This document shows positions 1-39,015 of a DNA stretch of 39,015 nt, piece after piece. The position numbers and the translations under genes were made by a program. The DNA is from a virus. Numbering within the stretch: position 1 is the first letter of the stretch; each line of letters begins with the position of its first letter. The notes beneath the pieces were generated by a model. It saw only the letters and a list, made by a program, of their open reading frames with translations. It was not told where the DNA came from and ran no database searches. The stretch spans positions 1 through 39,015 of the IMG/VR virus record IMGVR_UViG_3300010883_000112. One strand, given 5' to 3'.

Positions 1-494
1 AACTAACAAAATGGCAATGGAATCGTATTAGTGAAATTATGCCAATGTCTTATCCTAGTAAGTTTACTACATGGTGGGACCCTGAGAAGTTTGTTTATTC
101 TACTGATGTAATGTATTACTTGTTTTCGTATTGTTTGGAATATTTTGATGATTGGTGGTTACCCGAGAGAATACCCACAAAATGGTGGAAGACTCAATCT
201 CACTGGTTAGCAGCAAATCATCCAGATCTATTTGATAAGTGGTGGGATAAGAAAAAGTTTAATTATGGACAGAACCATTGCTCATATCCTTGTGATCGTG
301 GGAGTAATCGACCTGTCGGTCGTCATGGTCTCATGAAATACTGTTCTGGGTATTTTAATAAGTGGTGGGATCGTCAACGAATAAGGCCCAATAATGAAAA
401 TTTTCGACATTTGGAAAACTATTGTAACGAGCATTCCAATATGTGGGCATCCGATTTAATAATATTTAAAATAGCAACAGAGGGATCAGTGTGA
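1..494 (+). CDS. Trp-rich tandem-repeat protein, 5' end cut by window edge
   Basis: The reading frame is open from the first complete codon (position 3) to TGA at 492-494. The first ATG in view (39) is therefore probably internal and the true start lies upstream. The visible part repeats a unit of about 20-35 residues centred on a double Trp: FTTWWDPEKF, FDDWWLPERI, FDKWWDKKKF and FNKWWDRQRI, with linkers such as 'YC.EYF' before the WW. A last, decayed copy reads SNMW. Cys and Tyr residues recur at similar places in each unit. Similar WWD-type repeats occur in uncharacterised proteins of large phages and giant viruses, and I know of no function. The stop overlaps the GTG of the next gene, which implies coupled translation. 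Repeat structure is certain; function is unknown. Confidence 0.85.
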   Translation, partial: LTKWQWNRISEIMPMSYPSKFTTWWDPEKFVYSTDVMYYLFSYCLEYFDDWWLPERIPTKWWKTQSHWLAANHPDLFDKWWDKKKFNYGQNHCSYPCDRGSNRPVGRHGLMKYCSGYFNKWWDRQRIRPNNENFRHLENYCNEHSNMWASDLIIFKIATEGSV

Positions 495-1117
495 GTTATA
501 CATCATTATTATCATTAGGTACAGGAAAAATAGGAAACACTTTTCGGGACATAACATCTGATTTTGATTGTGTAGTATGCGTGGATAGGAGTTATGCAAC
601 TGGAGTCAATTCAACGGTAAGAGAAGCTGAAGAATCATATACCAGAAACATGAATGATAATACCCCATGTAGAATATACGTTGGAACAGATTTATTTGAG
701 TTTCTAGATACATACAAATATCAATTTGATAAACTAATAGCGGATAGAATTTTCGAACACCAGTTTTACGATAGTGGTGAAATTGGAAGATTATTAGATG
801 CATGTAATCAAATAACAAATGATGATGCGGAATTGGTAATTCTTGTTCCTGATGCATTAAAATTATCTGAGATTTTAATTGATTTTGAGAAAAGATATGA
901 AGAGATGACTTCAGAGAAAGTAGAATCAACCAAATTATTATTAAATACGGAATTCAATAACACAATGTCAGATCCACATGGGTCGCAATGGACTCCAAAA
1001 TTAGCTCATAGTTATATTGCTTCAGAAGGCGGAACATGGAAAATAGATAAAATAGAACATGATGTAATTCATAAGGGTAGAAATATCTATATGAGAATTT
1101 TTTGCTCCAAGCCTTAA
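491..1117 (+). CDS. SAM-dependent methyltransferase-like protein
   Basis: This 208-residue protein starts at GTG 491, overlapping the upstream TGA. The N-terminus LLSLGTGKIGNTF has the Gly-rich loop after strand 1 of class I methyltransferases. It is followed by VVCVD, whose acidic residue ends strand 2 and would contact the cofactor ribose. Around residues 98-135, ADRIFEHQF followed by LLDACNQI and then ILVPDA matches the 'vlEH...L....r.L...g.l.i.vPd' region of Methyltransf_11/12-type enzymes. The middle (about 140-165) is charged and helical. The substrate cannot be read from the sequence. The Gly loop is not a perfect GxGxG, so loss of activity is possible. The fold call is inferred from motif pattern only. 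Confidence 0.6.
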   Translation: MSYTSLLSLGTGKIGNTFRDITSDFDCVVCVDRSYATGVNSTVREAEESYTRNMNDNTPCRIYVGTDLFEFLDTYKYQFDKLIADRIFEHQFYDSGEIGRLLDACNQITNDDAELVILVPDALKLSEILIDFEKRYEEMTSEKVESTKLLLNTEFNNTMSDPHGSQWTPKLAHSYIASEGGTWKIDKIEHDVIHKGRNIYMRIFCSKP

Positions 1118-1168
1118 TCATTTGATATCATGTGAATCTTAACACTATCCCAACGGAGATTATTTCCA

Positions 1169-1264
1169 ATGTGGAATATCCTGAGTATCGTAGAGAAATC
1201 TGCGGTTAATAACGATATTGTAGCACAGCTCGAAAAGATACAATCAACAAAGAAGGAAGCATAA
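1169..1264 (+). CDS. Possible 31-residue protein
   Basis: A short frame starts at ATG 1169, 10 bases after a GGAG Shine-Dalgarno sequence (1155-1158), and ends at TAA 1262-1264, two bases before the next ATG. The product begins MWNILSIVEK and ends in a Lys-rich tail (QSTKKEA). Its end carries the AAGGA ribosome-binding site of the following gene. The tight fit between genes supports it, but the length is too small to judge coding character. No family is recognised. Confidence 0.45.
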   Translation: MWNILSIVEKSAVNNDIVAQLEKIQSTKKEA

Positions 1265-1266
1265 GT

Positions 1267-2430
1267 ATGCCAAAAGCAAAACAAGTTGCAGCTACCCTGA
1301 CTAATATCCTAGAAAATCCATTGATGGTGGGGATTAGAGATAGAGGACATGATGTGGTTTCGTTGATTGATAAGATTGACGCCTTATGGGTGTACGATCT
1401 ATTCAGTCGCAACCCGAGTGCTGCTCAGCACGATGACGCCGGTAATCTGATTTGTGCAACAGATCTAGATCTCGCTACTTTTCTGTATGCATTATGGGAT
1501 AGAGAAGCAGTCATCAATATACCTGAGTATCATTCAATGAGGGGTGGAACCAAACAAGAAGGACAAATGGTTGTGTCGGATAAAAATCGGCATGGCAAAA
1601 TTATGGGATTAACTGCACACAAAGAGGTATTCACATTCGGAATTCGTATTTTCGATCAAAATGTGATGACTACCGATGGTACAGGACATCCAAGAACATT
1701 CAACGTAACAGGATTGAATGGAGAATGGTATGACGGATGGAACACTATCGAGTTCATGCCAACCGCAGCTGAAAATAAATTCATGATGGAGTCGGGTATT
1801 CTTACTGATAACAAGATTGTCTTTGACAACTTCGTTTCACCAGAAAGATGGATCTCGTTTTATGGTCAGTATTATTTCTTGACGAAATCAATGCTGGACA
1901 GATTGACTGAAGAGAAAAAGCATCTCATTCATGAATGGGATAGACTTAGCTCCACTGGAATTGTTCTATCGGACGATAAAGAAGGAGTTATTAATACGTA
2001 TAAGACTACGACATCTGAAAGAGAAAAAACAAAGCCGGTAAAGGTTGAGTATTTCTTGGTGGAGATTGATACTCCTGACATTGAGACTTCGTTTGAAGAA
2101 TATGATAAAAACGAAGATGCCTTAAGAACCATTAAGAATAAACTTAAAGCGGTAAAAACTGCACAAGCAAAATTCAGATTCACAACTCGTTGTGTTGAAT
2201 TTGCAGCAAGCAGAGAAGGAACTGATAGTTTCCCAACATGGATTCAAAATGTGAATTGGGAACCTGACAAGATCAAAAGGACCACATGGAATCGCTTAAA
2301 GATTACACAACCATCTGTGGGTGAAAGATCCGTATCTCTCAGATACAGGGTCAAAGAAGGAACCCAACAAGTGAACACTCGTTCGAACATTCCGAGCCGT
2401 GTTGAACTCATAACAGAAGGAAAACTATAG
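1267..2430 (+). CDS. Phage protein of unknown function, 387 aa
   Basis: ATG 1267 follows AAGGAAG at a good distance. I do not recognise the 387-residue product. It appears soluble, with no signal peptide or membrane segment. It has an N-terminal region rich in Asp/Leu (about 35-80), a central region with many aromatic residues (WYDGWNTIEF, about 155-165), and a charged, probably helical or coiled segment (about 270-300, ENDALRTIKNKLKAVKTAQAKF-like). A basic beta-rich tail ends in TEGKL. The gene is visibly richer in G+C than the virion genes further right, a feature shared with 2664-3152 and 33574-34317. No conserved catalytic motif is evident. It is followed by a short spacer and a small gene. 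Confidence 0.8.
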   Translation: MPKAKQVAATLTNILENPLMVGIRDRGHDVVSLIDKIDALWVYDLFSRNPSAAQHDDAGNLICATDLDLATFLYALWDREAVINIPEYHSMRGGTKQEGQMVVSDKNRHGKIMGLTAHKEVFTFGIRIFDQNVMTTDGTGHPRTFNVTGLNGEWYDGWNTIEFMPTAAENKFMMESGILTDNKIVFDNFVSPERWISFYGQYYFLTKSMLDRLTEEKKHLIHEWDRLSSTGIVLSDDKEGVINTYKTTTSEREKTKPVKVEYFLVEIDTPDIETSFEEYDKNEDALRTIKNKLKAVKTAQAKFRFTTRCVEFAASREGTDSFPTWIQNVNWEPDKIKRTTWNRLKITQPSVGERSVSLRYRVKEGTQQVNTRSNIPSRVELITEGKL

Positions 2431-2496
2431 AAGTTTAAATTGGATACATAGTAGATTTAATAGATTTATCATGCGTATCCCCCTTTTATATATATT

Positions 2497-2652
2497 ATGG
2501 ACGAACTTTTTGAAATATTTATTGATGATCTAAACCCTGAGTGCCGAAAACGGTTATTAGAGTTTTTAGAAATGACGGAAGAACAAGTTAAAACAGAAAC
2601 TAACTGGGACATCCATTCAATAACGGAAGTCCCCAAACCGGAACCACAATGA
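2497..2652 (+). CDS. Small acidic protein with DLxPE...LLE...NWD pattern, 51 aa
   Basis: The frame runs from ATG 2497 to TGA 2650-2652 and encodes 51 residues: MDELFEIFIDDLNPECRKR, then LLEFLEMTEE and TNWDIHSI. This layout (acidic start, D-L-x-P-E, a short Leu-rich helix, then NWD and a hydrophobic end) is that of a recurrent class of very small proteins of unknown function found in phages and bacteria. The Shine-Dalgarno sequence is poor: the bases before the start are T-rich. Recognition of the pattern makes me fairly confident that it is translated, but the role is unknown. The next gene starts 11 bases downstream and may be translationally coupled. Confidence 0.65.
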   Translation: MDELFEIFIDDLNPECRKRLLEFLEMTEEQVKTETNWDIHSITEVPKPEPQ

Positions 2653-2663
2653 AGTAATTGACT

Positions 2664-3152
2664 ATGGCATATAATGCAAAACATGAACACATAGCGGCAC
2701 AAGTCGAGAAAGCTTTCTCTGCTCACCAGCACTACTATTTGAAAGTAGATAGTGGGGATAGTGGGGATAGTGGACGGCATCGAATAGGAACCGTGTTTGT
2801 TGGGCTTACATCAGATGGAGATGTTTGCAGGGGCGTTTCAATATGCAGTACCACTGAAACATTCAACAAAGACGAAGGATGGTGTCGATCAGCAGTAAGA
2901 GCTCTTAGAGCAACAAAGAAGAAAGAACACACTCTTCCAGTTATTGTTAGTGTGACGGAGGGCGATGATGACAGTGGGGATAAACTGTTTATAGCTCCTG
3001 CTTCAGTATTGATCACGATTGAACATCATGGTGAGATTTTACAATCTGAAGAAAGGTCAGAAGAAGGAAATTTCGGATATAAATCTCAGTTTGCAGTTAC
3101 GCCAACTGAGGCAGAAAAGAAAATCTTACATTTAGGCGCACCATATCCATAA
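2664..3152 (+). CDS. Unknown protein with SGD repeats, 162 aa
   Basis: I place the start at ATG 2664 because GAAG at 2651-2654 lies nine bases before it. A TTG at 2658, two codons earlier in the same frame, is possible but too close to that site. The protein begins MAYNAKHEHIAAQVEKAF. A nine-base tandem repeat (2751-2774) encodes SGD-SGD-SG, and a similar SGD recurs near residue 105. The central stretch VCRGVSICSTTETFNKDEGWCRSAVRALRA resembles a recurring small phage protein type ('GVSvCsp.D.F.r..GR..A..RA'), suggesting a compact alpha/beta domain, but no function is known. It is the last gene before the hairpin at 3171-3203. Confidence 0.75.
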   Translation: MAYNAKHEHIAAQVEKAFSAHQHYYLKVDSGDSGDSGRHRIGTVFVGLTSDGDVCRGVSICSTTETFNKDEGWCRSAVRALRATKKKEHTLPVIVSVTEGDDDSGDKLFIAPASVLITIEHHGEILQSEERSEEGNFGYKSQFAVTPTEAEKKILHLGAPYP

Positions 3153-3170
3153 TAGAAAAGGACAAATGAT

Positions 3171-3203
3171 ATAAGTGACGGGTTATAATGTCTCGTCACT
3201 TAT
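3171..3203 (+). terminator. Hairpin terminator after the first gene block
   Basis: ATAAGTGACG (3171-3180) is the exact reverse complement of CGTCACTTAT (3194-3203), and the stem can extend by G-C and G-T pairs inwards. The run after it (TGACTTTCTTT) is only moderately T-rich, so termination may be partial. It stands 18 bases after the stop of the preceding gene and before the SLOG/amidotransferase operon. Confidence 0.6.
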
Positions 3204-3230
3204 TGACTTTCTTTAAGAGAAATTTAATAT
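3203..3230 (+). promoter_or_regulatory. Possible sigma70-type promoter for the 3274-8496 operon
   Basis: TTGACT (3203-3208) and TAATAT (3225-3230) are separated by 16 bases, directly behind the hairpin and 44 bases before the GTG of the first gene. The match to host vegetative promoters is decent, but such hexamers arise easily in AT-rich DNA. Confidence 0.4.
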
Positions 3231-3273
3231 GGTTGTTTTTACAATATTTTATTTTTAATCAGGATTATAAATA

Positions 3274-3759
3274 GTGAATACTGAAAGCAATGACACTCCG
3301 TTAAGAGTGGGATTTACAGGAACTAGAATTGGAATGAGCCTCTACCAAAAAGAGACATTGAGACAAATGTTATCCGCAAATGGTATAGTAACTGAATTTC
3401 ATCATGGGGATTGTATCGGATCAGATACTGATTCTCATATCATATGTCTTAACATGGGTATAAGTATTATTATCCACCCCCCAACTAATTCAAGATTGAG
3501 GAATTACAATAACGATTCCAAAGTAGAACATAGAGCAAAGGATTATTTAGAACGTAATAAGGATATTGTAAATTGTACAGATATTCTTATTGCCACACCA
3601 GAAACATTAATTGAGGAACAGAGATCTGGAACATGGTCAACAATCAGATATGCTAGCAGAAATAGTAAGATTGTGTTACTTATAAATGAGAATGGATTAA
3701 TTTATAAGTATTTTGATGGTCAGCCAAAGATCCATAATAGTATACGAGTTAACGGATAA
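3274..3759 (+). CDS. SLOG-superfamily nucleotide-binding-like protein
   Basis: GTG 3274 follows AGGA (3261-3264) at nine bases. The 161-residue protein opens with RVGFTGTRIGM (beta strand and Gly/Thr loop), then has FHHGDCIGSDTDSH, where the strand-loop H-G-D-x-x-G-x-D is typical of DUF2493/YspA-like and other SLOG proteins. After that come IIIHPP, NKDIVNCTDILIATP and E-x-R-S-G-T-W-S-T-I-RYA, the late motif where a phosphate or ribose is held. Together these give a single Rossmann-like SLOG domain, which binds nucleotides or nucleotide derivatives. Whether it is an enzyme or a sensor cannot be seen. It heads an operon of nucleotide and DNA enzymes. Confidence 0.75.
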   Translation: MNTESNDTPLRVGFTGTRIGMSLYQKETLRQMLSANGIVTEFHHGDCIGSDTDSHIICLNMGISIIIHPPTNSRLRNYNNDSKVEHRAKDYLERNKDIVNCTDILIATPETLIEEQRSGTWSTIRYASRNSKIVLLINENGLIYKYFDGQPKIHNSIRVNG

Positions 3760-3775
3760 CAAGAGACAAAAAAAC

Positions 3776-4588
3776 ATGTGTGGAATATCAATGTTTTTCG
3801 CAAGAGAATCAAAACCAGATTATGAAATTATAGAGCCTCTGTTTAAATGGTCTGAAAAACGAGGGACCGACGGATTTGGAATTTCAATTATAAAAAGATC
3901 TGAACCTGCAAGGAAGATAACTACATACAGAAGTATTTACCCCTATTCAACATGTAAGGGTGAAGTGAAAAGTTTTGTGAAAGTTAACTTTGACAAAGGA
4001 GATTTATTACTATCCAATGCAAGAGCAGCTCCTGAACAAGAGCCTCCTACTACTGAAACAAATATGCAGCCTATTGTAAATGATGGAGTTGTAGTTGTTC
4101 ATAATGGTTCTGTCTCTAATTTTGTATGTGTGGATTTGAAGAATTGGTCTAATAATACTGGCAAGTTTAAGTTTAATACACAGATTGATTCTGAAGCTAT
4201 TATTGCAGAGTATATAAGGCAGGACAAAAATATCAAAGACACATGCGAACATTTGTCTGGTGGTTTTGCTGCAATACTATATGATATTGCATTAGATAGA
4301 GTTTATTACTGGACTGATTTTAAACCGTTAGCCCATATGGCTATTCGGGGAATAGGATATGGATTATCTAGTTCTAACGGGTGTCTTACAGAAATAATAG
4401 AAGATGTTACTGATTGTACTAGAAACGGCGAAAATACATGGGAAGACTTTTATAATCACTATCTAAGAGGCCAACGTATTAAGAGTCTGGATTTAGATTC
4501 TGGCTTTATTAGAAATATTAAATTCAGTCCTAGATTTGTAACTCAGAATTTTGATACAAACTTTGATAATGATGGAAATAGAAGATGA
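3776..4588 (+). CDS. Class II glutamine amidotransferase (Gat-like), 270 aa
   Basis: I choose ATG 3776 rather than the earlier in-frame ATG because it gives MCGISMFF, placing Cys2 at the N-terminus after Met removal, as the Ntn-type catalytic nucleophile of class II amidotransferases. Further family marks are RGTDGFGIS, LLLSNARAAPEQEPP (near residues 77-92), VVVVHNGSVSN (oxyanion-hole Asn-Gly), DSEAII and LSGGFAAILYD. The domain releases ammonia from glutamine. No synthetase domain follows, so it must pass ammonia to a partner. Three bases of its end overlap the ligase, and the QueC gene is next but one. In some archaea and phages a Gat domain fused to QueC makes archaeosine from preQ0, and here the two are separate genes. 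That partnership is inferred. Confidence 0.85.
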   Translation: MCGISMFFARESKPDYEIIEPLFKWSEKRGTDGFGISIIKRSEPARKITTYRSIYPYSTCKGEVKSFVKVNFDKGDLLLSNARAAPEQEPPTTETNMQPIVNDGVVVVHNGSVSNFVCVDLKNWSNNTGKFKFNTQIDSEAIIAEYIRQDKNIKDTCEHLSGGFAAILYDIALDRVYYWTDFKPLAHMAIRGIGYGLSSSNGCLTEIIEDVTDCTRNGENTWEDFYNHYLRGQRIKSLDLDSGFIRNIKFSPRFVTQNFDTNFDNDGNRR

Positions 4589-5898
4589 ATGACTTACAAA
4601 ACTTAGCACCCTTTGTAGAAGAAGCTAATGCTTCTAATTCTACATTAGATAAAAAGAAAGTAATTGAAAGATATCCACAATGCAAGGAAATATGGAAGTA
4701 CATATATGATACGATAAACTATCAGTATGGCGTTACTTCTGGTAACCTTAAAAAGTTATCTAGTGTTGTGGCTGAAACAAATGAATACAATGAAATTATA
4801 ACATTATTAAAGGCGTTAGATAATAGAACTCTGACCGGTCATGATGCAGTAGGAGCAGTTAATAGATTCATAGCAGAAAACCATGAACATACTGATCTTA
4901 TATATAATATCATTGACAGAAATCTAAAGACTAGAACTGATACTAAATTAATCAATAAAATATTTCCTAATACTATTCCAGTGTTTAATGTTTCATTGTG
5001 TGAAACATATAATGCTAAAGCAAAAGTTGATTTTGTAAAAGAGAAATGGTATGCGTCAAGGAAACTCGACGGCAATCGTTGTTTAATATTTGTAGATAAT
5101 GATCTTAATGTTAAATTCTTTTCAAGAAGTGGTAAAGAATTCTACACATTAGATGTAGTTAAATCTACTTTATTAACGTGGGCTGGTGAAAAAGAAAAAG
5201 AAGATCTAATTAGGAATAAAGTCATTGATGGTGAAATCTGTATGGTTGAAGATGGACTAGAGGATTTCCAGAAGATAATGAAATATATAAGGAAAAAGAA
5301 CTATACAATTCTAAATCCTAAATTCTATGCATTTGATATAATATCTATGGATGATTTTTGGAATGAAAAGGGAACAACCACATTCATTAATCGATTGGGG
5401 TTTTTAACAAATATTGGATTTGATGGAACAGTTTTGACCTCGCTACCACAAACGCTAATCACTTCCACTGATATGTTTGATGCTTGTGCTAAGGCAGCTA
5501 ATGACAATGAATGGGAAGGACTGATACTTCGAAATGGAGATTCAGTGTATGAAGGAAAGCGGACCAGAAGCATGTATAAAGTTAAACAATTTATAGATGC
5601 AGAGTATATAATTAAAAGTGTATCAATGGGTCCATTCAGGCATATTGATTCTATAACAGGATTAGAAGTTGAATGTGAATTGCTCAGTAGAGTTAGTATT
5701 GAACATAAGGGGAATCCGGTGGGGGTAGGTTCTGGATTTAGTCTTGAACAGAGAAAGATGTGGCATAAAGATCCGAATGATCTGTTAGGTAGAACTATAA
5801 CAGTTAGATATTTTGAGGAAACAGTAGATGAAAAAGGAAAACCGAGTTTGCGATTTCCAGTTATCAAGCATATTTATGATGGAGAAAGAGATGTATGA
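4585..5898 (+). CDS. ATP-dependent DNA ligase
   Basis: The 437-residue protein has the nucleotidyltransferase signature KLDGNR with the adenylated Lys at about 160 (motif I). It also has FFSRSGKEF (motif Ia-like), VIDGEICMVEDG, FYAFDIISMDDF (motif III), EWEGLILRN (motif IV) and MYKVKQF (motif V, Lys pair). The C-terminus, with GVGSGFS and ITVRYFEETVDEKGKPSLRFPV, is the expected OB-fold. About 150 N-terminal residues form an additional helical domain, as in DNA rather than RNA ligases. It seals nicks in duplex DNA with ATP. The start overlaps the amidotransferase stop (ATGA) and its own end overlaps QueC in the same way, so the three are co-translated. Identification is firm; DNA rather than RNA as substrate is very likely. 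Confidence 0.93.
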   Translation: MNDLQNLAPFVEEANASNSTLDKKKVIERYPQCKEIWKYIYDTINYQYGVTSGNLKKLSSVVAETNEYNEIITLLKALDNRTLTGHDAVGAVNRFIAENHEHTDLIYNIIDRNLKTRTDTKLINKIFPNTIPVFNVSLCETYNAKAKVDFVKEKWYASRKLDGNRCLIFVDNDLNVKFFSRSGKEFYTLDVVKSTLLTWAGEKEKEDLIRNKVIDGEICMVEDGLEDFQKIMKYIRKKNYTILNPKFYAFDIISMDDFWNEKGTTTFINRLGFLTNIGFDGTVLTSLPQTLITSTDMFDACAKAANDNEWEGLILRNGDSVYEGKRTRSMYKVKQFIDAEYIIKSVSMGPFRHIDSITGLEVECELLSRVSIEHKGNPVGVGSGFSLEQRKMWHKDPNDLLGRTITVRYFEETVDEKGKPSLRFPVIKHIYDGERDV

Positions 5899-6818
5899 GT
5901 GAATTATGTCTAGTATCATGTAGTGGGGGCTTAGACTCTTCCTCTACATTAGCAATGTTAAAATTAGCAGGCTACGAGAATGTCATAGCATGTTATTTCA
6001 ATTATAATCATAGAGGTGGCGATTGTGAAAAATTGGCTATCACGAATGTTGTTGATGAATTAACAGCTAAAGGAATGCCTGTTACACTTAAGGAATTTGA
6101 TCTTTCTGGTATTTATGAAGCTATGGGAAGTAAGGATATATCTATGTTAGAGAATCCTGAGGCCGAAGTGACCACCGGAACGGCTAAGGGGCTGAAAACA
6201 CTACATGCATGGCACCCTGGACGCAATATGATGTTCATGACGGTAATGGCATCATATGCAGAATCATTGGTTATGAAACATGGATATGATAAAGTTTATC
6301 TATTAGGTGGATTTTTGAATCTTACAGAATCAGGTCACTACCCCGACAATTCAGAATACTTTTTACAATCATGTTTGGAACTATTTAATTATGGAACATT
6401 GATAGGAAATAGGATAACTCCATTATATGGATTATCTAATTTAATGAAATCAGATCAGTGGGAATTGATTAAACACTTTGATTTATGGGATGCCATCAAA
6501 CATACTATTAGTTGTGATAGACCTTATTTATATAGTACATCTGATGGGGATTCAGTATCGACCCCACATAATTGTATGAAGGATGGTCTTCCCGCATGTG
6601 GATCGGGACTTCTGTCATATTGGTCTTCTAAAATGGTTGGGATAGATGACATGAATATTAGAAACTTCTATGAAGTAGATGATCCTGATTACCACCCATA
6701 CATACCTGTTCATATAAACGAAGGGAAGACTCTAGATAAAGATATCTACAATATTATAGATAGAATACAAATTCCTGAAGATAGAAAAAGTGAATTACGT
6801 TCTCGATTAGGAGGTTAA
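5895..6818 (+). CDS. queC: QueC-like 7-cyano-7-deazaguanine (preQ0) synthase
   Basis: The 307-residue protein has the PP-loop SGGLDSS (residues 10-16) that binds ATP pyrophosphate, then PGRNMMFMTVMASYAE (about 108-123), which corresponds to the QueC 'PGRN..fl..a..yAE' block. It also has PDNSEYF...LELFNYGT, the counterpart of 'PD...eF...ln.al..Gt'. QueC turns 7-carboxy-7-deazaguanine into preQ0 using ATP and ammonia. The C-terminal zinc site is unusual: Cys207, Cys227 and Cys235 are present, but the usual CGxCxxC cluster reads ACGSGLL, so ligands are missing. It is longer than the bacterial enzyme (about 230 aa). With the amidotransferase two genes upstream, it points to 7-deazaguanine modification of phage DNA. 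FolE, QueD, QueE and the inserting enzyme DpdA are not in this window. Confidence 0.85.
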   Translation: MSELCLVSCSGGLDSSSTLAMLKLAGYENVIACYFNYNHRGGDCEKLAITNVVDELTAKGMPVTLKEFDLSGIYEAMGSKDISMLENPEAEVTTGTAKGLKTLHAWHPGRNMMFMTVMASYAESLVMKHGYDKVYLLGGFLNLTESGHYPDNSEYFLQSCLELFNYGTLIGNRITPLYGLSNLMKSDQWELIKHFDLWDAIKHTISCDRPYLYSTSDGDSVSTPHNCMKDGLPACGSGLLSYWSSKMVGIDDMNIRNFYEVDDPDYHPYIPVHINEGKTLDKDIYNIIDRIQIPEDRKSELRSRLGG

Positions 6819-6821
6819 TCT

Positions 6822-7310
6822 ATGGACACCCAGCAACCTGATGCTGTTACTACAATGGCAAACAATTATGTTACATCGGTTTGTAACCCGGCTATAACAT
6901 ATACTCATATTTCGTCTAATGTCAATAAACCTGTTTTTCATAAAGATGGATATTTTGAATTAAAGTCAGCCGCTAACATGAGAGTAATGAACCCAACCCA
7001 AATACCAATGGGGTTGAGTATAGATTTTCCTATAGGTGTAATTCCATTCATTCAAGTTGATCCATCATTAGAATTTGATCATGGTGTCTATGTTCAAAAT
7101 TACATGTATAGAAATGAACATGATGGGGAAGTGTGGCTAAGTGTTACTGCTTTTAACTATGCATATGAATTTGCAGTAGGTGATGTTATTGCTAGAGTAT
7201 TTGTATTCTCGTCACCTGGAGGGACATTAGACATATACGAAAAAGAAGAAGAGACTGAAGAAGAGACTGGAGAAGAGAATGACCCAACAGACGACCCTGG
7301 AATACAGTAA
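6822..7310 (+). CDS. dUTPase/dCTP deaminase-fold protein with decayed active site
   Basis: ATG 6822 follows AGGAGG directly. The 162-residue protein follows the beta topology of trimeric dUTPases. FELKSAANMRV is followed by IPMGLSIDFPIGVIPFIQVDPSLEF (the 'iptGi.i..P.g..a.i...SsL' region), then GVYVQNYMY...DGEVWLSVTAFN (for 'GviD.dYrGEi...l.N') and FAVGDVIARVFVF (for 'i..GdriAQ.v'). Catalytic motif III Asp, the SSL motif Ser pair and the Arg/Gln residues are not conserved. It may therefore bind rather than hydrolyse nucleotides, or act structurally. The tail is strongly acidic (EKEEETEEET). Its last 32 bases overlap the helicase gene. The fold call is a pattern match by eye. Confidence 0.6.
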   Translation: MDTQQPDAVTTMANNYVTSVCNPAITYTHISSNVNKPVFHKDGYFELKSAANMRVMNPTQIPMGLSIDFPIGVIPFIQVDPSLEFDHGVYVQNYMYRNEHDGEVWLSVTAFNYAYEFAVGDVIARVFVFSSPGGTLDIYEKEEETEEETGEENDPTDDPGIQ

Positions 7311-8496
7311 AGAACAAAACGAAGCCATTGGATTAATAACCGAGTGGTATAATTATAATGAGGAGAAACCATTTATTCTTGGAGGTTATGCTGGAACTGG
7401 CAAAACTACGTTAGTAAGTACAATCCAGCGTATATTTCCTAGAATGGTGAAAATTGCATATATCAGTTATACTGGTAAGGCATCTCATGTGTTAAGAGTT
7501 AAACTCAAGTCTACTAATTCATTAAGACCCGTAGATTATTGCGGAACTATACATTCCTTGATATATAAACCAAAGGTTGAGGAATCTTCAGGGAATATCA
7601 TTTCCTGGGATTTAAAAACCAAGGATGAAGTTGAGTATGATCTACTAGTTGTAGATGAAGCTAGTATGATTGGATCGGATATATATAAGGATTTGAAAAG
7701 TTATGAAATCCCCATATTAGCAGTTGGGGATTGCTTTCAACTTCCACCTATTGAAGGAACATTAAATTTAATGGAAAATCCTGATTTTATGTTACGTGAA
7801 ATACATAGGCAGAGTGAAGGAAATCCAATAATAAAATTATCTATGGATATAAGATCGAACGGAGTTATACCTCCAGGTATGTATGGAGAAAAAGTTGCAA
7901 AGGTAGTTGGAAGTAAAAACAAAGCTGTAAATAACTTCCTTCGTAATACTAATAACTTTGATACAACTTTATTACTATGTGGGTTTAATGCTACTAGAGT
8001 AAAGATGAATAATTACATTCGAGAAAATTTATTGAAAAGAACTACTTCAGATCCCCAGAAGGGAGACAGAGTAGTTTGTTTAAAGAATAATCATTTTGCA
8101 ATGGATACTGTTATATACAATGGTAGTTGTGGCAGGATAAGATATATCTCAGATCATGGTTGTTATTATGAAATAGAAGTAGCAATAGATGAAACCCCTG
8201 AAGTATATCATGGACCCATAGATAAAACATGTTTTGGGAATTCGTCTCCTGAGATGAATCCTACTAAAGTGAATAGAGCAGTGATATCTGCATCGTCTCT
8301 TAACGTATATGCAGCTAAACTTGATTATTTTGATTATGGTTATTGCTTGAGTGTTCATAAAGCACAAGGAAGTCAAGCAAATCGAGTCATGGTATTAGAA
8401 GAACGAAGTAGCTATTGGGATGATGAATATTGGGCTAGGTGGTTATATACAGCAATAACAAGAGCACAGAATCAACTTCTAATAGTGGCAAGGTGA
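7279..8496 (+). CDS. RecD/Dda-like superfamily 1B DNA helicase
   Basis: The start at ATG 7279 lies inside the preceding gene's end and has GGAGAAGAG before it. The 405-residue protein has Walker A GGYAGTGKTT (35-44), motif Ia-type YTGKASHVL, CGTIHSLIY, and Walker B VVDEASM (124-130). Further motifs are GDCFQLPP (motif III), REIHRQ (motif IV-like) and the C-terminal SVHKAQGSQ (about 358-366) and YTAITRAQNQLLIV blocks of the UvrD_C_2 domain. Size and motif order match phage T4 Dda and RecD2-type enzymes, which move 5' to 3' on single-stranded DNA and act in replication start and recombination. The DNA ligase in the same operon fits a replication or repair role. Identification is firm; the exact role is inferred. 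Confidence 0.92.
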   Translation: MTQQTTLEYSKEQNEAIGLITEWYNYNEEKPFILGGYAGTGKTTLVSTIQRIFPRMVKIAYISYTGKASHVLRVKLKSTNSLRPVDYCGTIHSLIYKPKVEESSGNIISWDLKTKDEVEYDLLVVDEASMIGSDIYKDLKSYEIPILAVGDCFQLPPIEGTLNLMENPDFMLREIHRQSEGNPIIKLSMDIRSNGVIPPGMYGEKVAKVVGSKNKAVNNFLRNTNNFDTTLLLCGFNATRVKMNNYIRENLLKRTTSDPQKGDRVVCLKNNHFAMDTVIYNGSCGRIRYISDHGCYYEIEVAIDETPEVYHGPIDKTCFGNSSPEMNPTKVNRAVISASSLNVYAAKLDYFDYGYCLSVHKAQGSQANRVMVLEERSSYWDDEYWARWLYTAITRAQNQLLIVAR

Positions 8497-8512
8497 CTAA
8501 ATGTAATAATAT

Positions 8513-8683
8513 ATGACATCCATGATTACAAGTATAACCATGATTGGGAATATTACTATCGAAGTAAGAATTGTGTCTGTAAATGATTTCATTTTAAAAA
8601 ATCATTTTAAACGAGAATTTAATAAGTTTTTCATTTCAAAATATTTATCAAAGGAGAGATATCCCATTGGCATCTATAATTAG
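8513..8683 (+). CDS. Possible small basic protein, 56 aa
   Basis: An uninterrupted frame from ATG 8513 to TAG 8681-8683 crosses most of the gap after the helicase and overlaps the next gene's start by 17 bases. The product has several early Met (MTSMITSITMIGNITIEV) and a basic, amphipathic second half (FKREFNKFFISKYLSKERY). The only Shine-Dalgarno-like bases (AGGTGA, near 8490) are rather far away. An A/T-only hairpin (8581-8589 with 8599-8607) lies inside the frame and could instead be a weak terminator. No family is recognised. The alternative is that 8497-8666 is plain intergenic DNA. Confidence 0.4.
   Translation: MTSMITSITMIGNITIEVRIVSVNDFILKNHFKREFNKFFISKYLSKERYPIGIYN
8651..8656 (+). 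promoter_or_regulatory. Ribosome-binding site fixing a TTG start
   Basis: AAGGAG lies ten bases before TTG 8667. No ATG fits at a suitable distance, so this strong site sets the TTG as the start of the following gene. Confidence 0.75.
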
Positions 8684-9539
8684 TCTACAGACAATATCAG
8701 ATTCTGTATTAGTACAAGATATGAATTATGATTTTGGATATAAGAGAGTTAAAGATCCAGACGGTTCAGATACTCCGTATTTCAGTTTATCATATAGAGA
8801 GTCCGGGCAACCGTGGCTAACATGTAATGGACTATTGTCCGAAGAATACCAAGTAGCCAAAACATCAGAAATAATTAAAGATATACAAGCGTCTCTTGGT
8901 GCTAAAACAATTGGCGAAAAGCATTTTAGAGATAAAACATCAGTTAAAAGTATATTTATACTAAAGGATTATGTTTTAGATATTCCTGGTGATACTGATG
9001 TAGATAAAATTCTATTCAATTTAATGACAAATTTGAATCTAGAAGAAATAACTTCTAAGACCGGATTAGCATTTGGAATAATAAATGGATTTTCTGGTAA
9101 TCTTGCTTTGCAGTTGAATTACAGTTTCGTTACTGCATTGTTTGGGGACAAAGAAGATGGTACTAAAGCTAAAGCAAGTGTATCTAATCCTTTTGTATTA
9201 GATGAGTTTACTCACCGGCTTATTCATGATGACACACTCAATTTAACGTATGAACAAGTTAAGGATGTTAAGAGTAAATGCGAGGATAGAATAAACAAGT
9301 TCAAACAGATTCCTGTTGATATTGATTTCTTAACTGGTTTAACCAAAGCTTTTCCGAAAAAATTAGTGAGAACGTTTATCGAAATGCAAGACAACTTGAA
9401 TGACGAATTTCGTAATCTGTATTATGCTTCATTCATTCTATCATATCTTATCGACGCTGATAAGAACATTGTTAGGGAATTAGAATTAAGAAAGTATCTA
9501 TCAGCATTTGTAGCAAAAAAAGATGGAAAGTTAATATAA
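8667..9539 (+). CDS. Unknown protein, 290 aa, faintly DUF932-like
   Basis: The gene starts at TTG 8667, set by AAGGAG at 8651. The 290-residue product begins MASIISLQTISDSVLV. It has an early aromatic region (YFSLSYRESGQPWLTCNG), a central block GLAFGIINGFSGNLALQLNYSF (about 150-170), and a helical, charged C-terminal half. The order 'open/turn N-terminus, strand with N-G-x-S-G-N, long helical tail with IHDD...V' faintly recalls DUF932-type phage/plasmid proteins of unknown function, but the match is too weak to rely on. There is no membrane segment or catalytic motif. It sits between the DNA-metabolism operon and the packaging/tail block. Confidence 0.75.
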   Translation: MASIISLQTISDSVLVQDMNYDFGYKRVKDPDGSDTPYFSLSYRESGQPWLTCNGLLSEEYQVAKTSEIIKDIQASLGAKTIGEKHFRDKTSVKSIFILKDYVLDIPGDTDVDKILFNLMTNLNLEEITSKTGLAFGIINGFSGNLALQLNYSFVTALFGDKEDGTKAKASVSNPFVLDEFTHRLIHDDTLNLTYEQVKDVKSKCEDRINKFKQIPVDIDFLTGLTKAFPKKLVRTFIEMQDNLNDEFRNLYYASFILSYLIDADKNIVRELELRKYLSAFVAKKDGKLI

Positions 9540-9548
9540 GGAACAAAT
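9540..9548 (+). promoter_or_regulatory. GAACAAA motif, plus strand, before 9634 gene
   Basis: GGAACAAAT directly follows the preceding stop codon, 85 bases before the next small gene. It is one of nine intergenic copies of a shared motif. Its function is unproven. Confidence 0.35.
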
Positions 9549-9633
9549 TGTAAATATAACTACTAACGACCTCCCATTGGTATGTTAAAATCTGAAATGG
9601 AATATATTTTGGATTGAGGCTGTATTTCAAAAT

Positions 9634-9798
9634 ATGACAGTTGAAAATCTTCAAGATAATTGGAGAGATTTAGAAATAATTAGATTTCAATGTCAAAGTT
9701 ACAAAGAGAGTGTTCGAATAATAAGTGATCAGAAAAAATTGGTAAAATGGGTTCTTGCAGATAAATATAAGCAGGAACAAAAAGGTAAACGAAAATGA
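9634..9798 (+). CDS. Small basic protein, 54 aa
   Basis: The frame runs from ATG 9634 to TGA 9796-9798 and overlaps the next gene's ATG in the common ATGA form, which strongly supports translation. The product starts MTVENLQDNWRDLEIIRFQ and ends in a Lys-rich tail (YKQEQKGKRK), with a predicted single long helix. A GAGG at 9616-9619 is a possible but distant ribosome-binding site. No family is recognised. In many myophages small genes sit between the hub and terminase genes, but nothing here shows a function. Confidence 0.7.
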   Translation: MTVENLQDNWRDLEIIRFQCQSYKESVRIISDQKKLVKWVLADKYKQEQKGKRK

Positions 9799-10049
9799 CC
9801 ACTGATAATGGAAATTGTCCTGAATGTGGATATATTCATCCCCCAGTAGCAGACGGGGAATGTCCACTAGCAAAAGAATCAAAGTTAGAAAATGATAGAG
9901 CAAATGATCCTAGACTTATAACATGGAGTCAGGCTATTCAAACTAAGGTAAATCAAGTTTGGAAAAGTCTTCCTTTGGAATCAAGGGAAGATTTTGCCAA
10001 ACAAATATATAGCAATATTGAGTCGTTTTGGATAAAAACATCCAAGTAA
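9795..10049 (+). CDS. Small zinc-ribbon-like protein, 84 aa
   Basis: The start overlaps the upstream stop (ATGA). The N-terminal residues CPECGYIHPPVADGECPL hold a CxxC pair plus a later Cys and a His, consistent with one small zinc knuckle. The rest is helical, with LPLESREDFAKQIYSNIESFW. Single zinc-ribbon proteins of this size are common in large phages, and their targets are usually unknown. It directly precedes the hub-like tail gene in the same transcript. The metal-site call rests only on the Cys spacing. Confidence 0.75.
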   Translation: MTTDNGNCPECGYIHPPVADGECPLAKESKLENDRANDPRLITWSQAIQTKVNQVWKSLPLESREDFAKQIYSNIESFWIKTSK

Positions 10050-10069
10050 TTTTTTTTGTAGGAATTTAA

Positions 10070-11401
10070 ATGCCAGCTATTGATATTTCAAAGGTAAATA
10101 GACTTGGTAAGAATTTTAGTGTAGAATTATACATAGGAAATGTAGACATATCTAAATTCTTGACCCGGGTTCGTATGATACATACTGCGAATTCAGTGTG
10201 GCCGAAATTTAGTATAAGTTTGAACATTAGTTCAAATGATATAATCTTAAATGACATTTATGGTCAAGAAACAATGCATTTGAGAATCTACTTAATGCAA
10301 GAAGATAATATGCCAGTGGAGTTGGTACAGTACAAATTGTTGTATTTAAAAGCTGATACTCATCTATTCCTTAGACCTGAAATGAATGAAACAGAAACAC
10401 CAGATACAATGGGTGATAGAGGTCCAGTAACATTTACTGCAATTCCACTTCCTTCATTTAATACAATGTGTTCTTTTGTAAATTATATTACAGAAGAAGA
10501 AGATCCTAGTCTATGTCCTGTAGATACAGTGGCTAAGATAATAACAGATTTAGGATTAGGAGATAGATTAGATATAGATAATAGGGGGAAGAATTTAGAG
10601 TTGATTCCTCAGTTTATATGCCCACCAATGACAGTAACACAACTGATTTCATTTATAGATAATGCATTTTCTTTATATAATGGGCCGATGTTTAGATTTT
10701 GTGGATTTGATGGGAAGATTCATATGTGGAATTTAAATGAGAAAATAAAAGATATTCCCGTATGTAGAATATTCCAGATGAACACTGCAAGACGAGATAA
10801 GACTCTATTCTCTAAAATAATGGATGATGTACATCATAATAGTGGTACATATTACACTAGAGATCCTATTAAAACTTTATATTTTGGAAATAGTTCTATT
10901 GTAGAAAATGGATTTAATAGAGTATTTACAACACATCCCCCAAATGATTTATATCAACATTTTTCTGAGACTATTGGAAATATTGCAACAACCAAAGGTG
11001 TGTTTGAAGGATCTTCAGGGGCAAAGATGCATCCTAATGTAAGAATCCGAAAACGGTATACTCATAATATTGGTGGTGTGAGTAATTCAGCATTGGCAAC
11101 GACAGCCGTCTCCAATGATATCAGAAGTATGTTGGGGATGGGGATTACAATAAGAAGAAATATCAGGATGATACCTATTGTTAAAATAGGAAATCCAGTA
11201 GATTTTGTACCAACGATATTTGAATATCAATCATATAGAGGAAAGTATATTTTGAATTCTAGTGATTTTATTCTTAGTAGGGAAACATCTGATAACTGGG
11301 ATTCAGTGTGCCACTTGACATTATTCAGAACTTCTCCTAGTTATTTTGAGAATCCAATTATAGAAAATAAATTTTCTGGATCAACTCAAAATATAGTTTA
11401 A
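10070..11401 (+). CDS. Tail/baseplate hub-like protein (gp27-type, inferred)
   Basis: ATG 10070 has AGGA ten bases upstream. The 443-residue product is beta-rich and soluble. It starts with a strand-rich domain (FSVELYIGNVDISKFLTRVRMIHTA) that gives way to LDIDNRGKNLELIPQFICPPMTVTQLISFIDNAFSLY. The latter resembles the 'only a few domains, then search along sequence positions' region of hub proteins such as T4 gp27 and gpD/VgrG N-termini, where a helical segment (here about 190-205) precedes a short Gly/Phe strand (RFCGFDGKIHMW). Position just before terminase and the tape measure fits a tail-tip role. Length (gp27 is about 390 aa) also fits. The match is by topology, not by clear motifs, so the hub call is moderate and 'virion protein' is the safer label. 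Confidence 0.6.
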   Translation: MPAIDISKVNRLGKNFSVELYIGNVDISKFLTRVRMIHTANSVWPKFSISLNISSNDIILNDIYGQETMHLRIYLMQEDNMPVELVQYKLLYLKADTHLFLRPEMNETETPDTMGDRGPVTFTAIPLPSFNTMCSFVNYITEEEDPSLCPVDTVAKIITDLGLGDRLDIDNRGKNLELIPQFICPPMTVTQLISFIDNAFSLYNGPMFRFCGFDGKIHMWNLNEKIKDIPVCRIFQMNTARRDKTLFSKIMDDVHHNSGTYYTRDPIKTLYFGNSSIVENGFNRVFTTHPPNDLYQHFSETIGNIATTKGVFEGSSGAKMHPNVRIRKRYTHNIGGVSNSALATTAVSNDIRSMLGMGITIRRNIRMIPIVKIGNPVDFVPTIFEYQSYRGKYILNSSDFILSRETSDNWDSVCHLTLFRTSPSYFENPIIENKFSGSTQNIV

Positions 11402-11407
11402 ATATTT

Positions 11408-13129
11408 ATGGAAACAACAACAGAACGATTAGAGATATACTATAAAGCTAAAGAAGATTCTGTCTATTTTATAGAGCATTTTATAGAGCTAGAAGAAGTA
11501 GGCGGAAACATTCTATTTAAGTTGTACGATCCACAAAAAGATTTCTTGCGTACTATTGTAAATGATCATCATGTTATAACTTTAAAGTCAAGACAGATTG
11601 GAATTTCAACAATAGTTCAAGCATTTATTGTATGGGCATTGATATTCAATAAAAACGTTGTTGTTGGTGTTGTTAGTAGAGATGGTCCTGAGTCTACTGA
11701 CTTTTGCAGAAAGGTCATGGCAATGATCAGGAATTTACCAGATTGGATCAGACCTAAATTTGTTAAAGAAGCAGAGCAAACATTCATATTAGATAATGGA
11801 TGTAAATTTCATGCATCACAGGTAAATGCAAAGAAACCTGAAAACTTATTTAGAGGAAAGGCATGTACGATTGTTGTTGTGGATGAAGCTGCATTCATTG
11901 ATTATATAGATGAAGCATTCTCGGGATTTGGACCAACTCTTGTTAAGGCCCAAAGTGCAGCCGAAGCAAAGGGAGTTCCTTATGGGACAATAGTAATTAG
12001 TACTCCTAATAAAACTGTAGGTATTGGTAAATGGTATTATGAGCGTTGGGTAGAAGCTGAGACTAATCCTAATTCTATCTATAAAGCTAAAAAGATTCAT
12101 TGGAAGCAGGTTAAAGAATTCAGAGAAGATCCTACTTGGTATCCTAGGCAGTGTGCTATCTTACATAATGATCGTGCAAAGATTCAACAAGAGCTAGAAA
12201 TGAAATTCTTAGCTTCAATAAATTCATTTTTCCCTGGTGAAATTATCGAGAAACTTAATGATGTTGATACTCCCCCTATAGCCAAGTTGACATTTGAGAG
12301 TCACGATTTGCAGATATGGAAACAGCCAAATAAAGATTCATATTATATGATATGTGTTGATGTGGCATCTGCATCTGGTACTGATTATTCAGCAATTGAA
12401 ATTATAGATTATGTTACATTTGAACAGGTTGCGGAGTATGTAGGTAAGCTACGGGTTGATGATTTTTGTAAGGTAGTGGAGTCAGTGTGTAAGATTTTCC
12501 CACGGAATTTAACTATTGTAGAGGAAAACTCATATGGTAATCAAGTTATAGAATTTTTAACTCGAAGTTCAATCGACCATAATTTATATCAGCATAAAAT
12601 AAAGAACACCGCCAAGAATAAACGACCAACATACAAATATGGATTATCAACGAATGCACAAACTAGACCTTTGATCTTTGATTCGTTATACACATATGTA
12701 TCTGAAAATACTAATCTTATTAAATCTAGGAAGTTAGCATTGGAGCTTATAGGACTAGAAGAAAATACAGGTGGTCGAATTAATAGAGTTGAAGCCTCTA
12801 GGGGAATGAATGACGATATGGCTATATCATTAGGATTTGGTGCATATGTTAGAATGTATGATCCACCCATGAGTATATCGTCTGTTACATCTGAAGCTGT
12901 AGTTGATGATATGATGGGAGTATTAGATATGGGATTCTCGGAAGGTAGTTATAGTTCTGATATTAATGATATGAAGTATAGAGAGAAAATGACCCAACAT
13001 GACGTAAGTAATAAAATTCTTAAACATATCAAAGAGAATTTACATGAAGTAAGTAAAGATTCTCCTATGGTAGATGTAACTAAAATATTAGGATTTAATA
13101 TAAATGATTCAGACGATATTGTACATTAA
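11408..13129 (+). CDS. terL: Terminase large subunit
   Basis: The 573-residue protein is the DNA-packaging motor. The N-terminal ATPase has an adenine-binding Q-like segment (DPQKDFL), Walker A KSRQIGIST (60-68), and Walker B VVVDEAAF (156-163) with the catalytic Glu. Coupling motif STPN (199-202) follows. The C-terminal RNase H-like nuclease has ICVDVASASGTDYSAIEI (Asp318), VEEN (about 371-374) and NDDMAISL (Asp469/470), the three acidic clusters that cut the concatemer. Size and motifs are those of T4 gp17-like terminases. It pairs with a small subunit not found here. The ATG has no clear Shine-Dalgarno sequence and follows six bases after the previous stop, suggesting coupled translation. 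Identification is firm. Confidence 0.97.
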   Translation: METTTERLEIYYKAKEDSVYFIEHFIELEEVGGNILFKLYDPQKDFLRTIVNDHHVITLKSRQIGISTIVQAFIVWALIFNKNVVVGVVSRDGPESTDFCRKVMAMIRNLPDWIRPKFVKEAEQTFILDNGCKFHASQVNAKKPENLFRGKACTIVVVDEAAFIDYIDEAFSGFGPTLVKAQSAAEAKGVPYGTIVISTPNKTVGIGKWYYERWVEAETNPNSIYKAKKIHWKQVKEFREDPTWYPRQCAILHNDRAKIQQELEMKFLASINSFFPGEIIEKLNDVDTPPIAKLTFESHDLQIWKQPNKDSYYMICVDVASASGTDYSAIEIIDYVTFEQVAEYVGKLRVDDFCKVVESVCKIFPRNLTIVEENSYGNQVIEFLTRSSIDHNLYQHKIKNTAKNKRPTYKYGLSTNAQTRPLIFDSLYTYVSENTNLIKSRKLALELIGLEENTGGRINRVEASRGMNDDMAISLGFGAYVRMYDPPMSISSVTSEAVVDDMMGVLDMGFSEGSYSSDINDMKYREKMTQHDVSNKILKHIKENLHEVSKDSPMVDVTKILGFNINDSDDIVH

Positions 13130-13149
13130 CTTTGTTAAGTATAAGATCC

Positions 13150-13160
13150 TAGAACAAAAT
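13150..13160 (+). promoter_or_regulatory. GAACAAA motif, plus strand, before 13178 gene
   Basis: TAGAACAAAAT lies in the 48-base gap after terminase, 17 bases before the next ATG and just upstream of its AGAGG ribosome-binding site. It belongs to the motif set described in the findings. Its function is unproven. Confidence 0.4.
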
Positions 13161-13177
13161 ACAAAGAGGCTTAGTAG

Positions 13178-14053
13178 ATGACCGATTTACAAGAGAAATT
13201 AGGAATTATTCCTTTCTCTGTTAAAGAGATTGTAAAATTACATGATTATTCGGTCTATTCCTCGGAGAAATTAAAATCTAGTTTTATTGATATAGTGTCT
13301 AAGAATAAATTAATATCTCCAGTCAGAGGACCTATTTCGAATCTAATAAATGATGATGTCATAGTACCAGGCTTTATGTCGAAGAATATTATTAAGCTTC
13401 TTTTACATAAAAAATTTGCTAATGGATTTAAAAAGACTTTGATGGGGATATATCATCCTGAGAGTCATAAAATATATATTTTAATGGACAATAATGTAAA
13501 TTTATTTTCATGGGTATCAGATAAAAATGTATCTCAAATACTTTTACATGAAGTAATGCATTATGCATGTAGACAAGATCAAAACAAGTTTTTTAATATT
13601 TTTAAAGATATGTTTGCATCATACTATAGCAAATTTTTCGAGATTTATGCGGGAATACAAATTGAATCAAATTCAGCAAAACGAATAGCAAAATTTCTAA
13701 TATCAAACTTTGAAAATACTAAACAGTATAAAGTCAACTTAAAGGTGTACTATGAGTTTATAAAAAAAGAACTTAGTGTGTTTGGGAAAAAACGAGCAGA
13801 AGAAATTGCAATGGATTTGGCATCGGCGTTTGGTCTTTATATGAAAAACAATGCTGTGTTTGTTGCGACAATAAATAATAACAAACAGATGAATAATTTG
13901 TATTATGCATTAATAGATGCATACAAAGAAATCGGAATAGTTGACCCAGATACAACTGCGGCACAGGAATTAATGTGGCCTAGTGAAATAGCAGCTATAG
14001 CATGTGATAAGCCCAATTCTTTACATTACAAGGTAATAAATTTATTAACTTAG
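13178..14053 (+). CDS. HExxH zinc metallopeptidase-like protein, 291 aa
   Basis: ATG 13178 follows AGAGG. The product holds ILLHEVMHYACRQ with HEVMH at 124-128, the zinc-binding and catalytic motif of zincin peptidases, preceded by strands (GIYHPESHKIYILMDNN) that would form the active-site edge. A third zinc ligand is not obvious. The C-terminal half is helical. A later AMDLASAFGLYM (about 213) is one place where a distal ligand might sit. It is encoded between terminase and the tape measure, where some phages have a maturation protease or a virion-borne enzyme. Substrate and whether it is a virion protein cannot be seen. Unknown if active. Confidence 0.65.
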   Translation: MTDLQEKLGIIPFSVKEIVKLHDYSVYSSEKLKSSFIDIVSKNKLISPVRGPISNLINDDVIVPGFMSKNIIKLLLHKKFANGFKKTLMGIYHPESHKIYILMDNNVNLFSWVSDKNVSQILLHEVMHYACRQDQNKFFNIFKDMFASYYSKFFEIYAGIQIESNSAKRIAKFLISNFENTKQYKVNLKVYYEFIKKELSVFGKKRAEEIAMDLASAFGLYMKNNAVFVATINNNKQMNNLYYALIDAYKEIGIVDPDTTAAQELMWPSEIAAIACDKPNSLHYKVINLLT

Positions 14054-14060
14054 GATTTTA

Positions 14061-17000
14061 ATGGCAGAAGATTATCAAATGAGAGATCTTAGCTCTCAGG
14101 TATCCTCTTTATCTGACAGTATTAAGAATCTTTCAACTACAACTATAAGAGCAGCTTCCCGTCCTATCACTGCGGCAGCTAGTGCTATAAAAGACCAAGT
14201 AGGTTTTAGTGGAACACAAGCTGCTGGAATAACGGTTGCTACTGCAATTAATCCATTTGTTGGCCAGTTAGCTAAAAGTATTATAGAAAAAAATAAAGGT
14301 ACTCTTTCTTCTGCTGTACGAGGAATGTATCAAGGAACTAAAGATTTAGCAGGTGCAGTTAAAAACAAGCTCAATAGAGAGAAATCTCAAAAAAATATGA
14401 TTGATGGTGGCCCTAAAGAAAAATTATCGGTAATATCTAAAGGGCATATGTCTAATCAAACTAGAGATGATAAAGGTAGATTTGTAGATAAAACCGAAAA
14501 ATCTAAAACGAGATCTAAAAAGAGAATACATAATACATCCTATAGTAGAATGTATGGTTCTTCAGATGAAATTGAAGCAATTGACAGATTAAGAATTAGT
14601 AATGCACAATGGTTAATAGCAGTAAATACCCTTACTAAAGGTGAACTTAAAAAGAAAAATTTACCTAAAGCTAGAAAGGGTGGGTTTGTAACAAAGTCAG
14701 GACAAGCGATTGTCCATGAAGGGGAAGCTATTATACCATCTAAAGCATTACAATTACAGTTAGATTATCTTCATATTATATCTTCTAATATAGCAAAAAC
14801 TTCACCTAACGTACAACTGATGGCAGATAATGTTGGTATCTTGGGTGCTACTATGCTTAGTATGGCTGATAACGTGGTTGATTCATTTGTTAAATCTGGT
14901 CCTCTTAAATCTGTGTGGAAGGGATTTAAAATGTTTACAGATTTCGTATCTTTCACTGCTAATTATACAGTATTAAGTGGTCCTGCTCAAAAATATTCTA
15001 GACGGGTAATTAGAAGAACTGCAATAGATACAATAGCTGTATCTGCTATGTCTATATTTGGACAATTGTCTTATGGATTTGAGGTGATGCAAGATCAGTT
15101 GAATAGAATTATTCAAAATACGGGTGGCGGAGCAATAACTCCAAAAGGCAGAGGATTAATTGACGGACCAGATAAATTATGGGATAGATTCAAGAGATTT
15201 TCAGCATCTGGTGATTTTTTAGATTTGATGTCATCTGATACGGGTGAACAGAAAGCAGGTGGTGGATTATTTAGTAGGGCTAAAGGCAGACTAAATAGTA
15301 TGCTAGGTAGAGCACCTAAGGCCGCAATGGGATCTATGGTGCCATTGAATGTTACGAAACAAGGGATGGTACATGTTCAACCTGGAGAAATGATAAGTCC
15401 TAGTGGTGATAATGCACAGAGACGATGGAAGAAAAATGCAACAGATACACAACAAGCTGCTGAATATACTAAACGGTTATATGATCACACTGTAATAACT
15501 GATCGTAAGACATCAATGCATCAAGGAAAACACTGGGAATGGCTTAGAAAGAATAAGTTTAATGCATTGTTAAATAATCTTTGGGTGATAATGGCATCTG
15601 TGGTTGGTTCTATTGGTGCTGCTATCACTGGAGTATTTGGTGGTGCTTTTTCAGGCATTGCTTCGCTACTCGGGTTAAAAACAATAACAAAAGGAGGAGC
15701 AGTATCAAAAGCTAGTGGAGCTCTCACAGGAGTAGGAGAAGCAGCAGAAAAAGGAAAATTCTTTAAAGGTGGGATGTTTCAGTCTGCAAAACGAGTAGGT
15801 TTAAAATTATTAGGTAAAGGGCCAATGTCTGCACTATCAAAATTATTGGGAGGAGCAAAAGGAGTAAAGGGTGCTGGTGCACTTGTTGGAGTTACTGGCA
15901 TTTTAGGAGGAGTTGGAGCAGTTAAGCTTCTGGCACCTATAGCGGGACTAGCTTCCAAAATATTCCTTCCCTTGTTGATTATTACTACGGTCATCGATGG
16001 AATCATTGGGTGGACTAAAGCCGGAACATGGTTTGATACACTTAAGCCAACGTTATTAATGAAATTTTCATCATTAGTTGGTGGAGTACTTGATGGGTTA
16101 TGGAGAATAATACAATGGCCTGTAAATTTCATACTGGAAAGACTGGGTGTTAATTTTCAATTACCCGGTTTGGGTAAACCGATAGCTAAGTATTTAAACT
16201 TTATGGGTGAGATGAATTTAAAGATTCTTGGATTTCTAGGAGATTCTATATCTAATATCGTTTCCTTTTTAATGAATCCTGCTGAAAGTCAAAAACGAGT
16301 TACTGCTTCTATTAAAGCTATAGTCCCTAGAATACTTGATTTCCTTCAAAAGGATCTTCCAGATATAGTAATCCCTAACATAATTGGTATAATGAAAAAG
16401 TTTGTTTCTGGAGTAGTTACTTTCTTTTCCTCTGGTGGAAACTACTGGAAGATAGCAGAAATAATATTTGACATAACTATTAAGTATATTAAAACACAAG
16501 CGTTCCTGGGTAAGATAGTGGGTAAGATGGTATGGCATATATCTAAACTTATTTTCTGGCATCTGCCTAAATTATTTGTGAATGTATTTTACTCTTTAGG
16601 AGAAGCATTATACGAGAATAGGGACAGGATTATTCCTATGATATTATCTCCAATTATAGCTATTGGTGAAGCAGCAGTTGCAATAAAAGATATAGTAGCT
16701 GAGACATCCATATTTTTTGCAAAGAAGATAGCCTCTACTGTATCGAGTTTATATAATCTTATAATCACTGGTATTAAATCTGCAATGTCATCCATAATAA
16801 AGGATAATCCTTTACTTAGAAAAGCTATATCCTTAGCTCCTGGCGGGAAAGGTCTTTTAGCTTCAATTGATGCAGTAGAGACTGATAGAAAGAAACACAG
16901 TACAAACTTAGCTATAGCCCAATATACTGGTACTGGTAAGGATAAGGCGTTAGGGGGAAGGCTTCTTAATGGTCTTAATTATCGTCAATTAAAAATGGTT

Positions 17001-17327
17001 GCCAGAGGGGAGAATGCATTTAAAGATTCTAAGTATGATAATCTGCGAGAAGGAGCAGCTAATAGATTACGTGTTAATCATGGTGAAATTATTAATGCTA
17101 AAGCTCAAGATGAGATGATGGCAATAAGAGGACAATCAGCTAACCAGAGGAAAATTATGAATCAAATGCATCAAATGCAGACTGCAACCGTTGCACAGTT
17201 AACTAACGTGGGTCAAACAATTATTAATAATACCAATACATCTAATTCTAGTACTACTTCAGCTCCTACAGATGGAGATTTGGATGTTAATATGTCTGGT
17301 GTAGTTAATGGAACAGGAGTAAGATAA
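14061..17327 (+). CDS. Tail tape measure protein
   Basis: This is the longest gene of the window (1088 aa), placed among tail genes. The N-terminus is helical (LSSQVSSLSDSIKNL), with a basic, Gly/Lys-rich stretch to about residue 200. Two 'Gly box' segments typical of tape measure proteins follow: GGFVTKSGQAIVHEGEAIIP (near 213) and GSMVPLNVTKQGMVHVQPGE (near 425). Several hydrophobic runs (about 510-545, 605-660, rich in Gly/Ala/Ile/Leu) are the segments that in this family contact the host membrane during DNA entry. The C-terminus is a Ser/Thr/Asn-rich tail. Length should set tail length, about 150 nm by the usual 1.5 Å per residue rule if fully helical. Its stop shares a base with the next ATG (TAATG). 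Confidence 0.88.
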   Translation: MAEDYQMRDLSSQVSSLSDSIKNLSTTTIRAASRPITAAASAIKDQVGFSGTQAAGITVATAINPFVGQLAKSIIEKNKGTLSSAVRGMYQGTKDLAGAVKNKLNREKSQKNMIDGGPKEKLSVISKGHMSNQTRDDKGRFVDKTEKSKTRSKKRIHNTSYSRMYGSSDEIEAIDRLRISNAQWLIAVNTLTKGELKKKNLPKARKGGFVTKSGQAIVHEGEAIIPSKALQLQLDYLHIISSNIAKTSPNVQLMADNVGILGATMLSMADNVVDSFVKSGPLKSVWKGFKMFTDFVSFTANYTVLSGPAQKYSRRVIRRTAIDTIAVSAMSIFGQLSYGFEVMQDQLNRIIQNTGGGAITPKGRGLIDGPDKLWDRFKRFSASGDFLDLMSSDTGEQKAGGGLFSRAKGRLNSMLGRAPKAAMGSMVPLNVTKQGMVHVQPGEMISPSGDNAQRRWKKNATDTQQAAEYTKRLYDHTVITDRKTSMHQGKHWEWLRKNKFNALLNNLWVIMASVVGSIGAAITGVFGGAFSGIASLLGLKTITKGGAVSKASGALTGVGEAAEKGKFFKGGMFQSAKRVGLKLLGKGPMSALSKLLGGAKGVKGAGALVGVTGILGGVGAVKLLAPIAGLASKIFLPLLIITTVIDGIIGWTKAGTWFDTLKPTLLMKFSSLVGGVLDGLWRIIQWPVNFILERLGVNFQLPGLGKPIAKYLNFMGEMNLKILGFLGDSISNIVSFLMNPAESQKRVTASIKAIVPRILDFLQKDLPDIVIPNIIGIMKKFVSGVVTFFSSGGNYWKIAEIIFDITIKYIKTQAFLGKIVGKMVWHISKLIFWHLPKLFVNVFYSLGEALYENRDRIIPMILSPIIAIGEAAVAIKDIVAETSIFFAKKIASTVSSLYNLIITGIKSAMSSIIKDNPLLRKAISLAPGGKGLLASIDAVETDRKKHSTNLAIAQYTGTGKDKALGGRLLNGLNYRQLKMVARGENAFKDSKYDNLREGAANRLRVNHGEIINAKAQDEMMAIRGQSANQRKIMNQMHQMQTATVAQLTNVGQTIINNTNTSNSSTTSAPTDGDLDVNMSGVVNGTGVR

Positions 17328-18634
17328 TGGCGTCAATAACAGAATCAGGACTCGGTGCAAAAGAGATTATTCTTAATAATAATATACCATTAGGTCTCCC
17401 GCCTTTAGACGGAAGAATAATGGGTATGGATGCCAAAGGACCAACTCCTGATGATGCGATTATAGACACTCTTCCTATATTAGAACTTAGTCCAAAAACT
17501 CCTAGATTATCACATTCTGGATCAGAATTTTACAGACTTACTGCTGCAATGGATGGTGGAACTTCTGTTAAACCTTCATTTAGACAGCATCTTAAAGATA
17601 CATATAACATAATATTGAAAGGCAATGGAACATCACAGAATACACTTAAATATGCAACATTAAATAACAATCCTCCTACTGAATCATATAGTAATGATTA
17701 TGAAGAAAGTATGTTTGCTAGTAGTACAGATGCTGCATCTAAAGCAGTTAGAGAGTTTACATTTGCAACAGGAACAGAAACAGCAGGACAAGGATTGAAG
17801 ACACTTTCAGAACTATTACCAGATGCCCTGTCAGGAACTTTAACAGGATGGGGAGAGTCTTTAGATTCAAGATTAAAAAATAGTGGAGTTTCGGGTCAAG
17901 CCAAAACAATTGGTAATGCTGTGTCAGGGGTACTTATGGGTCATAAATTAGACTTTCCCCATATTTGGAAATCTTCAGGGTGGTCTCCATCATATAGAGC
18001 ACAGATCAGATTATATAATCCGTATCCTAACGATAGCGATATGACACACAAATATATAACTGCCCCATTAGCTACCCTTATGATGTTCGTTACACCAAGG
18101 AGTGTTGATGGGCATACATTCTTCTGGCCTTGGTTGTGTGGTGCCAGAATCGCTGGATTATTTAATTTGAAGGCAGCGTACATAAAAACTGTAACAGTTA
18201 CAAAGGGTGGAGACGATAATCATATTGCATATAATCAACGTCCCGGTATTGTAGATGTTACAGTTGAAATTGGTAGTTTATATGACACGATGGTTAATGT
18301 TACTAAAGCTGCACATGGTATAAAAACAGATACCCCTACGGTATTAGATTACTTAAATGAATTTGGGGCATGTAAGGGGTGGTCAGACGGTGCACAAGAG
18401 AGTCCTCCTCATTGGATAAATTATGGTGGGGATGATTATCCTGATAAACAATTCCACATTGATTCTGCTCTTGATGATGAGGCTAGTATTGTGTTGGCTA
18501 CTAAACCGAGCTCAATATCCAGAGTAAGTAGTACTGGTACTAGAAATGATACATCTGCCAGAGTGACGCCGGCACAAATTGCCCGAGGTAATGGGCTTGT
18601 TAATTCAAATCCTGGCTTGTTTAATACTACTTAA
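17327..18634 (+). CDS. Baseplate tube protein (gp48/gp54-like)
   Basis: The 435-residue protein has a long, low-complexity N-terminal half and a conserved C-terminal domain: FPHIWKSSGWSPSYRAQIRLYNPYPNDSDMT, then APLATLMMFVTPR, FFWPWLCGARIAGLFNLKAAYIKTVTVTKGGDDNHI and PGIVDVTVEIGSLYDTMV. This order ('W..s.y.....v.L..P.gd', 'i..Pl..Ll.l..P', 'P...ra...G......g.i..i.i..g', 'P..v.V......lY') is that of the T4 gp48/gp54 family. That family caps the hub and starts the tail tube, and it shares a fold with tube subunits. It follows the tape measure by a one-base overlap, as expected for a tail-initiation protein. Its TAA lies in the TTAA shared with the converging gene. Confidence 0.75.
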   Translation: MASITESGLGAKEIILNNNIPLGLPPLDGRIMGMDAKGPTPDDAIIDTLPILELSPKTPRLSHSGSEFYRLTAAMDGGTSVKPSFRQHLKDTYNIILKGNGTSQNTLKYATLNNNPPTESYSNDYEESMFASSTDAASKAVREFTFATGTETAGQGLKTLSELLPDALSGTLTGWGESLDSRLKNSGVSGQAKTIGNAVSGVLMGHKLDFPHIWKSSGWSPSYRAQIRLYNPYPNDSDMTHKYITAPLATLMMFVTPRSVDGHTFFWPWLCGARIAGLFNLKAAYIKTVTVTKGGDDNHIAYNQRPGIVDVTVEIGSLYDTMVNVTKAAHGIKTDTPTVLDYLNEFGACKGWSDGAQESPPHWINYGGDDYPDKQFHIDSALDDEASIVLATKPSSISRVSSTGTRNDTSARVTPAQIARGNGLVNSNPGLFNTT

Positions 18635-19779
18635 TTGCTGAAATGATTATAAACAAGCATAGCAATATAATATGCTAAATAGCTCCTTGAAATATGCTTC
18701 GATTGAGAAGAGAGTTTATCGAATTTTTCAACATAACCTAAATCTTGGTTAAGTTGATTATGTACTTGAATTAGGACCTTTTTAAAGTACACAGGTTTTG
18801 TACTTTTCTTTATTGCCATTAGTTTTTTGACTATTTTTGCATAGTCATTTTGTGGCATATGTACACTAGGAGTTTCTCGTAATAACAAGAATATTAGTAA
18901 TTCTAGATTCTCCGTGTATTTAGTATTAGTTAAAGTATTTGAATATTCTTTAGCTAACCGTCTATTAAATTTGGTAATTTGCTGAGATAATTTAATGGCA
19001 CTAGTATCTACGGCTCTATAGATAGTAATTTCTTTAGCAATTCTTCCAGCTTCTATTCTTAATTTTTTATCTGTGGTTTGTTCTTCTGGAAGATCTTCTT
19101 TTGTTAATCTTGATGCTCCGCCATCTTTCGCAATGTCATAATACTTATTAGCGAAGCTCCTAACTGATTGGTTAATTCTTCCACGTAGTACATATATCAT
19201 ATCAATAATTTCTACAGGATCATCATTAGATAGACCCTTTTGGAACTTCTTATAGACTTGACCCGATAAATATAATACGGCTTCCCCAATTGTTTTTTTG
19301 GTCGTAAATAAATGATTATGTGATAACCTACTAATGGCTGCTCTAAAATAATCTGGGTTACAGTATTTTATAAACTTATACATTGTATTAGTATAGAATC
19401 TTAATGCTAAAAGATTTAATGTAGCTAGACCAGCGGCGGAATCTTTTTTGATTGTAAAGTCTTGACAAATTAATACAAGTAAAACAGTTTGAGCATCATG
19501 CAGAAGTTTAGGATCTACTTTCTTCCATTTTGGATTTCTGTATTTAGCTTTAGAATATGCTAATAGATCAGCTTCATTAGATTTAGTTACATGTAGAAGT
19601 TCTTTGTGTATATCCGCAACACGTGGATAGTAGCATTCCTGAATCAAGAATTGAAGCTCATTAGCTACTTTCTTTAAAATTAATCTATGAAGTTTAGCTG
19701 CATCAAGTATAGCAATTATATCGTCCTTAGAAGTGTTGTTAGGTGCATCTAATTTTCGAATGTAGGATATGTTAGGCAT
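18631..19779 (-). CDS. Unknown helical protein, 382 aa, in the tail cluster
   Basis: This is the last gene of the minus-strand baseplate operon, starting six bases after the gp6-like gene. The 382-residue product is basic and nearly all helical: long stretches such as AILDAAKLHRLILKKVANELQFLIQECY and repeated K/L/I heptad-like patterns, without Gly boxes or catalytic motifs. No signal peptide or clear membrane segment is present. Its stop codon overlaps the stop of the converging plus-strand gene inside the palindrome TTAA (18631-18634), so no intergenic terminator separates them. Location suggests a tail or baseplate assembly factor, but that is inference only. I do not recognise it. Confidence 0.8.
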   Translation of the reverse strand: MPNISYIRKLDAPNNTSKDDIIAILDAAKLHRLILKKVANELQFLIQECYYPRVADIHKELLHVTKSNEADLLAYSKAKYRNPKWKKVDPKLLHDAQTVLLVLICQDFTIKKDSAAGLATLNLLALRFYTNTMYKFIKYCNPDYFRAAISRLSHNHLFTTKKTIGEAVLYLSGQVYKKFQKGLSNDDPVEIIDMIYVLRGRINQSVRSFANKYYDIAKDGGASRLTKEDLPEEQTTDKKLRIEAGRIAKEITIYRAVDTSAIKLSQQITKFNRRLAKEYSNTLTNTKYTENLELLIFLLLRETPSVHMPQNDYAKIVKKLMAIKKSTKPVYFKKVLIQVHNQLNQDLGYVEKFDKLSSQSKHISRSYLAYYIAMLVYNHFSN

Positions 19780-19785
19780 GGTTTA

Positions 19786-22587
19786 TTATATAATGGTAAT
19801 GGATATTGAATCTGATGTGAATGCTACTAATTGAGGTGTATAATCTAATAGATCAGCAAACACAAGATCATCTATTTTATAGTTGAATCTAATATCTATT
19901 TCTGGGCCAATAATTTCTACAAATCGAACACCTAATACCCCTCTAGCAACTTTTACAATTTCCGATCTATCAATATCAACATCCATACCAAATTTTGATG
20001 CAAAATTATCTAGTAATGCTGTTTTTATGTTAGCTTCTAATGCTGAAGAAGATATTGCTATATCAGGATCTTTGTTAATTTTTAAAGATACATTAAACGG
20101 AATATCAAATATTGGTTCAACCCAACTTATTCCTGTCCATTGTAATTTTTTGTTTTGATCTGGATCACTTGTATTTAATGGATTAACTATTTGAATAAAC
20201 TCATCGAATGATGGTTTTATAAATATCCAACTGTTACCGTTCCATTGTGCCAGTTCATTTTTATGTGTATTCCAGTCTTGACTGAATATATCAATTCCTT
20301 CTGTTCCATTTACAATATATGTATCATTTATTACTGGAGTATTAGGAACTTCAGTTAAACTTCTGGATATTATCTTTGTTGATGCAATGGCATTATATTT
20401 CATGTTAGTCAACTTGCCAATTGTATCTGCAAACTTAATATTGAGAAAATCTGTTAACATTCGAATTGAGTTAATTTTTAGATTACCAATAAGTTTCTGA
20501 AATACAGCCAATTCAAAATTATCTACATTGAAATTTTCTTGAGTTATATAAGATGAGAGTATAGTTGGAACGTTATGTACTGTTGTTACTCCATCAGTCT
20601 CCGTTATTGAACTAAACATGAAATCACTTAAATCTTTTCTAATGATTACATCTGCAGTATGAGTAGTTAATGTAATCCATTTTGATGGTTGAGATGTATC
20701 GCTTTCAATTCCTAATGCGATTTTATCTTCCATTGTAATCTGGCTGTACGGAATAAGTCCTTCCACTAATACTTTGAATTGAACAGAGTTTCTAGGAAAG
20801 TTTAAGAAGTCAAAGAATTGATAACTAAATCCATTAACCTTTGTAACATCTTCAGTATCTAATTCAGTTGTCATTGAATACTTTGCATTATCAAATGTAG
20901 TAATTAGATTTGCTCTGAATTGAGTAACATTAGTTGTGGGCGTATGGTTTGCATTTGTATAGATATCTATATTGATAATATTAGTATCATTTGGATCAAC
21001 AGTTGATGTAAATTTGACTGAAGGAATATTTAAAAATACAAGAGGATTATATGTCGGATCACTACTTTCTAAAGCAGAAGTAATTGTAACTTCTCTTAAG
21101 ATATATTCATAACTAGCTTGTAGCGATGTTAAATCAATAATCATATTGAATGCTGATTCAAAATCATCATGATTAGGAATTGTAGCACCCCTAGGGACAA
21201 AGAAACTTGTACTATCAAACACATAGGGGAGATTTCTAGTTGGTACGATTTCAGCCGCCCCATTTGCGTTTTCTGGATTGTTATATATGAGCTCAGAAAA
21301 TACCGAAATTTCGTTTGTTTTTAAATCGCTTCGTTTTAGAATAGGTTTCGTTTTTTTAATAGGTACATTAGGAGCAATAATATTAAAATCGTCATAGTCA
21401 AACTCTGATACGAGTCTACCTTTGCTGGTGAGATTGGTTATTGCTGCACTTTTAATTTCTGATAAGGATGGAGTATCTTTTCCTCCAGTAGCAGGTTCAG
21501 TATTTACTGTGGTCAGTTTTACCCGTTGGACTCTATTATTATCATTTTCATAGAATAGACTATCTGATGAAGTAATTGAAGCAGGAATTACATTTCCTTT
21601 TTCGCCTTTAGTTAATGATACAATTATTGCAATTGTTGAAGCTCTAGTTGGTTGTTCACCAATAATTCCATTTCCAAAGAGTATTTCGGATTCACCATCA
21701 AAGTTTGTGCTTATGAATGATTTATCTCCTTGGTTTAAAGTATATAGCCCAGAAATTGCTTCAGTCCATAGGTATTCAGTTTTTTGATCTTCCGTTAATT
21801 TAGATTCTATGTCTGTAACAGTTGATACATCTGTCATGTCTATTTCTGGAGGAATTACATAAATAGTTAACTCACTAACTTGACCATCAAGATTAGTTAA
21901 GCGTTTTGTAAAGAATTGATAAAATTCCAAATCGTCAGGAATTGTAAATGATCTATATTCTTTAACTATTTGACTAAATGGTAAAACGAATGATGCTGAT
22001 GCAGTATCTCCTCCGTCACCAATATTTATTTCTACTGGATATAAGAAACCAGTAGTTGCATTTCGTACAGATACAATTCGGTTATTTAATATTTCAGTTT
22101 GAACTCCATTAGCGATCATACTTGCTATTTGGGCACGAAGATCTTCTTCTGTCCCAGATACTAAAGTTCCATTTAAAACAAAGCTGGTGTCTAATGTGAA
22201 TGCTACATCTCCAGCTCGTACTTGAAAATCAGTTGGGAAAACTAAGTTTACGTGGGGATCATTAAATTGCAAAGGTAGTGTAAATAATACATTGATATTT
22301 GAAGGAGTGGCTTGGGGTATGGTATATCCTATCCATTTCGATAAGTTATATACTGACTCTTGTATTTGAGCTTGAGTTAAAAAGAATTCTCTATATAACG
22401 TAGAACTATAAAACATTTGATTGGCGGACAGAATGGATAGTATATTTATAATGTATGACATAAAACTAGTATTAGTCAGGTCAACATTAGATAGTTCTAA
22501 ATAGTTTTTAGCCTCCTCTACAAGCTGATTCCTTATCTCTTCTCTAGAACTGAAGATCTTTATATCGTTATCTTTAAATAGGGCCAT
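19786..22587 (-). CDS. Baseplate wedge protein, gp6-like, with inserted module
   Basis: The 933-residue protein matches the T4 gp6/baseplate J layout. A helical N-terminus (residues 1-90, REEIRNQLVEEAKNYLELSNVDLTNTSFMSYIINILSILSAN-type, dimer-forming) is followed by beta-rich domains from about 100. The J-like core has GEQPTRASTIAIIV and PATGGKDTPSLSEIKSAAI, near 310-385, close to the family mark 'atGG.d.es..eik..a'. A C-terminal domain holds VKVARGVLGVRFVEI. Residues about 745-831 look inserted: the pattern PxxPxxxDxYIV, ELAQWNGNSWIFIKP and LQWTGISWVEP is that of a DUF2793-type domain. gp6 forms the ring that links wedges in T4. Start is supported by position, but there is no strong Shine-Dalgarno sequence. 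Confidence 0.9.
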   Translation of the reverse strand: MALFKDNDIKIFSSREEIRNQLVEEAKNYLELSNVDLTNTSFMSYIINILSILSANQMFYSSTLYREFFLTQAQIQESVYNLSKWIGYTIPQATPSNINVLFTLPLQFNDPHVNLVFPTDFQVRAGDVAFTLDTSFVLNGTLVSGTEEDLRAQIASMIANGVQTEILNNRIVSVRNATTGFLYPVEINIGDGGDTASASFVLPFSQIVKEYRSFTIPDDLEFYQFFTKRLTNLDGQVSELTIYVIPPEIDMTDVSTVTDIESKLTEDQKTEYLWTEAISGLYTLNQGDKSFISTNFDGESEILFGNGIIGEQPTRASTIAIIVSLTKGEKGNVIPASITSSDSLFYENDNNRVQRVKLTTVNTEPATGGKDTPSLSEIKSAAITNLTSKGRLVSEFDYDDFNIIAPNVPIKKTKPILKRSDLKTNEISVFSELIYNNPENANGAAEIVPTRNLPYVFDSTSFFVPRGATIPNHDDFESAFNMIIDLTSLQASYEYILREVTITSALESSDPTYNPLVFLNIPSVKFTSTVDPNDTNIINIDIYTNANHTPTTNVTQFRANLITTFDNAKYSMTTELDTEDVTKVNGFSYQFFDFLNFPRNSVQFKVLVEGLIPYSQITMEDKIALGIESDTSQPSKWITLTTHTADVIIRKDLSDFMFSSITETDGVTTVHNVPTILSSYITQENFNVDNFELAVFQKLIGNLKINSIRMLTDFLNIKFADTIGKLTNMKYNAIASTKIISRSLTEVPNTPVINDTYIVNGTEGIDIFSQDWNTHKNELAQWNGNSWIFIKPSFDEFIQIVNPLNTSDPDQNKKLQWTGISWVEPIFDIPFNVSLKINKDPDIAISSSALEANIKTALLDNFASKFGMDVDIDRSEIVKVARGVLGVRFVEIIGPEIDIRFNYKIDDLVFADLLDYTPQLVAFTSDSISITII

Positions 22588-22594
22588 TTTAAAT

Positions 22595-22604
22595 ATTTGT
22601 TCTC
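22595..22604 (-). promoter_or_regulatory. GAACAAA motif upstream of gp6-like gene
   Basis: The minus strand reads GAGAACAAAT seven bases before the ATG. The same ten bases stand before the gp25-like gene. That closeness to the start argues for a translational or leader role as much as a promoter. Confidence 0.45.
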
Positions 22605-22619
22605 AGATTAGTTTTATGA

Positions 22620-22739
22620 TTAATAACCATATTCTAGCTTTATCTTAGGGGAAGATTTTCCATTAAATATTATAGAATAATCCATTCTTCTTTGTTTATT
22701 AGTATTAATATCTTTTGCGATATATGAACAATTAGTCAT
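22620..22739 (-). CDS. Small protein, 39 aa, between wedge genes
   Basis: ATG (22737-22739) overlaps the stop of the upstream gene in the ATGA form, and the frame ends at TAA (22620-22622). The product is MTNCSYIAKDINTNKQRR, then DYSIIFNGKSSPKIKLEYGY, with a basic middle and an aromatic, beta-like end. The gene is in the same operon as gp25 and gp6, so coupled translation is likely. Nothing like it is known to me. The exact overlap makes it credible despite its size. Confidence 0.7.
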   Translation of the reverse strand: MTNCSYIAKDINTNKQRRMDYSIIFNGKSSPKIKLEYGY

Positions 22740-23386
22740 GAGTTAAAATAGAATCCAATTCGTTCATTATAATAGTCTTTAACCTTAGATGTTTGATTTT
22801 TATCTAACAATCTATATATTAATGTTGCAGTGTCAATATCATATATTTGTTTTTCATAATCGACAAATGAAAAAATTGCTCTAAGTTGTTTTTCTAATTT
22901 TGTTAGTGTAAATTCACTAACTTGTAAACTTAATTTCCAGAAAGAGAAAAATGAATTAGTTGCCTTCTCAAAATTTACCACTCTATATAAAGGACTATCA
23001 ATTGAAGGAGCATCGCTCTCGTTTAATTTTGGTTCTACAAATTGAATGAAATCAGTAGCAGTAGGCTGAATGTTATATAGAGTAGGAAAGTTAAGACTTG
23101 ATGATTGATTGAATTTACCAAATCCTCGTTCATCTGCTTCAAATACTGGCTGAATCTGTTCTGTGTTATAGATAGGTAGTAGTGTAATCTTCTCCCAACA
23201 ATATCCAGATAATTCTCCCAATACTTCATATGCTCCTGAATCTAACACTTCGAGATCTGCCGTGCTGCTAGGGAGATCCAAGTGATAATAGTTACAAATA
23301 TAGGAAACACCATGAGCTGCATAATACCTGTATACGAGATTTAAATAATCAGCGGGATAGTGTTGAAGCCTTAACCAATTTTGCAT
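22736..23386 (-). CDS. Baseplate-cluster virion protein, 216 aa
   Basis: The start shares one base with the stop of the gp25-like gene (TAATG). The 216-residue protein has Tyr-rich helices at the front (LRLQHYPADYLNLVYRYYAAHGV), a middle that reads like a beta barrel (WEKITLLPIYNTEQIQPVFEADERGFGKF, then FIQFVEP), and a helical end with DIDTATLIYRLLD. Similar proteins accompany gp25 in several T4-related and large phages as unnamed virion proteins. The location between gp25 and gp6 (where T4 relatives may have gp53 or another wedge part) supports a wedge component. The T4 gp53 signature is not evident, so I do not name it. Confidence 0.7.
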   Translation of the reverse strand: MQNWLRLQHYPADYLNLVYRYYAAHGVSYICNYYHLDLPSSTADLEVLDSGAYEVLGELSGYCWEKITLLPIYNTEQIQPVFEADERGFGKFNQSSSLNFPTLYNIQPTATDFIQFVEPKLNESDAPSIDSPLYRVVNFEKATNSFFSFWKLSLQVSEFTLTKLEKQLRAIFSFVDYEKQIYDIDTATLIYRLLDKNQTSKVKDYYNERIGFYFNS

Positions 23387-23892
23387 TATGCTTCTCCGTG
23401 TAAGTCTGTAAATAAGTCTGTATACGATTCTATAAAGTCAAGAGATGTAGAGGCAGTCTCTTCTCCTGTTTGGATAGTTATAGATAATCGAAATCCTTTC
23501 CTATTAGAAAAGAATCCAGTATCAACATCAGTTATTTCAAGTCTATCATCCCATTCTCTAATCCTGTCTACTACTTCTGCTATAATTTCATCTTCAGTAT
23601 CATTATCGGCCAGATCAAATATCTTCTTATATAAATTTGATCCATATAACGGATTAAATGGATATGTCCCAATAGGTGTCATTAATAAATTTCTGATAGA
23701 GTTTATTAAAACGTTGATACCGGATAGCCTTTTAAAATCTCCCTCGGGTGAAATAATAGAGGAGAAGTCTACATAAATATTATCTGCTCCTTCTAAACTT
23801 CTAGAAAATGTTCTGGATGTATTATTAGCTATTTCCAGAGAAGTTGTAGTTGTAGTATCTACAGGAGCTAAAACTTTCTTATATTCAATCAT
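23386..23892 (-). CDS. Baseplate wedge protein, gp25-like
   Basis: The 168-residue protein carries the gp25/lysozyme-like wedge signature: VLINSIRNLLMTPIGTYPFNPLYGSNLYKKIFDLAD, then IIAEVVDRIREWDDRLEI and strands ending in FRLSITIQT. The conserved 'L..T..GerpfnP.fGs.l....f' and the helix 'I..a...wepRi.v.dv' are both present. In T4 and in contractile injection systems this protein binds the sheath and holds the wedge. Here an N-terminal arm of about 40 residues and a Thr-rich TTTTTS stretch precede the domain. The ATG has only a weak GAG upstream and the GAACAAA motif ends four bases before the start. Confidence 0.9.
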   Translation of the reverse strand: MIEYKKVLAPVDTTTTTSLEIANNTSRTFSRSLEGADNIYVDFSSIISPEGDFKRLSGINVLINSIRNLLMTPIGTYPFNPLYGSNLYKKIFDLADNDTEDEIIAEVVDRIREWDDRLEITDVDTGFFSNRKGFRLSITIQTGEETASTSLDFIESYTDLFTDLHGEA

Positions 23893-23896
23893 TTAA

Positions 23897-23906
23897 ATTT
23901 GTTCTC
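23897..23906 (-). promoter_or_regulatory. GAACAAA motif upstream of gp25-like gene
   Basis: The minus strand reads GAGAACAAAT four bases before the ATG, and its first base is the last base of the upstream frame's stop codon. It is identical to the copy before the gp6-like gene. Confidence 0.45.
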
Positions 23907-24133
23907 TACTTAATATCTTTAAGTTGATCTTCTTTCATTTTGGACACTTCTTCGTCAAATTTAACTTTCCACTTGATGTAACTATGAAGACGATCAATCG
24001 GCATTTTAATAATAGAGGTATATTGTTGTTTACCGAGTTCCATTGCTAGGAATATATTTTCCTGTATTGACTTCTGGTACTCGATCAGTGATTCTTCATT
24101 CGTGCAGTGAACGAAAAAATTGGTTGAATAAGT
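23906..24133 (-). CDS. Overlapping +1 frame: likely frameshift extension of 24096-25049 product
   Basis: This 75-codon open frame has no usable start before an internal ATG (24041-24043, which would give 45 aa with a poorly placed AGGA). It overlaps the last 12 codons of the preceding gene in the +1 frame. Its residues look coding throughout: FVHCTNEESLIEYQKSI, NIFLAMELGKQQ and IIKMPIDRLHSYIKWK. A conserved-looking end of this kind ('..l..y...i...fla......s...im.MP..R...y......') is expected at the C-terminus of gp26/gp51-type baseplate proteins. The likely crossing point is the mRNA run TTT TTT C (plus-strand A6 at 24114-24119), where Phe-tRNA can slide forward onto TTC. Alternatives are one extra base in that run from a sequencing error, or a separate 45-residue gene. 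Confidence 0.6.
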   Translation of the reverse strand, partial: TYSTNFFVHCTNEESLIEYQKSIQENIFLAMELGKQQYTSIIKMPIDRLHSYIKWKVKFDEEVSKMKEDQLKDIK

Positions 24134-25049
24134 CTATGGGTGTATCGTCCGAGACTCCGCAACTTGGACAGGTGGTTTGTATTTCTAATTTCATAGCATA
24201 CTTACCAAAGTTTTCTACATACTCACGACTTATTGCTTTTCTATCTTGACTCGACAATGTATTATATGCTCTGAATATATTGTCTCGTCCTGTAATATCT
24301 TGACGTACTCCATTATTTTCCATAACGAATTTATCAATGACTAACATTTCTGTTCCCAATTCTAAATTCTTATCGCTCTGAAAAAGCATATCTTCTAACA
24401 TTGCTTTTTCATCTGCAATAACTGGTTGCTTTATAACGGCAGTAACATTGCTTATGATAGGCAGTGGAATATCAATACGTTTATTGATTATTTCTCCAGG
24501 ACTACCATTAAATGCTTCCATCTGAAATATCTTTCCAATTTCAAATGTAATAGGATTGGATTTTCTACACTGTAAACATGTTACATCATAATTCCTCACA
24601 TCTTTATATGAGATATGGTACAATGCATACATAAGGACATCTCTATCCTTAATAGTTATATTTTTTAGAAAGTCATCATATGTTACAATATTTTCAGGTT
24701 TGCTTACAATTGATTGCCAGAGTGCTTTATTCAAATGTTCCGGAACTTTTCTAGGGGTTATTAAACTACCTTTAAGATTTTCTTCCACTTCAACAGTCAT
24801 TGTTTTAACTGTTATGGAATATAAACTTTGAGGAGTTATTAACTCATATTCTGGTAACTTAACATCAGTAAAGCCAGCAAAGTATCCTGTTGGGGACATT
24901 GTAGCAGTTGATACTTGAGGTGTTACCACTGGTGGTGGCATTTGGGGTGGTGGCATTTGGGGTGGGGGTGGGGGTGTGTCAGGCGTTAATTGTTGCGGTA
25001 ACGGTGCAACATTAGCCATTGGTGATTCTTCTACAGATGGGTTGTCCAT
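24096..25049 (-). CDS. Baseplate hub assembly-type protein (gp26/T4_baseplate-like) with Zn-ribbon
   Basis: GAAGGAG lies six bases before the ATG. The 317-residue product starts with a Pro-rich arm (PPPPPQMPPPQMPPP, about 25-41), followed by a folded domain with SLYSITVKTMTVEVEENL (about 80-95), FLKNITIKDRDVLMYALYHISY and NYDVTCLQCRKSNPITFEI. A second Cys pair, TTCPSC, lies near the end. The two CxxC pairs form one split zinc ribbon. This arrangement (N-terminal arm, DRDxLMYALY, CxxC...CxxC, then DLFxQFF) is that of T4_baseplate/gp26-like proteins in large myophages. The frame ends just after NQFF, where relatives are expected to continue. The missing tail is present in the +1 frame (23906-24133), giving a joined product of about 380 aa. 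Confidence 0.75.
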   Translation of the reverse strand: MDNPSVEESPMANVAPLPQQLTPDTPPPPPQMPPPQMPPPVVTPQVSTATMSPTGYFAGFTDVKLPEYELITPQSLYSITVKTMTVEVEENLKGSLITPRKVPEHLNKALWQSIVSKPENIVTYDDFLKNITIKDRDVLMYALYHISYKDVRNYDVTCLQCRKSNPITFEIGKIFQMEAFNGSPGEIINKRIDIPLPIISNVTAVIKQPVIADEKAMLEDMLFQSDKNLELGTEMLVIDKFVMENNGVRQDITGRDNIFRAYNTLSSQDRKAISREYVENFGKYAMKLEIQTTCPSCGVSDDTPIDLFNQFFRSLHE

Positions 25050-25136
25050 GACAAGCTCCTTCGATTAAAATTAGTTTGTAGATAGTTATTGATTTGATTT
25101 AATTAATCGTAGAAATAAATTTCCTAGTATATAACG

Positions 25137-25185
25137 AAAAAAAAAACAGGAATCAACATAATACATATACTATGTTGATTCCTGT
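25137..25185 (-). terminator. Strong intrinsic terminator after tail tube gene
   Basis: On the minus strand a perfect 15-base-pair stem (25171-25185 with 25146-25160, ten-base loop) is followed by a run of ten T (25137-25146 read in reverse). It lies 30 bases past the tube gene's stop. It should end or reduce the sheath-tube transcript and leave the baseplate genes to a separate start. Confidence 0.92.
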
Positions 25186-25215
25186 GAACTTATGATTTAG
25201 CTGCTATTATTCTTA

Positions 25216-26037
25216 TTATGCAGGTGATGTTGCAGTGCCAATTCCACCGGAATCGGTATGACTACCTTCTTCAGTATTATTAGCTGTTGAAGTACCTACC
25301 TTATATCCGCCATGTGCCTTGATACCTTCCCCGTGGTAGAGATTTGCCATGAACTGACATTCTTTTCTTACCCAACTCTCCATGAAAGGCATATCGAAGC
25401 TGAACTCCATATCAACTTCTAGCTTATCTGATGAGGCTATGTCGCCAGCATACAGTTCTTGGGGATCTTTTGTTGGGTAAACACCTGTATAACATGCAGC
25501 ATATTCTACTGTTACACCATCTGGTTTTGTTGTCCAGTATAATAGTGTTCCAGAATATGCCGATTTAGTATATTCTATAGATGTCTGGCTTTTAGCACTT
25601 CCAGTTAACAAACTGGTACCATTTCTGTATTCTCTGATCATTCTAAACCAGTTGTTGAATACATGAAGGATAGGTAATCTACTATATTCCAGGAATCTCA
25701 TTGAAAGAGTATTCCCATAATCAATATTTGTAGGAACGGACCATTTCGTTCCGCCAAGACCAGTGAATTCAGCTCTGTTTAGTGTTCCCCCGACTGGAGT
25801 AACAGACAAACATGATGCAGCTAATAATCTAGCTATTTCATCGTTTCCAGGAGGACCTTCTTGAAAACCGAGATCTGCCGGGTCATTAACAGCTAGGTGG
25901 GCTGAAAGGTTTGGCGGAAGATGTTTGAAATGAATGAAGTGATAGCCACTGATATATGGATCAGCGACCCCCTTACTAGTCCCGCCAAAATATCTATCAT
26001 GGCGGTTCTCTTGGGTTTTTACGAAACTATTATGCAT
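25216..26037 (-). CDS. Tail tube protein, gp19-like
   Basis: GGAG lies seven bases before the ATG. The 273-residue protein has the contractile-tail tube pattern: VPTNIDYGNTLSMRFLEYSRLPILHVFNNWFRMIREYR (about 96-133, strand then helix) and SAYSGTLLYWTTKPDG. It continues with VEYAACYTGVYPTKDPQELYAGDIASSDKLEVDMEFSFDMPFME, the closing strand-rich block with the 'G.yP' turn. It is larger than T4 gp19 (163 aa), with an added N-terminal region and a Gly/Ser/Thr-rich C-terminal tail that may be exposed. Position after the sheath gene is the usual order. The strong terminator behind it agrees with very high expression. Confidence 0.9.
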   Translation of the reverse strand: MHNSFVKTQENRHDRYFGGTSKGVADPYISGYHFIHFKHLPPNLSAHLAVNDPADLGFQEGPPGNDEIARLLAASCLSVTPVGGTLNRAEFTGLGGTKWSVPTNIDYGNTLSMRFLEYSRLPILHVFNNWFRMIREYRNGTSLLTGSAKSQTSIEYTKSAYSGTLLYWTTKPDGVTVEYAACYTGVYPTKDPQELYAGDIASSDKLEVDMEFSFDMPFMESWVRKECQFMANLYHGEGIKAHGGYKVGTSTANNTEEGSHTDSGGIGTATSPA

Positions 26038-26061
26038 CCTATTACTCCGCGAATTTTATTA

Positions 26062-26070
26062 ATTTGTTCC
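26062..26070 (-). promoter_or_regulatory. GAACAAA motif upstream of tail tube gene
   Basis: The minus strand reads GGAACAAAT in the 44-base gap between sheath and tube genes, 24 bases before the tube ATG. It is followed by AATAA and then the GGAG ribosome-binding site. Confidence 0.45.
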
Positions 26071-26081
26071 ATCTTATTGTT

Positions 26082-27758
26082 TTATTTTATGAATAGATTT
26101 AAGTTAATTCTTTCAATTGCTTTCGTTGGCTGTAATATTACATTAACGTGCATTTGTTTAGTTTTAATTTCATATTCGTTTGCTCCGACCTCAACACTGT
26201 AATCAACCAATCCTCTTGCAGATTTGATTGATGATAAGAACGGTGTTATTGCCGCAGCCATTCTTGAATGTTCTTCAGGTGTATTTAATTCAAAGATATG
26301 GAACTTGAGAAATTGTTCCAAGTTCCTTTGAATATACAGAATTGTTCTGTGTACACTTAAGTCTTGAAGAGCAGAAGGTTTTCTTTGTGTAGTTAAATTA
26401 GAGAATACTGCATAACCGATTGAGAATTTAACAATTGGATTAACTTGTTTGAGATATAATCTGTCTCTATCAGCTATCCTGGGATTGAATCTCAATTCCA
26501 TAATGTTATCAACGGTTCCTCTATTGAATCCAGCATTTGGATACCAAATACCAAACAATCTATCATTCTGAGGAATCATTGAAGCCATGTGATAAACAGG
26601 ACTTACCCATAATTCTTTACCAGTATGGTTATCAAATATTTTACTGTAACATTCAAATATTGATGCGTAAGCAGTATTGTATGTATGACTAGCATCTCTA
26701 GCTGAAAGGGCTGCATCTACTGATACATTATCACCATTATCAAGGATAGCTACACCATCTAATCTTAAGCTACTTGTTAATGTAACAGCAGCATTCTTGA
26801 CTGATGTTGGATAACCAGCATCATATACGATTGGTATGTATGTATCATCTAGGTCTAATACAGTTTCATCCAATAGTCCACTTTCGGGATTTTCAATCAA
26901 TCCTGTATATGCATCAATTAGAAGTGAAGTTGCATTTGTAATTTCGGTTGACCCCATTGTTCTCTTACCGGTATCGGAATCAACCGCAATGATATTGCCT
27001 TCTGAACCGTTGAATAAGTGAACAGGTGTTACTGAATCACCAACTACAATTTCGATAGATGATTTTTGCCATTCATTAATAGATGTTTCATTGGCTTTAA
27101 CTCTAATCCATTTGGAGTATCTATTTACAACATCCACAATGAATATGGAATCACCAGAATCATCTATAGCAGTTGATTCAAATGAAATCTCATATGTTTC
27201 TATAATTACATCATCTCCATCAGCTTGAGTTTTCCAAATATCAAGAATGTAGATTCCAGTTAATTGTGTATTTGCATGTTTAGTAATTGTAATGGCAAAA
27301 TCATCATAAGCATCTCCTCTACCAATTGGGTAGAAAGCTACTAATGGAGTAATAGTCCCAGTTGTCTGTGCTACTTCAGTATCTATTTCCCCATGTGTAT
27401 TAAGGGTAGTTTCGTGAGTTACTGATATTGCCCCTGTTGAATCTGTATTATAGTTTACAAATAAATTAGAATACGTTGCATCAGTAGGTAGAACGCGCAT
27501 TGCCCAAAATCCAGGAGCAACAGAAATGTGGTTATACGCCACATATGGGCCTTGCCCGAATGACTTCCCAAAGTCATTGATATTTGGTCTTCCATATAGA
27601 TCTACAAACTGTTGAAGACTTGCAACAAAAACTGCTTTGTTATCTGGACCTGTTCTCGATAGAAATGGCAGGAATGCATGAGTTCCTGGAGTTTCTACAA
27701 GAAAGGAAGATAAATCTATTATTTTAGTGAACACACCTGGGCTTACATTGTTTGCCAT
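26082..27758 (-). CDS. Contractile tail sheath protein, gp18-like
   Basis: AAGGA lies ten bases before the ATG. The 558-residue protein begins MANNVSPGVFTKIIDLSSF, the usual 'sPGVy..e.d.S' sheath start, then GTHAFLPFLSRTGPDNKAVFVASLQQFVDLYG ('g..af.g...wGp.n.pv.v.s...f...fG') and VAPGFWAMRVL. The variable outer domain occupies about 90-330. The C-terminal domain shows LWVSPVYHMASMIPQNDRLFGIWYPNAGFNRG ('p.S.....a..D.....W.spAG..rG') and LSVHRTILYIQRNLEQFLKFHIFE, the 'v.vrR.l..i..sl......f.fe..n' block. These are the domains that lock neighbouring sheath subunits together. It is the first gene of the minus-strand tail operon. Confidence 0.95.
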   Translation of the reverse strand: MANNVSPGVFTKIIDLSSFLVETPGTHAFLPFLSRTGPDNKAVFVASLQQFVDLYGRPNINDFGKSFGQGPYVAYNHISVAPGFWAMRVLPTDATYSNLFVNYNTDSTGAISVTHETTLNTHGEIDTEVAQTTGTITPLVAFYPIGRGDAYDDFAITITKHANTQLTGIYILDIWKTQADGDDVIIETYEISFESTAIDDSGDSIFIVDVVNRYSKWIRVKANETSINEWQKSSIEIVVGDSVTPVHLFNGSEGNIIAVDSDTGKRTMGSTEITNATSLLIDAYTGLIENPESGLLDETVLDLDDTYIPIVYDAGYPTSVKNAAVTLTSSLRLDGVAILDNGDNVSVDAALSARDASHTYNTAYASIFECYSKIFDNHTGKELWVSPVYHMASMIPQNDRLFGIWYPNAGFNRGTVDNIMELRFNPRIADRDRLYLKQVNPIVKFSIGYAVFSNLTTQRKPSALQDLSVHRTILYIQRNLEQFLKFHIFELNTPEEHSRMAAAITPFLSSIKSARGLVDYSVEVGANEYEIKTKQMHVNVILQPTKAIERINLNLFIK

Positions 27759-28133
27759 AATAACTAATCCTTAGTTTAAAATCTATTATACTTAAATTGT
27801 ACTTTTATTTTTGTTCTGGAGAATGGTATAGGATAATTCATTTATATATATTGATGCACGCATCAGGAACGAAACTCGTTCCATATTGCTATAACAACGG
27901 TATAGGAATCAGAAATAGGAGGACAGTCCAATGTGATTCAGATACATTGAATTGTGAGTATAAACGTTATACTCACAATTAGTACAAGACGAGTCAGTCG
28001 TTTGGATATGTGGCCAATTGAACTAACCCTTCAGTTGGTTGCATGTTTCTTTTGGCTATAGTTTGTCTATACATATTAACTTGTGATTCAAAGAAACTAT
28101 TCAAACTTTAACAACTAACAGAGGGAATTAAAA
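27759..28133. other. Divergent intergenic region with several hairpins
   Basis: This 375-base gap separates the sheath gene (minus) from the 28134 gene (plus). It holds the following paired segments: TGATG/CATCA (27852-27856 with 27861-27865); GGAACGA/TCGTTCC (27866-27872 with 27876-27882, three-base loop); the long inverted repeat AATTGTGAGTATAA/TTATACTCACAATT (27950-27963 with 27967-27980); and CAATTGAA/TTCAGTTG (28015-28022 with 28030-28037). The phrase GGTATAGGA appears twice (near 27826 and 27899). A 61-codon plus frame across it is Cys/Tyr-rich and looks non-coding. The region could encode a structured RNA leader for the 28134 gene or hold operators for both directions. No tRNA features were found. 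Confidence 0.6.
27808..27819 (-). promoter_or_regulatory. GAACAAA motif and TATAAT upstream of tail sheath gene
   Basis: The minus strand reads CCAGAACAAAAA 49 bases before the sheath ATG. A TATAAT follows closer to the gene (27786-27791 reversed), so a host-type promoter is also possible here. Confidence 0.45.
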
Positions 28134-28361
28134 ATGCCAGATGTCATTGATGTTGCTACGAGTATTGCAGAAGCAGTGAGTCAATTGGAATCCACATTGA
28201 AAACAAAGTTCACTATTGAATCAGTGGACGCGTTTTTGAGTCACAAAGACGTAATGGACTGGGGGATTGATTTTCTTCAGAATCAAGTCGATGTGGCGAT
28301 GAATGATCGTCATGCGGAAAAACACGATGTTACATGTGTAACACTCCGTATTCCGGGATAA
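28134..28361 (+). CDS. Small protein, 75 aa, isolated transcription unit
   Basis: GAGGG lies before ATG 28134, and a strong hairpin terminator begins at the stop. The 75-residue product is acidic and helical (VIDVATSIAEAVSQLESTLKTKFTIESVDAFL), with a WGIDFLQNQVDVAMNDRHAEKHDVTCVTLRIPG end. No family is recognised. It is flanked by minus-strand virion genes on both sides, has its own long structured leader and its own terminator, and is richer in G+C than its neighbours. That suggests an independently and perhaps strongly expressed gene, unlike the operon-encoded virion genes. Confidence 0.8.
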   Translation: MPDVIDVATSIAEAVSQLESTLKTKFTIESVDAFLSHKDVMDWGIDFLQNQVDVAMNDRHAEKHDVTCVTLRIPG

Positions 28362-28388
28362 AAGAGGGGGTTACCCCTTTTTTATCCA
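28359..28388. terminator. Bidirectional terminator between converging genes
   Basis: The sequence AAAAGAGGGG-GTTA-CCCCTTTTTT forms a ten-pair hairpin (one G-T) with a T run for the plus strand and TCTTTT for the minus strand. It starts inside the stop of the 28134 gene. On the minus strand the TAA of the 28371-28720 gene falls in the loop, so one element closes both genes. Confidence 0.85.
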
Positions 28389-28720
28389 ATCCATTTTTCC
28401 ACTTTCATAAAGTTGCTCTTCAAATCCATCTTTAAGTTTGGTATGAACTTTTAATTTTTGAGATTTTGATAACTTGTTGATCAGTTGTTTATATTTCTTA
28501 AAACAATGATCAGCCATCCATTTTGCAGCTATGGGTACAGTTTTTGGATTTTTTTCTAAATCTTTAAATTTTGACTCTGCTAAATCGTAAACATCTGTTC
28601 GACCACTAATTGATACATCATATATATCCTGAGCTATTTTTCTTCTGGTGATATCTTACGATTCCAATCTTTTCTTTTCTTGTTAAATAATTCTCGTAAT
28701 ACATATGAATATATAGACAT
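28371..28720 (-). pseudogene. Small gene with broken reading frame (116 aa if joined)
   Basis: From ATG 28718-28720 the frame gives 28 residues, MSIYSYVLRELFNKKRKD to KISPEEK, then TAG (28634-28636). In the -1 frame the same stretch continues as IAQDIYDVSISGRTDVYDLAESKFKDLEKNP, then AAKWMADHCFKKYKQLI, ending DWIKKG at TAA 28371-28373. The join ISPEEK-IAQDIYDVS reads naturally, so the two parts were one gene. The break is at an A5 run next to the TAG (GAAAAATAG), where a -1 slip on AAA would read through. Alternatives are a true one-base loss or a sequencing error in the homopolymer. The N-terminus resembles that of the next gene upstream. Function is unknown. Confidence 0.65.
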
Positions 28721-28734
28721 TTTATTATCTTTGA

Positions 28735-28929
28735 TTATTTCTTCTTATTCTTTTCAACCTCTTTCACGAAGTCAGGTTTGGGTTCATTCTCCTTGCCATC
28801 ACCATCTTTGTCTTTGTTCTTCCATTCCTTCTTAAAAGCTTCTGGGACTTCCTTTTTGGCAGTCTTATTGGATTTCTTGTTGATACTTGATCCAGATAGT
28901 TCTCGTAATACATATGAATATTTAGTCAT
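28735..28929 (-). CDS. Lys-rich small protein, 64 aa
   Basis: The product starts MTKYSYVLRELSGSSINKKS and then becomes extremely Lys/Glu/Asp-rich (EWKNKDKDGDGKENEPKPDF...EKNKKK), likely disordered. Its first ten residues (M-T-K-YSYVLREL) and the underlying DNA match the start of the neighbouring 28371-28720 gene, implying a duplicated head joined to a different tail. There is no good Shine-Dalgarno sequence (an AAAGAA lies before the ATG). It follows the 28950-29630 gene at 20 bases and is in the same operon. It could be a small virion or scaffold-like protein, but this is not evidenced. Confidence 0.65.
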   Translation of the reverse strand: MTKYSYVLRELSGSSINKKSNKTAKKEVPEAFKKEWKNKDKDGDGKENEPKPDFVKEVEKNKKK

Positions 28930-28949
28930 TTCTTTATTTCTCTCTTTTT

Positions 28950-29630
28950 TTAAAAGAATACATTCCAGACGAAAACAATCTGACGTTCTGGAAACTTTCT
29001 TAATGTGCTGAATGTCACTCTAGCAAACATTCTAATAGTTGCTAAATGTGCGGCTGCACTTCCACCTGTGAAGTCCGCTTGAAGTTTACTGTCACTTACA
29101 TATAAGCCAGCTTCATTGAGGTCATAGAAATCTGAAACAGTTGTTCCGCCTGCTGGACCATTACCGTCATCTGCTCCTAATGTAACAGTTATAGAAGCTT
29201 TAAGTAATTCATTATTGTTATCAGAATCAATAACAAATTCCACACTATCAAATGGATGATATTTTCCATCATCAATACAATCAGTTGAGACTTTGTTATT
29301 TATAGTTGACTGTTGTGTTAAATCTGCATCACTCAATGATGGAGCTAATGGGACCATTAAGTTTGACGATGCTCCACCTGATCCACAACCAAACCAAGAT
29401 ATAAATGCATTCTTTATATTTGACACAGATTCGGGAATAGTGATTTCATTTAATGCCCTTTGCATTAACCAATTACGTCCTTGGTATACTACTAAATTAC
29501 TTTTGTCGTGTAACTTTAAATTACCATCGGGGAACTTTTCGTATATTTCTACTTGTCCTCTAACCGTAGAGGTTACTTCGTCCTTTACATGTTTGTGAAG
29601 ATTTTCTTTAATGTTTATTATATTGACCAT
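28950..29630 (-). CDS. Virion protein with C-terminal VTF...VFVW pattern, 226 aa
   Basis: AGGA lies before the ATG. The 226-residue protein has a short helical front, then strands such as NLVVYQGRNWLMQRALNEI (about 46-64), a Gly/Ser-rich FISWFGCGSGGASSNLM, and the end NEAGLYVSDS...LATIRMFARVTFSTLRKFPERQIVFVWNVFF. That C-terminal phrase ('eagLy......a.ifaRvtfp.i.K...r.ivf.W.i.f') is recurrent in unnamed virion proteins of myophages, usually next to baseplate or fibre genes. It is therefore likely a tail-associated structural protein. Its exact place cannot be seen. Confidence 0.7.
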   Translation of the reverse strand: MVNIINIKENLHKHVKDEVTSTVRGQVEIYEKFPDGNLKLHDKSNLVVYQGRNWLMQRALNEITIPESVSNIKNAFISWFGCGSGGASSNLMVPLAPSLSDADLTQQSTINNKVSTDCIDDGKYHPFDSVEFVIDSDNNNELLKASITVTLGADDGNGPAGGTTVSDFYDLNEAGLYVSDSKLQADFTGGSAAAHLATIRMFARVTFSTLRKFPERQIVFVWNVFF

Positions 29631-29659
29631 TCTCTAATTTCCTACTAGTGATATAGTAA

Positions 29660-29670
29660 ATTTGTTCTAG
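29660..29670 (-). promoter_or_regulatory. GAACAAA motif upstream of 28950-29630 gene
   Basis: The minus strand reads CTAGAACAAAT in the 50-base gap, 29 bases before the ATG and upstream of its own AGGA site. Confidence 0.45.
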
Positions 29671-29680
29671 TTGTCGTTTT

Positions 29681-32137
29681 CTAAATTATCAAGTCTAAGC
29701 TAGATCCGTTATAAAAGTACAATGCTGATACTTCAGCAGATCCAGGTGTCTTAGTTAAATCAGTATCTACTCTAAAAATGTCATCTGTGGTTAAGGTTCC
29801 ATTGTATGCTACAACCCAAGTAGTACCGGTTGCTTGTGCTACATATATCTTATGATCAAATGATGACACTATTCTATCACCTTCTATTATTGTATATGTT
29901 GTTCCTTCGTCATCAGCTAATGTAACTAAATCATTTTTAGCTGATAGGTCATCCCCTGTAAGAGCTTTACATGGGTATAGCCTATGTGGTCCAGTTGCTA
30001 TCTGTATAGATGGAATTGGGTCATCATTGAACAATGTCATTGATACAGTTACCTCGTCTCTTACATGGTTCTGATCATGGCTATACGGGTATACATCATA
30101 GTTCTCTCTATGTACTCCTCTAATCGTGTCATGATAAGTTTCAGATATTGTTTGGCTAAGTGTATCCTTTAAATTAATAGAATCAGTTAATGCATTAGAT
30201 ATCTGATATATCAACTCAAATGCTAAAAATCTAGCACGCTTAGGCTTCCAGAAATCAACAACAGGAATGAACTTAGTATCAATATTAGGAATACCTAATA
30301 ATAATTGTTTTAGATCAATAGGAGTTTTGCCAATTAATCCAGCAGAAAACGCATCTAATTCAATGAACAGTATCTCTTCTATATCGACAGATGAAAATAA
30401 GTCAGTACCAATTCGTGCATCAATATCTGCTTTAAATTCAGGATTCAAAGCTGTCAGTAATGCTTCAGGGTTTATTTTATTCTGTAAGAAGTTTAATGAT
30501 TGATTTCTATGATAGGTAGATAACAACGTATCTAATTTTGCTTTAGCGTCATCATAATCAGTAGGTCTTTCAATTGTTGTTTTGTATGCTGCAATTGTTT
30601 CTGTAATCTCTTCTTCTAAATCTACGACTTGTGTAAATGGTAGATTGTAGTTAGGAATATCATCATCTGTTGCATATAAATACTTAGCAAAATCGGGTAG
30701 ATTTGGAGATCTATTTAACAGAGGATATAATACCTTTTCATCATAATTGATTACTGAATCATCAAAATTTAAAAACGAATCATTTAAATCACTTGAGACA
30801 TCAACTTCAGAATCATAAACTTCATGACATGCCGGATATAATTTAAATGATGTTTCTGATTGTGGCTGTTTGGCAATGAATGGAATTTCACTAAGGTCCC
30901 AAGATGTTCCATTGTATTTGTATATTTCTGGAGTACCACTAGCACCAATTAACACGGTATTCAGTGTATTCAATTCCGCAGTTACAGGAAGATCAGGTAT
31001 AGTCTTAACTTTAGGGAGATTTATTGCTTTGTTAGATGCCGTTATATCAAATGGATCAGGATCACCAATGGCATTAACTCTTGCAATAGTCCAGAAGAGA
31101 AGTTTTTCATATGAATTTGGTTGTTCAAATGTAAAAGGATTTAATAGATCAGTTTCGGGATCAACAAAAAACTCTGTAATAACATAATCTCTAAGTTTAT
31201 CATATTTTAAGAAATCATTGTATTTCCAATGAATATAAAGAATAGATAAAAATAACGAAAGTAATGACACTTTATATCTGAATGCATCAATTAAAATATC
31301 TTTAGGTGGAGGAGTTCCTGCAATATGATTATCGTATTGATCCTTAACTAACCTACTAATGATTAGATATGATTCATTGATAGTTCCGATGTCAGCAATA
31401 GAAGCTAGACTGAAATATGGAGTACCTGAAGGTAACCCTAACAGTCCTCTATCAGGATCATTATCTAATTCTAATATTTTTGCTTTATTATAAAACCAAT
31501 GAGGATCAGCTAATAATTCAAAGTCTTCATAATCTAAAAGTCGTGTTTCAGGAAATACACTTTCAAATTCAGTCTCAGTCGTATTTACTTTCCGACCTTC
31601 GAATGTGAATTTATCATCAGTATGATCTCTTACTAACCACCATTCATACACCTTTACATTAAAGAATCCGAAGAATTTTAATGCATCTAACATAGTTTGA
31701 GGTGAGCCTTTTGTTTTATATAGCTCTGTTAAGTTTAATAAAAACTGAGCTCTAGAATCTTTTTGTGTTATTAGATGAGAGTAATTAAAACCCATACTCT
31801 TTATTGCTTCTTCTAATAATGGTGCTTCTAATGTATTAGGGTCAGATGTATTTTTTTGAAGAGTCGAGAAGGTTTTATTTGCGGAATACCAGTCTATAAG
31901 TAATCTTCTTATTTTATTATAATCAGTTGAATTAAAAGCAGGAACATCTATTGCTACTTTGAAATATTCTAAAGTTTGCAGCTTAGTATCAATTGCAATT
32001 TGCAGGGTCGTTTCTTCTATATCTTTTGTTTCAGTTGTAAGAATTATGTCCTGTAGATCGGATTGACTTGAACCTATAATGTTTTTATTGTCATCATAGA
32101 ATTTAATTAGAGTGAAAACGTCGTTGTGACTATGCAT
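29681..32137 (-). CDS. Large baseplate-type protein with gpI-like segment, 818 aa
   Basis: The start lies two bases after the upstream stop. The 818-residue product has, at about 130-165, FLLNLTELYKTKGSPQTMLDALKFFGFFNVKVYEWW. That pattern ('l..l.......kGt......~l...G....i.E') recalls phage P2 gpI-type and related baseplate wedge proteins such as T4 gp7 neighbours. Long Asp/Leu-rich and helical stretches follow (about 290-640). Two short W-motif modules occur: YKYNGTSWDL (near 410) and the extreme C-terminus with GTTWVVAYNGT and YFYNGSSLDL. They are akin to the DUF2793-like module in gp6. Its size and place next to another large virion gene suggest a wedge or tail-fibre connector. The exact homologue is not clear. 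Confidence 0.7.
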   Translation of the reverse strand: MHSHNDVFTLIKFYDDNKNIIGSSQSDLQDIILTTETKDIEETTLQIAIDTKLQTLEYFKVAIDVPAFNSTDYNKIRRLLIDWYSANKTFSTLQKNTSDPNTLEAPLLEEAIKSMGFNYSHLITQKDSRAQFLLNLTELYKTKGSPQTMLDALKFFGFFNVKVYEWWLVRDHTDDKFTFEGRKVNTTETEFESVFPETRLLDYEDFELLADPHWFYNKAKILELDNDPDRGLLGLPSGTPYFSLASIADIGTINESYLIISRLVKDQYDNHIAGTPPPKDILIDAFRYKVSLLSLFLSILYIHWKYNDFLKYDKLRDYVITEFFVDPETDLLNPFTFEQPNSYEKLLFWTIARVNAIGDPDPFDITASNKAINLPKVKTIPDLPVTAELNTLNTVLIGASGTPEIYKYNGTSWDLSEIPFIAKQPQSETSFKLYPACHEVYDSEVDVSSDLNDSFLNFDDSVINYDEKVLYPLLNRSPNLPDFAKYLYATDDDIPNYNLPFTQVVDLEEEITETIAAYKTTIERPTDYDDAKAKLDTLLSTYHRNQSLNFLQNKINPEALLTALNPEFKADIDARIGTDLFSSVDIEEILFIELDAFSAGLIGKTPIDLKQLLLGIPNIDTKFIPVVDFWKPKRARFLAFELIYQISNALTDSINLKDTLSQTISETYHDTIRGVHRENYDVYPYSHDQNHVRDEVTVSMTLFNDDPIPSIQIATGPHRLYPCKALTGDDLSAKNDLVTLADDEGTTYTIIEGDRIVSSFDHKIYVAQATGTTWVVAYNGTLTTDDIFRVDTDLTKTPGSAEVSALYFYNGSSLDLII

Positions 32138-32139
32138 GT

Positions 32140-33216
32140 TTAATTAGGATTGTATGCCCATAATAAATAGATTCTATCGGTTAGAGATACTTTACTCTCT
32201 AGTCCTAATCCGCTCCAGTTTACTTCTGCTGATGCAGTAGAATCATCGTTGGTTATAAATTTATAATCAGTATCTAATACTTGCTTATGTGAATCATGCG
32301 CCATAAATATGAATGATGCATTTATAGGATCTTTTCCTGGAGGAAATACAACTTTTTTATCAGTTATAGAAGTTTGATCTAATTCTATAATCTGCCAAAA
32401 ATCTTGACTTTCTAATAAAGATCCTAAATCTGTAAAAGGTAACGAAGGATTGAATTTCTTTCGTCTAAAGAAATGATTTACTAACCACTGTTCAAATAAC
32501 CAAGTTATAAGTCTATCTTCGGTGGAGAGAGAAGTTCCTGTTTCATATAATGTTGTATCATTATTTAATTCGTAATTCAGAAATATATAAATTAGCTTTG
32601 ATAGATCACTAGGAAGGTCATTATACACTATGCTATTTAATACTATAGTATTTCCTACTTTGAAATCATATAATAATGACAACATATCATTCTCACCAAA
32701 TGTGATATTGAAGATGTTTTTGCTATCCAGTACATTAGTATCAAGTAGAAGAGCATTATCTTGAGCTTGTACAAGAGTAATAGTAGTATCAGGAATAATT
32801 TCTACACTCATACCAAATGTGGTGGTATCTCCAGCTACCACTCCTACTTCTAATGCAGTTGTAGAATCAGAATGATATATATCTAATCGGCCAGCATATA
32901 TACTAATTCTATTACTAACCTGTTTATCTGTTATTTTTTCTTTTGATACTTTTCTATAGTATATACCGTACTTATCGGAATTGTAGGTATAATTAAACAA
33001 TAAGTCTAATACTGAACCATCTAGCTTCCAATCGGTTTCAGAAACTTTAACTGGTTTTTTCATATAGTCTACTTCCACTGAACTGTTTTCTATAACATTA
33101 GTGGCCCAATAATTAATTTCAGGGACAAAAATGAAAGGTTCAACAATTACAGGAGAGACATTGAAAACTGGAGGCGATGTATCCAGATATGGGGTATCAA
33201 CAATAGATTGTGCCAT
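32140..33216 (-). CDS. Virion-cluster protein of unknown role, 358 aa
   Basis: The ATG immediately follows the TAA of a small upstream gene, with no spacer. The 358-residue product is beta-rich and acidic, with a Pro/Val-rich start (VDTPYLDTSPPVFNVSPVIVEPFIFVPEINYW), a central domain with YAGRLDIYHSD and VEIIPDTTITLV, and a helical FEQWLVNHFFRRKKF at about 265-280. The end is GKDPINASFIFMAHDSHKQVLDTDYKF...WAYNPN. No known domain was recognised. It is followed at two bases by the 818-aa protein, so the two are probably stoichiometric partners in the baseplate or tail fibre region. That partnership is inferred from position only. Confidence 0.75.
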   Translation of the reverse strand: MAQSIVDTPYLDTSPPVFNVSPVIVEPFIFVPEINYWATNVIENSSVEVDYMKKPVKVSETDWKLDGSVLDLLFNYTYNSDKYGIYYRKVSKEKITDKQVSNRISIYAGRLDIYHSDSTTALEVGVVAGDTTTFGMSVEIIPDTTITLVQAQDNALLLDTNVLDSKNIFNITFGENDMLSLLYDFKVGNTIVLNSIVYNDLPSDLSKLIYIFLNYELNNDTTLYETGTSLSTEDRLITWLFEQWLVNHFFRRKKFNPSLPFTDLGSLLESQDFWQIIELDQTSITDKKVVFPPGKDPINASFIFMAHDSHKQVLDTDYKFITNDDSTASAEVNWSGLGLESKVSLTDRIYLLWAYNPN

Positions 33217-33375
33217 TTAGTAGTCTTTATATAACTTTAGTATTTTTTTCTTTTTCTTTTTCTTAGATGAATCTATTAAATTACCATTATTGGTAGGTAA
33301 AGATTCGTACCCAGATATAGTTGCAGATGTGTTATCTTGCAGTATTTGTTTAACTTGTATAAATTTATCATTCAT
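33217..33375 (-). CDS. Small Lys-tailed protein, 52 aa
   Basis: The frame runs from ATG (33373-33375) to TAA (33217-33219), which directly abuts the ATG of the next gene. The product MNDKFIQVKQILQDNTSATI ends with seven consecutive Lys and then ILKLYKDY. The frame stays open for 21 further codons upstream with plausible residues (LIRQEQIIRGNAIHGKSF), so a non-ATG start further up is possible. Exact abutment to the next gene supports it. Function is unknown; a basic tail could bind nucleic acid, but there is no other evidence. Confidence 0.6.
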   Translation of the reverse strand: MNDKFIQVKQILQDNTSATISGYESLPTNNGNLIDSSKKKKKKKILKLYKDY

Positions 33376-33409
33376 GAAACTTTTTCCGTGGATGGCATTT
33401 CCTCTTATT

Positions 33410-33420
33410 ATTTGTTCTTG
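33410..33420 (-). promoter_or_regulatory. GAACAAA motif upstream of the 33375-28371 operon
   Basis: The minus strand reads CAAGAACAAAT 34 bases before the first recognised ATG of the operon, at the edge of the divergent gap with the 33574 gene. Confidence 0.45.
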
Positions 33421-33435
33421 TCGTATTAATCGTAT

Positions 33436-33521
33436 CTTGGTTTAATAAACTCATTCTATATATATTAAATTATGAGAGGAAAACTTTGTTATGTATTAAT
33501 AATGTTTTCCATTAAACCGAG
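33436..33521 (+). promoter_or_regulatory. Candidate three-way-junction leader of the 33574 gene
   Basis: CTTGGTTTAAT (33436-33446) pairs with ATTAAACCGAG (33511-33521), eleven pairs with one G-T. It encloses CTCAT/ATGAG (33450-33454 with 33472-33476) and a longer hairpin, GGAAAAC-t-TTGTTA / TAATAA-t-GTTTTCC (33478-33491 with 33497-33510), which abuts the outer stem. The rest of the gap 33217-33573 holds the small minus gene, a TATATATA stretch (33457-33464) and the AAGGAG site near 33560. The leader ends about 50 bases before the start of the G+C-rich gene. It could be a stability or translation element, or symmetric DNA sites between divergent genes. Confidence 0.5.
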
Positions 33522-33573
33522 AACCGGAAGAATAAAACCCTTCCATCTTTTTTAACAAGGAGAACCGCCTAAA

Positions 33574-34317
33574 GTGCCAAACGCTTCCGGAACTGCTCCC
33601 ACGCAGAAGTCAACAACAAAGAGTTATAAAAGAGCGGCATCAGAGATCTCTCCGATTCAAGCCGGTATGTGGATAGGTTCAAACCTAGACCATGCCTGCA
33701 GCGGAACGGCGCAATACAAATCCAGCACCGCATCGAGGGAAGAATCACTTAGGTATGAGTTCTTCCTTTCAAAGAGTCGAAACTCGGTCGCGGCGGCCAT
33801 CCACATGGCTATGTATAACCTTAAAACCCAAGAGACCGAGATCCGTTGTTTTGGTCACATGAGTTTAGGGGACTATCATGACCCTGTGAAACAAGAAACG
33901 AAGATGTCAATGTCGTTCCTATCCTGTGTACCAAGAGATCACTTCAATGGAAATCCGACACCTCTCGGTGTATTCCGACCCATGAATTGGTTGGCTAGGC
34001 ACATCGCCTGGGCATTCATGGACATGAAACATACCTCGTTTGGGTTGCAAGTTGACACCGATCACTGTCGGATTTTTCCTGCCACTCCATCATATTTCGT
34101 AGCTACACAACACCTCCACCAACATAGCACTCTCTTGGCTGCAAAGTCATGTGTTGAGTGTGCGGAAGCTATGACGGAAGCTGACAAATTCATGTTGGTG
34201 AAAAAACCCAAAGCGGAAAACAAGCTGGTGATTGTTTCCGCTCGCCAGCAGCGGGCGTTACTCGAGAAGTCTATTAAAGGAGCGGGAGCTCCAGTCTATC
34301 CGGAAGTAACAGTATAA
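33574..34317 (+). CDS. G+C-rich unknown protein, 247 aa
   Basis: GTG 33574 follows AAGGAG at about ten bases. The 247-residue product starts with a Ser/Thr/Lys-rich arm (PTQKSTTKSYKRAASE). It then has NSVAAAIHMAMYNLKTQETEIRCFGHMSLGDYH, MSMSFLSCVPRDHFNGNPTPLGVFRPMNWLARHIAWAFMDMKH and a helical tail with HLHQHSTLLAAKSCVECAEAM. No family is recognised; Cys and His are frequent but not in a clear metal pattern. Codon choice is strikingly unlike its neighbours (many CCG, GCG, GGC, third-position C/G). The gene has a structured leader and a strong terminator of its own. That fits either a highly expressed non-virion protein or a recent gain. Confidence 0.8.
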   Translation: MPNASGTAPTQKSTTKSYKRAASEISPIQAGMWIGSNLDHACSGTAQYKSSTASREESLRYEFFLSKSRNSVAAAIHMAMYNLKTQETEIRCFGHMSLGDYHDPVKQETKMSMSFLSCVPRDHFNGNPTPLGVFRPMNWLARHIAWAFMDMKHTSFGLQVDTDHCRIFPATPSYFVATQHLHQHSTLLAAKSCVECAEAMTEADKFMLVKKPKAENKLVIVSARQQRALLEKSIKGAGAPVYPEVTV

Positions 34318-34331
34318 CGTAAAAAAAATAG

Positions 34332-34370
34332 AGTGGCAGGGGGTAATACCTTTGTCACTTTGTTTTTTTT
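34332..34370 (+). terminator. Intrinsic terminator after the 33574 gene
   Basis: AGTGGCAGGGG (34332-34342) pairs with CCTTTGTCACT (34349-34359), with G-T pairs in the middle, followed by TTGTTTTTTTT to 34370. It makes the 33574 gene a single-gene unit and is followed at once by the AGGAGGG ribosome-binding site of the next gene. Confidence 0.85.
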
Positions 34371-34386
34371 AGGAGGGTAAATAAAT

Positions 34387-35832
34387 ATGTCTGACCTAAA
34401 TAGAAAAGCATTATTCACAAGAGAGCTCCCTAAATTACAAAGAGAGAAGGATGTTATATTATCCACAGCATTACGAGATAATATATTTTTACCGTTTGCA
34501 TTAGAATGTTTAAATTATGATATAAAGTTTGTAGATAGTCTTCCATTTCCACAGGATGTTCCTGCATGTACTGATTATGAAACAATATGGATATGTCCCA
34601 CATCTGCTTTTTTCACCGTGGTAGGGAAAAGGATAACGAGAAGTCAATTATTGAGTACTCTTTTTATGCACGAAGTATTACATATAATGCTTCAACATAA
34701 TAGAAGAAGAGGCCATAGAGATCCAGAGTTATGGAATATAGCATGTGACTATGTTATTAATTTAATACTAAAACATTTGGAAGAAGAATCCCATAATCAA
34801 ACATCGTCTAAGGCAGACAACTTGGTCAACTTGGGCATATCTGAAATTCCTGATGGGTATATTTTATTAAATAGTATGTTTGAGAATATGCTAGAGGAAG
34901 AAGTCTATTCTCAATTAGCTTCTAAATCTTACAAAAAGAAAAAGTACTATATGTCGTATGCCGACTTTAAAAATTCAGTAGATGGAGAAGGAGAAACTCC
35001 TTCCATTTCTAAAAGTCCTGAGGATATAGATGGCCAAGTAGTTGAGATAACTGAAACAACAATTGATCTTCCTGGTCTTGGTGGACACACTAGAACGGAT
35101 ATTAACTTTCCACCATTAGAACAGATTATTGGTAAAGATAAAGCTGGAGAAAAAGAAGGCAGAACAGCCATAGCTAGAGGAAAATTAGGGGAGACTCTAT
35201 CCAAAGGTATAGGGTCGACATCATTTCAAGCATTTTTAAGACGACTACTTAAAATCAAAATAGATTGGGCCAGAATACTTAAAGATTCTATTTTGACTGC
35301 ATTACAGGTAAGCCAAGATCAAATTTGGCATATGCCTAGAACGGTGTGGCTTGCAAATCCATATATGCCATACTTGCCGAATTTTGACGAGGATGAGATA
35401 CCAGGATATGCTATATTTGTAAGTGATCAGTCTGGATCAATGTCAGATGAAGATGTAACTAAAGCATTATCAATAACAATAGAAGCTGATGAATATTATG
35501 ATGGTGTTTTGTTAGCCACTCATGATTATGATAATGTCTGGCTTAAATTTTATGAAAAAGGTATAAGTGGAGAGAAAGATGAAATAAAAGATTTATTAAA
35601 AAGGCGTCATGCAGGCGGAACATCTCATAAATGGGTGTTTGAGAAAATAGCTGAATTTATGAAATCAAGACAAGATATACAGCCATCAGTTTTAGTAGGA
35701 TGTACAGATTTATATTCAGATTTAGAAACAACTCAAAATATCATACCTAGTTCTATTCCTAGAGTATGGATTGTAAATAGTGATCACAATGTACACGGTT
35801 TATTGGGACGAGTAATAAGAATTAATCAGTAA
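34387..35832 (+). CDS. DUF2201-type protein: HExxH metallopeptidase domain plus VWA-like domain
   Basis: AGGAGGG lies before ATG 34387. The 481-residue protein has FMHEVLHIMLQHNRRRG with HEVLH at 95-99 and the following WNIACDYVIN helix, the DUF2201_N metallopeptidase-like layout ('HE..H........R......W..AcD...N'). A linker rich in charged residues follows. At 340-351, GYAIFVSDQSGSMS carries the metal-ion-dependent adhesion site D-x-S-x-S of a VWA domain (Asp347, Ser349, Ser351). Later VLVGCTDLYSD supplies the third acidic site. In bacteria such proteins are encoded with MoxR-like AAA+ ATPases, as here. They are thought to act together in remodelling or metal insertion, though the substrate is unknown. 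Confidence 0.85.
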   Translation: MSDLNRKALFTRELPKLQREKDVILSTALRDNIFLPFALECLNYDIKFVDSLPFPQDVPACTDYETIWICPTSAFFTVVGKRITRSQLLSTLFMHEVLHIMLQHNRRRGHRDPELWNIACDYVINLILKHLEEESHNQTSSKADNLVNLGISEIPDGYILLNSMFENMLEEEVYSQLASKSYKKKKYYMSYADFKNSVDGEGETPSISKSPEDIDGQVVEITETTIDLPGLGGHTRTDINFPPLEQIIGKDKAGEKEGRTAIARGKLGETLSKGIGSTSFQAFLRRLLKIKIDWARILKDSILTALQVSQDQIWHMPRTVWLANPYMPYLPNFDEDEIPGYAIFVSDQSGSMSDEDVTKALSITIEADEYYDGVLLATHDYDNVWLKFYEKGISGEKDEIKDLLKRRHAGGTSHKWVFEKIAEFMKSRQDIQPSVLVGCTDLYSDLETTQNIIPSSIPRVWIVNSDHNVHGLLGRVIRINQ

Positions 35833-35841
35833 GGAGAATTT

Positions 35842-37092
35842 ATGCCACAACAACGAACGATAACTACAAATCAAAGTCTCACATTAAGCGAGTTAACTCC
35901 TCATATTGTCAGTAACGTACAACTGCAAATAAAAAGAAACAAAACAAAACAACAGTCTCCAACATTATGGATCTCTGGACCTCCGGGATTAGGGAAAAGT
36001 GAATGGATGGAACATATATGCAGAGAACAAGGCTGGGGTCTTGTTGTCGTATTTATAAGTCAGATGACAATTGATATGCTGTCGGGAATGCCGATGATTA
36101 AGGTGACTGATGATGGTGACACGGAGAAATTCGTTCCATGGTCAACACCTGAAATATTCAATTTCAAGCATAATCTACAAGTATCTCCAGCGTCTGACGA
36201 CAGTCCTGTTGTTCTATTATTAGATGATGCCCACACTGCCCAAAAATCAATTCAGAATTACATGTTCCAATTGTTGGGTAGTAAAAAGATACACAGTCAT
36301 AAATTACCTGAACGAGTAGCAATTGTACTTGCAGGAAATTCGTCTGATGATAAAGCAGGATTCCAGCAAACGTTAGCACCAATTGCTAATAGAATGAGAT
36401 ACATCTATGTTGATTACGATGTTGATAGTTGGGTGACTAATTTTGCAATACCCAATCAAGTAAGACCAGATATTATATCGTTCTTACAACATTCAGAGGA
36501 ATGTTTCAGTAGTACTCCATTAGAAAGTAGTTCGTGGGCCAGTCCAAGAAGTTGGACCTATGCTTCAATGGAACTAGACATGCTAGAAACTATAATAGAG
36601 GGCGGGGATTTGTCAGCTAATATGGTTGATACTGTAATGAAAGGATGTGTTGGGCCAGAATATGCAGGGAAGTTTGTAGAATACAGACAACTCTTGGCTA
36701 AATGGGTATCTTTTGAAATCCTAAATGGAACTAGAAAAGTAGTTTTAACAGAAAACGATAGAACTTCCCCGAAGGATTGGGTCATATCATCTATGAACCA
36801 AGTAGATTGTTATGCATTAATGAGTGCGACAATCGGTGAGTTACTTAAACATCTTAGAAATAATAATTTTAAAGAAGATAAAACAGTATCACCAATGATA
36901 GATATTGTCAAAGATGATATTATTAAACCATTGGCAATAAAATTCAGAGCAATCATTCCATTAGGATTAAAATTGCTTATAGGAGAGGAACAGTCAGGAA
37001 ACAAACAGAAGGTATCATCCCCGGTCACTAGACGCCTTTTGGCGGATAGTGAAGTTGTTGCCCTTATTAAAGACATTATAGTTATAGTATAG
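35842..37092 (+). CDS. MoxR-like AAA+ ATPase
   Basis: AAGGAG lies before ATG 35842. The 416-residue protein has Walker A SGPPGLGKS (45-53), then the MoxR/CbbQ-type helix insert (SQMTIDMLSGMPMIKV) and Walker B VVLLLDDAH (123-131). Sensor 1 VLAGNSSDD and the arginine-finger region ANRMRYIYVDYD ('l..R...i.v..') follow, with a helical lid after that. The C-terminal 150 residues are helical and not characteristic. AAA+ proteins of this group act as hexameric chaperones on VWA-domain partners. The partner candidate is the preceding gene, nine bases upstream. A role in the phage (assembly, host remodelling) is not shown by the sequence. Confidence 0.88.
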   Translation: MPQQRTITTNQSLTLSELTPHIVSNVQLQIKRNKTKQQSPTLWISGPPGLGKSEWMEHICREQGWGLVVVFISQMTIDMLSGMPMIKVTDDGDTEKFVPWSTPEIFNFKHNLQVSPASDDSPVVLLLDDAHTAQKSIQNYMFQLLGSKKIHSHKLPERVAIVLAGNSSDDKAGFQQTLAPIANRMRYIYVDYDVDSWVTNFAIPNQVRPDIISFLQHSEECFSSTPLESSSWASPRSWTYASMELDMLETIIEGGDLSANMVDTVMKGCVGPEYAGKFVEYRQLLAKWVSFEILNGTRKVVLTENDRTSPKDWVISSMNQVDCYALMSATIGELLKHLRNNNFKEDKTVSPMIDIVKDDIIKPLAIKFRAIIPLGLKLLIGEEQSGNKQKVSSPVTRRLLADSEVVALIKDIIVIV

Positions 37093-37100
37093 GAGATAAA

Positions 37101-38210
37101 ATGATAGGAGTCTTAAAAATTAATAGAAATGGAACTATAAGCAAAAGTGGATTCAAATATGTACGATTTAATCCAGGCTTTAGTTCTCTTTCCGCCAGAA
37201 TGTGTGTTGTACATAAAGGCATAGAATATAGTTATGATCCGGATATTGTCAAGATAGACGTTCCCAGATCTAGAAGAAATGCATCAGCCCAATCATCTAA
37301 ATTGTATTTTCAGTACGATGAGAATGATATTACTGCTGAAGCAATGGCATCAATAGTTTTAGGAGATTGTAGAATCCTAAACGAAACGAGATTATCAGGT
37401 ACATGTTATGGTGCTTATGGAAAGCGAACTATTATAGTTGATACCAATTACAAATTGGCACCTATAATGTTTAGAACTTCTACCGGTAACCAAGCTCAAC
37501 AATCTGATACTTTTATATTCTCTAATACTGATTATATTGAATTTGAAGTTAGTTGGCAAGAAGATCAAAATTCTAGAACTATTCATACATCATTGCCAGC
37601 AGGGTCATATGATGATGAGGAATTATGGAATAAGTTATATGAGACCCAATCGTTCACTAGAGAATTTCTAACACGTCAAGAACTCAGACGGCCATCTAAT
37701 CTGAAGGTCGCTATTGAAAATAATGATTTCATGAATAGATGTCATTTGAATAGATTCTCTAGAAAATATGGTCAAGACTTTCTAGCAAGTGCCAATGTTG
37801 AATTGTCACAGTTTAGAAATATGGATGTTGTTGAGTTAACTAACTTAAATGAAGTCCAAATAACTGACCCTGAAGATATGAATAATTATAAAGTATTCGA
37901 AATACTTTCTAATTCTATTCGAGTTAAAGGAACAGGTTTAACAGAAGAATCATTAGCATATTTAGAAGATGATGAAAGGGTATTCTATTACCTTGCTATA
38001 GATAATTCAAATAGACACAGAATTAGAACTGGAGAGAAAACGATATTACGAATCTCTACAAGATCTAATTTTGTACCATTAGCTCAAGTTGAAACAACTG
38101 CAGATTCAATAGATCAACTTCCTGAAATATTATTTATAAAATTCAATAAAAAGGCAGCTAGTGAATTTATAGCTAACAATGCAATTAACAAGTTAGAACA
38201 ACATATCTAA
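37101..38210 (+). CDS. Unknown protein, 369 aa, third gene of the MoxR operon
   Basis: AGGAG lies just before ATG 37101, eight bases after the ATPase stop. The 369-residue product begins MIGVLKINRNGTISKSGFKYVRFNP and is mixed alpha/beta with a Ser/Arg-rich stretch (VPRSRRNASAQSS, about 54-66). It has helical segments with LWNKLYETQSFTREFLTRQELRR (about 175-198) and a C-terminal block ending INKLEQHI. No family or catalytic motif is recognised. Because the three genes are tightly packed, it is a good candidate for the client or adaptor of the MoxR/VWA pair. That is inference. Confidence 0.8.
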   Translation: MIGVLKINRNGTISKSGFKYVRFNPGFSSLSARMCVVHKGIEYSYDPDIVKIDVPRSRRNASAQSSKLYFQYDENDITAEAMASIVLGDCRILNETRLSGTCYGAYGKRTIIVDTNYKLAPIMFRTSTGNQAQQSDTFIFSNTDYIEFEVSWQEDQNSRTIHTSLPAGSYDDEELWNKLYETQSFTREFLTRQELRRPSNLKVAIENNDFMNRCHLNRFSRKYGQDFLASANVELSQFRNMDVVELTNLNEVQITDPEDMNNYKVFEILSNSIRVKGTGLTEESLAYLEDDERVFYYLAIDNSNRHRIRTGEKTILRISTRSNFVPLAQVETTADSIDQLPEILFIKFNKKAASEFIANNAINKLEQHI

Positions 38211-38227
38211 TTAAAAATTAATTATTG

Positions 38228-38264
38228 TTAAGTCTACTAGGATTAATAGTTCTAGTAGACTTGA
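38228..38264. terminator. Hairpin between converging genes
   Basis: AAGTCTACTAG (38230-38240) pairs perfectly with CTAGTAGACTT (38252-38262), extendable by G-T and A-T pairs. No T run follows on the plus strand. On the minus strand ATTAATTTTT lies a few bases further on, so it may better close the 38428-38940 gene. The rest of the gap (38265-38427) shows nothing clear except a TATATAATT (38321-38329). Confidence 0.5.
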
Positions 38265-38427
38265 ACATTGAGATATGATATGGCTAAGATAAAAAACGTT
38301 TATTATCAATAGGTGACGGGACTATATAATTAATAAATTATTATGCCCTGATGATGAACAACGTAGTTGTGACACGCGTATATTCATATAAGATAGAAAC
38401 TATATCACTAAGGGTATATGATAATAT

Positions 38428-38940
38428 CTACTTCTGCGAAATAAATCGAGGAACTATAGGTTCTTGCATAGTCTCAAATTTGCTAGCTAGTGTAGCTAAA
38501 TCATGTTTAGTTGCTAGTTTAAGGCATGAGTAAACATGTTTATCAAATCCTTTAGATCCACTCGGATTTCTTTTTTTTGGTGGAATATTTATAAATTGCT
38601 GTGGGTACTTGTCTGAATACAAAAGATCCTTAGTGTTATTAAAAGTGTAAGCAAAGGTATAAGCGAAATTTGGGGAATCGGAATAAATTTTAACAGCCGT
38701 CCCTGAACTTACTCTAGTTATAGAATCAAACCAAATTACTATAGTGTATATCTTGGTTCTATCAGAAGATGGCAATTCGTAATATACCGTAGTTCCACCT
38801 GCTTCTTTTTTTACATATGTTATTGTTATTTCTTTACTAATACTTTTATAGAAGTCATTTAAAGCCTTAAATATATAACCATATCCTTGACTTGCTTGAC
38901 CGGGAACTATATTCTTTAGAATGTTTTGAATGGTTGTCAT
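38428..38940 (-). CDS. Unknown small protein, 170 aa
   Basis: AAGGA lies eight bases before the ATG. The 170-residue product starts MTTIQNILKNIVPGQASQGYGYIFKALNDFYKSI (helix) and goes over to strands ISKEITITYVKKEAGGTTVYYELPSSDRTKIYTIVIWFDSITRVSSGTAVKIYSDSP. It ends with a Lys/Pro-rich PPKKRNPSGSKGFDKHVYSC and a helix. It may be a compact beta domain; no family is recognised. It has the GAACAAA motif 22 bases before the start, like the virion genes, so it may be expressed with them. It is read towards the converging MoxR operon and closed by the 38228-38264 hairpin. Confidence 0.75.
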   Translation of the reverse strand: MTTIQNILKNIVPGQASQGYGYIFKALNDFYKSISKEITITYVKKEAGGTTVYYELPSSDRTKIYTIVIWFDSITRVSSGTAVKIYSDSPNFAYTFAYTFNNTKDLLYSDKYPQQFINIPPKKRNPSGSKGFDKHVYSCLKLATKHDLATLASKFETMQEPIVPRFISQK

Positions 38941-38962
38941 AAATCAATCCTTTAATTATTTT

Positions 38963-38972
38963 TTTGTTCTCT
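38963..38972 (-). promoter_or_regulatory. GAACAAA motif upstream of the 38428-38940 gene
   Basis: The minus strand reads AGAGAACAAA and continues with four more A, then TAATTAAAGG. It is 22 bases before the ATG. It is followed by the AAGGA site at the usual place, so it is not the ribosome-binding site. Confidence 0.45.
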
Positions 38973-39015
38973 AACCTGTAAATAAGTAAGAAAATTAATT
39001 CTATATATATCTATA

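Follow-up and report, generated by a model that had tools for sequence, protein, structure and literature searches.

A Gat-QueC enzyme split around a DNA ligase gene in a phage with a probable pathway for 7-deazaguanine in its DNA

The DNA analysed here (the window: 39,015 nucleotides, positions 1 to 39,015 of IMG/VR virus record IMGVR_UViG_3300010883_000112) probably comes from a large tailed phage with a complete pathway for placing a 7-deazaguanine in its own DNA, in which two separate genes, GAT and QueC1, encode a split Gat-QueC that gives archaeosine (G+) or a close relative. This arrangement is genuine and represents an uncommon form of an established pathway for DNA modification in phages. 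In phage 9g, Gat-QueC and DpdA place dG+ in plasmid DNA, according to passages of PMC6884629.

GAT, the N-terminal half, is a class II glutamine amidotransferase of 270 amino acids (3776..4588, plus strand). The ORF finder puts its start at a TTG at 3713; the likely start is the ATG at 3776, which gives MCGI, with a cysteine at position 2. Both Pfam GATase_7 (5.4e-10) and GATase_6 (1.9e-8) exceed their curated cut-offs. C2, R83, H109-N110-G111 and D138 can be read in the sequence and presumably have the same catalytic roles as in other class II amidotransferases. An ATP-dependent DNA ligase of 437 amino acids follows (4585..5898, plus strand), matching Pfam DNA_ligase_A_M at 6.2e-19 and phrog_114, the PHROG of ATP-dependent DNA ligases, at 9.5e-72. 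The C-terminal half, QueC1 (5895..6818, plus strand; 307 amino acids), carries a C-terminal extension and matches PF06508 above its cut-off (7.8e-20). Direct reading of the plus strand gives a four-base ATGA overlap at each junction: 4585..4588 for the GAT stop and ligase start, and 5895..5898 for the ligase stop and QueC1 start. The sequence-only reading, in which an amidotransferase with Cys2 and a QueC homologue flank a DNA ligase as separate genes, is thereby confirmed, and three further IMG/VR contigs of this phage, all longer than the window, show the same order. Across these contigs, the GAT and QueC DNA is identical throughout; the ligase DNA is not quite. A frameshift or assembly slip at the split is ruled out, because the gene order is the same in all four records and the ligase ORF is unbroken, with a clean overlap at each end.

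By sequence comparison, GAT and QueC1 are the two halves of one ancestral Gat-QueC protein. On phrog_10428, a fused PHROG of 476 positions, GAT matches profile positions 21-150 and QueC1 258-441. In the nearest relatives found, L187 and L181, both halves are covered by a single ORF: GAT shares 49% identity with L187 over residues 1-269 of that fused protein and 48% with L181, and QueC1 is 59% identical to L187 residues 304-608 and 55% to L181 residues 267-553. In the tree of GAT sequences, drawn from 33 of the 105 Gat-QueC rows, the window groups with L091/L092 (100/100), as it does in the QueC tree (100/97), which held the 105 Gat-QueC rows left after removal of duplicates and short-cut rows, plus 13 other QueC rows. 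Clade trees of GAT and of QueC, with 8 clade rows and 4 others (L182, with an insert, the L190 fragment and the duplicates L093 and L191 were omitted), place the window with L181 and L187 (99/99 in both). For these trees, L187 was cut in the linker (TGGDDS), ahead of the true loop, and a short linker stretch shifts between them. Since fused relatives match both proteins and the trees agree, GAT and QueC1 are one enzyme in two pieces. A chance neighbourhood of an unrelated pair, a stand-alone QueC and an amidotransferase that modifies wall or sugars, would fit their being separate genes, as well as the top NCBIfam model when GAT is searched by itself, asparagine synthase, which stays far under its cut-off; the fused L187 and L181 proteins contradict this, both trees name the same partners, and it is extremely improbable. 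GAT alone gave no tblastn match at E 1e-4 in 50,697 phage records.

The enzyme was found fused in 112 of 118 surveyed loci, and only in this phage does another gene lie between the halves. L076 and L083, counted as splits by the script, were rejected: their ORFs overlap with no gene in between and have the look of sequencing frameshifts (L083 even has its QueC part spread over two ORFs). L133 starts at a contig edge. No relative of the window ligase was detected on eight contigs of fused relatives, a search in which the positive control, the 193.5-kb contig G001 of the window phage, was found. L187 has three further neighbouring genes in common with the window. Vibrio phage GR11A, in which a ligase is followed by two QueC genes, was rejected as a relative, as its QueC motifs and neighbours differ. 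The gene before the first of these QueC genes is not GAT-like by eye.

QueC1 has an intact PP-loop (SGGLDS, residues 10-15), in agreement with the SGGxDS of Gat-QueC, and a reading of the sequence also gives PGRN, and YPDN at 149-152. With Y/F and P/G allowed, 99 of the 102 other fused rows have YPDN, as do 8/8 clade rows, against none of the 12 unfused QueC rows; it stands in place of the preQ0-type YPDC. The zinc site, by contrast with other Gat-QueC proteins, is remodelled. Where others have SCY and CGxCxxC, the window phage and all nine related contigs (L091, L092, L181, L182, L185, L187, L188, L189 and the L190 fragment) have SCD and CGS, a form seen in 0/102 other Gat-QueC rows. Among the latter, SCY is present in 102/102 and CGxCxxC in 100/102; neither is found in the eight tabulated clade rows. 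The canonical QueC signature, as given in part of PMC13329287, consists of YPDC and CxxCxxC. The full canonical pattern, YPDC with C(x)8CxxCxxC, is likewise missing from QueC1, which has YPDN and lacks CGxCxxC. The view of QueC1 as a QueC-like preQ0 synthase thus holds for its homology (PF06508) and fails for its function as a normal preQ0 synthase, given YPDN instead of YPDC and the remodelled zinc site.

The activity of QueC1 cannot be assumed, because it lacks both CGxCxxC, the zinc motif of other Gat-QueC proteins, and their SCY tyrosine. The tyrosine after the first zinc cysteine (SCY) is taken to be Y189 of E. coli QueC, and the Y189A mutant of that enzyme is inactive, as reported in a passage of PMC13329287. 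A simpler end base, preQ0 or 7-amido-7-deazaguanine, would result if the split, zinc-altered enzyme had no amidine step and the ammonia from GAT served for the amide only. The altered zinc cysteines, the altered tyrosine and the E. coli mutant are consistent with such a loss, and dADG is known from phages, as stated in part of PMC8306585. On the other hand, nothing has changed in the GAT residues, the PP-loop or YPDN, the last of these being the motif of nearly all fused rows and of no unfused one, and a simpler base is considered rather unlikely.

The remaining pathway genes, expected by the sequence-only reading to lie elsewhere or to be supplied by the host, are carried by the phage itself. 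Contig G001 encodes FolE (4.9e-70), QueD (1.3e-34), QueE (2.9e-53), a second QueC (QueC2) and a divergent DpdA-like transglycosylase. This full gene set supports the 7-deazaguanine DNA modification that GAT and QueC had suggested. The genes are spread across about 99 kb and do not form one operon. QueE of G001 contains an intein; among the matches listed from the open-licence literature, as far as their accessible text goes, neither an intein in QueE nor a split Gat-QueC is reported. QueF gave one match in each of six records, none of them over the cut-off (0/6), and this phage's match, on all three contigs, falls inside the FolE gene; no ArcS domain was found in the search for one. GAT with QueC1 is therefore the sole amidotransferase candidate found. 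For L187 and L181, the loci of 14.6 and 16.9 kb showed no FolE, QueD or QueE, and the contigs no DpdA or QueC2; all of these sequences are possibly incomplete.

The DpdA-like protein was first spotted by a motif search and then recovered with phrog_887 (9.8e-7 and 2.2e-8) and with a profile of 12 phage DpdAs, for which it is the only significant ORF of 198 (1.2e-9). Six members of that profile (Yut2, BS162P1, the gut record, ALK, L091 and L092) were called DpdA from motif and position, not annotation. These matches largely answer the doubt over whether the wider genome holds a DpdA. D90, D131, H244 and D277 are invariant in 46 aligned sequences, namely this phage's DpdA and 45 of the 61 listed viral DpdA rows. 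D90, D131 and D277 are presumed, by analogy with TGT, to be the catalytic aspartates. H244 aligns with H196 of the 9g DpdA, which a passage of PMC6884629 names among the conserved residues, so that the protein has the DpdA histidine as well. A structural model with a pLDDT of 62, for which 45 other DpdAs served as the alignment and which is therefore biased towards that fold, shows a TGT-like TIM barrel when re-aligned to solved folds: 50/50 matches listed are tRNA-guanine transglycosylases (Z 15.1-16.2). Foldseek with the same model gave no match below E 0.001, TGT included, and a single-sequence AlphaFold model failed (pLDDT 39) and was discarded. The sequence is very divergent. By tblastn, the candidate had no match in the phage collection at E 0.01 and the 9g DpdA had none in the contig pieces; the TGT Pfam model had none in any of this phage's three contigs. 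A single DpdA sequence as query against six relatives found no match anywhere, a search that is uninformative with one sequence, and the G001 match of profile A3, which contains the G001 sequence, arises by construction. Cui et al. (NAR 2023) are said to have named further DpdA subfamilies, dDG and DpdL.

The DpdA-like protein also bears on the target of the pathway. GAT and QueC1 could act on tRNA, for the supply of archaeosine or queuosine, instead of on DNA: archaeal Gat-QueC acts on tRNA, according to part of PMC5485725, and 30 of the 38 genome loci found are archaeal, judging by their titles. However, the contigs show no Pfam TGT, the phage has a DpdA-like protein with the DpdA histidine, and the operons of its relatives include DpdA. 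A tRNA target is thus very improbable, and the phage's own DNA is retained as the probable substrate.

Most members of the group with the remodelled zinc site, this phage and its nine related contigs, carry a second QueC and an extra radical-SAM (rSAM) gene. Around 74 other viral and 38 genome Gat-QueC loci, within limited flanks, profiles of QueC2, rSAM, SDR and HAD detected nothing; being built from clade members, they detect their genes in the clade partly by construction. An rSAM profile made without L187 matched the L187 contig at 1.4e-80 and none of five control records. No clear rSAM is seen in L185, where the weak match falls in the QueE gene. The radical-SAM protein was rejected as a viperin, with a match far under the cut-off, and as RaSEA, whose model, which we take to be TIGR01210, is absent among the best 25 NCBIfam matches listed for G001 or its relatives.

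Three features escaped the sequence-only reading: the rebuilt zinc site, the second QueC and the radical-SAM protein that goes with them. They make the product uncertain and archaeosine less sure than in 9g. Archaeosine is the default product; another 7-deazaguanine is possible. A DNA-acting pathway in which the zinc-remodelled Gat-QueC, QueC2 and the radical-SAM protein, with an SDR in some relatives, yield a further-modified or different 7-deazaguanine has a considerable chance, somewhat short of even. It is favoured by the confinement of SCD/CGS to this phage and its nine related contigs, by the empty profiles around the other loci and by the independent rSAM match on the L187 contig. It is weakened by the origin of the profiles and the limited flanks, by the missing rSAM of L185 and QueC2 of L187 and L181, and by phage 9g, which makes G+ without these genes according to part of PMC6884629. 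It is suggested, more tentatively, that these phages represent an undescribed Gat-QueC clade whose rebuilt zinc site, QueC2 and dedicated radical-SAM protein lead to an unknown 7-deazaguanine DNA base, this phage alone being seen in a two-subunit form through gene fission.

In the proposed mechanism with archaeosine or a close relative as product, FolE, QueD and QueE would convert GTP to 7-carboxy-7-deazaguanine, from which a QueC-family enzyme would form the amide or nitrile. GAT would free ammonia from glutamine, and QueC1, as an ATP pyrophosphatase, would use it to turn the side chain into the amidine. The DpdA-like transglycosylase would then swap guanine in DNA for the 7-deazaguanine base, and the phage DNA might in this way be protected from restriction. 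One fused gene was probably divided in the inter-domain linker, where the DNA ligase gene now sits. Translational coupling probably matches the amounts of GAT and QueC1, which probably act as a heteromer.

Gat-QueC is described as a fusion in passages of PMC5485725 and PMC6884629. With a natural split into two subunits, the supply of ammonia could be assayed separately from the ATP-driven chemistry, which is hard with the fused enzyme. Part of PMC6884629 gives as unknown whether the phage enzyme works on the base ahead of its insertion into DNA or afterwards. The altered zinc site, QueC2 and the radical-SAM genes of the clade also point to a possible new modified base; this would be a further route for phages around restriction, with a concrete gene set to test.

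Phage 9g and its relatives (Queuovirinae) have a fused Gat-QueC with the GAT Cys2, the PP-loop QueC domain and YPDN in common with the window phage, and likewise co-encode FolE, QueD, QueE and DpdA. The window phage differs from them by two genes with a ligase in between, an identity of only about 30%, the loss of CGxCxxC and SCY, the C-terminal extension, the additional QueC2 and rSAM, and the scattered pathway genes. The uncultured phages L187, L181, L091, L092, L182, L185, L188 and L189 have the same remodelled zinc region but, unlike the window phage, one fused ORF each and no relative of the window ligase found. Archaeal Gat-QueC (Thermoproteota, Nitrososphaerota and others) has the same domain order; it belongs to a tRNA pathway, as described in part of PMC5485725, is fused except in the frameshift-looking L076 and L083, and, counted jointly with the phage rows, carries the usual zinc motif, in contrast to QueC1. 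Finally, canonical QueC, the preQ0 synthase, shares the PF06508 family and the PP-loop with QueC1, whereas its YPDC and CxxCxxC are absent from QueC1, which has a GAT partner.

The arrangement noted in the sequence-only reading, an amidotransferase and a QueC separated by a DNA ligase gene, was borne out by family searches. The class II glutamine amidotransferase (GAT, 270 aa, 3776-4588), the ATP-dependent DNA ligase (437 aa, 4585-5898) and the QueC homologue (QueC1, 307 aa, 5895-6818), all on the plus strand and over the Pfam cut-offs, are joined by ATGA overlaps at the GAT/ligase and ligase/QueC1 junctions. The window, classed in IMG/VR as linear (39,015 bases), also contains family matches to a Dda-like helicase, a terminase, a baseplate protein and a tail sheath; hence, the phage is contractile-tailed. 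Megablast of window bases 1-25,000 against 50,697 phage records did not find similar DNA. Just upstream of GAT, a 161-aa ORF (3274-3759, plus strand) matches phrog_289 (3e-7) and, by eye only, has the look of a nucleotide-binding Rossmann protein.

Judged by their homologues, GAT and QueC1 are one enzyme in two pieces. GAT matches one half of phrog_10428 and QueC1 the other. With an E limit of 1e-4, QueC1 matched 66 phage records at about 31% identity; 29 of 40 among the matches listed are named as an amidotransferase, an archaeosine synthase or a GlmS-like protein, as expected of fused genes. In a relaxed search (E 10, 153 phage records, figures from 60 among the matches listed), stand-alone dPreQ0 synthases were far weaker (GottfriedDienst 0.8, Dp-1 0.3, CP220 0.1), the exceptions being two genes annotated QueC (3e-4 and 6e-4). 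A phage Gat-QueC profile yielded 118 loci: the best 80 of 147 confirmed viral loci and 38 genome loci, of which 30 have archaeal titles. Both domains occupy one ORF at 112 of these 118; the unfused six comprise one locus starting at a contig edge, two with overlapping ORFs and three contigs of the window phage itself. The fused L091 and L092/L093 are the best relatives of both GAT and QueC1 in this set, and the window groups with them in the QueC tree (118 rows, support 100/97) and the GAT tree (33 rows, 100/100), both of which carry a long-branch warning.

Clade-specific scans brought up nearer fused relatives: L187 (616 aa; 49% identity to GAT, 59% to QueC1) and L181 (557 aa; 48% and 55%). 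L182, L185/L191, L188 and L189 are likewise fused, and L190 begins at a contig edge. Within this clade, the window, L181 and L187 stand together in both the GAT and the QueC trees (99/99 in each), the closest pair among the three differing between the trees. L187 shares the helicase, a 290-aa gene and a 443-aa gene with the window as neighbours. By eye, GAT stops and QueC1 starts within the stretch that links the two domains in L181, and no domain residue is evidently missing. No relative of the ligase was found on the contigs of eight relatives, which are possibly incomplete; the control, the 193.5-kb contig of the window phage (G001), was detected. The most economical account is that a fused gene underwent fission and that the ligase now lies between its halves.

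The phage also occurs on contigs of 193.5, 70.5 and 64.5 kb, with 99.95-100% identity to the window over the overlap. The reading had left FolE, QueD, QueE and DpdA to be sought in a fuller genome, and G001 has matches to all: FolE (76,709-77,305), QueD (95,524-95,970), QueE (157,229-158,923; phrog_2076, 2.9e-53) and a DpdA-like protein (165,740-167,164; phrog_887, 9.8e-7 and 2.2e-8), as well as a QueC paralogue, QueC2 (160,463-161,203, or L013:8463-9203; phrog_1550, 7.3e-10). Neither the TGT Pfam model nor tblastn with the DpdA of phage 9g detected the DpdA-like protein. With 12 other phage DpdAs as a profile, it was the sole significant ORF among 198 (1.2e-9; next 0.5). Aligned with 45 other DpdAs, it shows D90, S91, G92, D131, H244 and D277 as invariant, H244 occupying the column of 9g H196. 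Its model, built on that alignment, has a pLDDT of 62; Foldseek returned nothing under E 0.001, a TGT ranking second (6.6e-3), and after re-alignment 50 of 50 entries among the matches listed were TGTs, archaeosine TGT 1j2b being the top one (Z 16.2). Neither an ArcS domain nor a QueF match above the cut-off was detected.

The QueE gene of G001 (L013:5229-6923) contains an intein (intein_Cterm over cut-off) immediately ahead of the third cysteine in its radical-SAM CxxxCxxC motif. The L092/L093 QueE (L092:2404-4011) carries one at the same site, where a Hint match exceeds the cut-off and an HNH-like stretch does not reach it; the two inserts are dissimilar by eye. An intein-like insert of ~168 aa also lies directly before the TGGYPDN motif of the fused L182 gene (7980-10145).

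The zinc site of QueC1 is remodelled. SCY and CGxCxxC are absent from QueC1 and seven fused relatives (0/8 each), and CGS is present in all eight; among 102 other fused rows, the counts are 102, 100 and 0. SGGxDS appears in 92 of these 102, a figure that probably reflects where the domain cut began. L182 and L190, both outside the motif table, also have SCD and CGS, so the pattern holds for the window phage and nine related contigs. Stand-alone QueC rows vary (SCY or TCY in 9/12, CxxCxxC in 11/12); the comparison is therefore cleanest against fused enzymes. QueC1 keeps cysteines 207, 227 and 235. Two positions ahead of C227, the window has His, as do L091, L188 and L189; L181 and L187 have Cys there, and L092, L182, L185 and L190 have neither. 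E. coli QueC Y189A has no activity (PMC13329287). If Y189 is, as we take it, the Tyr after the first Cys, QueC1 may no longer make preQ0, a role that could have passed to QueC2. QueC2 also departs from the norm: the G001 copy keeps the zinc cysteines and has TPGIDT in place of the SGGxDS loop. In Stenotrophomonas phage Yut2, a QueC-like gene without the loop adjoins a DSGG-containing, TGT-like ORF.

The clustered flanks of the relatives show a recurring order: QueD, QueE, FolE, (SDR), radical SAM (rSAM), Gat-QueC, HAD, QueC2, DpdA. QueC2 was found on seven of nine distinct related contigs (not on L187 or L181) and rSAM on seven of nine (none clear on L185; L190 is cut upstream). At E 1e-5, with QueC2 or rSAM required to outscore the Gat-QueC or QueE profile, clade profiles of QueC2, rSAM, SDR and HAD detected none at 74 other viral and 38 genome Gat-QueC loci. 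The G001 rSAM (100,122-101,174) and its L181 counterpart share 34% identity over 331 aa (3.7e-66); a clade profile built without the L187 gene detected an rSAM on the L187 contig (1.4e-80) and none in five control records. No named family is clear for rSAM, NCBIfam matches being far below cut-off; its best PDB matches by sequence are the peptide-modifying enzymes SkfB and YydG. Elsewhere on G001 (21382-31940), a sugar-nucleotide-type gene run, named by eye from first residues, includes SDR, nucleotide-sugar dehydratase-like and cytidylyltransferase-like ORFs. In two large phages, PhiXhv-15 (L042:832-5167) and GR11A (L046:7548-11827), ORFs that look acyltransferase-like by eye adjoin Gat-QueC or QueC genes; a PhiXhv-15 gene bears the annotation leucyl/phenylalanyl-tRNA-protein transferase, and in GR11A, a gene annotated lysine 2,3-aminomutase comes next. 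Our guess is that such phages might carry amino-acid-decorated 7-deazaguanines.

In the open-licence literature, as far as it was accessible, no report was found of a Gat-QueC whose halves are separated by an unrelated gene or of a zinc-remodelled Gat-QueC clade with companions. Fusion in a single polypeptide and the zinc motif are two of the features that define Gat-QueC; the window lacks the first and QueC1 the second. The 7-deazaguanine pathway is already known in phages. In E. coli, Gat-QueC and DpdA of phage 9g introduced archaeosine (dG+) into plasmid DNA, and did so in cells lacking queC as well (PMC6884629). We infer that GAT and QueC1 form a complex. By analogy with phage 9g, GAT would release ammonia from glutamine, and QueC1 would use ATP to activate the side chain of the 7-deazaguanine, which this ammonia would then attack. 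The product would then presumably be dG+, as in 9g, although the remodelled site and the companion genes leave room for another base.
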